Source: Gautieria morchelliformis (taxonomy: Eukaryota > Basidiomycota > Agaricomycetes > Gomphales > Gomphaceae). Taken from it: a DNA stretch of 64,000 nt. The translations under genes were made by a program, and so were the position numbers. The notes under the pieces were generated by a model. The model searched no databases, was not told where the DNA came from, and saw only the letters and a program-made list of their open reading frames with translations. The stretch spans positions 186,001-250,000 of the forward strand of contig WHVA01000114.1 of assembly GCA_015179125.1 (NCBI GenBank), written 5' to 3'. Of the stretch, positions 1 through 64,000 are shown piece after piece. Numbering within the stretch: the stretch's first letter is position 1; every line of letters begins with the position of its first letter.

Positions 1-470
1 TCCGGATAAGGCACGTGAACAACCTTAATGCGCCTCACGGCTGAATACGCTCCATCTGCTATATCAATTCACGCGAAACAAATACATATTCAGAACACAA
101 CACGTCGCATGACCTCAGATGGCGATGGGATATTGGGTGCAAAGTATGGGGTTAGGGAGGTCGAGCATCTACGCAAATATAGACCAATGATTCCAGCAAA
201 TCATCGCGGGGTGGGAGTATGTGACCAAGGTCCATCATGACTCGAGCCTTCTACGGGGTCGGCCCAAGCGCAGGGGATAATCTCAAACACGGTCGTGGAG
301 GAACAAACAGTACTCGCTGAGCATCGGGAACGTAGGGCATGCGACCACTCTGTGGACCCACCACGTGTAAGCTTGCCCCCGGGCGGGCACGTGAGCCCCA
401 AGCAGAAAGAGCCGGCTCTGCTGATATCGAACCCAGAGCCGAACAATTGAGAGCAGACATCCGACGACCG

Positions 471-981
471 TTACTGGACGTCCACCAACAATGCACGTTC
501 CAGGATGAACTTGCCCTCCTTATACTTCTGAGATTCCTCGTAGGCGCGGTCCTATCCAGCAACGGTAGAGCATGAGCTTCAGCAGCACAGAACAGGAGTG
601 CGAATATTGGCCGACAGTGCCACTTACGTATTTCCATCCCAGGGTTGCGTGACATTTGACGCAGTGGATATCCCGTACAACATGTACACCCGTCGTCATC
701 TGCCGCTCTTGTGGATCCGTCGTGTAGATATTGACCCTGCATGGGCGACATCAACGCCGACGCTCATGAATGCCGTGCACTGGCCCACTCACACTTGGTC
801 AAACAAGTACGCGCGACCATGCTGTCCGTTGAATGCCTGCGGCAGATAAGGAAGGAGAGTGGACGAGCACCGTGCCACTTACCCTAGACACCATTGCGTC
901 TATCGTCGCAAGATGCGTGCGACAGTTTATGCACCCGAATATGCGTGTGGCAGACAGATACTCTCGATGCGTCCATCCCAT
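471..981 (-). CDS. Yippee-family zinc-binding protein, 4 exons
   Basis: Four exons on the minus strand (981-883, 836-793, 736-628, 551-471) read as one frame of 110 residues through GT-AG introns. The start gives MGWTHREYLSATRIFGCINC, followed by RTHLA. The second half holds VRDIHCVKCHATLGWKY and then DRAYEESQKYKEGKFILE. The two CxxC pairs and the GWKY and SQKYKEGKFILE blocks are hallmarks of the Yippee fold, a small zinc-binding domain related to Mis18 and cereblon. The length matches the usual 100-120 residues. Yippee proteins are conserved in eukaryotes and their molecular role is poorly defined. The start was chosen because it sits at the usual distance before the first CxxC. Confidence 0.92.
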
Positions 982-3486
982 CGCTGTTGAGCTCTAGATA
1001 TAATAGCTCGTGGGACTGGTATATTCTGAAAGAAACGTCTGGGACTTAACGGCGCAGGAGGAAGTCGAGGCGGTCGTCCGCGCCAGTATCAGTTTAGTGC
1101 AATCGATAGGAGCCAGAGGTGTCGCAGGAACGCTGAGGCACGCTTCCGAGCGCTACGTAGAACGAAAATGATTTTATAAGCAAAGCATGCTACTGGTCCA
1201 CGACCCGTTTGTTTGCCACTCTCGAGATTTACTCTCGTTTTCATCGCCCCAACTCCCCATCGGGGCGTTCCAACTAGGGCGTCCACGTTGAATGTCTGTG
1301 TCTGTGTTTTTTTTTTGTTGCTCTGCTTGATCTGTTTCCCTTGCAACGGTTATGGTGCTTTTTATTCCTTGGGCTTTTCAACCTGAAGCTACTGTTAACG
1401 CGGGCACAGCCTGAGCTTCGTACCCTGAGTGTTCGATGTTGTGTCTCTCCGCTTATGATGACTCCTTGCTCATCAACGCTCCTATTCCCCTATCGAAGCA
1501 GTAGTAGTGCTCCCGAATTCCGCATCCTCCTAGCACTGGCACACTGAAGTCACGGATCCACGCTTAGTGGCGCACGCACACACACGCTTGCATGGTCGGG
1601 AGAGTGGAAGGGTTAGGACGCGAGCCACTCTTGATAAGACCACCTCTCAGCCCGGCACGCACACCTCTACTCTAGCCCGCTTTCGTTGCGATGCACCTCG
1701 GCTCCCTGTACACCTCATTTCCTGCTGTGCACTCTGGCGCCGGAATCTGATTCGAGTCGCAGCGCCCCCGGTGTCCTTGTCCTCCCGGCGTCTGTTGTCC
1801 TGGCGTTCTGGCCTGGGATTCTGTAAACCGACCTGTGCGCGGTTACGTCGTCGCTGATTCTTCCTACCTGTCGCGTAGTGCGTGCCAACCTTGATACCAT
1901 CCATCTTCCCCCCTTTGCACCCGCGTGCGCCATATTTTCCGAACATTCCCCAAACTAAACTTACCGCGAATGTATCCCGTGAGCGTGGCCTGCGCGCGAC
2001 CGGATCCCGTTCTTTTCCGCCTGTACGCGCGACGTACGACTCCACGTACTGCCATGGGAATGTATCCATGCCATAACCGCCCGCCAGGTGTCTCTATTGC
2101 TTTGCTGCATGTTCGATTCATGAGTGGCGCTGCATTTGGAAACTGGGCACGGGGCTTCGAACTAGGGTGGTTCATGGTTTTGCGCCGAGTGCGAGGCGAG
2201 GCGAGGGATTTGATTTGTTCTGTGTTCTCTCCAGCGGCACCAACGACGGCGTTCCAGGCTACTCCCCTATCGCGTTCCATCCCCAGAATTTACAGACACC
2301 GAGTCTGATGACCCCGCCCTACCCCGCACATATTCCTCACTCGTCCTACATGGCTATTATATGCGATACGGCGACCTGGGGCCCTGGGGCATGAATCCAA
2401 CGTGGCAAATGCTCTCAAAGTCTACTGTACTTGTTCTAATTAGCAATGAAGAGTCTCGGCCCGGACGGGGGGCACAAATTGTAACATCACACCAAGATCA
2501 AGTCATTCACCAATCTGATGATTACCCGTCAGCCAGTATTGACTCCATTTTAGAGACTGACCCGTTTCCAGAGAAGAGACTCACCGTGATTTCCAGGGAT
2601 GTATCCGTCAGGTGGTGGGCGTAGCCAATTGAACTGATCAAGGCCGGCCAAGACTTCGACATACGGGTGGTTGCTTTGCAAACGAAATTGGAGCCAGGGT
2701 ACGCCACGTTCCTCCACTCCCAGCCCCATAAGCAGGCCGCCTATGCTAATAAACAAAATCGATTGTGAACGGTGATGTATGGTCACATGAAAAATCAGCC
2801 CCCACCATCGTATTCCGCTCCTGTGGTTATCAAGCTGTTTAAGAAAGTCATTTCCCGAACATCAAGCCAACAATTAATGATTTCTGGGGTGATTTGGGGC
2901 GTGCCCTGTGGGTTCCTGGTGCACGACTGGCTGCTAATGAAGCTTGGGCCTTCGATCGGATGAGAGCGTTGCAGGGTGGGTACTTCACCATCGCTGTATT
3001 AGCCATGTACGGCTTGATGTTGCATTGTTGATTCTCCAGGCCTTGGGGTGCCGTGGTCTTATGGCTTTTGCAAGGTATGAATCTTCTCATCGAGGAGAAG
3101 TTTGTAAGTGTGTCCTACAGAATGGAGAGTGGATGTTTGGACATGTTATGGAATTGGTCGATGGTCCCACCGTAGACATGAAGACAGCCGATGAGCTCGG
3201 GTTAGATGGCACCGTTCAACCTCAAGAGGACAGCCCCAAGCCACTTGAGGAAGCGCAACAAGTAGCTAAAGCGCCGGACCAGCGGGTGCTCCCGCAACTG
3301 GCAGCCATTGCAACTTGATCCGATTTGCTGAGTCTAATGAGGTGAATATATAATAAACGAGATCAATGATATAAAAACATTTCATGTCACAGGAACGTTC
3401 AACGCATATGGATGGTGGACTGTGGACGCGTTGTGGTTACTGATGAAGTCGCATGGTAAACTTAAATCATTGCTGAGACATGTATA
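982..3486. other. No supported gene; upstream of the Yippee gene and downstream of the next minus-strand gene
   Basis: Several open frames exist, for example 1864-2280 (-) and 2944-3318 (+), but none shows a recognisable motif or a convincing exon chain. A run of Ts lies near 1309-1318. The stretch at about 2850-3110 gives protein-like translations in more than one frame but matches no family I know. It could hold a decayed or finely spliced gene. Confidence 0.3.
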
Positions 3487-4629
3487 TCATTTAAATTTAA
3501 TATCGGAACCCATTATATCCTCTAATTCTAAAAGACCGTCCAATAATAGCTTCCTTAATCTTAATCTTGAGAAAGTAAAAATTCCGATGAAAACCGCCAA
3601 CACGCCTATCGCTCGCGCCGCCCCGGGCAACACCATATGCCCCGGAATGCCAAAAATCTCATCCGTGCTAGCGACGCCTGTTCCTTAGCCGGCCGCGGTG
3701 GGAGCGTCGCAGGTTCCGACGGCTGCGCCATTACTGCCTGCTTGGAGTCTCCTTCAACGCTGCTTCCGAAACTTGGCTTCACCGCCCGTCCCCCGCCATC
3801 TTGACTGCGTCCATTAGTACGTCGCTGTCAGACGACATAACAACTAAATCGCCATCTGGGTAACTCTGCTGCTACTGAAAATCGAGCAGGCTCGTCTCCG
3901 GTGGAGTTCCCTCCATTCGGGAAACTACTAGAGGGTTGGTAGCAAGCTTGCTAGCGACAATCTTGCAAGTGTTCGACATTATCATTCCGCGCCTGGAAGC
4001 GATGTGTGCGTCCACATGGCTTCCGGAATTGAACACGGACGTCCTGTCGACAACTGCCAGGGCACAGTTGGAGCTTGCGAGCGTGTAGCGCCCCCAATCG
4101 ATGAAGCACCTTGCGCATTGGTTTCTGCGAGAGGGGTTTCAATGCCTGAGACGCGATCATCATTCAGAACAGACGCCGAGTGGTTAGGATGCACTTCGGA
4201 GTGGGGAGAACGCCTTACACCAAGTGAGTTTGCGAAACGTGAAGGCGCCAGAGATGGCAGATTCCATGTCTTCCAAGGCACTGATCGAATCAATGAAACA
4301 AACCCACATTGCTCCTCCCGCTGCACCACCGCCACCATCCGCACTACTGATAGCGTCCATGAGGTGGTTAGAGTGTAAAACACAGTGATCATAACCGGCT
4401 CACGTGCTCCAGCGTCAGGTGTGCTAATTCCAATACTCAACAATAGCTGCGAGTCTTCCGTCTGCTTCCACAACGGGCAAATTAAGATAGTGTCCTGCTG
4501 TGAATTGACAGGTAAGTCGAGTAAAAATGCCTTTTCTTTGCCGCCGCCGAGCACATCTTGAATTTGATCCCATGGTTGTTCTGGGCACATGAACACGGAT
4601 GTCACCGTTGAGTTGAAGGAGCGGGACAT
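3487..4629 (-). CDS. Unrecognised spliced protein with a possible C-terminal membrane segment
   Basis: The frame opens at 4629 with MSRSFNSTVTSVFMCPEQPW and continues with normal-looking protein text for about 90 residues. Further plausible coding pieces follow in other frames (around 4360-4250, 4190-3985 and 3850-3790), which suggests several introns. The last piece, ending with a stop at 3487-3489, contains GAARAIGVLAVFIGIFTF followed by SRLRLRKLL, a hydrophobic helix with a basic flank. I do not recognise a family and did not fix the splice sites. It may be a real host gene or a decayed one. Confidence 0.35.
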
Positions 4630-5729
4630 TGAAGATTAAACTTGTTTCCTGAGGAGTCCCTATGGGTGAGTCTCGCTGCTGGTAGTGAGCGTAATATATC
4701 AGTTTCCGATGGTAAATCTCCTGAGCAGGTTCAGCAACACATATCGTTCTGGGTATTTGTCAAGGGAATCAAAAACTGGACATGTTTTCTAACTGGGGAT
4801 CGGCGTCATTTGTGGAGCACAGCAGGGTTACTTCTCCTCAGGGCGTCAAGGTGTTCGCATTTTAATGAATAAGATATGTGTCTCCAGGATGAAATAAGGT
4901 AAAGGTATACGATTGCATGCGATGACCTTATTTGCAGTGACAAGCTGCGAAGGTGAAGCTTGACGCGTGATGGATGCATTCGTTAGCATGGTAGCTAGTA
5001 GATAAACCTGGCATGCTTACCAGCTACTACTGAGCTATAGCTTTCCAGCCAAGCTCGTCTCTCAGCAAAAAGCATCGACCAAGCAACTCAAGTAGGCGGA
5101 CTGGCAAGCGAACAGGAGGTCTTGCGAGAGAAGAAGCTCAGTAGACACGAACTCAGTCCCATGGTGACAGTTAGAGGATAGATTTTCTATTGTTACCAGA
5201 GACAAAAGTGAAATATACTTGAAGATTCCACGCCATGAACGGTGGCCCGCAGTGCTGTTCTCGACGTTGCGGATTAGAAAGTCGACTTACAGTATGATTA
5301 GTATAGCAAGATGAATGAGGCGTAGGAGTAAGTATCTCTTACACATTCGAAGTATCCGATTGAATCAACTGATAGGCGCGGGCCTATGGCAAAAATTCTC
5401 ACTTAGTCAACTTGTGCTGATCCATCAGCTGGCGAACATACACGCCTAGTCAGATACCCAATGGGCCTATAGGTAGTCCGAATTTTGAGCGTGTCGGAAG
5501 CAATCATTGGATGGGGAGATTGAATGGACCAATTAAATGTTTACCAAGCACTCCGCTCGAACTTCATTCTGCGGAAGCTTTAAATCTCTGCCACCTCATG
5601 TGCCATGACTGCTCAACTAACCGGCAGTGATCCGATGCGATCAGTATAAAAAGTGCAAACCAAGGTGCAACTTTCAGCTCCATCATACTACTTGTCACTC
5701 CTTCAGCAGACACGTCTACCACCGTGAAC
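4630..5729. other. Intergenic, no supported gene
   Basis: The region separates two divergent genes. An open frame at 4642-4872 (+) has no recognisable motif. I see no repeat ends or RNA gene. The last 90 bases hold the likely promoter of the acetyltransferase gene. Confidence 0.4.
5645..5652 (+). promoter_or_regulatory. TATA-like box before the acetyltransferase gene
   Basis: TATAAAAA lies 85 bases before the chosen ATG at 5730, with a pyrimidine-rich stretch between them. The position suits a core promoter. No activity can be shown from sequence alone. Confidence 0.45.
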
Positions 5730-6951
5730 ATGTCCACTGACAGAAAGGACCCAGAGCGTGCGCTGAGCGAGCGAGAAAAAATGATGCGCGGCTTACCCTA
5801 CACAATCATGAATGATCCCGCCTTGATCTCCGGACGCCTTCGAGCAGCAAAATATGTCAAGGCATTTAATGTGAGATTTCCTTGAGGCCATGTCAAATTA
5901 CTGAGAACCCCTACTGAATACATAATACGTAGGATTATCCGCCTGTAGCCTATACTCCGGGCATGGCTGCTATGGAATCTTTCGGCCCAGACGAGCGTGT
6001 CCAAATCCTAGCTGGTACGCCTTATATCTAGACGCAGGTTCAACGAGTTGGTAAATATTGCCAGATTTGTTTGAAATACCGTTGGAGAAGGCCCGTCTAC
6101 TGGCAATCGAGGCACCGTTTCGGTGTGACTACGGTACAAACATTGAGTTTAAAGGTTGGGCTGTACGTATCTCTCTGAAAAACTCTCTCCCGTAACAGTC
6201 GCGGATAGTTTCTAATAAGCACCATCAGTACATGAATTATAATGTTACGGTATGCAGTTTTGATTTTCACCTGATGAGATGGTAATTTACTCCGTTCTGC
6301 ACCTGTAGATTCTAGGTGTTTCCAATTTTATACCGCCTTTCGACCATTATTGCTTATTGTTTCGGGGCAGATTGCGGCAAAGTTACAATAGGCACGGGGG
6401 TTGCGTTTGGACCAAGTGTTCAGGTATGCCTTGGTAACTGGCTGAACTGTAATATTGACGACGGCCAGATATATGCGGCAACTCACTCAGTGAAAGTCGA
6501 GGAGCGTCGAGGCGGTGTTGGCGTGGCCTATCCCGTAACGGTATGTGCTTGCATAAATTAACTTACCATTTTTGATCGTGCTGTTAGATCGGTGATGATG
6601 TGAGGATTATATGCCCATCCAAGTACACCGTTCACGTTTGCTTCTAGGTTTGGATTGGAGGCAGCGCGATATTAATAGGCCCTTGCAAAATAGGCAATGG
6701 TATACTGTTTTCATTTCAAGCGTGAGTACTGGCTGATGGGCAATACCCCAGGTGTTACTGTGGCTGCTGGCGCTGTCGTTCGTACACAGTTTTATTATTT
6801 ATGCGTTACTTAATTACTCTCGTAGGTCAAGGGTGATTTTCCCGACAACGTCGTTGTTGGGGGTAATCCTGCCAGGATTTTAAAACATTTGGATCCTCCA
6901 ACGATAAGTGCGGCCGCATCATACCTCCCGCCGGGAATGTCTAAACCCTAA
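5730..6951 (+). CDS. Sugar (maltose/galactoside-type) O-acetyltransferase, LacA/NodL family
   Basis: The spliced product begins MSTDRKDPERALSEREKMMR and continues GLPYTIMNDPALISGRLRAA, the N-terminal Mac domain of maltose O-acetyltransferases. Later exons give LFEIPLEKARLLAIEAPFRC and DYGTNIEFKG, then left-handed beta-helix hexapeptide repeats (VTIGTGVAFGPSVQ, VWIGGSAILIGPCKIGNGVTVAAGAVV, VKGDFPDNVVVGGNPARI). The His in IYAATHSVKVEER matches the catalytic His. The family moves an acetyl group from acetyl-CoA to a sugar hydroxyl. Exons: 5730-5870, 5933-6014, 6065-6162, 6229-6249, 6309-6315 (7 nt), 6371-6423, 6469-6540, 6588-6599, 6648-6699, 6752-about 6780, 6826-6951. The join between the last two exons does not close in frame with an ordinary strong donor, so a weak donor or a one-base defect is possible. 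Confidence 0.9.
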
Positions 6952-7544
6952 TTGGTCTCTTGCTCACTCTCTGTTTTGATACTTCCCGACTCGATATCAT
7001 GTAGTGACGGTTACAGTAACCGGGGGGGATCCTTGGATTGGATTCTAGGTAATGAAAGTGTTTGAATAAGGGAGGACGCCCGTGGACGCAGTGACTAGTG
7101 ACGGGCTTGAAAGTCGCAATAATCCCGTCCGTGCCCTTGAATCCTATGTGTCGCCGACCTCCGAGTCCACTGCCTACTCTTCCCGAATGGCATCATCTCA
7201 TACCTTAAAAAGAGGATGATGATGTGCAAAGTATTTCCAACCTGAAACAGAATAAATATGAGCTCGAGCACTGCGCCGCAGTGACCGCCCAGTTTATTAG
7301 TATGACCCTGTACATTTTCTCGACGTTGGAGCTAGAGAGCTATGCTGCGTTGATGGCCCAGATAAGGCGCGTGGCATGAAAATAAATCCTGGCCATACTC
7401 AGTCATTGTTTCGACACTTTTCGACTGGCTACGTACTGTACGTCAGCTTGCACTTTGAAGTTTGAAGTTCCTACACCGCGTTGTGTCTTGTGGACCCAAC
7501 CCCTGGACTTCCCCACCTTGACTTCGCCGGTCGAACCACTCACA
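6952..7544. other. Intergenic spacer and leader of the UPF0658 gene
   Basis: No gene, repeat or RNA is evident. The open frame beginning at 7455 runs in frame into the UPF0658 gene. Its extra 30 residues look like leader, because the family-like N-terminus begins at 7545. Confidence 0.4.
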
Positions 7545-9195
7545 ATGGACGTGCACCATCGCCCAAATTTTGACAGTCCTTCAACCTCCTATCTCTACCA
7601 GGATAATGACTACAAGCAACAGTATGATGAAGAAGCCGACTACCAATACCCTCCAGCCCCCCGCGCTCCTCTCTACCCGCCCCCAAAGGCTTCCAACCCC
7701 ACCTATAATGACGCCCCAGATCTAGAGGAGACCGACTTCGCCAATTCGCGCCCGAGTGTTCATCTGTTGCCCCCCAAGGAGAAAGATCAGCGATCATGCA
7801 TGCAACGAGTGAGCTTATCTGCATCGGTGCCCGCTAGTTTCGTTGACTGACGTGGAACAGTATCTTCCTAGCTCAACCGCTTGTCGATTATATTTGCTTG
7901 TTATCCTGCTTCAAACTGCAGTCGATTTAACTATAGAAACCGATATTCTCATTCAGTTCGATCGTATACCACCAGGCAACCGCGGTACATCAAACAACGG
8001 CAATGTCCAAGTACTCCCTGTTTATTTGGGTATCTTTGCTGTGGCCCAGTATTATCTCTAGTTTTCTACCTGCTGATCATCTCTAACATACTCTTTCTCA
8101 GTATATTCCAATTTATTCTTGCCATAGACGCTGTCGTATTCCGCAACACCCTTCAATTCGTCTTTCTTGTGTATGTGGCGTCTTCATGGTCGTCTTATTC
8201 CCATCTAACCGCTTGCAGTATTTTCAACGCCCTCCTTCTGGCATACTCCGCCATCCAAATCTTCGAAGTTCGTAGCATCTTCCCGCCCGATTCAAGTGGC
8301 TTCTTCTCGAAAATCCCCATTACGGTTCTCACAGACATTCTCCCCATCGTTACCGGAGTTGCAGAAGTTGCTTACATCGGACTTGGCTGGAAAATCTACA
8401 CAGAATTCGGTTGGAAGCTGTACAAGCTACTTGGTGCCGATCGTCGCATCAAGAAGATGTATGCCCAGTATCAGATATTTGAATCCATGCTCAAGTTCGA
8501 TGTCTTTTTCTGGCTGGGATTCTCCATTCAGGTGTGTTTAAACTCACGCAGTCGGTGTTGTACAAGTATTCATCTGGACTTGGAAATTCACAGTTCATTG
8601 GTCTAGTGCTGAACCGTGCCGACTTCGAATTTGCTCTCAGTCTCGCCGCCCTGCCGCTTTCGATGCTTCTACTCCTACAAGGTTACCTTGCGGCGAAACA
8701 TGAAAACAAATGGATGATGGCTAGTTTCCTCGTTGGACTGGTCGCTGGCTTTGCATATTTCAGTTACAAGGCATGTGAAACTCGTGTCTGCGAGGCTAAA
8801 CCTCTGACATCGGCAAGTAGCTGGTGACCATCATTATACGCCGTCACGAATCACAGTTTGCAACGGTGTACAAATCCTTGACAATATTCAGTGAGTATCA
8901 TCGATATTTGCTCCTTATGCATCTATTTAGTTATGGCATTCAGCCGCTATCTCCCTGGTCCTATTGGTAACGACGTTCATATGGGGTGTCATGGTCATGA
9001 TGAGCTTCGGTCGTGGACTCAAAGTGCAATGTTCGGCAGACGATTCTCCTCCATCTTGATACATACTAATTAGTCACCGCAGTATCCAAGAGCAAAGACA
9101 ACCAAGAAAAGGCTCGTCGAAATCCGCGTCGGCCAGGTCAAGACAACGGGGGTTATCCAGCAAGCGCAAACCCGAACCGGATGAGCATCGAGTGA
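7545..9195 (+). CDS. UPF0658-type Golgi membrane protein
   Basis: Exons on the plus strand encode a Pro/Tyr-rich cytosolic N-terminus (MDVHHRPNFDSPSTSYLYQD onwards). After it come several hydrophobic helices, including RLYLLVILLQTAVDLTIET, FQFILAIDAVVFRNTLQFVF, FALSLAALPLSMLLLLQGYL and AAISLVLLVTTFIWGVMVMM. Between helices lie GWKIYTEFGWKLYKLLGADR and MYAQYQIFESMLKFDVFFWL. This order matches the fungal UPF0658 family, whose S. pombe member is placed in the Golgi; the function is unknown. The C-terminus reads NPNRMSIE before a stop at 9193-9195. At least six introns interrupt it and I did not fix every splice site. Confidence 0.82.
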
Positions 9196-9608
9196 CACTG
9201 CGACTCGGATATCCTGTTCATTTCCTCTCCACCTTTGTCTTCGCATACGTGTTACATCATGTGCACTATCTCCCCCACTGTACCAAGCACCATCTCGGAC
9301 TTTCAGAGCCTGTTACTTCCATCTTGCATAACCGTCAGATTAACCTTATACTCAGCGCTTTCTTACTGGGTTAGCGAGCGTATTTTAACTCTGGATCATT
9401 ATTCTGTATCTTGACGATTTCTGCTGGCTTGGCAGTTCTCTGTTCGCGACTTGTTATTTTTACATGTTTAATCCAAAACCCCGTGCCGAGTTTCGGCGTC
9501 CCGATCGTAGTCGCTCTCAGTCGCGTGGAACTTGCCTAAAAAGTTTGGAAAGCCTCCCGTGGTTTGCGCTCAAGGATTCTCACGCTATACCTTTCGTCTT
9601 CCTGGCAA
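9196..9608. other. Intergenic spacer before the SUMO protease gene
   Basis: A 413-base gap between two plus-strand genes. It contains an unremarkable open frame (9192-9374) and no recognised element. It presumably holds the UPF0658 3' end and the ULP1 promoter. Confidence 0.4.
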
Positions 9609-12030
9609 ATGAACACTCGAAAACGCTCAGCCTCTGAAGCGCGACTACCAGGGACTGTAAACCACATTCACAAGCGGCCTATGTACACGCACACACTACC
9701 GTCGCGAGCTAACACCCGAGGTCTACTTATTGACGATGCACCGGATGGTCATTCGCTTCTGAACCGCTGGGCTGCACTTGTCAGCGACACTTTCCGTGTC
9801 CTCTGGGAGAAATCAGCGGAAATAGCCAGTGAGTGTTTGGTCCGGGGGTGAGGTGGGGTTGTTGAAGTCTCCAGGTCGAATCGTTCCCCCAGACTCGGAC
9901 GTTGGCCCCGGGCCCAGTGTGCAACATGCAATAGATGCCGAACACCACACGCCACGGTCCGCGCTGCCAACGCGCCTGCCAATTCCACTGTTCGAAGATG
10001 GATCGATACCACAGCCCGGCTCGTCCACCCTAGCGACATCATCAACACTCCCACCGCCGCCTGTAGCGTCTACTTCTCAATCAGGAGCCTTCCTTAATAG
10101 TGGAGCAGCGCCGATGCCGACCAGACAGAAGTACGGCAAGCAAAAGCATATTCATATGGATCAGGTAGGCCTGTATTTAGTTTCAGGAACGACCCAGCAT
10201 TAAACCCCTCGCTATGTGGTAGCATAAACGAAAAGTTGAAGAGCACAATCTTCGCGAGCTCGAGAGATTGCGAAATAGAAGAACAAGTACGCCCCGAATG
10301 CTCACCATTCTAGTGCTCTTAGTTGAAGACTATCTATCTATCTCGTTCCGTTAGGTCTTTCCGACGACATGGACATGGAACGGGCACTCAAGTATGCTAA
10401 GAAGGAACTTGCAGCTAAGGGCGGGAATCAGCTTGCAAAACAGTGGGAGGTCCAAAAAGCCGTCGGTATGTTGCATTTCGTGGTGAACTGGCGTCATGTT
10501 GACCACAGGCACGTTAGGCAGCTACCATGCCGATCTAGATTCGTTTGCAGGTTGGTGGCCACGGAGATTTATTCATCACGTTTCCTTACTCACGGAAGCG
10601 ATACTAGGCTTCCAGTCTTATAAGCAGATGGTACTTGAGCAGTCTGCGGAGAAGTTTTCCGTACCTTGTGAGTCCGTCCGCATGTCTCCCGTTAATTGCT
10701 CACATGGTTCGTCTTAGCATCGCCATCTCTTCCTGACCTTGCTCGATCTGTATCGAGCAGTTCAAAATCACGACTGCGACTTGCACCCTTGGTTAGTCCT
10801 GAATCTCCATTGGTATGTGCTGCTTATTGGATTTCATTCATTACAGCGGAGAAGTTCGTTCAACTTGGAACGTACACTACAAATTGCCCATCAATCTTTA
10901 AACGAGTAAGAATATTGCCCACTAAAGCACACGAGGCTCAACATCCTGTAGGCCACGACCACCCAGCCCACTCTCCTTTGACACTCTACGGTTAGCTGAT
11001 CGTCAGAAGGATCGGGAGATTGAGAAAAGAATCCGCGACGCCACTAGGGTACGTTTTTATCTTCTTGTTTTCGTCTTGTTAGTTCAGTGAGCGTTTAACT
11101 CTAGCTACCTACAAAATTGCCACCACACGTGTTGCAAGAAATCAAGTTGCTTCGCAGCAAATACGGCATTGTCTCGAGAGCTGGTAAAGAACAAGTTGCC
11201 GACACCGATTTGTCGCGGTTGGATCCTGGAGGCACATTGCACTGGCTCAATGACGAGATTATTAACTTTTACGGTGCACTCGTTCTGGAGCGATCGGAAC
11301 GATTTGCTGCCAACAAGGAGAATCTCTTGAACGGAGCAGTAAAGAAACGCAAAGGCAAAGTCGAATATCTCAACGTACATTATTTCAGCACATTTTTCTG
11401 GCCTAAGGTTGAGAAGAGCTACAAGGATACCCGATTAAACAAATGGACGAAAAAGGTGAGCTCGGGCAGTATAGCGTCAGTGGGCGCCCGTTATAACTCG
11501 TGAGCGGCACTTTAGTTCGACATTTTTCAAAAGGATGCCGCTCTCATACCCGTCAATCACGGGAATGTTCATTGGACTCTCGCTGCAATCAACTTTAGAA
11601 AGAAACGAATAGAGTCATATGATAGCATGGGGGTTCATAGGCCAAATGTATATAAAGTACGCCAGCCCTTGCTTTGCCACATTCTTCAATTCGAACTCAT
11701 CCACCTCACAGACATTACGCTATTATCTCCAAGAGGAGCATATGGACAAAAAGAAAAAGCCCTTTGATTTCAATGGGTGGGTAGATCATTATGACCAGGT
11801 GCGGTGAGATATCATGAGCATATGAATCAGCTGAGACTGATCTTGACTTTCAGGACACACCGCAGCAAGAAAACGGATATGATTGTGGTGTTTTTACCTG
11901 TCAGTTCATGGAGTCGTTATCCCGAGGTGTGGATGAATTTGTATTTGGTCAAGACGATATGCCATATCTCAGGGACAGGATGACCTGGGAGATTGGTCGA
12001 TCCAGGCTATGGGAGGAATCGGATGAATGA
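9609..12030 (+). CDS. ULP1: Ulp1-type SUMO protease (C48 cysteine peptidase)
   Basis: Many exons on the plus strand. The N-terminal part is low complexity and Pro/Ser-rich (SRIVPPDSDVGPGPS onwards), followed by charged helical segments such as LKYAKKELAAKGGNQLAKQW. The catalytic domain starts near 11100: LSRLDPGGTLHWLNDEIINF, then NVHYFSTFFWPKVEKSY. The triad is visible: His in GNVHWTLAAINF (codon 11570-11572), Asp in IESYDSMG (11621-11623), and Cys in QENGYDCGVFTCQF (11884-11886) with the oxyanion Gln before it. These enzymes mature SUMO and strip it from substrates, mostly in the nucleus or at the nuclear rim. The stop lies at 12028-12030, 87 bases from the stop of the convergent BET1. The start at 9609 is the first ATG of the leading exon. 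Middle exon borders are approximate. Confidence 0.9.
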
Positions 12031-12117
12031 TGGTTGGCAATAATTCTCTCCCTTGTCGTTGCTTGATCTATGTCGTCAGACTTGTGCCCAATATTAGTAG
12101 TTTTCTTGCATGTCGAG

Positions 12118-12702
12118 TCATCGAAACCACCACACCACTATAAAAAACCAAAAGACGATGATAAGAAAGACGATGTACCACAGAAACCGACACCCTTGTC
12201 GTTCTGCCATGTTGTTCATCCGCCTGAACGTTCCAGACAAAATTCCCCCAGTCTCGGCGAATGCGTCGTTCTAACCATTTCATTTAGGGAGGGTATATAA
12301 TATGTACAGGAATGGCGCACCATCTGACTTAACTGGACCGTCGATTCCTTCACCTCGTTTCCTATACCAATCGTCACCTAAGCATGTGTTAGTCACTGGC
12401 TCGAGGACAAGTATTACGTGCGAACGTCGACTTACTCACGTTCTTTAACATCTGAACCTTGGCACGAAGTCCCTCTATCTGCTCATCATTCTGACTTTCC
12501 AGAGCTTCAGCGGACCGATGTGCTGAGAAGGGAGACGACCGTCCAGAGGCGGGTGGCGTAGGACGACTCCCATCCTCAGCGTACACTGGCAGCGATGATC
12601 CGTACCGATGAGACAGGCGCGTTGGGGCCGTTAATCTGCAATGTGGACACATGGCTTGATATGATGGCCATACATGAAAAATAAAGAAACAGACCGACTC
12701 AT
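12118..12702 (-). CDS. BET1: Bet1-type v-SNARE of ER-Golgi transport
   Basis: Four exons (12702-12695, 12635-12440, 12377-12321, 12270-12118) join in frame to 137 residues. The first exon is only 8 nt and gives MS plus part of an Arg codon. The protein begins MSRLTAPTRLSHRYGSS. The SNARE region reads EALESQNDEQIEGLRAKVQM, LKN, VTIGIGNEVKESTVQLSQM, NDAFAETGGILSGTFRRMNN. It ends with a single membrane anchor (FLWYIVFLIIVFWFFIVVWW) one residue before the stop, as expected for a tail-anchored SNARE. Bet1 acts in vesicle fusion between ER and Golgi. The related Sft1 is the main alternative, but the length and the ND.F..T..IL..T core fit Bet1 best. No single open frame shows this gene; it emerges only from the splice pattern. 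Confidence 0.93.
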
Positions 12703-14775
12703 AGGGAAGTGACAACCTGAGTAGCGAGGTGGTGACGAGACAGTGACGATGTAAGTGACTGTGGTCTTATTTAGCGTCATGTACCTGCAGAGACGCCCAT
12801 GGCGCTCCACGTGTGGATAGGCTGTGATCGTGGCGCTACCAGTGCACGGATGCACTAGCGTAATCCCACAAAGAGTGCCCGCGAGACCTCTGTGGACAAT
12901 GTCCGGGGCAGTCTCGCCGTCACTCTTCGTCAAGGAACTGAGCCGCAGCCTGAAGATTATCTATACGGTGCCATGGGATACACGGAGAGTGTTCTCTTGC
13001 GTTCCTCGAGACACTGGACGTGATGTCTACTTGAGCAAGGGCATCTCGTCAGCGATGCTTCGGACATTTGATAGAAGACCTTTTCCATGGCACTCATCAG
13101 AGTAGACTTGCCCGTTTTCCCTGGACCCGTCAGAGCCCTCTGAGCGTGTGCACGTGGCACGCGTACCACTGTCCGCACGCGAGGGTTCCAAGGGACATAA
13201 CACGCACTCGTGCACCAAAACCCGTAATGTCCTCCGCGCCACGCAGGAGGAACTGTCCAACATGTCCACACGGGTTTGTTCACAGGTGCACAAAGCTTAG
13301 ATCTACCTTTTGTTAGGAAACGATGACTTTCTGTGGAAGTCAACCTCGATTTGCTCCACAACAGATGTATTCAAATCGCAAAAACAAACGTGAGTTGACT
13401 ACCCTGTCAGATGCTAGTTATACTACCTTTTTCTACTAGTAAGTTAACCCGACGTAGATTCTCCCCCCGGGGTGATCAATGCGGAGTTACTGGTTTCATG
13501 GGTCTCGGCGCATTTCCTTTGGACAGGATGACAGCACCAACTAGTATGTAGAAGCTGCAGTCACAGGTCGTAATGTCGTCGACGTCTAGCAATGCCCTGC
13601 CGTACTGCGATGACAGGGACCGTTCCAGCGAATGTTGCGCGCAGCCGAAAACAGAGCCTGGGGCCAGTGCTGTGGTTTCCAGAAATCGACAGCAGTTCGT
13701 ACATCCCATCACGCTAAGGCCAGCAACCTAGGCTGTTTTCACTTAATGCATTTTATTTTTATTTTTATTTTTACAATCAGCTCCACCATCTGACGGCTTG
13801 AGCTCGTATGAGTCTGAGCTGAGCATCTTGTTCTGGGTACTAGGACCCGACGGGGGTAGGGTGAAGAAGAGGCCGCGCTGAGGATCAATGAAATACAGTA
13901 ACGAAAAGGAGTGTGACTGGGCTTCTGGTGATGTATAGTGCTCGTGAGGATCATGCCTACGAGCCTTGAGAATATGACCACACCGCCGCTCCCGTCACGG
14001 CTAGGCCGGAAGCCATACGAAAACGCATTAGATTGGTCCGACTCATTGGCAGTCATCAGGACGGAGTAGGGGGCTCCCAAGACTGACTCGAGCGTGGGGG
14101 ACCGTCAATTGCATGGCTCCTACGGAGCTCTGATTCTGTATTTGGGGATACGAGGTAGTGCAGCTGCTGCGAAGGGGACGGTCGGGGAGTAGAACATACT
14201 TTGGTGAAGGAAGGAGGGGAGGTTCAATATTATGTCCGAAAGATGGCCGTTGGAGAGAAGACATCAGACTTGATCAAGGTTCTCTCAAATTTTAAGGATA
14301 TGGGCTACTTGTGTGATCCTGAGCAATTGCGATACCTTTATTTCGTCGAGGCATGCACGCTGCATGCAAATCAAGCTCAGATTGCGCCTCCCCCGGTTCT
14401 TAGTGCCTCAGTGTAGATGAATGACTTCGTAACTTGGCCTTCAGTATCCACTGACGTGGCTGTGAGCTTAGCCATCCCTGCCCCGTGATACGCTATGCGT
14501 TGATCCATGGTCCGACCACTGCAGCGACCTAGGGCACTTAGAGTAAGCAGTTTACGCACCAGAAAATCCGCCCTCGTGTTGCATATTCTAAGTAGCCGTC
14601 TAGCGCTCCGCTCGTAGTTTTACTTCCTGAATATTTAGAGTGATAGCGTGCACAGCAAACCATAGCCCATCACCACCTTTCAAGCGCATCCCGGCATGCA
14701 GGCTGAAGGTTACCGCATCATTATATGCAACGCACGACTGGCGGAACAACCCAGATATAGTAGGTACGCCATCCG
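12703..14775. other. No supported gene; unexplained open frames
   Basis: The span between the BET1 start and the PTH2 stop holds several short protein-like frames. On the minus strand near 13130 the translation GPGKTGKSTLMSAMEKV fits a Walker A pattern (GxxxxGKS). On the plus strand 14201-14416 reads MVKEGGEVQYYVRKMAVGEK and continues for 71 codons with reasonable composition. On the minus strand around 13990-13760 a frame reads KARRHDPHEHYTSPEAQSHS. None can be tied to a family or to a consistent exon chain, so I leave them unassigned. Decayed gene pieces or finely spliced genes are possible. Confidence 0.3.
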
Positions 14776-15713
14776 TCATAATAGCCGTAGTTTCCCAGTG
14801 ACCTGATTAACGAGGTCAACCGGCCCCGGACCAATACCAAGTACTGTAACAGAGCCGGAGTCAACCTCCGTCCTACCCCTAGTAAACATTAGTGACAGTA
14901 GACCGGTTAAGAACGAGAAGCCTACGCGTCCTGGACCAGTTTCGCACAAAGATTTAGGCTTTGGGCCTTCGCTCGGAGCAGTAAAAGTTCCTCCTCCGAC
15001 GGACATTTAAGTGCTACTTTTGCTTGTCTATGACAGCGCGCTCGTCAGCGTATCTTCCACTTTAGAAGCAGAAAGTATCGTACCCTGTCAGCTCCCAATG
15101 TCGAACGAGCTGCGAAATGTTTATCACTTCAACCGGCATCAGGAGATTGATCAATGACTACTCACCGACGGGTTGACCTTGGAAAGCGCTTTATAGCACG
15201 CCAAGGTCGCATGTCTTTGAGACGAAAATCAGACTTGGAAGTAGATTAACCCTCATCGACCACTCACCCACACCTATATGTTGAGATTTGAAGTCTCTTT
15301 AGACTGAATATGAGGTGCGTCCAAAGACTTACTGTGCAGCAATCTTACCGGGGGTCATTTTGAGGTCTGTGCGCACACATAGAACCTAAAATCAGTCTAG
15401 TCGTCAGCGGTTGGTGTCCAATAAGAAAGCTGCACAAGCTACTAATTTGCATTGCTCAAAAGTGCCTGCCCTCACTGCACTTAAATCGCTATCAAGCAGA
15501 GCCTCTGCCTCGTCATCCGAGTCTTCGGGAGGCCCTCTGGAATGCGCGATCGTACTGCTGATCGACACAGTGGAAAGCCGTCCATAGCGAAAACCAACAG
15601 CCACAGAGGTAATTCCAAGAGCTGCTAGAGTTGCAACTGGTGAAAATAACAACGTTATGATATACCCACGACAGAGCTAATGTATTCACCAACTCACATT
15701 GTGCAAGCGACAT
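14776..15713 (-). CDS. PTH2: Peptidyl-tRNA hydrolase 2 (Pth2/Bit1 family)
   Basis: The spliced minus-strand product of about 185 residues begins MSLAQF, with a hydrophobic N-terminal stretch (ATLAALGITSVAVGF) that could anchor it to a membrane, and an acidic linker (EDSDDEAEALLDSD). The catalytic domain follows: FEQCKL, VLCVRTDLKMTPGKIAAQ, CGHATLACYKALSKVNPS, LVRHWELTGQ, AKVALKCPSEEELLLLRAKA, then GRTEVDSGSVTVLGIGPGPV and DLVNQVTGKLRLL at the stop. GKIAAQC and TVLGIGPGP are signatures of the family, which cleaves peptidyl-tRNA released from stalled ribosomes. One internal exon is only 6 nt (15268-15273) and supplies the Cys-Gly after GKIAAQ. The gene shares an 84-base divergent promoter with HAS1. 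Confidence 0.93.
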
Positions 15714-15797
15714 GTGGCCAGGCGAGCGTTTATTTCAAAGTTAAGTATCCAAACGAGGAAAAAGTAGCGTGAGAAAATAAGCTTTTGAACAGCACCC
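15714..15797. promoter_or_regulatory. Shared divergent promoter of PTH2 and HAS1
   Basis: Only 84 bases separate the two ATGs (15713 minus, 15798 plus). Both untranslated leaders and both core promoters must therefore lie here or extend into the neighbouring gene. No clear TATA box is seen. Confidence 0.55.
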
Positions 15798-17706
15798 ATG
15801 GCCGACGAATCTACAGCTCCCATTCCTATTCCCAACGATAACAATGACCCCTCAGCAAAACCTTTTTCTGAGCTTGAACTTTCTGAGAACACCTCCAAGG
15901 CCCTGTCTCAGATGGGCTTCACAAAAATGACGCCTGTTCAAGCTCGTGCAATTCCTCCACTACTAGCTGGGAAGGATGTTCTCGGTGCTGCGAGGACAGG
16001 GTCAGGGAAAACGTTGGCATTTCTAATTCCTAGTATTGAGCTGTTATGTCGTCTGAAGTTTAAGCCACGAAACGGTGAGCAGTCATACAGCTGGTCGAAT
16101 GTAGTGTGACATGTTCAAGTTGTCCAGGGACGGGCATTATCATCGTGTCCCCCACTCGCGAGTTGGCACTACAGATATTTGGCGTCGCGAAGGAGCTGAT
16201 GGGGCATCATTCCCAAACATTTGGTATTGTTATGGGAGGGGCCAACCGAAGAGCCGAGGTGGACAAGCTTGTCAAGGGGGTCAATCTACTAGTTGCAACC
16301 CCTGGAAGGTTACTTGATCATTTAGAGGTGTGTGTTAAGTATTGCCATGGTGGGTGGACAAACTAATACTCCGAGAAGAACACCAAGGGCTTCGTTTTCC
16401 GCAATCTGAAAGCCCTCGTCATTGATGAAGCCGACCGCATCCTAGAAGTGGGATTCGAGGAGGAGATGAAGAAAATAATCTCAATTCTCCCTAATGGCGA
16501 GTCGAGGTTCTCAGGTTCTCTTGTTATGCGCTAATCCTGGCATGTTCTTTGTGTAGAAAACCGGCAATCGATGCTTTTCTCTGCGACACAAACAAATAAG
16601 GTCACCGATCTTGCCCGAATATCCCTCCGTCCTGGACCCATGTATATCGATGTGGATTCATCAGAGGCAACCAGCACGGTCACAACGCTTTCACAAGGAT
16701 ACGTCATGTGTCCGTCTGACCGGCGTTTTCTCCTACTTTTCACCTTCTTGAAGAAAAACATGAAGAAGAAGATCGTAGTTTTCTTCTCAAGTTGCAATTC
16801 GGTAAGATATCACGCAGAATTGTTGAATTACATCGATGTGCCAGTATTGGATCTGCACGTGAGTGCCGTTTACTTAGAAGTGCCTAGATTTAAGCTGACG
16901 TTGACATCATTTCACTAGGGGAAACAAAAGCAGCAAAAACGTACCAATACGTTCTTTGAGTTCTGCAATGCTGCTTCGGGAACTTTACTTTGTACTGATG
17001 TAGCAGCTCGAGGGCTGGACATCCCCAAGGTTGATTGGATTGTTCAGTTTGATCCACCAGATGATCCTCGAGATTACATACATCGTGTTGGAAGAACGGC
17101 ACGGGCTGGTAAAGCGGGGAAAAGCTTGCTCTTCTTGCTGGAGAGCGAGCTTGGTTTCTTGCGGTATCTCAAAGACGCCAAAGTTCCCTTAAACGAGTTC
17201 AGCTTTCCCACTGATCGAATAGCAAACGTCCAGACCCAAGTCCGTATCACTTCTGTTCTAATATCTTTATACTGAGCACACTTTTATCTCAGCTTGAGAA
17301 ATTATTGCAGAAGAACTACTTCCTTCACCAATCGGCCTCAGACGGTTATCGGTCGTATCTTCAGGCGTACGCCTCATACTCTTTGAAAAAGATTTTCGAT
17401 GTCAATAAGTTGGACCTCACAAAGGTGGGGAAAGCGTTTGGATTCTCTGTGCCACCACGAGTGAACATTACGATGGGCGGTGGAAGCGGTGTGAATGGGC
17501 GGAGTGGCATGAAACGCAAAAGGGACGAAGTTAACGAGGCGGATACAGGGGATGTGACTGGGGAGAGTACCAACCAGGGACGTAGTATACCTCGATCGAA
17601 GACGAAAGGTCGACGAAGAGAACAACTAGGGGGAAAAAAAAGTGATAAAGAAATCTACAGGAACAAGCGGCCAAAAGGGGAGGAAAATTCACAGTGGAGT
17701 CGCTGA
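15798..17706 (+). CDS. HAS1: ATP-dependent DEAD-box RNA helicase Has1 (DDX18)
   Basis: The product shows the DEAD-box motifs in order: Q motif [20 protein letters not shown], motif [10 protein letters not shown], motif Ia [20 protein letters not shown], motif [12 protein letters not shown], motif III LFSATQ, then the second RecA domain with [33 protein letters not shown]. The tail is basic and Lys-rich ([18 protein letters not shown]), typical of nucleolar helicases. [18 protein letters not shown] and [19 protein letters not shown] point to Has1 among the family. Has1 is needed for ribosome assembly and release of snoRNAs from pre-rRNA in the nucleolus. At least five introns are present. One (16497-16556) uses a GC-AG border with donor GCGAGT. 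The gene ends 106 bases before the convergent MCM3 stop. Confidence 0.96.
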
Positions 17707-17812
17707 GTGTATGATTATCTTACTGACATCAGGCGTTCTACATTATACCATTATACATTTACGCCTACAGTGCACAGCCATTACACGAGAATAAACCAAA
17801 ACAACGCATCGA

Positions 17813-20572
<2,760 letters not shown>

Positions 20573-20688
20573 GGTGGTAGGAATAAACGCGTCGAAAAGA
20601 AATATTAGCGTGTTTAGTCCGCAACTCCCACGCCTTGGCCCGCGCCTACCATTTGACACGCGGCTACATTCTTTCCTCCTCCCTCATC
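20573..20688. promoter_or_regulatory. Shared divergent promoter of MCM3 and the POM33-like gene
   Basis: The two start codons are 116 bases apart on opposite strands. The interval presumably carries both promoters. No clear TATA box or cell-cycle element was identified by eye. Confidence 0.55.
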
Positions 20689-21839
20689 ATGGCGGCAACA
20701 CAGGTAAAGCAATCCTTTCTCCAGCTCACGGGCTCTCACGATGGTATTAGCATTACTTGTGGGCTAGCGGCCACTTTCTGCTTCTCCTTTCTTCAATGCG
20801 ATATCTCCTTGCATACTTCACCTTCAAAAGCGCATCCTACGCCTGGTGGTATAAAAGTCGGTATTTCCTCGGCTGGCCAGAGTCTCTTGCTGACACATCT
20901 TGTTGCTTGTTTTTTTCGTCAAAAGCGGCCTTCTTTGGGGCGCTTGTTAGCTATGCAATCGTCTGCTAGTGGGTCGAAACTGCCAACTTCATCGTCGAGA
21001 CACTAATCCGCATCTCGCAGTAAAGCCTTAGGCGTACGAAACATGTCATCTCTACAGCTTGGCTTGCAAACTGAGTCACTTTCTAGACGCCGACTCCGAA
21101 TGCTGGTTTTGTTCACAGAGCCTTAGCCGATGAGGTATGTTACGAAATGATTAACATCGGTGAACTTCCATGTCCACGCAAACTCGCAGAATGCCCAGTA
21201 CTTCCTCCTTGCGTTGTTTTGGTGGTTCTCGAAACCCATCCCTAGTGGGTGTACATCTCATTCAGTCGTTGGAGACTACTCACACATCGCCGACAGTTGC
21301 ACTTCTACCCTATGTGGTTTTCTCACTCTTCCATGCGCTCACTTTCGTGCGCACTACTGTACTTCCCAGAGTTCTTCCTCCACCGCCTCCGCCACCGGGA
21401 ACAGCGGCAGGCGCACAGCAACAGTCTAGTATAGCAAAAGGCATCCAGAGCTGGGTCAAAGGTACGTCAACCACAATCCTGAATTTGTCTGGTAGGTCAC
21501 TTATTTTCCACAGCGAACTATGATGGTGCCATGCGGATTACGGCCCTGGCCGAGCTCCTCATCCTATTCCGTGTCGTCCTCGGGGCTCTAACTCTCCAAA
21601 ACTCCTTGCTAACTCCCATCATTTATGCTCACTTTGTGAGACAACGTTACTACCACTCTGCGTTCACTCGCGAAGCACTGGTCAAAGTAAATGGGATGAT
21701 TGACGGCTACATATCAAGTCCGTCATCTCCGCCTGTTGTCAAACAAGTCTGGGTCACATTCAAGCGTGGGGTTGGAGCTTGGGCCGGAAGTGCCATCGCT
21801 CCTCAGCCTACGGCGGGGGCCTCAGGCAGAAGGTCCTAA
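20689..21839 (+). CDS. Pom33/Per33/Tts1 (TMEM33) family membrane protein
   Basis: The first exon gives MAATQ. Later exons carry FLLLLSSMRYLLAYFTFKSA and SYAWWYK, AAFFGALVSYAIV, AQYFLLALFWWFSKPIP, ALLPYVVFSLFHALTFVRTT and LPRVLPPPPPPPGTAAG. The last exon (from about 21510) reads ANYDGAMRITALAELLILFR and then TPIIYAHFVRQRYYHSAFTR. The number and spacing of hydrophobic segments and the LLPYVVFSLFHALTF block match fungal Pom33/Tts1 and animal TMEM33. These proteins shape ER tubules and help nuclear pore insertion. The stop is at 21837-21839. The first 400 bases hold at least three introns whose borders I read only approximately. Confidence 0.83.
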
Positions 21840-22306
21840 CCTAAAGAGATGGCAAGTGGGAAACACGGACATCAAATTGCTTGCAAGATGGTGGTATATA
21901 TAGTGCGGGCTCTTTCTCCGTCATGAAAAGCTGTCTGCAGGGTGCTTGCTGGCTTTGCATGTCGTCTGTCAATATTAATTGTCGTGCGTCAATATTAACT
22001 GTCGTGCATCCGTTAACGCTCAAATATGGCACCAATATGACGGGATTGCCTCTGCATCTCCGTACATGATGTCGGTTATTGCGTACATTGATTTACAGTA
22101 AGAATACTAAGGCTGAAATCTGCTGTCCCTTACGGTTGCTGGGTCACCAAAGCAAGCACGTAGAGCAATTGAGTCAACTGGACTATTGCCAGGAACGGCC
22201 ACTGCTTCCATATCATATGAACCAGGCTGGGAGAGCATAGCTCGACAAGTAGTTGGAACGGATATATTATACTACAACAGCACTTGCTTGAAGTCGGCTG
22301 GCCATT
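21840..22306. other. Intergenic, with a short tandem duplication
   Basis: No gene is evident between the POM33-like stop and the stop of the next convergent gene. At about 21968-22007 the unit GTCAATATTAAYTGTCGTGC (Y = C or T) appears twice in tandem. A TATA-like string (gtatatatag) occurs near 21894. Confidence 0.45.
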
Positions 22307-23939
22307 CTATTCCGCCTTCCGCTTTTTCTTTGGGTTGTTTGTAATGGCATCGTACTTTCTTTTACGTTTTGACTGCTTTTGTGGCTCTCCCTCAGAACTC
22401 CTATCCACCACGGCTGCCTGCCGAAGTTTCTCGTACAAGTCGTATTGGAATCCGATGCACCGGATGCCAACGTAGCTTGCTACCACCTCTCCGTTACGAT
22501 ATGTCTTGCGCATCGCCTGGTTGCGGTTGTTGTTGGTATAGCCTATAATTGTGGAATCGATAACTTGAGCCACATTCTGATTTATTGAGTCCAGGTAAGT
22601 CAGCAGGACACATAAATGATCCCAGATGTAGATACCTGCTCAGGCCACTCAGAAAGCGTCTCCCAAGGTGCGTCGCAAATAATGAAACCTTGATAGGTAC
22701 CTATATAATACCATACACCGTCCCGTGAATAGAATGCCTCGAAAGGCGAGGCAATTTGGAAAGAATTGTTTTTGACCCAGACACCTTCAGGATGTCTCTT
22801 ATCATATTTAAGGACACGTTGTGGGTAGAGGAAATACCCATGTTGCTGATTATGTGCGAATTTGATTTGGGTCTCAGTAAAGGTGCGCCTTCTTGGCCCT
22901 TTGATACTGCCCAAGATTGAGTATAAACAATACATACAGCAAGGCGGGCACATACCTGGCTCGTACTTCCTGACAAAGCACGTCAAACAGCCCAAAGCAA
23001 AAGTAAGTATTCATGGAGATCGAGTACGGTCAAGCGTCAGACCTCGGGGAGACGAGCTATTGTGGCACCTAAGTGGCTATGGGCTTGATATCCTCGAAAG
23101 GATGATCTTCCACGACAGGAAGGTCTAACGCCGACTCAATTCTTTCCTTCGTTACCCGTTTTATCTTCACTCGCGGTAAGTAACGCAGAAATGAAACCAA
23201 GTGGTAGAAGGTACCTCCGGGTCAGAAACGTCCCGTGGTCGACAATCTGAGGAAGCTGCCAGCGACTGGGCAGCCCGCGTGGCCTCACATTCCTGAGTCC
23301 CATGTGTTCTAGCGTTTTCAAAAGGAGGACTTTGAATCGCACCCGCTTGGCTTCCTCCAACTCAATTGTCAGCCTCTGGCGTTTATATTCGGCTCTTTCA
23401 TAATCAGATTTGGCATTTTGGGCACAAGCCTTGTATTTTTCTGCCTTTAAAAAAAAAGGAATGTCGGTTGAGAAGCGTAAGCGTGCGAACAGATCTCTCA
23501 CCGAATTATTGAATTCCGATGTTTTCATCTCTAACGTCGTCTTGAGGGTGTTGACCTCCTCCTTCAACAGAAGAGCTTTCTCTAATGCAGCTTCAGCATT
23601 AACTACCCGCTGGTCGTGTTTTGCTTTCTATGGAAGCTTACAGTAAGACCCCTTGTTGATCATGTCTCCAAACAAATCAATACGCGCCTGAGTTCGCAGT
23701 TCATTTAATTCCACCTCCAATGCTTTCTGTTTTATAAGCGCATCCTTGGCGCGGATTCTGTATCGAGCACACTTATCCAAAGAAGCTGCTTCACCCTAAC
23801 GGCACATGCCCATTAGACTTGGATAAAGTGATAATGCCTAAACTCGTACCTCCTTAGCCGCATTTATTTCTTGTTCCTTAGACTTAAGGAGCTCGGTGAT
23901 CAGTAAGGTTTTAAGCTCGCCGTCTTGCTTCTGCAGCAT
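22307..23939 (-). CDS. Coiled-coil protein with basic C-terminus, possibly DUF6697-like
   Basis: The minus-strand frame opens at 23939 with MLQKQDGELKTLLITELLKS and continues with heptad-like charged helix over several exons (LKEEVNTLKTTLEMKTSEFN, YERAEYKRQRLTIELEEAKR). The C-terminal half carries a compact domain with KNNSFQIASPFEAFYSRDGV, WYYIGTYQGFIICDAPWETL and VGIRCIGFQYDLYEKLRQ. The protein ends KQSKRKRKYDAITNNPKKKR before KAE, a likely bipartite nuclear signal. The WYYIGTY and WPEQV blocks remind me of DUF6697, a domain common in Agaricomycetes, but I cannot confirm this. Function unknown. Introns were not all fixed; 23939 is the first ATG consistent with the coiled coil. Confidence 0.6.
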
Positions 23940-24073
23940 AGCAGAACAACACGGTTTGACAAACACATTTTGTATCGTCACACTTTTCGACCAACGGGCG
24001 CCAGTGTGACATGGGGCGTTTGTGACGTCATAGGCTCCTTAAAAGCCTTGGTGTTGATGAGCGAGATGCAGTG

Positions 24074-24422
24074 ATGCCTTCAGTAATCTCGTCTGTAAAT
24101 GAACTATGCACCTCCGTCGTCTCAATTTTCTTTGATCTCTTCCCCTCGTTTCTAGCAGTGTTCAATGCCATCCTGGCTTTAGGCCGAGACATGGTCAGCG
24201 CTGTGGTGAACCTTGGGCAATCTGTCTTTAAGGCAGCCGTTGGGATCTCAGGAGGTGTCGTTGAGCTAATTTGGGGTGAGTCTTTAATCGCAGGCTTGTT
24301 GCGGTCGTGTCTGACTGATTCCTTTAGCAAATATCGTCGGCATTGCAGTTTGTGTGGGTGGTTATTTCCTATACACAGCATATGTGCAGAAGCGTCCCAC
24401 CAGAGGCAAGAGGAGGGCCTAA
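24074..24422 (+). CDS. Small membrane protein, unknown function
   Basis: Two exons give MPSVISSVNELCTSVVSIFF, DLFPSFLAVFNAILALGRDM, VSAVVNLGQSVFKAAVGISG, GVVELIWA, then NIVGIAVCVGGYFLYTAYVQ and KRPTRGKRRA. The intron is GT-AG and closes in frame at Trp-Ala. The product of about 98 residues has two or three hydrophobic stretches and a basic tail, which suggests a small membrane protein with the tail in the cytosol. I do not recognise a named family. The ATG at 24074 was chosen because no earlier in-frame ATG exists. Confidence 0.7.
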
Positions 24423-25302
24423 GGGTAAAGGAGTTCTCACCCCGGTCACTATGTGTATCTCTAAATGCCATACATGTACAAAGAATGCAAGATATGGCTG
24501 TACATTCCAACGAGAAGCATAAATTATTCTTATGCTTGGCAGTGGATCTGAGAGCAACCACTTGGCAACTTATTTGCCAGTGCATGAGGCCAACAGGGCA
24601 GTATACCACTGGCAGGCAACAAATCAAACACTCCCCGTGTTTGTTGCCCAAGCTGCCGAGCCTCGAACTATGCAACCTGGATAGTGTCATATTGACAATA
24701 GATCTCAGCCAATCGCGGCATCGCTGGGTACTCCTGCTACTTCGATTGCGTTCCTAATACTCAATATCGGCTGCGTTCGCCGCATGGTCGACACACGAGT
24801 CTTATGTATCAGACTGAAGGTGTAGCGGGCTTCTCGTTATTTTGAGCGAGACGATCGACGAAAATGATAATCCATACGGCTGGCTCGATTTGCATGAGCG
24901 ATTCATCTTTCAAAGTTCTTGCCTGAATTTACATGCATTTGCGGTAGGAGGACAGTTGTCGTGTCAGGCTTCTTCGGTCTCGCTGGCCTTGGGGGGTATC
25001 GCGCATCCACGCTTTGCATATAGATCGTCCGACAATGCTTTCGACCGGCTACAGCTCAAACGTCTCCAATTTTTCGCGCCATATTAAGAGATGAGAATCG
25101 GGGGGCGTGACCAGTGGCACCGATTTGATTGTACTGCGAGACTCAGCGCTAGCAGAACCAAGTTTCGCCATCAATCCGGAGTTTAATTCGAATATGGCAC
25201 GGACTTGTTCGTGATACCCTGGCTTCTACGTTTCCTTTCCAATGGAATGGCTAGGTACTAATAAGCTCTGAACAGAACAATAGAGCAATTGTTACTCGTC
25301 TT
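24423..25302. other. No supported gene
   Basis: Open frames at 24028-24690 (-) and 24842-25087 (+) show no motif. The stretch may include the 3' end of the small membrane protein gene and missing exons of the TCP11-like fragment that follows. Confidence 0.3.
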
Positions 25303-25747
25303 ATGAAAGCCCTGGGCTCATCTGAGTCTGTCTCGCCCTTTCCACCATCGAACAACCTTCTCCCGCATACCTTCATTTTTACGACATTTGATGTGTTGCA
25401 CATGCAGAACCTACTGCAGGCGCTCGTCATTGCTGCTTCTTTGCGCAGCTTAATGCGTCCTGTAAATCCCGCTTCAGACTGGCTTTCTCGCATTTGGACC
25501 CTTCTCGAGATGGAGGTCCAGAAGGGTGGAACAGAGCCCGCTGAGACAAAGCTTCTTCATTTGGAGGATGAAGTTGTTCAGGCCGCCATCTCTCCTGGAG
25601 ATTCTGATTCATCCGATCGCCTTCGGGAGTCTGTTCGACGCATACTGAGGCCTCAAGATCCTGTGTTTATGCTGCTTCAGTTGTGACTGTTAAATGCTCT
25701 CCAAACACTGGTTGACGAAGGAATGACACATCTCTTGGCACAGATTG
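25303..25747 (+). pseudogene. TCP11-like C-terminal fragment, broken
   Basis: The plus-strand translation reads FTTFDVLHMQNLLQALVIAA, SLRSLMRPVNPASDW, then SSDRLRESVRRILRPQDPVF and MLLQ. After an in-frame stop (25684-25686) it continues LLNALQTLVDEGMTHLLAQI. The DPV..LLQ..LL.AL pattern and the helical spacing resemble the C-terminal part of fungal T-complex protein 11 (TCP11)-like proteins. No N-terminal part was found upstream. On the right the similarity ends where retroelement sequence begins (about 25748). This looks like a host gene remnant at the edge of the transposon nest. The family call is tentative. Confidence 0.45.
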
Positions 25748-26072
25748 GAGCTGTAGTGAAGGCCGCCTTGAGGGTTTCGAATGCTGAACGGCATTCCAGA
25801 GTGAAATTCCATGGAGCACCCTTCTTGGTGAGACACATGAGTGGAATGGTAATGTCAGAAAAGTTATAAATGAAACATCAGTAAAAGTTGGCGAAGCCAA
25901 GGAAAGACTGCACATCCTTAACACGTCGGGGTTCCGGCCATTCTTGAATTGCCTTGACCTTATCCTCTGCCATGGTTAGGCCTGTTGGAGAGAGAATATA
26001 GCCTAGGTATTCGACCGTGTCGCGATGCCATTCACATTTCTCTGATTTTGTGTAGAGGTGATGTTTGTGGAG
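25748..26072 (-). mobile_element. Fragment of a B-family gypsy reverse transcriptase
   Basis: The stretch matches 57660-57985 of element B at high identity over the same minus-strand RT part (the region reading YLGY..SPTGLTMAEDKVKAIQ in B). It is a fragment only, without LTRs in view. A1 begins immediately at its right edge, so A1 seems to have inserted into this older copy. Fossil, broken. Confidence 0.75.
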
Positions 26073-26452
26073 TGTAAATATAGGTATTTACCTGTGTTGC
26101 CATGAGGCAACACATAATAGCTGGTAGCTTACATAGCGCCAGTGGGTCCTCGCAGACCCACTGTATAGTTCTTGCGTGGGAATCCCCCGGGATTCCCCAG
26201 CTTAACTTTACTTGTAACCGTCACTACATCGTATTAGAATCACCACAGCTTGGTTGAGTTCTACTGCCTTGTGATAACACAAGTGATAAGCCAACAACCT
26301 TACCTTTTTGAACTTCCAACGACTGTTTGCCTAGCAAACAGTTGAAGAGTGGTTCCTGCAGCACCTTAGACAAGATCGCTGTGCTGACGATTGGAAAATC
26401 GTCAGAAAGCGCCCGTAGTACAACATACTACCATCGACTGTGCGCCTGCGAT
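26073..26452 (+). repeat. A1 5' LTR and leader, rich in hairpins
   Basis: Starts TGTAAATA at the end of the B-family fragment. It aligns with 60975-61305 of A2 over the segment around CCACTGTATAG and the GGGAA..TTCCC hairpin. It is nearly a chain of perfect inverted repeats: 26074-26080/26085-26091, 26093-26101/26106-26114, 26141-26148/26155-26162, 26178-26185/26190-26197, 26322-26330/26334-26342, 26384-26392/26397-26405. The LTR's right edge and primer site could not be fixed. Confidence 0.7.
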
Positions 26453-28937
26453 GTACCCGCTCAGTCGAATGGTGCGATCTAGCAGTTCGCGCAACAAAAC
26501 CCCGGTGCAGCCTAGCGACACCACGGCTGACGCTACCTTGGTCTCAGGGCCCAAGGAGATAGAAGACGGCGAAGTCGTAGACCTCGCCGCATCCGTCCTA
26601 GCACCAGAGGACGCGGACACCATCGACCACGTGTCTCCGAGCATGGAAGAGGCAGAAGGACATGATGGGGACAAGTCACGCTCCCCATCCTGCTCACCCC
26701 CACCTCGTGACAAAGGCAAGGGCCGAGCGAGATCCCCCGCCAGCAACGACGAAGGCTCAGCATTGGACCGGACGTCGCGACAAGTTAAGACCTGCAATGC
26801 AGCCCCCCAGTCGAAATATTGGACACCGGTTGCTCCCCTCAAGGAACAACGTCAAAAACGACAAGCACCTGAGGATAATCAGGACTTGGAATACTCGAGC
26901 TCAAGTTGAAAGAGCTCGAGGACAAACACCGCTGATGAGACAACGGTGGCCGTGTGGCTGAACAATCAGCTACACGAAGCAACCCAACGCATCGGTCATG
27001 CCGATGCGAGGAACGAGCAGATAGACCGCGAACTGGAGAACTGGCAGACGGGATCGCCGGCATAGTCACGACAGCACGCGGACTAGCAAGGTCACTCACG
27101 GGCCTGCGAGCGTCGCTGGCAGAATCCCGCACGGACGTGTGCCAGAGCAATACAGAGATTGCCGGCATAAGGGCGACACTACAAGCCCCGGAAGACAAGA
27201 ACGAGCATCACCACCACCAAACATCCCGTCCGTGCAGGATGTACGGTTCAGGAATGAATCGAGAAGCCGTAGGGCCAACATGGCCCCAGCGAGGGATGGC
27301 AAAACCATCCAACAGGCAATCCGCGAACAGGTGGCCTCGGAGGTCGACTCCGAGGACACAGCTGTGAGCCTGGAGCTCGAAGTCAAGCACTGGCAACGGA
27401 AGGAGGCGCAAGCCGCCCGTCGCTACACGCGCGCCCTGGAGCTGTGCAGGCAGCATGCCGAAAAGGTGGTGTCCCAAGCGCAGACTACCCAGCTGCCGAA
27501 TGAGGAGCAGGAGCGTGTCATCCAAGAAGCTAGACAAGCACGTTCTGCTCTTTTGAGCAGATTACGAGTCCAGAATGTGGGATTGACAGGGGACACCCGA
27601 CATCAATCCCCACGAAGCAGTGAGCAGTTAGAAACTGCCCCGCCATGTGCTGCTGTGCAGCCGCGCGAAAGGTCCGTTGCCTTGACTGAAGGTCAAGGCA
27701 TCCCGGACCAAATCGAAGGCCCGAAGAGCCATACGACGGCATCACACGGATGATCCGTGTAGGGCTCGCAGATGCCACAGACACGGACCCTGAAAAGTCC
27801 GTGCTCGCGAAAGCCGGCATAAAGCTGACACATCCCGAGCCATACGCCGGAGGTTTGGACCTCGAGGAATTCGAGGCATTCGTAGCGGGCATCTTGAGGT
27901 GGCTCAAGATGAACTGCCTACTAGGGCCAACCACCATGCATATGCAGGTGGATTACCTGGGCACTTGCCTAACCGGCGAGGCCCAAGAATGGTTCGTTCG
28001 AAACATTGAGTGTTTCGATTGTCAGGTCCGTGAATGGACCTTGGAAATGGCTATGCAAGGGCTGCAGAAGAGATTCATGCACACCCTCACATACCACCAT
28101 GCGTCAAACAAATTCAACGTGGTTGTGCAAGGCACGAAGACCGTTCAGGAAATGCTGAACGAGCTCACGAAGTACTCGGTGTGGATGATACAACCGCCCG
28201 ACGAATACACGCTCCGGAGACGGTTCGTGTCAGCATTGTGTGATATTTTGCACAATGAAGTCCTGAAGAAAGGCTACAACACCGAATCCAGCTCGATCGA
28301 GCAGCTCTTTGAAGCTGCCCGAATGATCGAGGAAGCATCCAGGTATAACCAAGGGATGCGCCAAGCAGAAACTGTGGCTGCAACCGCCATCACGTCACGG
28401 CTTGCGACGAGCAAGTCGACCACACAGTTGGGCTTTAACAAGCCCACTGCATTCCAGGCAACCAATGCCTTCCGTCAACCCATGGCGACAAAGCCACCAC
28501 AAACGGGTTGCCCACCTGAGGCGTCGGGAAGCTCGGCAAAGCTGAGCTACCCGCAAAAGCCATCCGGCCGCCCTCCAGATAGGCCACAAAATGCACATAG
28601 CAGCGCAAGCTGCTTTGAATGCGGCCAGACAGGCCACATCAAGGCTAATTGCCTGCACCTGAAGCTGAAAGTGCGGACAGCGGCCGTACGGCAGGACGAC
28701 GATGAGGGTCTGGAGGATCCCATCGATGCCTCTCTTCAAGAGATTGAAGAGGGGGAGGGTGACCCTCAGGAAACTGAGGATCAAGAAGGGAACGGCGAAC
28801 CAGCAGAAGCCTGGGAGCCAGAGCCATCCCAATACTACGATTGGGATGAGGACATGGCAGACAATCAAACTGCCTACAGATCCAGCGCGATTAGAATCGC
28901 GCAGGTAGACAAGACAGCCAAAGTCATGACCGCTTGA
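26453..28937 (+). CDS. A1 gag region
   Basis: Encodes a charged N-terminal part, a helical capsid-like region (MQVDYLGTCLTGEAQEWFVR, LTYHHASNKFNVVVQGTKTV) and a CCHC zinc knuckle CFECGQTGHIKANC at about 28610-28655. An acidic tail follows. The same layout is found at 61306-63850 in A2. Part of a fossil element and not intact as a whole. Confidence 0.8.
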
Positions 28938-29039
28938 ACGACGGCTCCAGACAAGGCGGCCAAACTGATGTATCATCATCAGAGCAAACACCGCATGCGA
29001 CCGGTACGGCCGCGTAGCGAAAACCGTACCCTATCGAGG

Positions 29040-29473
29040 TACTGGGAAATTGGTGGCACAAAGGCCCACTGGACAGTGGCAGTGAAGGGGTACTGCTATC
29101 CCCTGAATTCACGCATGCCACTGGCATAAAAACATTTGCCTTGGAACAGCCAATTGCCCTGCAATTGGTGTGCATCGGTAGTTGATCAATGATCAACTAC
29201 GGGACAAACACGACCATTAGATTTGGTCGCGAAACAGTCGAAGAATACTTCAATGTGGCGAACGTCGAATACTACGACACTATCTTGGGGACTCTGTTCC
29301 TAAAGAAACTAGGAGTGACCCTGGACTTTGCCTGTCCAGGGATGATCCGTGTGGGGAATGAAATCATCCCCACAGGAAAAGTAAGCATTGACGACGAAAA
29401 GTCATCGAAGAATGGCGCGAACCCAAAGGTGAGTAGAATCACCTTGGGGCCCATGCCCCCCCTGGCCAATTGA
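29040..29473 (+). CDS. A1 aspartic protease region
   Basis: The stretch near 29070 encodes PLDSGSEGVLLSPEF, with the DSG of retroviral-type proteases. YYDTILGTLFLKKLGVTLDF follows, as expected downstream of the active site. Part of a fossil element. Confidence 0.65.
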
Positions 29474-29549
29474 AGCCAGGAGGATGAGTATTGCGACTCG
29501 TCCTCACCCTCTCCCTACACCCATAGGGAGAGACGCTGTCATCTCACGA

Positions 29550-30402
29550 TGAAAGCGCTAGAAAAAAGGAAAAAGCCCTCGAGCACCAGGGGTCCGAACA
29601 GACGTACATGGCGCTTGATGGCTGCCCAAACTGCAACCATTGTCCTCACGGACGTTGACATCCCTCGCTTGCATGAGGAATGGATGGACAAGATCGCCGA
29701 CCTCATCGGTGGTATTCCGTTGGAACTCCCTCCCTTATGGGAGGTGAATCATGAGATCAATCTTATTGATTCCAACAAACACATGTGGTATAGACTACCC
29801 AAGTGTCCTGAAAACTTCCATGAGGAATTGTCCGTAAAGCTAGAATGATACACCACAGCGAAGTGGTGGATACCGGCAGTGGCCCATCAAGCAGTGCCAA
29901 TGCTGTGTGTACCGAAGAAAAATGGTACGCTACGTACCGTCTTTGACCTGTGACAGCAGAACGAGAACATGGTGAAGGATGTGACACCCTTCCCGGATCA
30001 AGATGTTATCAGGAGCGATGTCGCTTGGTGTAAATACAGGACAAAACTTGATATGTCAGAGGCATACGAGCAAATCTGTATTCGTCCTGAAGACGTCCCA
30101 AAGACAGCCTTTGCGACGATCCTTGGCACGTTTAGGAGCCAAGTGATACAGATGGGGGACTGCAACACCCCATCAACATTTCAACATCTCATGACATCGA
30201 TATTCCACGGCTGCATAGGTTGCTTCGTCCATGTCTACATGGATGACATTTTTATCTTCTCGCACTCGATACAAGAGCACGAGGAACATCTCCGTATAGT
30301 CTTCGACAGACTACAGAGCAGCCATCTCTTCTTAAGCAAAAAGAAGGTTCTCCTCTATTCAGAAAGAATGGAGTGCCTTGGCCACATCATCTCAAGGACC
30401 TC
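29550..30402 (+). CDS. A1 reverse transcriptase, left part
   Basis: Encodes SEAYEQICIRPEDVPKTAFA, CNTPSTFQHLMTSIFHG and the YMDD box in FVHVYMDDIFIFSHS (about 30228-30270). The domain is split by the insertion of element C at 30403-30408 and goes on after 43354. Confidence 0.8.
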
Positions 30403-30407
30403 CTGAT

Positions 30408-30897
30408 TGTCAGGGGACACCCTGTTTTCCATTTCCAGTTCCGACATGACACCCAGTTCCGACTCCATTTCCGACTCCGCTTCCGGTTCCAATTCCATCT
30501 CCGCCTCCGCTTTCGGAAATGATTCCGCTTCTGGGAGAACTTCCACCAGTTCTGTTCGCCTCGCCAGTTCCACTCCAATTTCCAACTTCCACTCTCGGAA
30601 CAGTGTCGGAAATCAAGCGACTCGCGTAATAGGTGGCATCAAGGGTCGATCAAGGGTCAGGGTGGTCAGGGAGATGCAGGGTTGATGGCGGGTGCCAAGT
30701 GTTGTCCCTGGCTGCGCAGCGTAGTATAATACGGGCTCGCTGACATTGGGGGTCCTTAGACTTTTCTCTTTGGATTTCCCCTTGTCAGGTGAGAATCCCC
30801 TCTCTTGTATACTCTGTTCATTTATACCTACTTTGGATTTCCCCTTGTCAGTTGTGTGGTAGTGTGATCTCCACAACCAGCCAGGGTTGCCCTTACA
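30408..30897 (+). repeat. Element C 5' LTR
   Basis: Starts TGTCAGGGG and ends CCCTTACA. The U3-like first 200 bases hold many copies of TTCCG/TTCC in a degenerate tandem array. A segment CTTTGGATTTCCCCTTGTCA appears twice (about 30769 and 30831). Confidence 0.95.
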
Positions 30898-32560
30898 GCA
30901 GAAAAGTCTCTCCCCTAGAGGACCGACAGTCGTACTGCGCGTTGCATTCGCCATAGGTGCGTTCGGAATCGGAGACAGCGACTCGGAGATCGCGACCTCT
31001 TCCGCACACACAGCGTACGACAGCCCCTCTTCTTACGTCAAGCTCCCAACCCCGGAAATCCCGTCCCATATTTCTCCTTCCGACATGGATCTGGACGATC
31101 GTCTTCGGAACTTGGAGGAGGAACTGACGCGGAACCGGATGAAGACTGTGTGGGAACCGTTGCTAACGAAAAGCCTCGCAAAAAAAGGATTAAAATCGCT
31201 TTAAAACCCTGTTTTCCCAGCTGATAGTAGCTAATACACGTGGCTATTGTTGGGAGAACTCCATTCAAATATCCCTTAAATTTCCTCTTATTTTTTCGCC
31301 ATTTAACTTGGCTTCCCTGGCTCAAAAACTCCTTATTCTGTCAGGCAGAGTTATGAACCCACGCATGTCCACAACTCTGCTACAGCCGCTCAGTTTCAAA
31401 CTCCGACCGGAGCTTCCCACGAACCGTAAACTCGGAGTTGCAGGCGCTCAAGCACCCACAACTCCGGTACCTTGGCTCACTCAAACTCAGCCACTGAGAC
31501 TGAATGTGTCCTCTACCGCTTACACAAGCCTGTGCAATTCAAACCCAGCTGGCACATGACTTGCATATAGCAACCATGGCTGTGCAAGGCTGTGTACAAA
31601 GTCACACAAAGATGTACAAAGCCAAAACTAGGGTGCAGGTTTGATAAAGCCTATTGGATGAATGGATCCTCCAAATGCAACGCTACGACACCTAATAGGC
31701 CCCTTGATGTCATAGCGGCTGTGTAGGGCTGTGCAGGGCAGTGCAAGGCTGTGTAAGGCTGTGCAAACCAGGGAAGGTGATTGGCTATCTATTTCCAATT
31801 TCTTTGCACAAACACGCCACAATAGTTACGAGGGTGTGTTTCAGCAGTGCAAATATTTACTTATGACATCACTCGCCTAATAGATAGAAGAACCCCATTT
31901 TACGTAATCCTGTGTATTTTACAATATAAAAGGAGGCCATTCTGACCTCCTTGATCATTCTAGCAATCTACCCATCTTCTGTCCTACACGTGACCTCGTG
32001 TGACTTGCATCTTACTAAGCTGCTAATCCCAGCTAGGGTTATTCACTTACTTTAGTGTCTAATTCCTTGTTAAGTAGTTACTTTACTGCTTAGCCACTTG
32101 GACTAATCCTCCGGGTGTAATTCTACAGAGTGAGTCTGTCAATTGAAAGTCTTGCCATTCGCACTCCAATACCCAAGACGATCTAGTCAGTCGATTTTCC
32201 TGATTAGAGACTTTCACAAGTCGCTTTGTTCACAAAACTCGTCCCTCATTTTATTGCTGTGCGCTGGTAGATTATCAGGGCAGTCCATTTATAAACTCGC
32301 CTGCTAAGTACATTCCTTTATATTTTGGAATACGCTTGGACCCCGATAGTGTCCTTGAACCTACATTCTTTTAGTTTATTGTTCAGTGCTGCTAAGAAAC
32401 GTATTGCCTTCCATCCGTATTAACTTGGACTAGTTTTTACGCGGATTGCAACCAAGGTACAAATATTAAATTATTTCCGGAGTTGTGCTGCAGCATTGTT
32501 TAATATTCTTTGAGTCTCGTAAACGACACGTTCTAATAGATTGAAGTGTTAGCAATAACA
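30898..32560 (+). other. Element C leader with a probable 1.3-kb insertion
   Basis: The leader encodes MDLDDRLRNLEEELTRN near 31084-31135, which looks like a gag N-terminus. About 1.4 kb of unrelated sequence then precedes the rest of gag. That block holds a TATA-like box (acaatataaaagg, about 31920), a repeated GGCTGTGCAA motif (31578-31600 and 31727-31767) and no coding signal. An LTR-like TGTTGGGAG start occurs at 31248. It may be a solo LTR, but I could not find a matching end or target duplication. Confidence 0.4.
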
Positions 32561-32568
32561 CCAAAGTC

Positions 32569-33686
32569 TTGAAGGGTTCCAAAACAAAGACCGACGCGAT
32601 TGAAACAGCCTTACAAGCGATTTTGGCTAAGTTAGATATTCCACAAAGTGGTGGAAATGAAATGCTGGATGATCCGGATTTCGGAAAAGTGGAAGTAGCG
32701 GGAGAGAGGGTCTCTGCGAAGTTAGCAAAGGTCAAACCCGCAACTCCGGCGGACTTTGATGGAGATCGGGAGAAGGGACGCGCATTCTTCAACACATGCA
32801 GCATCTACTTCGCAATTGTCGGAGACCTCTTTCCGAACGACCAGGCTCGGATTCACTGGGCATTGTCCTTTTTCAAGTCGGACCGCGCAGCCCGTTTTGC
32901 AAACAAGGTGATCCGACATGAAGCAAAGGGCAAGGGGAACTACTTCCGGGACTGGGACGCCTTCGAGAAAACATTTTCCGACCAGTTCTGCCCAAAAAAT
33001 GAGCAGCTCACAGCTCTTACGAAGCTCGAGGGGACCAGCTGGTACCAGGCCAAGGATCCGGTCGATGACTACATCGATCGCTTCCAGGAGCTCATCGACC
33101 TTGCGGAGTATGACGACGACAAGACGATTGTCATCAAATTCCGACGAGGACTTGATCCGACACTCCAGAACCAAGTTGCGCTGCTTGGGGATGGAGCTCC
33201 GGATTTTGATGACCCGGAAGGGTGGTACCAAGCTGCGCAGAGGGTGTCCTGGAACAGGGAAGCAAATCAGGCCTTCGTGGAGACGAGCCGGAACATGACA
33301 CGCAGTTCCAGCCAAAACCCGGAAGCGCATTCATTCCCACACGGAAAATATTTCCGACGCTTGCTCCGCCTGCTCCTATTAGGAACCATAGCCCTCCTCC
33401 CTCGAAGAGTGGCCCTGCCCCGATGGATGTTGACCGCATGCGTGGAAAAGGCCACGGAACTATCACCTGCTTCCGATGTCGACAACCAGGCCACTATGCT
33501 CGCGAGTGCCCCCAAGCCTTTGATATCCGGCTTATGACCACAGAGGAGAAACTCGAGCTCCTTCCAGAGTTCCTCGCACTTGCGGACATAAGCGGAGTGC
33601 CCACTGCGGAAGAGGTTTCCGAAAATGCGGAACATGATCCACCGGAAGCGGAGGATGCGTCGGATTTTGTGACGCGCAGCGGGTGA
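32569..33686 (+). CDS. Element C gag region
   Basis: Encodes a Ty3/gypsy gag (retrotrans_gag) domain with FFKSDRAARFANKVIRHEAK, WDAFEKTFSDQFCPKNEQLT and YQAKDPVDDYIDRFQELIDL. A CCHC knuckle CFRCRQPGHYAREC lies near 33466-33510. Part of a fossil element; it overlaps the start of the protease region. Confidence 0.85.
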
Positions 33687-34598
33687 GATGTGTGCCCCTG
33701 CTGCCTGTACATAACCGGTTTGCCTGTCTTGAAGTAGAGAATGAAAAGCCCCCACTCCCCTCACTTCGTACAGACCCACCGGATAAAGTCACACAAAAAC
33801 CAAATCCGACACCCCGTCCATCCCGCATCCGCCCTTGGGAGAAACACCTTCCGAAGCGCTATGTTGTCGCTGCCACCCCTGGCCCCAAGTCACTAGTCAT
33901 TAAGGTGGAGATCCAGATGACGGATACGGCGGAAGTCAAATCCGGACCTGCCCTTGTCGATTGCAGGGCCACTGGTCAGTTTATAGACCGGGACTATGTG
34001 GAACGGAACCGACTGACCACCGGAAGTTGCAACATGCAATCCCGGTGTTCTATGTGGATGGAAGCCCCAATGAGGCAGGGTCCATCACGGAGATAGTAGA
34101 CACAATTCTCCGCTACGATGGGCACTCAGGACGCACTTCCTTTGCAGTCACCAGCCTGGGGAAGCAAGACATCATCCTCGGGTTTACCTGGCTTCAGGAG
34201 CACAACCTGGAGATCAATTGGCAGACTCGGAAGGTACTGATGAGTCGATGTCCAGCCAAGTGTCACATGTGCCGGTCGGAAGTGTGGAAGGAACGCCAGG
34301 AGCAGCGGAAGACCGAACGGCTCATACAGACATGTCGTTCTGGCCCCCATCCACTGCTTGCAGAAGAAGACTCGGAAGCGGAATTTGAACCGGATCCCAC
34401 CCCCAATTCCGATTCCGATTCCGATTCTGACGTCATCCGACTCGGCCTGGAAGATACACTGGCGGAAGGGGAGCGCTTGCTGTATGTAAACCTTCTGCCG
34501 GAGGCGGAACACATCCACGCCACTGGAAATATTTCGCAACGCCTTGCTGAAGCCTCCAAGAAGCATGATAGAGCGGAGGCGGAAATTCCGGAGTACCT
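33687..34598 (+). CDS. Element C protease region
   Basis: Contains EIQMTDTAEVKSGPALVDCR and LGKQDIILGFTWLQEHNLEI, the flap-side and ILG blocks of gypsy aspartic proteases. A Ser/Asp/Glu-rich linker follows. Cut at its end by the insertion of copia element D. Confidence 0.7.
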
Positions 34599-35096
34599 TG
34601 TAGAGGACAGGAATTATAGGCAGTAGGTATGGACTTGTTATTCAAAAGAATAGACTAGAAATCAATTCACTCTCTCAGTGAATTTAGTGGTCACTCTAAA
34701 TATATTATACACTACCTAGAAATCAATTCACTACAGAGGATTTCTAGGTCAATAAATGCAAAGACTACTAGACTAATTTACTTGCCTCTCTCAGTGAATT
34801 TAGTGGTCACTGAGAGAGGGGGAAATGTGTTCCACTGCGCATGTACTACTACCCGGCCCTTTAGCGCCCAAGAGCTCGCGCGTCGAAGTCATTTCAGACT
34901 CCGCTGGGTGCAGCCGCTTGTGAAAGTAGGAATAACAAGATGAAATAGAGAGATAAGGAATGAGTGGAAAATTTCGAAAATAACCAGAGAAATGGATGCA
35001 TAATACAAGAACAATGTGAGAAGAAATTGGAAGGCCACACAACAAATTGGATATATTATGCTTGATTTTGGTGCAGGAGCATAAATGCACCCAACA
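34599..35096 (-). repeat. Element D 3' LTR
   Basis: Reads TGTAGAGG to CACCCAACA on the plus strand. It contains the paired segments AGTGAATTTAGTGGTCACT and AGAAATCAATTCACT, each present twice within the LTR. A diverged relative forms the solo LTR at 44710-45187. Confidence 0.95.
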
Positions 35097-35109
35097 CGCC
35101 CCCTCAAGC

Positions 35110-36810
35110 TTAATATATTCCGATTTGCTCGTTGAGAATCTTCACTCTAGGACTAGGAAGTCCTTTAGTGAGGATATCTGCCAACATTTGTTCGGTTGGC
35201 AAATAAACGAGCTTGGCTTGTTGATTTTTGATTATATCTCGAAGGAAATATAATCGGATGTCGAAATGCTTGGTTCTCGTGTGTTGTTGGGTGCCATACG
35301 TGATGGAAATGGCTGATTGATTGTCTGAATAAACTTGGATGGGTCTGTTCAGTGGTTGGAATATTTCAGAAATAAAATGGCGCATCCAAAGAGCCTCTTT
35401 GCCCGCATGGGTCAGGGCGACGAATTCGGCTTCAGTTGATGAGAGGGCTACTATTGACTGTTTCTGGCAACTCCATGAAACAGTGCCTCCATCAATCTGA
35501 AATAAGTATGCCGAATACGAACGCCTATGACTCTGTGAACCCCAATCCGCATCTGAATACCCCATCAAGCCGTCTTGATTTCTTCCAAGTGTGAGCTTGT
35601 AATGCTTCGTGCCTTTCAAATATTTGAAGACACGTTTGACTGCATTCCAGTGTGTGCCACCTGGATTTTCAAGGAATTGCGAGAGTAATGACACCGCAAA
35701 TGCAATGTCAGGTCGAGTGGCTACAGCCGCCCACATCAGTGATCCTATAGCTTGCCTGTATGGAAACTTCGACATGGCTTTCTTGCCTCTCTCTGTAGAA
35801 GGACATTGGTCTTTAGATAATTTTACGGCTGGATCAAGAGGCGTAGCATAAGTCTTTGCATCTTCGAGATTAAATTTTTTGATGATCTTCTCGATGTATG
35901 CAGGTTGTGAAATTGCAATGGTCTTCTTCTGCCAGTCTCTTTCGATTTTGAGATTCAATAGCCAATGAATCTCGCCTAGATCTTTCATACTGAAGACCTG
36001 AGCAAGATCTCGTTTGACTTCGTCCAGGACTGATTGATTCTCAGCTGTGATGGTAAGGTCGTCCACAGCTGTTGCAATGATCACATGCCCCTTTCCGCCA
36101 CGTCTATAAAATACAGCCCCGTCTGTGGCTGACGTAGTGAATCCTAACTTGTGGAATTCACCACTTAGACGTTTGTACCATTCTCTTCCAGATTGCTTGA
36201 GGCCGTAGAGTGCTTTCTTCAAAAGTAGCACTTCGCCTTTGTCTCCTGACTCATATCCATACGGCTGCTTCATGTAAATAGGTTCGGGCAACGTAGCATT
36301 GAGGTATGCATAGTCCACGTCCATTTGATGAATAGGCCAGTCATTCCTAGCAGCAATGGCGCATATGATCCGTAGGGAGGATAACCGAGCAACAGGTGAG
36401 TATGTCTCATCATAGTCGATTCCAAACTTCTGCGTGAAGCCTTGGGCGACCATTCTCGATTTAGGTACTATTGGTTTCCCTTCTGGATTACGCTTCCAAA
36501 GGTAGACCCATTTGTTGCCGACTATGTTGGCTCCAGGAGGTGGTTTGGTTCTTTCCCACACTCCCTTGTCGATTAGGGCCTTATACTCTTTGTCCATTGA
36601 TTTCTTCCACATAGGATTATTCAGAGCTTCGTCTGCATTGCTAGGTTCAATTTGACTCAAATCCGGCGCCTTGTTATTGTTTTGACCGTCGGTTAGAAAC
36701 GCACTGATGGCACACTCATAGCTACTGATGCCATCAATCTCGGAGGATAATTCTTGGTCGAATAAAACTTTTTTATGGTCCTCAACGTCCTCGTAAGCTA
36801 GCGTAGTCAT
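35110..36810 (-). CDS. Element D reverse transcriptase and RNase H
   Basis: Encodes the copia RT landmarks GNKWVYLWKRNPEGKPIVPK, VARLSSLRIICAIAARN, MDVDYAYLNATLPEPIYMKQ, LKKALYGLKQSGREWYK and the catalytic AVDDLTI. RNase H follows, with GYSDADWGSQSHRRSYSAYL, SSTEAEFVALTHAGKEALWM and DIRLYFLRDIIKNQQAKLVY. Confidence 0.93.
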   Translation of the reverse strand: MTTLAYEDVEDHKKVLFDQELSSEIDGISSYECAISAFLTDGQNNNKAPDLSQIEPSNADEALNNPMWKKSMDKEYKALIDKGVWERTKPPPGANIVGNKWVYLWKRNPEGKPIVPKSRMVAQGFTQKFGIDYDETYSPVARLSSLRIICAIAARNDWPIHQMDVDYAYLNATLPEPIYMKQPYGYESGDKGEVLLLKKALYGLKQSGREWYKRLSGEFHKLGFTTSATDGAVFYRRGGKGHVIIATAVDDLTITAENQSVLDEVKRDLAQVFSMKDLGEIHWLLNLKIERDWQKKTIAISQPAYIEKIIKKFNLEDAKTYATPLDPAVKLSKDQCPSTERGKKAMSKFPYRQAIGSLMWAAVATRPDIAFAVSLLSQFLENPGGTHWNAVKRVFKYLKGTKHYKLTLGRNQDGLMGYSDADWGSQSHRRSYSAYLFQIDGGTVSWSCQKQSIVALSSTEAEFVALTHAGKEALWMRHFISEIFQPLNRPIQVYSDNQSAISITYGTQQHTRTKHFDIRLYFLRDIIKNQQAKLVYLPTEQMLADILTKGLPSPRVKILNEQIGIY

Positions 36811-36845
36811 ATGTGCGCCAGCTTGTCTCTGGGTTTGAGATCTTG

Positions 36846-39188
36846 TTACGGGACCTGATGGGCCGGCTGCACTTGTTGTTGACGGATCCTTTCGCTTCTC
36901 CTTATCGGTTCAGCTTCTCTAGGTCTGTCATCAACTCCCTGAATAGGTTGCAGCTTTTCAAGATATTCCTCTGGTGCACTTTCATCAATTTCTTCGATCT
37001 TTGCCTCTTCGCTGACTAAGCGACCGGACACAGGCACTGATGCCGGAATGGCCTTCTTCTCCTCTCTAGACGTAGGTAGCTTGGGTTCCTCAATAGAAAT
37101 GATTGGGACCTTTCCCTTCTTCATCTCTGAATCAAACACAACGTTCCGCTCGACAGAAACTTTGTGCGAGTCAGGCCAATAAACATAATGACCATGGCTC
37201 TGCGCAGAAATTCCTATCCACCGAGCTCTCTTGGCACGAGCTGCCAATTTATCTCCCTGAGTGATTTTAACGTAAATTTCAGTTCCCCACGCGTGAATGT
37301 CTTTGAGATTCGGTTTTTCATGGTGAATCATCTCGTAGGGCGTTTTATCTGGTAGAGCTCTTGTATGCATCCTGTTCCTAAGATAATTGGCATGCTGTAT
37401 CGCATAGCCCCATAATATCTTAGGAAGGCCTGATTCTAGCAGCATGGCACGAGTTCTCTCAGTGAGAGTTCGATTCAGGCGTTCCGCAACACCATTGGAC
37501 TCTGGTGTGTCGTGTACCGTCAACTGATGCTTCGTGCCTTGTTTGGCTAGATGCTGTTCGAATTCAGAGCTCATATACTCGCCCCCTCGATCAGAAACAA
37601 GTGCCTTGATGTGCACATTTCTCTGTCGAAGCATTAAAGCCTCGTAGAGCTTGTACTTTGAGAATGCTTCTGATTTGTTCGCCATGAGATAGATTACCGA
37701 TTCTCTTGAGTAGTCATCGATAAAGGAGACATAATATGACTTCTTATCGATCGTGAGGTGTCTTGCAGGTCCCCAGACATCAGAATAAATTCTGTCACCG
37801 AATTTTGATGTTCGGTCTCTGGGTTCTCGAGGAAGAGGTTTGCGCGCAATCTTGGCCTGAATACACGCATCACAGACAATTCTATCGCCTGTGGAGCTCA
37901 GTTCAATGCCCAATATCATGCCATGATTTAATAGATGTTGTAGGGACTTCTGCGAGATGTGCCCCATCTTTTGATGAATTTCCATGGCAGATAAACACAT
38001 ATGGGCTTGAGCACTTGGTGACTGGAGGTCTAGTCGATATAAGCCATTGACTTTCGGTGCTTGCATCAATACTTTTCCAGCAGCATTAGATATTGTGCAT
38101 TTCTGGCCACCGAGTCGAATGTCGTAGCCAGCATCATCGCACCGACCGATCGAGACGAGGGTAGCAGCAATTTTGGGTGCATAGTATGTATCTTGCAACG
38201 TGACTTCTACTGTTCTATCTCCAACCTTATTGGATAATACGAGCAGTCCTGAGCCGAAGGCATCAAAGGTACCTTTGTTGGCTGCTCGGATAGTCCTCGG
38301 CTGTGAGAATTGACAGTAGTTCCTCAATAAATTTTTGTGAGGAGTCATATGCGATGTCGTTCCGGTGTCGAGTATGACTATAACTCCTGAGGATGTGCTC
38401 AAATTGAAATTAGAGCACTCGTCGAAATTGGTGAAGGCAAGATGCCCATCACCACTTTCCTCAGAAGTAGACTCTTCTTCGGCAACATTCGCTTTTGCTT
38501 TACCCTTCTTCTTCTTCTTGCCTTTGGCTTTCTTCTTCTGACGTGGTCCTTGACCTTCTTTACCACCTCCTTTAGCCCAGCAATTTTCGATGGAATGTCC
38601 AGGCTTTTTGCAGTTGGTGCATACATGCGCCTTCTGCCCCTTTTGGTCTTTCTTAGTAGATGAACCAATAAACACCTGCTCTTCTTGCGGGAGTGTTTTC
38701 TTCCTGTCATACTGAGCCTTTAGTACCCTAATAATATTATCAGGGACCAATGGCATCCCGCATTCTTCAAGCGAAGTTGTAAGGGCATTCATGACTGCCT
38801 CATAGGATGGTGGAAGTGACGCAAGGATTATGTCCATGAATTCTTCTTCAGAAACTCTAGCTCCCATCTCATTAAGACGAGCATATAGGTCTTGGGCCTT
38901 GTCCAAGTGATCTCTCAAGTCTCCATCCTCAGGACATCTCATACTGCGGAGTTGTCTCTGCAGGCTGGTGAGGACCATCTTGGGCTTTTTGGTCATTTCA
39001 TTGACCAGTGCATCCCAAGTCTCTTTTGCTGTCTTCTGCTTCTGTAGCATCAGGGCTAATGACTCTGACACTGAGACGATGATTTGGGTCTTGGCTTGTC
39101 CTTCTCTAGCAAGGTATCTCTCCAGCTTCTCCTCGGCCTTATCCATCTGAGTTTCCTCAGCTTCTGTTAGAATATGGCCTGGGGGCAT
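36846..39188 (-). CDS. Element D gag, protease and integrase
   Basis: Begins MPPGHILTEAEETQMDKAEE. The gag UBN2-like part ends in a CCHC knuckle (CTNCKKPGHSIENC, about 38575-38620). The protease has VILDTGTTSHMTP (about 38350). A GAG-pre-integrase segment (MEIHQKMGHISQKSLQHLLN) and the integrase core (DRIYSDVWGPARHLTIDKKS, ALVSDRGGEYMSSEFEQHLA, ESNGVAERLNRTLTERTRAM) follow. Confidence 0.93.
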   Translation of the reverse strand: MPPGHILTEAEETQMDKAEEKLERYLAREGQAKTQIIVSVSESLALMLQKQKTAKETWDALVNEMTKKPKMVLTSLQRQLRSMRCPEDGDLRDHLDKAQDLYARLNEMGARVSEEEFMDIILASLPPSYEAVMNALTTSLEECGMPLVPDNIIRVLKAQYDRKKTLPQEEQVFIGSSTKKDQKGQKAHVCTNCKKPGHSIENCWAKGGGKEGQGPRQKKKAKGKKKKKGKAKANVAEEESTSEESGDGHLAFTNFDECSNFNLSTSSGVIVILDTGTTSHMTPHKNLLRNYCQFSQPRTIRAANKGTFDAFGSGLLVLSNKVGDRTVEVTLQDTYYAPKIAATLVSIGRCDDAGYDIRLGGQKCTISNAAGKVLMQAPKVNGLYRLDLQSPSAQAHMCLSAMEIHQKMGHISQKSLQHLLNHGMILGIELSSTGDRIVCDACIQAKIARKPLPREPRDRTSKFGDRIYSDVWGPARHLTIDKKSYYVSFIDDYSRESVIYLMANKSEAFSKYKLYEALMLRQRNVHIKALVSDRGGEYMSSEFEQHLAKQGTKHQLTVHDTPESNGVAERLNRTLTERTRAMLLESGLPKILWGYAIQHANYLRNRMHTRALPDKTPYEMIHHEKPNLKDIHAWGTEIYVKITQGDKLAARAKRARWIGISAQSHGHYVYWPDSHKVSVERNVVFDSEMKKGKVPIISIEEPKLPTSREEKKAIPASVPVSGRLVSEEAKIEEIDESAPEEYLEKLQPIQGVDDRPREAEPIRRSERIRQQQVQPAHQVP

Positions 39189-39358
39189 GACTGGAGGATC
39201 AGGAGGTCAAGTGACTCTCCCTTCTACATGCTTGAGCAGATTTTTGGACTCGAAATAGCTGATGAGAGTGGCTCGCCACAATGGCCAATTACTTCCATCA
39301 GTAGCAAGCTTCTCAACACCCAACAGCTTCTCAGAAGTGTCTCCGGGGCCCATAACCC

Positions 39359-39856
39359 TGTAGAGGACAGGAATTATAGGCAGTAGGTATGGACTTGTTA
39401 TTCAAAAGAATAGACTAGAAATCAATTCACTCTCTCAGTGAATTTAGTGGTCACTCTAAATATATTATACACTACCTAGAAATCAATTCACTACAGAGGA
39501 TTTCTAGGTCAATAAATGCAAAGACTACTAGACTAATTTACTTGCCTCTCTCAGTGAATTTAGTGGTCACTGAGAGAGGGGGAAATGTGTTCCACTGCGC
39601 ATGTACTACTACCCGGCCCTTTAGCGCCCAAGAGCTCGCACGTCGAAGTCATTTCAGACTCCGCTGGGTGCAGCCGCTTGTGAAAGTAGGAATAACAAGA
39701 TGAAATAGAGAGATAAGGAATGAGTGGAAAATTTCGAAAATAACCAGAGAAATGGATGCATAATACAAGAACAATGTGAGAAGAAATTGGAAGGCCACAC
39801 AACAAATTGGATATATTATGCTTGATTTTGGTGCAGGAGCATAAATGCACCCAACA
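39359..39856 (-). repeat. Element D 5' LTR
   Basis: Matches the copy at 34599-35096 almost base for base. Element C sequence resumes at 39857, after the duplicated TACCT. Confidence 0.95.
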
Positions 39857-39861
39857 TACCT

Positions 39862-41674
39862 GCGGGAGTTTGAGGACGTCTTTTCCAAGGAGTCGTTTGA
39901 TGCCCTGCCTCCACGGAAGCTGTGGGACCACGCCATCGAGTTAGAGCCTGGGTCAAAGCCCACCAACTGCAAAGTCTACCCGCTGTCACCCAAGGAGCAG
40001 GTAGAGCTCGATGCATTCCTTGCGGAAAACCTCCGTACAGGGAGGATCCGCCCCTCCAAGTCACCCATGGCATCTCCGGTGTTCTTCATCAAGAAGAAGG
40101 ACGGCTCGCTCAGACTTGTGCAGGATTACCGGGCCTTGAATGCGATCACGATCAAGAACCGGTACCCCATTCCACTCATTTCTGAACTGATCACACAACT
40201 CCGCGGGGCAAGGTACTTCACTAAGCTGGATGTCCGCTGGGGCTTCAATAATGTTCGGATCCGAGAGGGAGACAAGTGGAAGGCTGCATTCCGCACCAAC
40301 CGAGGACTCTTTGAGCCACAGGTCATGTTCTTCGGCCTCACCAACAGTCCCGCCACATTCCAGACGATGATGAATGACATTTTCCGTGACGTGATAGCAG
40401 AAGGGGTTGTCTGCGTCTACCTCGATGACATCCTCATCTTCACAAAAACAATGTCCGAACATCGGGAAGTCATGCGGAGAGTGCTGGAACGGCTCCGGGA
40501 GTACAACCTGTGTCTCAAGCTGGAAAAGTGCGAATTTGAGCGGATGCGGATAGAGTATCTTGGGGTGATTATGTCAGAAGGAAAGGTGGAAATGGACCCA
40601 GTCAAGGTTTCCGGTGTATCGGATTGGCCCGTGCCGCGGAACAAGAAGGAGGTCCAGTCCTTCATTGGGTTTGTCAACTTCTACCGGCGGTTCATCCAGG
40701 ACTTCTCCTGCCACGCCTGTGCCCTCTTCGACCTCACCAAGAAGGAGGTTGGATGGCGGTGGGGAGAGCCGGAACAGGCCTCCTTCGACAAACTCAAAGA
40801 GCTGATCACTTCTGCCCCGGTCCTGATCTTTCCCGACGACTCTCGCCCTTACCGAGTCGAGGCGGATTCTTCCAACACAGCTACCGGAGCGGTCTTGTCA
40901 CAACAGTCACCGCAAGATGGTGGGGGGTGGCATCCGATTGCCTTCTTCTCTAAGAGCCTTAGTCCGGTCGAGCGGAACTATGAGATCCATGACAAGGAGA
41001 TGCTGGCAATTATCCGAGCGCTGGAGGAGTGGCAACACTTCCTCGAGGGTGCTCTATGTCCATTTGAGATCTGGACAGAACACAAGAACCTTGAGTATTT
41101 CCGCACGTCTAAGAAGCTGAACCGACGACAAGCACGGTGGTCCCTACACCTGTCCCGGTTCGACTTCATGCTCCACCACCGGCCCGGCCGCACCATGGGC
41201 AAGCCTGATGCCCTATCCCGCCGTGCGGATCTTGGAAGTGGGGACAACGCGGATATGACACTGCTCCGCCCAAGTCTCTTTGCAATCCGTGCCCTAGAGG
41301 GAGTGACTGCAGTTGGGGTGGAAGCAGAAATGCTCCGGGATATCCGGAGGCAGTACCGGAATGGAGAGAAGGAGGAGTCGGTGGTGAAGGCAGTGGAGGA
41401 ACTTTGGAAAGGGCACTCACGGTCTGTACGGGCAGCGGAATGGTCGGAACGTGATGGACTGCTCCACTTCAGAGGCAAGGTCTACGTTCCAGGTGGGGCG
41501 GACCTCTGCCGCCGCATCGTGTCCCAGCACCATGACACACGGGTCGCTGGGCATGCTGGCAGGTGGAAGACGCTGGAGTTAGTGGCCCGGAATTACTGGT
41601 GGCCCCAGATGTCCCGCTACATTGGACAGTACGTGAAGACATGTGACCTTTGTCTCCGAACCAAAGCACAATGA
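39862..41674 (+). CDS. Element C reverse transcriptase, RNase H and integrase zinc domain
   Basis: Contains SPMASPVFFIKKKDGSLRLV, FFGLTNSPATFQTMMNDIFR, VYLDDILIFTKTMSEHREVM, YLGVIMSEGKVEMDPVKVSG and VQSFIGFVNFYRRFIQDFSC. RNase H has VEADSSNTATGAVLSQQSP and YEIHDKEMLAIIRALEEWQ. The HHCC integrase motif (HHDTRVAGHAGRWKTLELVA, CDLC) is near 41530-41660. Confidence 0.92.
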
Positions 41675-42859
41675 CATCCGCCCGTCGGAGAACTTGTTCC
41701 GCTCCCGATTCCCGAATCCCGCTGGGACACCATCAGTGTCGACTTCATCGTTGAACTCCCAGAGTCTCATGGCTACGACGCGATCATGAACGTCATGGAT
41801 TCGGTAAGCAAGATGTCCCACTTCATTCCGATGCACACCACGATCACAGCCCTCGGAGCGGCCCGCCTATTCCTTGCACATGTCTGGAAGTTGCATGGGC
41901 TCCCGAAACAAGTTGTTTCCAACCGAGGTCCGCAATTTGTTGTGGAACTGACTTGGGAGCTCTACCGCCTGCTCGGCATAAAGCTGGCTACCACCACAGC
42001 ATACCATCCGCAGGGTGACGGACAGACGGAACGGGTCAATCAGGAGTTGGAGCAATATCTCCGCCTCTTTGTCAATGAGAGGCAGGATGACTGGGATGAG
42101 TTACTTCCACTTGCAGAATTCCAATACAACAACCATGTACATTCCGCCACGCAACAGACTCCCTTCATGCTTGACTCTGGACGACACCCGCGGATGGGCT
42201 TCGAGCCACGCCAGGCTGACTCCCGACTCGAGACGGTCAATGAGTTCCGGGACCCCATGGACTCCACCCTTTCGGAAGCCAAGTCGGCCCTTGCGAAAGC
42301 CAAGGATGACATGGCAAGGTACTACAACCAACGCCGGGTTTCTGCCCCAGAGTACCAAGTTGGAGACAAGGTGTATCTAGATGCAAGTGACATCCGCACC
42401 ACACGCCCTTCGCAGAAGCTTGCCCACCGCTACCTTGGGCCCTTCACAGTGATGCGGAGGGTTGGACGGAATGCATACCGCCTCCGACTTCCAATGTCCA
42501 TGTCCCGCCTCCACCCCGTCTTCAACGTGGTGAAGTTACTCCCTATGCTTGAGGACCCAATTCCAGGTCGGAAGGCTCGTCCGCCACCTCCGCCGGAAAT
42601 TGTAGATGGGGAAGAGCACTATGTGGTGGAACGGATCCTGGACAGCCGGTTTGTGCGAGGACGACTCCAATTCCTCGTGAAATGGGAAGGGTATGGGTAT
42701 GAGGAGAATTCGTGGGTCCCGGAGCCAGATGTTTCCGCTCCAGACAAACTCCGTGAGTTCTATAGGACACACCCCGGTGCCCCTCGCCGAATCCACTCGC
42801 TGGCATTTCAATCCCTCGTGTCCCGTGCTTCGAGGACGCAGCACGCTAGAGGGGGGTGA
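41675..42859 (+). CDS. Element C integrase core and chromodomain
   Basis: The integrase core has IMNVMDSVSKMSHFIPMHTT, AYHPQGDGQTERVNQELEQY and the D/E spacing of gypsy integrases. A GPY-like segment (YLGPFTVMRRVGRNAYRLRL) is followed by the chromodomain EEHYVVERILDSRFVRGRLQ, FLVKWEGYGYEENSWVPEPD (about 42610-42740). The chromodomain places C in the chromoviruses. Confidence 0.92.
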   Translation, partial: HPPVGELVPLPIPESRWDTISVDFIVELPESHGYDAIMNVMDSVSKMSHFIPMHTTITALGAARLFLAHVWKLHGLPKQVVSNRGPQFVVELTWELYRLLGIKLATTTAYHPQGDGQTERVNQELEQYLRLFVNERQDDWDELLPLAEFQYNNHVHSATQQTPFMLDSGRHPRMGFEPRQADSRLETVNEFRDPMDSTLSEAKSALAKAKDDMARYYNQRRVSAPEYQVGDKVYLDASDIRTTRPSQKLAHRYLGPFTVMRRVGRNAYRLRLPMSMSRLHPVFNVVKLLPMLEDPIPGRKARPPPPPEIVDGEEHYVVERILDSRFVRGRLQFLVKWEGYGYEENSWVPEPDVSAPDKLREFYRTHPGAPRRIHSLAFQSLVSRASRTQHARGG

Positions 42860-43349
42860 TGTCAGGGGACACCCTGTTTTCCATTTCCAGTTCCGACACG
42901 ACACCCAGTTCCGACTCCATTTCCGACTCCGCTTCCGGTTCCAATTCCATCTCCGCCTCCGCTTTCGGAAATGATTCCGCTTCTGGGAGAACTTCCACCA
43001 GTTCTGTTCGCCTCGCCAGTTCCACTCCAATTTCCAACTTCCACTCTCGGAACAGTGTCGGAAATCAAGCGACTCGCGTAATAGGTGGCATCAAGGGTCG
43101 ATCAAGGGTCAGGGTGGTCAGGGAGATGCAGGGTTGATGGCGGGTGCCAAGTGTTGTCCCTGGCTGCGCAGCGTAGTATAATACGGGCTCGCTGACATTG
43201 GGGGTCCTTAGACTTTTCTCTTTGGATTTCCCCTTGTCAGGTGAGAATACCCTCTCTTGTATACTCTGTTCATTTATACCTACTTTGGATTTCCCCTTGT
43301 CAGTTGTGTGGTAGTGTGATCTCCACAACCAGCCAGGGTTGCCCTTACA
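42860..43349 (+). repeat. Element C 3' LTR
   Basis: About two differences from the 5' LTR over 490 bases by eye. A1 sequence resumes right after the duplicated CTGAT at 43350-43354. Confidence 0.95.
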
Positions 43350-43354
43350 CTGAT

Positions 43355-44709
43355 GGAATACCATGACTTCACAGATGTCATTAGCAAGTCAAAAGGTGAT
43401 GCCTGATGGCCAAGGGGTTCACGCGGATGAAGACAAAATGCAACGCATCCGCAAATGGAGGAGGCCTGGCACGTTTAACGATGTGCAGAGATTCCTCGGT
43501 CTCGTCCAATACCTGGCACATTACATGCCAGACGTCAGTGCATACACCACACCCTTATCGGGATGTGTGCGCAAGAACCGTCCGTTTGAATGGATGCCAT
43601 TGCTGGACAAATGCTTCCACAGCATAAGGGCACTGGCCTGCAAGGCCCCAATCCTGCGTCCCATCGACGCATGGAATGCGGACCCGATATGGGTTGTCAT
43701 CGACGGTTCAAAGTCTGGTGTTGGTGCCGTATACGGCCAGGGACCAGACTGGAGAACCTGTCGGCCAGCTGGCTTCTTGTCAAAGAAGTTCAGTGTTGCA
43801 CAGCAACACTACAGAACACACGAGCACGAAAATATCGCTGTGCTTGAAGCCCTCATGAAGTGGGAGGACAAACTCCTGGGCGAAAGTTCACCCTAGTCAC
43901 GGACCACAAGGGTCTCGAGTACTTTGAGACCCAAAAGAACCTGTCTGATAGACAGGTCCGGTGGTGGGAGTTTTTATCCCGCTTCAATTACAACACCGTC
44001 CACGTTGACGGCGTTGAGAACAAAGTAGCGGACTGCCTATCCCACTACTATGAGAGCGATATGGGTGATGAGAAGCACCCGGATCACATCTTTGTCAACG
44101 CAGATGCGCGACTAGACCTGGACAGTGAGCTAATGCCCACTGACCGATACATGGAGCTGCGTACAGCAGCTACGAGGCGATCAACTCGCCTCGCAGAAAA
44201 AACAGAGCCGCGAACATTAGAGGCAGCGGCTATGAACGAAGGCTCCGTCAAGGAGCCTCGCCACGACACATCGTTGCCAGACAACGACAACGACAACGAC
44301 ATCCACGTCATTGCCACAGGTAATGACGGAGCTCCCCTACGAGAACTTGGACCTGCCAAAGGTCCTATGCGACTCTTACCATAAGGAGCCCATGTTCACA
44401 AAGATCATGGCGAACCTGGATGCACATCCAAGAGTCGGCATCCGGGATGGGCTGATTTGGACGAAGAATCAGCTCAAGAGGGATGTCATAGCCATCCCCT
44501 GGAATGTATTTCAAGGGGGAAGGAGGCTGGTCGAGATCATAATCGATCACGCCCACCAGACAATTGGCCATTATGGTCAACTGAAAACTTCAAACTACAT
44601 TCGAAGAACATACTGGTGGCCCAGTATGGCCTCGGACATCGAGGTATTCTGCACCTCGTGTGCGAAGTGCCAGACCACCAAGACAGGCACACAGCGGCCT
44701 GCAGGGCTA
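43355..44709 (+). CDS. A1 reverse transcriptase end, RNase H and integrase zinc domain
   Basis: Holds VQRFLGLVQYLAHYMPDVSA (RT thumb), WVVIDGSKSGVGAVYGQGPD and LVTDHKGLEYFETQKNLSDR (RNase H), then an integrase zinc-binding region (IDHAHQTIGHYGQLKTSNYI, CTSCAKCQTTKTG) interrupted by the solo LTR. Part of a fossil element. Confidence 0.85.
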
Positions 44710-45187
44710 TGTTGGGTGCATTTATGCTCCTGCACCAAAATCAAGCCAAATATGTTCCACCATTCGTATTTCCTTCCCATTTCTTGTCATATTGTTCTAC
44801 TATGATCACTTGATTTTTCAGAATTTTTCTATCAAAGATTTGTACTTCTATTTCAATTTGTTTTTCTTCTTTTCACCACCGGCACCCTTATGTAATCATT
44901 TCGACGCGCGCTGCCATGGGCGCTAAAGGGCTGGGTGGTAGTATATGCACAGTGAGACAGATTTCCCCCTCTCGACAACCAAATTCACTGAGAGAGGCAA
45001 GTAAATTAGTCTTATTCTCCTTCGATTTATTGACCTAGAAATCCTGTAGTGAATTAATTTCTAGGTATCTAGGTAGTGTATAATATTAAGAGTGACAACC
45101 AAATTCACTGAGAGAGTGAATTAATTTCTAGTCTATTCTTTTGAGCACCAAGTCCAGTCCTACTGCCTATAATTCCTGTCCTCTACG
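44710..45187 (+). repeat. Solo copia LTR, D family, inserted in A1 integrase
   Basis: Starts TGTTGGGTGCATTTATGC and runs through the same blocks as the D LTRs in opposite orientation. The five-base duplication GGCTA flanks it (44705-44709 and 45188-45192). It is clearly diverged from the D LTRs, so it stems from an older relative whose body was lost by LTR-LTR recombination. Confidence 0.9.
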
Positions 45188-45192
45188 GGCTA

Positions 45193-46320
45193 CTACATAG
45201 CCTACCCATACCCGATAGACCATGGCAATCTATCAGGATCGACTTCATGGGCCCATTGCCCAAGTCGAATGACTGTGATTACCTCATGGTAATCATAGAT
45301 AGACTCACGTCTCATGTACACCTCATCCCAACAACGACGATTGTGACAACTAAAGGAATAGCCTGGCTATTCCTGAAGGAAGTCATAAGACTTCATGGAG
45401 TCCCAGACTCCATAGTCTCGGATTGAGACTCGAAGTTCACGTCCATATTCTGGTGTGAGCTCCAATGACTCATGGGGACGAAACACCTCATGTCCACTGC
45501 GTTCCATCCTCAAACGGATGGCCCAACCGAACGGGCAAACCGTTCGATAGGTCAGATTCTTCAATCAGTTGTCAAAGACAACCAGAAGGACTGGGCCAGC
45601 AAGCGCCCAATGGTTGAGGTTGCTTTAAACAGCAACCTCAGCTCGACGACAGGGTTTGCGCCCTTCGAGCTGAACCATGGATATATGCCGCAGATCAACC
45701 TGCCAATGGCCATGGACACTCCCTTCAAGGGAGTGACAAAATTCGCACATCAGGCTTGATGGAACCTGATGGCAGCGCACAATGCCATCATAGAGCATCG
45801 CGTGACGCAGACATTTCAAGCTAATAAGAAACATTGCGAATGGGACATGTATGCGGTGGGAGACCACGTATACCTGTCAACCCAAAACCTGACCCTGCCG
45901 AAAGGGAGGGCCAGGAAGCTAATACCGCAATATATAGGACCATATCATGTGAAGGAGGCCCAGAATGACACCTCGATGGTAACCCTCAAGTTACCCGAGG
46001 AATTGACAAACTGGTGCATCACGCCAACATTTCATACCAGCCTCATACGAAGGTATGAAGCGAACAACGACGATCTGTTCCCTCGTCGAGAAGCAAAGTC
46101 ATTCTATGACTTTGGGGCAAACGACGAGGAAGAATGGCTCGTCGACGAGATCGTATCCCATCGATGGATAAACTCGAATGACCTAGAGTTCCAAGTCAGA
46201 TGGACTCTAGGAGACATGACATGGGAGCCCATGTCATCCTGTAAGGACCTCGAAGCCCTAGATACCTATCTAGAGCTTCGAGGCATGGCCAAACCATGTG
46301 ACCTACCTAAATGGCATTAG
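45193..46320 (+). CDS. A1 integrase core and chromodomain
   Basis: Encodes DFMGPLPKSNDCDYLMVIID (integrase D), STAFHPQTDGPTERANRSIG, FELNHGYMPQINLPMAMDTP, a GPY-like segment YIGPYHVKEAQNDTSMVTLK and a chromodomain (EEEWLVDEIVSHRWINSNDL, EFQVRWTLGDMTWEPMSSCK, near 46120-46260). The C-terminal 120 bases contain two of the longest hairpins of the element (46216-46225/46228-46237 and 46248-46256/46275-46283). Confidence 0.85.
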
Positions 46321-46441
46321 GACACATCGGTCACATGTGATCACATGATGCGCCAAGCCACGGCGCTATAAATCTTCACCTCGGATCTCTCCGAGGGCGC
46401 TTCACTTCTTAAGAAGCGACCACCACCATCTTCTAACGAAG
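46321..46441 (+). promoter_or_regulatory. A1 spacer with TATA-like box and stacked hairpins before the accessory ORF
   Basis: Between the pol stop and the accessory ATG lie overlapping CACATGTG-type palindromes (46331-46348), TATAAAT (46367-46373), the inverted repeat 46379-46385/46390-46396, the palindrome CTTCTTAAGAAG (46405-46416) and the inverted repeat 46426-46433/46438-46445. The accessory ATG (46442-46444) sits in the 3' arm of the last one. Function is inferred only. Confidence 0.5.
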
Positions 46442-46887
46442 ATGGATGGCATCAAAGAAGCCATGGACGTTGAGCCATCAACGTCCACGTCACCACCAGC
46501 GGCTCCAAAGAAGGGGGCTGCCGCCATCTTCTCGAAAAAGTTAGCTCCCGAAAACTGGGAGATAGCGTTGTGGAACGACGGACTTGCCATTATCCACTCA
46601 GATAAGTGCGAATGTTGTGAATCATACGCAACCCACTTAGCGGAGTCATCAAACTCCAGTAAGATACGGATGCTAGACAATGACATCGCCTACGCTGTTG
46701 AGGACGCCTGGCCCTGGATCATCAAAGGGGCCAGGCGGATGGCAGTTGAGGACGCTCAGGCAGAGATTGAGCGCCTCAAGCAGGACCTCATCTCCGAGCG
46801 TGAGCGAGTTTCATGCAGAGACGACAAAATCCACGAGTTGAAACAACAACTCGAAGGAGCCAGGCAGACGCGTCCCGCCCTGCCATG
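46442..46887 (+). CDS. A1 accessory ORF after pol, unknown function
   Basis: Begins MDGIKEAMDVEPSTSTSPPA, with a Pro/Ser/Thr-rich start and a compact part APENWEIALWNDGLAIIHSD plus KCECCESYATHLAESS. A coiled coil follows (AEIERLKQDLISERERVSCR, then DDKIHELKQQLEGARQ). Its position after the chromodomain is where extra genes of LTR elements lie, but I see no signal peptide or membrane anchor, so it is not env-like. Cut short at 46887 by element B. No family recognised. Confidence 0.65.
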
Positions 46888-47598
46888 TGTTATGTATTGG
46901 AAATCCTGGAGGTCGGAACTGGAAAGGACAACGGCTTCAACTTATATGTTGCGCCCCTGATGAATTACCGTCCTAAGTATTTCGGATTTGACTTCCAGAT
47001 GTCGGAGAAGGCGGAAGTCGAGAGTAAGGTCAACAGTCGAGGGTCAGAGAACAGAGGTCAGAATAGGTGGAAGAGGTGGAGGACAGAGGATCAAGAACGG
47101 AGAGGGACAAGACTAGCAAAACTCGCTGTGCTAAGAACAGGAGACAGTGCGAAAGGATTCACGTATTGAAGTCGATTATCTGATTGCAGAAATGGAGACA
47201 TACATGAGGGGGTTTTATACAAAGAGCAGAAGCAACAGGTAATGGTATGGTACTAAGCAAATTCCGGAGAGTGCGGGAATCGGATAGACATACGGGGCAA
47301 GTAACTAGTGCGGAACAAGGGGATGACAAGGGGGTGCAGGGTAGGGTAAGTACAATGGCAAAGAACAAGGCGAGTAAGTACAATGGGCATTGGAACAAAT
47401 GGAATTACGGAAATAGTATCTTGCTGTTTTCAGGGTTGAGTATGGGGGCCAGTATCTGGAGGTGGCCAGAAGAACAAGGGGTCAAGGTAGAGGGTTGCAG
47501 ATGGTGCGGATGTTGCAGAATAGAGTCGGAGGTAGCGCGGAGGTGACGTGGAGGATATGCAGAGGTGGCGGAGATGGTTGAGCAGAACAGTCGTAACA
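46888..47598 (-). repeat. Element B 3' LTR
   Basis: About 711 bases bounded by TGTTA and TAACA, with the purine tract just outside at 47600-47612. Its first 200 bases match 60775-60974. The right border rests on the TAACA terminus and the adjacent purine tract. Confidence 0.8.
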
Positions 47599-47717
47599 GT
47601 ATCTCCCCTTCAAGGTCGAGCCCCGAGAGACCACAGGACAGATCACGTGACCTGTGAACAAACGCATCAGAGTTCGAAAGAAAGGCGGGAGAACAAACAC
47701 GTTGATCCTAATCCATC

Positions 47718-48933
47718 ATGAGCTCCTCAGTTGACTTCTCTAAAATGACCAGCGCCCAACTGAAAGAACACTTCGCTAGTGTTCTCGCAGAAAAGGAACT
47801 TGCGGAAAAACACGAGGCCGAGGAGGTGGCTCAGAAGGAGAAAGAGCGACTGGAGGAGGAGCGCAAGGAGGAAGAGCGCGAAGAAAAAGAGCGCAAGGAC
47901 CATGAGGAATGCGATCGCCTGGAAAGTGAGCGCGAAGACCACGAACGCGAGCTCGAGCGCATCGAGCGCGAACGCGAAGAGCGGGAGGCCGAAAAAGCAG
48001 CAGAAAAACTCGCGGAGGAGGAAGCCGCTGCGGAAAAGGCCACCGCGGAAGAGGCGGAGGAGAATCATGTGTCAATGAAGGTAAGTTCTTCTTTGTTCTT
48101 GATAGTGTAGAGTTGACCATCGGAACAGGAATGCGGACACGGATGAGGAATCCGTGCGGAGTGGAACTCCGTCGGAAGATTCGCTGGAAGAAACCCCAAA
48201 GCCAAAGAACAAAGGCAAGGGGAAGGTGATGGTGGAATGGTGGGCGGCGCAGGAAGAAAAGCAGCGCCGGAAGGAGGCACACCGTGCGGGAAACAAGAGG
48301 GTGGCTCCAGAGGACCAGGGCCCATCGCAGCCAAGCTGCGATGGCTGCTTGGAGAAGGAGCTGCCCTGCATCTGGGATTTGGCCGGGAAGGCCATGGCTT
48401 GCAATCCGTGCAAGGACGGAAAGCGGGCTTGCGTGGTCAACAGGCTCAAGGCTCGCATGACGGCCAAGCGGAGAAGAACCAGAGCATCAGAGGTGGGCTC
48501 GGAAAAACCTGCCCAAGGTGGGCGGAAACCCTAGTCCAGGGCTGCCAAGGCGAGGGGAGTCCAAGAAGGGCCGGAGGCGAGCGGAAGTGGGATGACGGGA
48601 GAGGAGCCAACCGCGGATCCACTTGCGGATATTGCTAGGTCGCTCTGGGGACTGCTCCGACAAGGGGAGCAGGGGTTGCAAATGCAACACCACTTCTACC
48701 TGGCAGTCGCGGATCAACTTGGTGCGTATGAGGATCACCTCGATCAAATCGTCGCAGAACTGAGGTGGATGCAGGAGAGGGAGGACTCGGAAGTGGGTGT
48801 GGAAGTATCTGAGGGTGAGGTTCAAGACGTGCTGAGGTTTGCAGAGGTGTATGGGCAGAACGGAAATGCGGAGGATGTGGAGGTGGAAGACTGGGTGGGA
48901 TTTGGTGGTGACAACACCATGGAGGACGACTAG
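47718..48933 (+). CDS. Element B antisense ORF region with Zn2Cys6-like cysteines
   Basis: On the strand opposite to pol, three neighbouring open stretches look coding. The first starts MSSSVDFSKMTSAQLKEHFA and becomes a very Glu/Lys/Arg-rich coiled coil. The second (about 48154-48534) carries CDGC, LEKELPC, IWDLAGKAMAC, NPC, KDGKRAC, a C-x2-C-x6-C-x10-C-x2-C-x6-C pattern, followed by a basic stretch (LKARMTAKRRRTR). The third (48592-48933) is acidic and helical. The spacing matches fungal Zn2Cys6 DNA-binding domains. I do not join the stretches. Function unknown. Confidence 0.6.
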
Positions 48934-49049
48934 TGGTCGGAATGACTTGTAGAATAGGTTTCTTGGAACATCAGAATTAGTGTAGTGGAAAATTAATCGG
49001 ATTTTAACTGGTGATTCAAGGAGTGAAAACGGAACAGAATGGTGGAAGT

Positions 49050-51009
49050 GTCGGAAAGGACTTTGTGTGCAAGAAGGGGTCCAGGCTTGGCAGGGTATCC
49101 CTTGTGGAAATCTGAGACGAGTTCAGAGGTGTGGTCGAGTTCCGTGGTGGAAATCCAGGAAGTCTCTTTGTCTGTGTTCTCGTAGCCTGCCCACTTGACT
49201 AGGTACTGGAGTTGACAACGGTATCGCTTGTTGAGCTTGGAATTGAGGATTTATGAAATCTCATATTCCGGTTCTCCGTCGATGATGACTGGTGGAGGAG
49301 GAGGTTGTTCTCGATTTGGAATGGTATTCAGAACTGCAGGTTCAAGCATAGACACATGGAATACCGGATGTACTGCGCGCATATTGTCAGGGAGTCTGAG
49401 AGTGAAAGAACGACTGCCGGCCTTAGCGATGATCTCGTAAGGTCCGAGGTATTTTTCAGAGCGCTTCTTCGAGGGACGAGTGGTGCAGAAGTTTTCAGCT
49501 TTGACAAAGACTTTGTTGCCTATCTCAAATGCCGGTTGCGGAAGGCGTTTCCGATCGGCGGAAGTTTGGTATCTCTTTTGGGCAGCAGAAATGTTCTCTC
49601 AGAGGTGCTGGTGAAGGTCGTCGAGTTCCACAACGAAATCTTGGGCTCTGGCAGAGGCGAGGTCACATTCAGGGTGGATGGTGAGATTCGGGTGGTAGCC
49701 TTTGTTGGTGTAGAAGGGCGAAATTCCAGTGGTGGCAGAAGGTGCATTGTTGTAAGCGAATTCCATGAGCGGAAGAAGGTCGGACCAATTGCTGTGTTGG
49801 TAGTTGCAATAGACGCGGGGGTACTGCTCGAGGGTTTGATTAGTGCGTTCCGTTTGTCCGTCAGCTTTGGGATGATAACCGGAAGTGAAGTGGAGTTTCA
49901 TGTCGAGAGCCTTGCCGAGTGTGCGGAAAAAGGATGACACAAATTCTGATCCACAGTCGGAAGTGACATGGGAGGGGATTCCGTGCTTGGAAAAGACGTG
50001 GAGCACGAAGAGCTGTGCGAGCTGGGCGGAAGTAATGGTGTCGTAAGTCGGAATAAAGATCGACTGCTTTGTGAGGCGGTCAACAATAACTAGAATGGTA
50101 TAATAGCCAGATGACTTAGGAAGTTTCTCGATGAAGTCCATGGATATTGAATTCCAGGGTTGTTCCGGGATCAGAAGTTGCTTCAGGAGGCCGTAGGGTT
50201 TGTGAGGTTGAGGCTTGGCGTGCATACAGGTGGTGCATGACTTGCAGTAGTCTTGGACCATCGTGCGGAGGAGAGGCCAAGTGTAGGTACATCGGATGAT
50301 GTCGAGGGTCTTGTTCTGGCCTTGGTGTCCTGAGAGTGGATGATCGTGGCTTTGCTGGAGTACGCGAAGTCGTAGATAGTTGATGTCTGGAACATAGATC
50401 CGGGACTTGTAGCGGAGAAATCCATCGGAATCAAGGGACCATCCAGGACTGGTTGGGTTATCAAGGTGGGTTGCGGAGATGGGGTTGGAACGGATTGCGG
50501 AACGGATGTTGGAATGGAGAGACTCGGTGTCCATAATGATCGAGGCGCGGAGTAGCAGAAACTGCAATGCTGTGGCACACAGGGACGATGCCAGCTGCTC
50601 AGTTGAGAATACTGGGCGGAAATTGTGCGGGTTAACGCTGGCATAGTCGCTACTTCCCTCTTTTGGGTAGACGTCCCAACGTCTAGTTAGCACGTCGGGT
50701 TTTGCTCCGAGCTTTCTGGGGCGGAAGCGGATCACCATATTGAACTGTGAGAGATATTCAGACCAGCGGACTTGACGATGAGTCAAAATCTTAGTAGTCG
50801 CAAAATACTCAAGGTTTTTATGGTCTGTTACAATGTCGATCAGATAAGTTGGACCTTCGAGATAGTGTCGCCAAATTTTGAAGGCTTCAAAGATTGCAAG
50901 TAGTTCCTTATCGTGGATGTCGTAGTTGAGTTCTGGGGCGGAAAAGGTGCGGGAATGAAAAGTGATTGGATGAATTTCTCTGTCGTCGGGGGAAATTATT
51001 GAAAGGATG
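49050..51009 (-). CDS. Element B RNase H, integrase and chromodomain
   Basis: Minus strand from 51009: RNase H end (HDKELLAIFEAFKIWRHYLE, VTDHKNLEYFATTKILTHRQ), integrase HHCC (SHDHPLSGHQGQNKTLDIIR, CKSCTTC), integrase core (MDFIEKLPKSSGYYTILVIV, YHPKADGQTERTNQTLEQYP) and a GPY-like part (RPSKKRSEKYLGPYEIIAKA). A chromodomain (CQLQYLVKWAGYENTDKETS) lies near 49050-49290. Confidence 0.88.
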
Positions 51010-51013
51010 GCGG

Positions 51014-51449
51014 TGTAAAAATGCAATGTACTGCAGGTGTAGATGCAACGATAATGTCGAGTGACCTCAAGATCGCACAAGCTAGCTTATGAGTGCGAGC
51101 AAGGTGCATAAGATAAGATGATCCTCTAAAGCTGCGTACAAGCCTAGTTATAGGGAAAGGACAATGAGCTGTGCAGTGGCACGAGTGGAAACTATGCAAA
51201 TGGTGGACAAAGGCACTATCAGTGGACCGTTATACGTGAGTGGAAAGTGGATCAGGGCGGAAGGTGGACATATGCAGACACAATACCATCAGTGGACTGC
51301 ATCAAAATAAGGCACACATGTGTGAGACAAAATAAAAGAGGAATAGTGTCCGAATCCTAATCACTATGAATCTAAAAATAGAACATCAAGACAAATCGAG
51401 ACATAGACCGTATCTGAAATCACTGTACAGGGAGTGTAACTCCCTTACA
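51014..51449 (-). repeat. Element E 3' LTR
   Basis: 436 bases from TGTAAAAATG to CTCCCTTACA on the plus strand. It ends with a small hairpin (AGGGAGT GTA ACTCCCT). Confidence 0.93.
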
Positions 51450-51509
51450 TCTCCCCGGGACTAAAATGTTGACCGTCCCCGGTCAATTGTAAGGCTGGGA
51501 AGGCAGACA

Positions 51510-52760
51510 TCAACTGGAGACGGAGGCATCCAAAGGGATATCGCTATTGTCAACGACTGACGTTACGGGAATGATGGTGCATGAACGGGGATAATAGGGG
51601 ACCAAGCGAAAAGCGGCGAAAGGCAGCTTATGAACAGACCCATCGAGCTCGGCGAGGATATACGTGCCATTACGGTTGCGTCTGACCACAAGGAGAGGCC
51701 CCAGATAACACAGCTTTGTCTTTCGAGATAGGTCAGCCTCAATCCTCGTGTTACAGACCAGAACAAGTGAGCCAGGCGCGAAGTTGTAGTCCTTAATGAG
51801 ATTTGTGTTCCCCTTCTTGAACTGAGCAATGGACGCATAGCGGGCTTTCAGGACATGGTCTTTCACTGCTGCCAAGTCTTCCTCCCTCTTCTCGAGCTGA
51901 CGAGCACGGATCGCAATGAGGTCGACATAGGAGAGGGGTTTGTCGAGCTTCGGCACCAGGAAGGTGGCTTCAGCGAGGTCGAAGGGAAGGATGGGGTCGA
52001 TACCGTGTGCCATGTAGAAGGGAGAAAGCCCCGTGTCTTTGCATACCGTAACACGATCCGCCCAAAATACATGGGGCATAACGGAGGGCCAGCGGGTGAT
52101 ATCGCCATCGCAAGCCTTAACGATGGATTCTCTGATGCTCCTGTGACTTCACTCTACAATCCCATTAGCCTGTTTGTTATAGGGAGAGATTCGGATATGA
52201 GTAATGTGGTATTTCTTCGCCAGCCAGTCCAGTCCCACAATGATCGGCGCCCCATTATCCATAACAATCTCCTCCACCGCACCCCACCTACACAGCAGAT
52301 CCTCGAACACAAACTTCCCCACTGCCACACCCGTTTCCTTCGCCAATATCCTGAACTCGGGATATGAAATCAAAGAACATCGGCCCTGCAAAATATATGA
52401 CACTCCCGCGACCTTTGGCATATGCATCGTATCAATGTGAACCCTGCGAAAGAGAGGGGCGGGCGACGCAACAACTGGCGGAATGTGGATGTGCTGCGTA
52501 GAGCATATCTGGCACTCGTGGCAGGTTTTGATAAACCACACCACATCACGGTTGATGCCCGGCCACCAGAAGCGATCCGCCAGGGTGCAGCGCGTCGAAT
52601 AGAAGCCCTTATGGCCAAGCTGGTCGTGCGCCTGAAGAATGAAAGAAAGACGGTCAGCAGGAAGAAATATGACGAGTTGATGGATTTTAGTGGATCCACG
52701 CCACCAGAGTTGGCCATTGCGCACGAAGAATTTAGTGGCACATCTAATAAACTTTTTGAG
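51510..52760 (-). CDS. Element E integrase
   Basis: HHCC-type zinc motif (AHDQLGHKGFYSTRCTLADR, CHECQIC, about 52490-52620). The core has VHIDTMHMPKVAGVSYILQG, EEIVMDNGAPIIVGLDWLAK and PYNKQANGIVE. The C-terminal part includes GLSPFYMAHGIDPILPFDLA and PGSLVLVCNTRIEADLSRKT. Part of a fossil element. Confidence 0.88.
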
Positions 52761-55022
52761 CTGAGTGTCATCAAAACCGGTGGGCTTCAGGGCAGTAGTC
52801 AAAAATTCTTTGATTCGGGGCAATTCCAGATCATCGCGAATGTCCGTGTCCGAGCGAGGGATGGTGAGATCAGGTCTTGGAGCAGGCAAGGAGCGCATAG
52901 TAAACGTGAGGAAAGGGGAGGGGTACACCGGGAGCGGGAGAGATTCTGGCGGCACCTGTTCATCAGCCACCTCTTCAAGAAAATTACTTGCCGGCATCAA
53001 CGCTTGCCCCCTGGTCAGATAACCGACACTTCGTTGGAAGTGCAGTAGCGTTGACCCGGCCTTCTCCACTGCCTGCGCCCCTACCCAAGAATTTACCCAA
53101 ACCCCCAATTCCAAAACCTCATCTACCCAATCATCCTGCGGCTCCTCCTCATCCTCCGGTGCTGGCCGCCGTCGAGAAAGACCGTCCAGCCCCGCATGAT
53201 CCTTGCCCAGCACGTGCACAAGGTCAAAGTCAAAGAGCAGAATCCCAGCGATCCATCGGTTCATGGCGTTATTCGGTTGTGTGTCCGGATTGTTCAGCAT
53301 TCCCTTGATATATTTTGCGTCGGCTTCCAGGCTGAACGTTGGCAGGCCCACAAGATGAATTCGAAGAGCCTTGAGGGTCCGAAAAACGCCATGCAGTTCC
53401 AGCTTTGACTGCGAATATCTAGCCTCGTGTTCCATCCATGAAATGGAGCCGTACCTCGACGGTTTCCTCCGGCCCCGTTCGTCGAGCTGATAGACAATCC
53501 ACCCCACCGCGATAAATGAAGAGTCCACAGCGAGGATGACTAGACGCTTGCTTAGATAATCAATAGGTGCCAACGCGGGTGCGGCCACAACACGCCGCTT
53601 CAAACAATCCATCGCCTCCTGCTGCTCTTCCCCCCACACAAGCTCAACATCCTTTCGCATCAACTGCACCAATGGCCGCGCAATTTCTGCAAATTTCTCA
53701 ATGAAGATACGCACGACCCCACAGGTGCCCAAAAATCCCCGTACTTCCGTCAGATCGTGACAGACTGGCCAGTTCTCGATCTTCGACACTCGAGCCTGGT
53801 CCGGGACCCGTCCCTCATAATTGCAAGTGTGGCCCACTATGTTCACCTCCGGGACCCCTAGGACAAGCTTGTGGGCCGAAAAGGTGCCACCTGCATGCTT
53901 CATGCGGTGGAAAATCCTGTTGACATCGGTGAAGTGCTCCCAGACAAACCGTCGTATGTTCGGATTCTCAGCAAGTGTTTCGTAAGTACCGCCTGGCAGC
54001 TCATAGTGTGTTTTCGGACCTAGAACAGGGATGTCATCTAGGAACGGCGGTGCCGTACCAAGTTCGTCTTGCAAGATAAAAGTGACGTGTCCTTGAAAAA
54101 TAGATACTGAGTTGGACCATCCCATTGGGAGGGCCATGAGGCGATGAGGACCGAGGGGTGTCTGGAATGTGGTGAGGTCTCAAGATTCCGGAGCTATGGG
54201 CGCGTGGTCATATCCCACATAAAGGTCACCGAGCGAGTAGATAGCCCGGCCCATGCAGTGCTCCGCATATGGCTCCACGTTCGGCGGAAGACCCACGTCC
54301 TTTATTGTCACAGCATTCAACGGCTGTAGATCATGAACAATACGGAACTTCCCATTTTTCTTCGGCACACAGAACCAGTGTGACCTATAGGAGGAGCCAG
54401 ATGGTTCGTACGTCCCACTCGAAATCTTGTCCTTTATAAACTGAATGACTTCGTCCCGCAACCCGTGTGGAATAGGAATGTTCTTCAATGCCCACAGCTC
54501 GTGTTCGACGGTCGGTATGATAACCGGATCAAAGTAGTCCTCCCGAAACTTCCCCCTCTCCATATCCTCCCAATCCAGAGCCCCCTCGTTCTTCATCAAC
54601 ATTTCGAACGCCAAATTCACCTCTTCCTCCCACAGAAACCCTTGCCTGTGCAGGCCCAACCCCTCCCACCTTTCCCTTGTCAACCTCTCCCCAAAAATCA
54701 GCGGCGCAGATGGGTGCAGTGATAGTTGCGGAAGCATGAGAAGTGGATCTTCTGGAAACCGCTGCTTCGGCCTCACCTGTTCTGGAAGTGTAGTCGCTAC
54801 GGGCCGAATCTTTCGCGCCAATGGCTTATACTTGAGTCCCAGTGCCGGTGTCGTGAAGTCATACACAGTCCACAAGTAGTACAAGGCCATTGGTAAGTTT
54901 GCCGAGAACAGGGACGGAACTTTGGCCATACTAACTGAACCTGAAACTGGCGAAGGAGAAGGCGTTGTCAGCGCTAGATGTGCCTGGCGGTGCTCGCCTG
55001 CATGGTGCGGCATCATCGGCAC
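52761..55022 (-). CDS. Element E reverse transcriptase and RNase H
   Basis: RT blocks include SGTYEPSGSSYRSHWFCVPK, KNGKFRIVHDLQPLNAVTIK and MALPMGWSNSVSIFQGHVTF. The usual catalytic acidic box falls at PFLDDIPV (about 54020). RNase H-like sequence has VILAVDSSFIAVGWIVYQLD and SQSKLELHGVFRTLKALRIH. Part of a fossil element. Confidence 0.82.
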
Positions 55023-55110
55023 TCATACACGGGCCTGGCTTCTTCGGGTCAAAGATTATTAATGTTTCCCCCACATCCTCCGTGTCACACTGCGCCGCCC
55101 TCTGGAATGG

Positions 55111-55854
55111 TCAACCCAGCAACAGACGGTAAGGAGCCTTTTCGATGATCCATGCGTGGACAAATATGCTGATGCCCGCGATGGTGAGCTCCAAGTTTTC
55201 CACCACACCCATGTTTGTCTTGGTCCCTCCATTCGCATCCCTCATGTTTAGCTTCAGGTCCGGATTCCAAGGCAAGTTTAGCTCCTTCACTGCTTCCTTG
55301 CTGATACAAACTAACTCCGCTCCGGAATCGTAAAGGCGGACTTCGCTGAATTGACCCGCAACCTTGACGTTAAGCTCCATGATCGGCAACGAGTAGACTG
55401 GCGCCGTCGTTTCTAGAAGGCTGTCGGTGGTGAGAGAAGACGGCAACTCAGGGGAAAGAGAGTAAGCAGCCGTTCGGTTCACTTTACAGAAATCGACCGT
55501 ATACTTGCGGAAATCCGGTGACAACCCCATAAGCTCCGCTGTTGACACATCCGCCCTCGCTGCCATAACTCGCTCGAAAACCCTCTGGACAGCACTAGCG
55601 TCGTCGCACTTGGACCTGTAGGTGTACTGCGACGGTTTACGGTCCGAGTTGGCTGACCCCTGCGTTTTTGCAGCGGCCTCGTCCGTAGTTACGATCGCTG
55701 GGTATGCCCCCCTCATCTCCTCCTGTACACCCTCCTCCACCTCATTGAGTCCCCCCCCTGTGACTCCCAAAACCTCCTCCTCATCCACCGGATCCACCTG
55801 CAAGAATGCTACAGCTGCACCTTGCACCCCCGATGTCTGAGCTTGGTCCACCAT
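55111..55854 (-). CDS. Element E protease region
   Basis: Contains the retroviral-type active site in VRLYDSGAELVCISKEAVKE, and later IFVHAWIIEKAPYRLLLG. The N-terminal half is acidic and may be linker. Part of a fossil element. Confidence 0.78.
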   Translation of the reverse strand: MVDQAQTSGVQGAAVAFLQVDPVDEEEVLGVTGGGLNEVEEGVQEEMRGAYPAIVTTDEAAAKTQGSANSDRKPSQYTYRSKCDDASAVQRVFERVMAARADVSTAELMGLSPDFRKYTVDFCKVNRTAAYSLSPELPSSLTTDSLLETTAPVYSLPIMELNVKVAGQFSEVRLYDSGAELVCISKEAVKELNLPWNPDLKLNMRDANGGTKTNMGVVENLELTIAGISIFVHAWIIEKAPYRLLLG

Positions 55855-55884
55855 GAACTTGATCCCCCGTGGGTCATTCAGGAT

Positions 55885-57066
55885 TCAGGATCCGTTGGGC
55901 CACCGATAGAACCCTTGCTCGCTGATAATGACCCTTCCCAGCCGTACATATTCCATCCCGATTGGGCACTCCCTAGGTGTGCGTCCCGCACAATTCGAAG
56001 CCTTGCAGAAAGGACAAGTCCGTCCTCCCAGAATGGGCTGGAAGGGGGGTGCCTGGTGAGGATTACTTGTTGGCGCCAAGGCATAGGCTGCGGGTGTCTT
56101 CAAAACATTAATGTAGCTGGGCTGCTTTGAAAGAACTTGAAAGTACGTAGTAGCGTATGCCTCTTCCTCAACTTTGAGGCCTCGCAGCTTTTCCAACAGG
56201 TCAGTGACGTCCAACGGCCTGTCTGCTGGCAAGCGAACCGTTTTCTTGACAACCTGCGGGTCCCCCGCCACTCCCTGGGACTTCAAGCTGGACGCCAGCG
56301 CAGGCAAGGCCGAAGGTATGACACGGTTAAAGGCGTTGCTATTGAAAATATCACACCCAGCTTTATAGACATCTGTGATAGCGAAGGGATCCTCCCGCGG
56401 ATGATTAGGCGTGACGATCCTGAGACGACGCTCGAGCTGCTCTTGGGTGGCGGGGTGGAAGCCGAACCAATAGTAGCGGGCAGCATCCTTTTCAGACAGT
56501 TGCTTGTCCGTGATCAGGTATGCCGCAATTCCCTGAAAGCCTCGGTGATACACATGCAACTCAGTATCCGTGGTGATAAGTTCGGCAGCGGAAGCTTGGA
56601 TAAAAGAATCAAGAGTGGCACGCGTACACTTCTTGGTCTGGAATGCTCCCCCAAAGGCCTCCTTGATAGAAGTGCTAAACACATCCCAATCCTCCGTGGC
56701 ATACCCGTCGAAGGCTTCAAAGGTGAGCCGCTGAGCGCGGTCTAGGTATCGAAACATAAACTTCACCCATTCTGCTTTAGGGAGCTGCGCATCATCAGCG
56801 CAGCATTCATAGATTTCCAAAAACTCAGCAATATCCTCCTCATCACCTTCGAATGTTTTCGGGGCTTTCTTCGACCGGGGGGCAGGCATAGCCACTTTTC
56901 CTATGGATTGGGCCATGGCGTGGGGAGAAACTGGCAAAGGTGGCTGTTGAGGGGTGGAAGAAACTGGTCGGGGAATGCGAGATGGTGTTAAGGCCGTGCT
57001 ACGCAGAACACGAGCTGTTGGAGGGGAAGGCTTTTTTGAGCGTTTCGGAATGATGGCGAAGGACAA
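55885..57066 (-). CDS. Element E gag region
   Basis: Gag-like helical domain (KTFEGDEEDIAEFLEIYECC, EWVKFMFRYLDRAQRLTFEA, ATEDWDVFSTSIKEAFGGAF) preceded by a Pro/Ser/Thr-rich basic N-terminus. The C-terminal part has CPFCKASNCAGRTPRECPIG, an unusual Cys-rich motif rather than a standard CCHC knuckle. Part of a fossil element. Confidence 0.82.
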   Translation of the reverse strand: MSFAIIPKRSKKPSPPTARVLRSTALTPSRIPRPVSSTPQQPPLPVSPHAMAQSIGKVAMPAPRSKKAPKTFEGDEEDIAEFLEIYECCADDAQLPKAEWVKFMFRYLDRAQRLTFEAFDGYATEDWDVFSTSIKEAFGGAFQTKKCTRATLDSFIQASAAELITTDTELHVYHRGFQGIAAYLITDKQLSEKDAARYYWFGFHPATQEQLERRLRIVTPNHPREDPFAITDVYKAGCDIFNSNAFNRVIPSALPALASSLKSQGVAGDPQVVKKTVRLPADRPLDVTDLLEKLRGLKVEEEAYATTYFQVLSKQPSYINVLKTPAAYALAPTSNPHQAPPFQPILGGRTCPFCKASNCAGRTPRECPIGMEYVRLGRVIISEQGFYRWPNGS

Positions 57067-57152
57067 ATTAAAAGGGAAAATGCAGGGCGTAGCTCAAGAA
57101 GGAGACTTTTAATCTCAAGGTTTGAGGTTTGACGTTGCGTGAGGCTCCAGTA

Positions 57153-57597
57153 TGTAAAAATGCAATGTACTGCAGGTGTAGATGCAACGATAACGTCGAG
57201 TGACCTCAAGATCGCACAAGCTAGCTTATGAGTGCGAGCAAGGTGCATAAGATAAGATGATCCTCTAAAGCTGCGTACAAGCCTAGTTATAGGGAAAGGA
57301 CAATGAGCTGTGCAGTGGCACGAGTGGAAACTATGCAAACGGTGGACAAAGGCACTATCAGTGGACCGTTATACGCGAGTGGACGGAGTGGAAAGTGGAT
57401 CAGGGCGGAAGGTGGACATATGCAGACACAATACCATCAGTGGACTGCATCAAAATAAGGCACGCGTGTGTGAGACAAAAGAAAAGAGGAATAGTGTCCG
57501 AATCCTAATCACTATGAATCTAAAAATAGAACATTGAGACAAATCGAGACATAGACCATATCTGAAATCACCGTACAGGGAGTGTAACTCCCTTACA
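57153..57597 (-). repeat. Element E 5' LTR
   Basis: 445 bases, matching 51014-51449 apart from about ten substitutions and a nine-base tandem copy. Confidence 0.93.
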
Positions 57598-57601
57598 GCG
57601 G

Positions 57602-58640
57602 CTAGCGCGTAGTTGGAGGCGTCGGTTTCGAGTACAAGTTGGGCATCTGGAATCCAGAAACCGAGTATAGGAGCCATAGTGAAGGCCGCTTTGAGGGCTT
57701 CAAATGCGGAACAGCATTCCAGAGTGAAATTCCATGGAGCACCCTTCCTGGTGAGACGCGTGAGCGGAACAGTAATGTTGGAAAAGTTAAAAATGAAACG
57801 CCGGTAAAAGTTGGCAAAGCCAAGGAAAGACTGTACATCCTTAACACGTCGGGGTTCCGGCCATTCTTGAATTGCCTTGACCTTGTCCTCTGCCATGGTA
57901 AGACCTGTTGGAGAGAGGATGTAGCCAAGGTATTTGACCGTGTCACGATGCCATTCGCATTTCTCTGCTTTTGCGTAGAGATGGTGTTTGCGGAGACGGC
58001 GGAGTACTTCGTGGACATGTTCCCGGTGTTCTTCCAGTGTGTTGGAATAGATGAGGATGTCATCAATGTAGACTAGAACGCATACATCGAGGAGGTCGGA
58101 AAATACATTGTTCATAAAGCGCTGAAAAGCGGCGGGAGCATTGGTTAGACCAAAAGGCATGACAACCCACTCAAAAGCACCGTAGCGAGTGCGGAAAGTG
58201 GTTTTCCACTCATCACCTTCGCAGATACGGACAAGGTGATAAGCGTGCTGGAGGTCAATTTTGCTGTAGATCTTCGCCCTGCGGGGAGTGTCGAGGAGGT
58301 CGGAAATGTGTGGAAGCGGATATTTGTCCTTCTTAGTGAGGCATTAAGTCCGCGGAAATCGACGCAGAGGCGGAGAGATCCATCCTTCTTCTTCACGAAA
58401 AGGACCGGAGTGCCATGTGGAGACAGCAAAGGGCAGATGAAGCCCATGTTGAGATGTTCATCGACAAACTCATGGAGAGTCTGGAGTTCACTTTGCGAAA
58501 GGGAGTAGATTGGTCCAAGGGGCGGAGATGCTCCTTCTTCCAAATCTATCTTCAAATCATAAGGTCGATGTTCAGCGGGTTTATCGGCTTTGGCCTTATT
58601 GAACACGTCCGGGAAGTCGTGATATTCTTCCGGAACTGAG
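57602..58640 (-). CDS. Element B reverse transcriptase
   Basis: Holds SPHGTPVLFVKKKDGSLRLC, MPFGLTNAPAAFQRFMNNVF, CVLVYIDDILIYSNTLEEHR (catalytic IDD near 58050-58080), YLGYILSPTGLTMAEDKVKA and DVQSFLGFANFYRRFIFNFS, then the start of RNase H (VLETDASNYALAA). Split from its RNase H by element E. Confidence 0.9.
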
Positions 58641-59197
58641 CTCATATCGACCGGAGCGGAAGTCGAGGCGGAACAAGCTTTGACTGTACCCGAATCGGAG
58701 AGGTGAAGCTGGAAAACGGTTGTATCTTCTTGCCGTTGCAATACACGGAAAGCGGTGGCAGAAACGAGCGCAATTCGAGGAGCTTCGAGGGACGGAGGTG
58801 CTAAAGTGGGACCGGAGTGTGGAACTGAATCCACAAGCAGAGTTGCAGAAGAGGCCTGAGCCATCTTTGCGGACGACGTTGGAATAGACGGAAGTTGATC
58901 TGGGGTACGGAACTGTATCTGACCCAATGCCCAGTTAATCGACGGATTATATCGGGTGAGCCAATTGTGTCCTAGTACAATGGAACAGCTAGCATCTAGC
59001 AGAGTAACGTAAAATGTAACTTCATGGTTGTCCCCAGTAGTGAAACAGATAGACAGGTCTACGACTTGGGAAATTGCCGTGTTGGATGACCCATCGAAGA
59101 GGCAGAGCGGAATTGTCGGAATGTTGCGGGTTGGAAGCTTGTGCTTCAAAATAAAGTCGGTGTCGAGGAAACAATGAGTCGAACCAGAGTCGATCAA
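58641..59197 (-). CDS. Element B protease region
   Basis: Active-site block MIDSGSTHCFLDTDFILKHK (DSG, near 59185) followed by SCSIVLGHNWLTRYNPSINW, the ILG-type block of gypsy proteases. A linker joins it to reverse transcriptase. Confidence 0.85.
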
Positions 59198-59352
59198 TGC
59201 TGTAAACGGGGGTGCAGAGATTGTGTCGGAAGTCAGTGGAACTCAGAGGGAGTCGGAGGACGAAAGAGTGGATGCATTGAGTTTAACCTCGTTTGTCGCA
59301 CGAATGGGGTCAACACAGCCCTCAGCTCATGCGGAGGCCAGAGGACTGCTGA

Positions 59353-59660
59353 CTATTTTTTTGCATCTGTAGCGGGAGCAGCTTCAGATTTCTCTTCCGT
59401 CTTCGCTGCGCGGCCCTTGGCCTTAGCAGCGGAAGCGGAAGCTCGGGTGCAATCGCGAGCGACGTGACCGCCTTTGCCGCAGAAAAGGCAAAGGTTGTTG
59501 TCCATGCGACGCTGGCGTTCTGCGGGGGTTAGTTTTCCGTCCTTCCCAAGTTTGTCGGAAAGGTCCGGAGTGCTCTTCCGGGCATTGGTGTTAGAACCAG
59601 AGGCCTGGTTGTTGCAAGGTGTGGAAGTGTTGTTCCAGTTGCCGGAGTTGGAGCCGGAAC

Positions 59661-59692
<32 letters not shown>

Positions 59693-60741
59693 CCGGAATT
59701 GGTCTTCTTTTTGTCTTTATCAGACTTCTTGTCGGAAGACTTGTCGTTCTTGCTCTGGGCGGAAGTTTCACGAGCTATTTCGGAATGTCTTTCCCAGTAG
59801 CGCGAATCAATGGATTGGGCTAGGTTGCGGAGGTCAGTGAGGGTGGCGGGTTTTCCGACGCGGGCAATTTCATCCTTGATCCGGGATGGCAAGCCCATGT
59901 AGAACTGTCGTCAGAGTGCAGCTTCTCCCCATTGGACTCGAGGAGCGAGCTGCTGGAAAGTGACAATGTATTTAGCTATCTTATGAGTGTCTTTCATACG
60001 AAGCTTATCGAGTTCATTTTCCGCATTGGCTTCCATATCAAATGGTCTGAAGTTGCTGCCGAGTTCAGAAACGAAATTGTGATAATCGTCAGCCCAGTCG
60101 ACAAGGGCGAACGGATCCATGAGGGCAGGTTCAAAATAGTCGAGAGCCGTGCCTCAGAGATAGGAAAGGGCGTAATTGACCTTTTGTTCGTCATTGGGAA
60201 AGGCATTGGGACGATCGCGGAAGTTGAACTGAAGCTGGACCAAAAAAGGCTGGAGCTTCTTGGGGTCGGAACCGTCAAATTGATCCGGTTCGCGGACCTT
60301 AGTCTTGGGGCGTGGAGCTTGGGCCGGGCGCTGGAGTTGGCCGGCCAGCATGGCGATAGCCTGTGCAAGATCTGGAACTGGCACGGGCGGAACTGGGTTG
60401 GTGGGAATCGGAGGTGGAGGACCGCCGGGTGGACCGCCATGAGGGCCGCCGGGAGGTGGTCCTGGTGGAGGTGGTGGAGGTGGTGCGGGGCATCGAAATG
60501 ACGCTACTGTCTGTTCGCCGCTGCTGCTCGATGAGTTTCCATTGTAGTCGGGATTGTCATTGGGATTATCATCAGGAACTTCTTCGAAGCGTTGCGGAAG
60601 AGCGTCGGAAAGCTCATCATCAGCACGAAAGCTGCTGGAGGGTTCCGCATGTCTTGGTGCTGCAGATCTAAGGTAGCCAAAATAAGAGAGAGCTTCGACA
60701 GCTCCTGTGTGAGCTGAAGTAGCTGTGGTACAAGGAGGCAT
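59353..60741 (-). CDS. Element B gag region
   Basis: Pro/Gly-rich N-terminus (PPPPPPPGPPPGGPHGGPPG), a gag domain (QFDGSDPKKLQPFLVQLQFN, then the MDPFALVDWADDYHNFVSEL stretch), a Lys/Asn-rich linker with a run of Asn codons (about 59661-59690) and a CCHC knuckle LCLFCGKGGHVARDCTRA (about 59450-59500). Part of a fossil element. Confidence 0.85.
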
Positions 60742-60774
60742 AGCGATAGTTATCAGGTGGGAATCAGATAATAC

Positions 60775-60974
60775 TGTTACGTATCGGAAATCCCAGAGGT
60801 TGGAACTGGAAAGGACAACGGCTTCAACTTATATGTTGCGCCCCTGATGAGCTACCATCCTAAGTATTTCGGATTTGACTTCCGGATGCCGGAGAAGGCG
60901 GAAGTCGAGAGTAAGGTCAATGGTCGAGGGTCAGAGAACAAAGGTTGGAATAGGTGGAAGAGGCGGAGGACAGA
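60775..60974 (-). repeat. Element B 5' LTR, part; cut by A2
   Basis: Matches 46888 onward for about 200 bases, then stops exactly where A2 begins with TGTAAA. The remainder should lie beyond A2, outside the window. Confidence 0.85.
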
Positions 60975-61305
60975 TGTAAAGAAGTGGATTCAGAGGGGGG
61001 GGGTCCACAAGACCCCACTGTATAGTAGTGCGTGGGAACCGCCGGCGGTTCCCCAGCTTGATCGCATCTTACCCTTACACTGTCACTACGTAGCATCAGA
61101 ATACCACACATTGGTCAAGTTCTGTCGTGCTCTTGTGACTTAAGGCTTAAGATAGACATCTTTTACACCTTTTTGAACTATCCTGCGGTTGATCGCTACA
61201 CGACCAACCGATAGTGGATTCGAAGCAATCTTGAAAAAGATCGCTGCGTCGACGACTAAACATCGTTGAGACCCTCCAGTAGACCTTCTACTGTCGGCTG
61301 CGAGC
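60975..61305 (+). repeat. A2 5' LTR and leader
   Basis: Starts TGTAAAGAAG. It carries hairpins at the same relative places as A1: 61000-61005/61011-61016 and 61034-61041/61046-61053, plus 61277-61283/61287-61293. Confidence 0.7.
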
Positions 61306-63850
61306 ATGATGATCCCACGCAGTCGAAGACGGACACAAGCGACGAGCTCGAGGTCCACACCCCAGGTGCAGCCCAGCGACACGACGGCTGATGCTATCCT
61401 GGACCAAGAGAACAGGACGATAGAAGATGGAGAGATCGTAGATCTCACCGCCCTCGTCCCCCCAGTAGAGGACGAGGAAAACCCCTACCACGTCTCGTCG
61501 AGCATGGCCAAGGAAGAGATGACGCCGGGCAACGAGCTGGCGCCGCCCCCCCATCTCTCTCTGCCCAAGGACAAAGGAAAGGGCAGAGAAGTCTTGCCGT
61601 CGTCAGACGGTAGAGCAACAACATCGAGGCGGGCACAAAGCCACGACTCAAACCGACGCTCACGAAGTAGAGCGACGATGATCGTCCCTGAAGGAGGACG
61701 ATGGCAAAAGAGACGAGCCCCAGACGATGGTCAGGACTCGGAATACTCAAGCTCTAGTCGCAAGAGCTCGAGGGCTCACACCATCGACCACGAGACGGCA
61801 GAGGCCCTGAACAAACAGGTGCAGGCTGCGCTGCACCGAAGCACGCTGACGCGCCACAAGCACGATCAGCTGGCATCGCAGCTTGACAATGCCACCGCCG
61901 CCCTAATGGCAATCGGCAAGGAACTCCACCAGGCAGAGGAGATCAGGCTGCAAGACGCAGCCACGCTGGAGGACGTCCAGAAAGCACTCCGCCCACGTGG
62001 GGAGCGCGACGCAACTCGTCCGAGCTCGCGACAGTCCGCAGCTAACGAACGCAGTGGCGATGTGCACCGAAATGAGCGAGACAAACAGCGAATGCCGCCA
62101 CCAGCCGTCCCGGTCGAACAGGACGTAAGGTTCGGGAACGAACCTCAGGAGAAACCGGCTGCCCCAACGGACAGCCGTAAAACGATCCAACAGATCGTTA
62201 GGGATCAGGTCCCCTCAGAGCCTGACTCTGAAACGACGACCGAGAGCTTAGAGCTCGAAGTCACACACTGGCAGCGTAAAGAAGCCGCAGCTGCGCGCCG
62301 CCACACACGGGCACTCGAGCTACTAGCGAAGAACGCTGAAGAGACAGTGGCCCACAGCCACACCGCTCAGCTGCCCGACGAGCAGCTCACGCAAGCCGTA
62401 CAGGACGCACGGCAGGCACGCGCAGCCTACAACAGCAGGCTACGGATCCACAATGTGGGACTGACCGGGGACACCAGGCACAAAATGCCCCCGGAACCGA
62501 GAGCACAGAATGCTCCCGATCCTGAGCCCGATCTGGGCCCGGGGCCCGTCAGGGCATATAACAGCCTGCCCCGTGCGGCATCACAACCACGCGAGCGATC
62601 CATGGCCCCAACGGAAGGCCAGGGAATCCCTGACCAGGCCAACGTCGTACCAATGGAGCCGTACGACGGGATCACACGGATGATCCGCGTGGCGTTAGCA
62701 GACACCGCGGACACAGACCCGGAGAAGTCTGTGCTAGCGAAAGCCGGCGTAAAATTGGCACACCCCGAGCCATATGCCAGGGGATCTGACCTCGAAGAGT
62801 TTGAAATCTTCGTGGCAGCCATCCTATGATGGCTAAAAATGAATTGCCTCCTAGGGCCAACCAGCATTGACATGCAGGTCGGCTATGTGGGCACTCGCCT
62901 CACCGGCGAAGCCCAGGAGTGGTTCCTTCGAAACGTTGAACGCTTCGATCGCCAGGTCCGCAGCTGGACGCTGGAAACCGTGATGCAAGGCCTTCAAAAA
63001 AGGTTCCTGCACACACTGACGTACCATCATGCATCGAATAAATTCGACGCGGTCATGCAAGGCATGAAAACCGTTCAGGAGATGCTGAACGAGCTCACGA
63101 AATACGCGGCACGTATGATACAGCCGCCAGACGAGTACACGTTCCGGAGACGGTTCGTATCAGCGCTGCGCGAAACGCTGCGCAACGAGGTCCTCAAAAA
63201 GGGCTATAATGCCGAGAGCAGCTCAATAGAGCAACTCTTCGAGATGGCCCGGATGATCGAGGAGGCATCCCGATACAACATGGGGATGCACCGCGCAGAA
63301 AGCGCAGCAGCAACGGCAAGCGCTGCCCGGCTCACAGGGAGCAAGCCGTTGACACAAACGGGCCTGACCAGGCCCAGCCTGTTTTCAAGAAGCGGAACAG
63401 GACAACGGCTACCGCCATTACGCCCAGCACAAGCTGGACACCCGCCTGAAGCTAAACAGCCTCAAGTGTCAGGATCATCCCCACGACCTGCCCCAGCAAC
63501 GAAAGCATTGGGCCGGCCTAACGATGGGCCCAGCGGCAGCCAAAGCAGCGCTATGTGCTTTGAATGTGGCCAACCTGGCCACAAGAAAGCGGAGTGCCCC
63601 CGGCTTAGGTCCAGTATCAGGACAGCAGCCGCGAGGCACAACGATGAGACCGAGGATCCAGAGACGGATCTCGGTCAAAATTCTCTTCAACAGATTGATG
63701 AAGAGGGGGAGGGTGATCCCCAACCCAACGAATCTCCGGACAACGGAGACGCACCCGCTGAAGAGTGGGATCCCGAACCGTCCCAGTACTACGAATGGGA
63801 CGAAGAGGCGGAAGACACTGCCTACAGGTCCAGCGTGATCAGAATCGCGC
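61306..63850 (+). CDS. A2 gag region
   Basis: Begins MMIPRSRRRTQATSSRSTPQ with a long charged N-terminal part (VVTHWQRKEAAAARRHTRAL-like helices). A capsid-like region matches A1, followed by a CCHC knuckle CFECGQPGHKKAEC (about 63556-63600) and an acidic tail ending with the conserved SQYYEWDEE block. Part of a fossil element. Confidence 0.82.
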
Positions 63851-64000
63851 CGGAAGACAACACTGCACGAAAGTCATGGCGGCACGCACATTGGTTACGC
63901 CAGACAAGGCGGCTGAGCCGGTGTATCACCACCGAAGTAAGCACAGGACACGGCCAACGCGCCCGCGCAGTGAAAACTGTACCCTCTCGGGGTACTAGGA

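Follow-up and report, generated by a model that had tools for sequence, protein, structure and literature searches.

Two copies of a repeat family, A1 and A2, lie in a 64,000-nt stretch of the Gautieria morchelliformis genome (hereafter the window; the genome comprises 122 Mb in 1113 contigs), and both carry short hairpins whose arms differ in sequence yet still pair. Does this pattern reflect selection on the structure of a nucleic acid and, if so, is it the sense RNA that is selected to fold?

Family A is a high-copy Ty3/gypsy LTR retrotransposon. The A2 gag was found in at least 107 places in the genome (among 2459 candidates) and the A1 gag in at least 105 (among 1965). The 5′ part of copy A1, comprising the LTR, leader, gag region and start of pol, occupies 26073..30407 of the plus strand, and its LTR begins TGTAAATA at 26073. 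A nested element breaks the copy at 30408; pol continues on the plus strand at 43350..46527 (A1b), ending where detectable homology to L115, a downstream piece of another copy, stops at 46527. A1b carries RNase H (43363-43896) and SH3_Tf2-1 (45769-46320) domains, and the A1 pol is split by a solo copia LTR at about 44698-45194. Copy A2 (60975..64000, plus strand) has its LTR start, TGTAAAG, at 60975 and runs past the end of the window. Its ORF1 (61306-62829) is followed by a second ORF (62839-63999) that matches Retrotrans_gag (PF03732) at 25.8 bits against a cut-off of 24.1 and the zinc knuckle (PF00098) at 20.7 bits, marginally below the cut-off of 20.8. The Ty3-type gag with zinc knuckle was thus recognized from A2; the A1 gag ORF had no Pfam match at E 0.001.

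The order of reverse transcriptase before integrase, characteristic of Ty3/gypsy elements, was pieced together from several copies rather than read from one continuous frame: RVT_1 directly follows gag in L025, and L115 carries integrase H2C2 and then rve (the latter below its cut-off). L115 also contains, past the integrase region, a 495-aa open frame (L115:1782-3266) that would encode an extra protein and had no Pfam match at E 0.001. Direct LTRs surround the coding region: on C340, same-strand repeats that enclose gag lie about 8.2 kb from each other. The LTR is 214 bp long, with a 97.2% match between the 3′ LTR of one copy and the 5′ LTR of another; no 3′ LTR of A1 was found within the 64-kb window. 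At E 0.001, 70 homologous proteins were recovered among 7994 scored candidates, one of them labelled as from Gautieria morchelliformis. A more distant gag protein (P0008) had 104 scored places in the genome at 52-57% identity, many of them already family-A places, and none of six pattern matches to family-A relatives in viral contigs was confirmed.

A sequence-only reading of the window had singled out six stems as maintained between A1 and A2 by compensatory changes, and all six lie where it had placed them and pair in both copies. In the LTR, hairpin H2 (61034..61053; stem of 8 bp, loop CCGG; A1 26178-26197) shows the changes T:A to C:G and C:G to G:C, and hairpin H1 (61000..61016, stem of 6 bp; A1 26140-26163, stem of 9 bp) shows T:A to G:C, although the alignment of H1 is the least certain of the six because a G run adjoins it in A2. 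The A1 LTR holds four consecutive perfect hairpins (26074..26197) with stems of 7, 9, 9 and 8 bp. The four coding stems occupy the same alignment columns in A1 and A2. In gag hairpin S1 (62712..62733; A1 27782-27803), a G:C pair in A1 is A:T in A2, both codons change synonymously (Thr ACG/ACA, Ser TCC/TCT) and the peptide is the same in both copies; in S2 (63779..63802; A1 28825-28848), A:T becomes G:C, again synonymously (Pro CCA/CCG, Asp GAT/GAC), and the peptide differs in the loop only. The pairing check also bore out two switches (A:T to G:C, T:A to C:G) and a single mismatch in gag hairpin S3 (63164..63187; A1 28234-28257), and two compensatory switches with the outermost pair lost in A2 in hairpin S4 (63918..63935; A1 28965-28982). 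Two further gag hairpins stand beside these, one with identical arms in both copies (63072..63091; A1 28142-28161) and one with another compensatory pair, C:G/T:A (63360..63375; A1 28429-28446). All of these hairpins are on the plus strand.

Five of the six coding switches in these stems are CpG to TpG/CpA transitions, in one direction or the other, on both arms, and when both members of a Watson-Crick pair undergo a transition the result pairs again in every case, so no single stem proves selection. A matched-column covariation test that kept the phylogeny and covered S1, S2, S3 and six further stems gave joint p values of 0.012 and 0.013 for S1, 0.11 for S2, and 0.026, 0.027 and 0.36 for S3, with a best p of 0.0027 among the six further stems. 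These single-pair values are modest because the copies compared give essentially one deep split. The same reading had proposed to test the stems for covarying pairs in an alignment of many copies. When 44 gag copies were aligned, some of them gapped at the stems, clades A1 and A2 each had a preferred stem version, broken versions occurred in both clades, and stems break in old copies. Among LTRs, perfect 6-bp stems were required, a simple rule that may mistake a neighbouring stem for H1 or H2: of 40 A1-like LTRs, 32 had H1 and 30 had H2, and of 29 A3 LTRs, 27 had H1 and one had H2, the A3 H2 stem being bulged.

The aggregate comparison of A1 (26093-29047) with A2 (60975-64000), which are 64.6% identical, was far less equivocal. 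We counted perfect stems of at least 6 bp, scored a stem as kept if at most one pair was broken, and permuted the A1/A2 substitutions 1000 times among sites alike in base, codon position and CpG/TpG/CpA context. With A1 as reference, 15 of 36 stems were kept in A2 against 1.88 expected (sd 1.31), with 13 compensatory pairs against 0.98 (sd 1.25); with A2 as reference, 15 of 32 were kept against 1.91, with 11 compensatory pairs against 0.90. No permutation reached the observed stem or compensatory counts, even when substitutions were permuted inside 500-nt blocks. In gag plus protease, 17 of 32 stems were kept (4.2 expected) with 8 compensatory pairs (1.1 expected), and in the A2-referenced comparison 16 of 33 (4.6 expected) with 4 compensatory pairs (1.16 expected), a number that some permutations matched.

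Stem retention in pol is a weaker replicate of that in the gag region. In its second segment, 11 of 25 stems were kept against 3.8 expected, and 8 of 19 against 3.0 in the reverse comparison, both equal to the maximum among 500 permutations; the numbers of compensatory pairs (4 against 1.25; reverse, 3 against 0.64) were also reached in some permutations. The first segment, with few stems, kept 3 of 6 (1.3 expected; reverse, 2 of 3 against 0.6), and two control repeat pairs had too few stems to inform. Dropping the condition that the stem survive left a smaller excess of compensatory pairs over four segments and both directions (58 against 37.4), which consisted of transitions (53 against 29.6) with no excess of transversions (5 against 7.8). 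The fates of individual hairpins differed: some hold their axis while the arms change or lengthen, and others shift or exist in one clade only. In the copy alignments behind the arm list and the variant and axis comparisons, the pol part is badly aligned for some copies, and the 43-row alignment leaves out L019, which has a 500-base insert.

Hairpin density set family A apart from its surroundings. Among 2-kb bins of the window, family-A stretches were the most extreme (for instance, 25 and 23 stems of at least 6 bp in the two bins from 26 to 30 kb, where 3.7 and 3.2 were expected); the bins at 34-36 kb (copia; 11 against 4.9), 48-50 kb (7 against 3.1) and 22-24 kb (8 against 3.4) also exceeded expectation, and most other sequence was near background. 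The solo copia LTR (44698-45194) has hairpins of its own, which are included in the 44-46 kb bin and in the A1b hairpin and spacing counts. We also compared 32 loci, each about 4 kb long and all but two of them A2 or A2-like and hence related, with four dinucleotide shuffles per locus: stems of at least 6 bp numbered 1498 against 242 (6.2-fold), those of at least 7 bp 731 against 60.5 (12-fold) and those of at least 8 bp 237 against 14.5 (16-fold). Shuffling codons in a way that kept protein and codon usage still left 15 family-A frames, several of them belonging to related copies, with a hairpin excess of z 4.2-14.1, compared with -0.8 to 2.2 for five control frames (A1b offered no frame of 230 codons). 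Family-A hairpins therefore arise largely through synonymous codon choice. Among four types of paired seven-mers, only the hairpin orientation was strongly enriched (182 against 8.9); parallel complements (16 against 7.7), mirror repeats (5 against 10.4) and direct repeats (16 against 17.0) were not comparably so.

Individually, the hairpins are small. Loops of 3-6 nt were the most frequent and the excess faded past about 14-20 nt; the longest perfect stem in the loci searched was 13 bp, and the usual Dicer substrate is longer than this. Hairpins reach 13 per kb in L115 and follow one another at a mean spacing of 74-96 nt, with no periodicity (CV 0.71-1.02) and no consistent bias in the codon register of stems. 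A search of Rfam returned no matches at gathering cut-offs.

Perfect, short stems with compensatory changes could in principle also be written by template switching at quasi-palindromes, in which reverse transcriptase or DNA replication copies one arm onto the other in the absence of selection. This mechanism has been published for rRNA and microRNA hairpins, and the hairpins that it makes, as described in PMC8794818, resemble those of family A in being perfect and short and in bearing compensatory changes. It predicts perfect Watson-Crick stems and agrees with the irregular spacing and with the lack of a preference for G.U. We nevertheless think it improbable. Clustered changes on one arm, the mark of one-arm rewriting, were not seen in family A; differences between the clades were in fact spread more evenly over both arms than a binomial would give (imbalance sum 24 against 36.6, 27 stems). 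Nor was loop inversion seen by eye in any of the 17 listed compensated stems, although the divergence is old and may blur such marks. Codons in stems matched outgroup gag proteins about as often as other codons did, the match being higher in six of eight comparisons (for example, 55/83 against 167/297) and lower in two (27/64 against 147/274; 26/53 against 130/232); of two such comparisons with pol outgroups, one was higher and one lower. Between copies 91% identical to each other, double changes were not in excess (2 against 1.4; 2 against 2.1), but selection predicts no excess there either. Finally, template switching alone would yield no bias toward the sense strand.

Such a bias was observed. 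We measured folding energy in 350-nt fragments as the excess over dinucleotide shuffles. In 41 family-A fragments from A1, A2, L001 and L115, the mean excess was 26.1% in the sense strand (range 0.3-48.0) and 20.5% in the antisense strand, and sense exceeded antisense in 33 of the 41 (Wilcoxon p printed as 0.0000). The controls, 49 fragments sampling roughly one third of their sequence, showed 2.7% against 2.1%, with sense higher in 26 (p 0.72). The 5′ part of A2 itself showed no sense bias (18.4 against 18.0), and a comparison of z-scores in 150-nt windows was mixed, four segments favouring sense and A2 favouring antisense.

The strand asymmetry bears on the possibility that the selected molecule is DNA or the minus strand (as cDNA hairpins, cruciforms or antisense RNA) rather than sense RNA. 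What speaks for this reading is the type of mismatch: A.C pairs, which are G.T on the opposite strand, were commoner than G.U both in imperfect stems (17 of 36 against 3 of 36) and at stem ends. Among shared variants, G.U numbered 38 and A.C 51, and against expectation G.U stood at 61 (105.3 expected) and A.C at 118 (144.6 expected), so that G.U was not favoured, which selection confined to the sense RNA would not lead one to expect. Sense-strand loops are A-rich (0.339 against 0.205 in stems) and linkers are rich in A+C, which may explain A.C at stem ends, though such unpaired stretches may account only partly for the predominance of A.C over G.U. Set against the better folding of the sense strand in most fragments, we regard selection on DNA or the minus strand as quite improbable: the sense bias favours selection on RNA over DNA, while G.U tolerance carries no such signal.

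That the stems are accidental and only seem compensated, since double transitions at decaying CpG sites re-pair, is very improbable, for although most coding switches are of this kind, the compensatory excess lies in transitions and single-pair p values are modest, the counts were not reproduced by context-aware permutations, codon shuffles or repeat-type controls. As a sufficient account, CpG decay is refuted by the permutations, the locus-wide density and the codon shuffle; it may hold for single stems.

The many copies also allowed us to ask when structure is kept and when it is lost. Private substitutions were as frequent in stems as elsewhere, both per non-CpG column (0.553 against 0.529) and in CpG columns (0.435 against 0.469), so stem conservation reflects shared history and not events in dead copies. 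Stems carried fewer variants common to at least three copies at non-CpG columns (0.154 against 0.203), but not at CpG columns (0.623 against 0.602). In 29 clade-A2 copies, which are related and hence not 29 independent points, the excess stability of gag was lower where the private load was higher (rho -0.57, p 0.001), and so was hairpin count (rho -0.38, p 0.044). It thus seems that the replicating lineage maintains structure and that inserted copies lose it.

Together, these results uphold the earlier claim that the covariation is a sign of selection on structure, on the strength of the aggregate excess, the hairpin density, the repeat types, the sense bias and the fall in stability with private load; the six stems alone, on which that claim had been built, do not carry it. 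We consider it probable, from sequence comparison and predicted folding, that family-A sense RNA is selected, while the lineage transposes, to fold into dense local hairpins. Under this model, the sense RNA, as genomic RNA and mRNA, would be under folding selection during transposition, with hairpins mostly of 6-10 bp and loops mostly of 3-10 nt distributed across LTR, leader, gag and pol. Folding as such may be the selected trait, as in GORS, and might shield or compact the genomic RNA, whether against Argonaute-bound small RNAs, against nucleases or for packaging into particles, while a few hairpins, such as those near the conserved UGA that separates gag from pol, could act locally. A more specific version is tentative and in our view rather doubtful: the roughly 100 hairpins per 8-kb element, encoded in synonymous positions, would together both protect the RNA from small-RNA silencing and act as packaging signals, distributed and Gag-binding, and those conserved in position would be under real covariation. 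If true, this would amount to a genome-wide RNA architecture for which no parallel in any transposable element was met in the literature searched.

The closest known counterpart is GORS, described in PMC7642675 as a genome-wide excess of folding energy produced by many consecutive local stem-loops. Family A shares both features, with folding energy elevated in the 41 fragments along the element and many discrete stem-loops. Its mean sense-strand excess is above the values quoted there for HCV (7.5-10.7%), human pegivirus (12.5%) and SARS-CoV-2 (about 15%), and above the highest among vertebrate RNA viruses in that account (23.4%), although a different shuffler makes the figures only roughly comparable. 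Pairings in GORS are poorly conserved between relatives, as the same source reports for sarbecoviruses, whereas family-A stems are partly conserved in position, 15 of 36 being kept at 65% identity while others turn over. GORS belongs to the genomes of positive-strand RNA viruses, with a link to persistence and innate recognition, and family A is a fungal LTR retrotransposon, so its RNA would be better described as working like GORS than classed as GORS. Yeast Ty3, likewise a Ty3/gypsy element with structured genomic RNA, is described from SHAPE-MaP as having a well-folded core that makes up about 20% of that RNA (PMC11381356); the term covariation is absent from the text of that account that was examined. 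Among the open-licence papers listed in literature searches, we saw none that reports GORS, or hairpins throughout the genome, for an LTR retrotransposon.

A candidate for a local role lies at the gag-pol junction, where three consecutive hairpins, one of them flawed in A1, surround the gag-terminal TGA (29461..29532, plus strand; TGA 29471-29473). The TGA is conserved in A1, yet it is out of frame with the upstream ORF at 27750. Among 29 copies, the gag end read TGA in 28 and CTG in one, with the same context (then AGCCAG) in 27, and the same site recurs at about 3094 (gag orientation) in L010, L018, L025 and other loci. Past the TGA the median open run of the frame in phase is 126 codons, with some of these runs truncated where the locus ends, and the other two frames close within 50 codons; in L025 this open frame contains RVT_1. 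One hairpin holds the TGA in its loop; in L010, a stem of 12 bp begins six bases downstream of the TGA. This arrangement points to probable RNA-structure-assisted readthrough of the stop codon.

The host has Piwi-domain genes or pieces of them (contigs C948, C147 and C449) and RdRP genes or pieces (contigs C247, C315, C556, C959 and C504), which is a condition for the shielding idea and not proof of it. In such a host, the idea of genome-wide RNA folding would be extended from RNA viruses to a transposable element. With at least about 100 gag copies, selection in the live lineage and later neutral decay can be compared directly. Selection at synonymous sites can span all coding regions of a retrotransposon, which matters when insertions are dated from silent sites.

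Other elements in the window were structured to differing degrees. Moderate structure was seen on the coding strand of the copia element at 35097-39354 (minus strand; 11.5% against 5.8% on the other strand, 12 fragments) and of part of the nested Ty3 element at 30898-34590 (plus strand; 10.7% against 5.8%); the other part of the latter gave 2.2% against -3.5%, and the Ty3 stretch at 49599-57066 gave -2.8% on the coding strand against -1.8% on the other. The copia element is like family A in having a structured coding strand, and unlike it in having a small codon-level excess of hairpins (z 2.2 and 1.3). In the listed gag copies, in-frame stops are mostly TGA, which would fit C-to-T decay of CGA codons. 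Finally, a 210-bp repeat, 91% identical between 46888-47097 and 60775-60983, reaches nine bases into the A2 LTR start and is either a preferred insertion target or a piece of another element.
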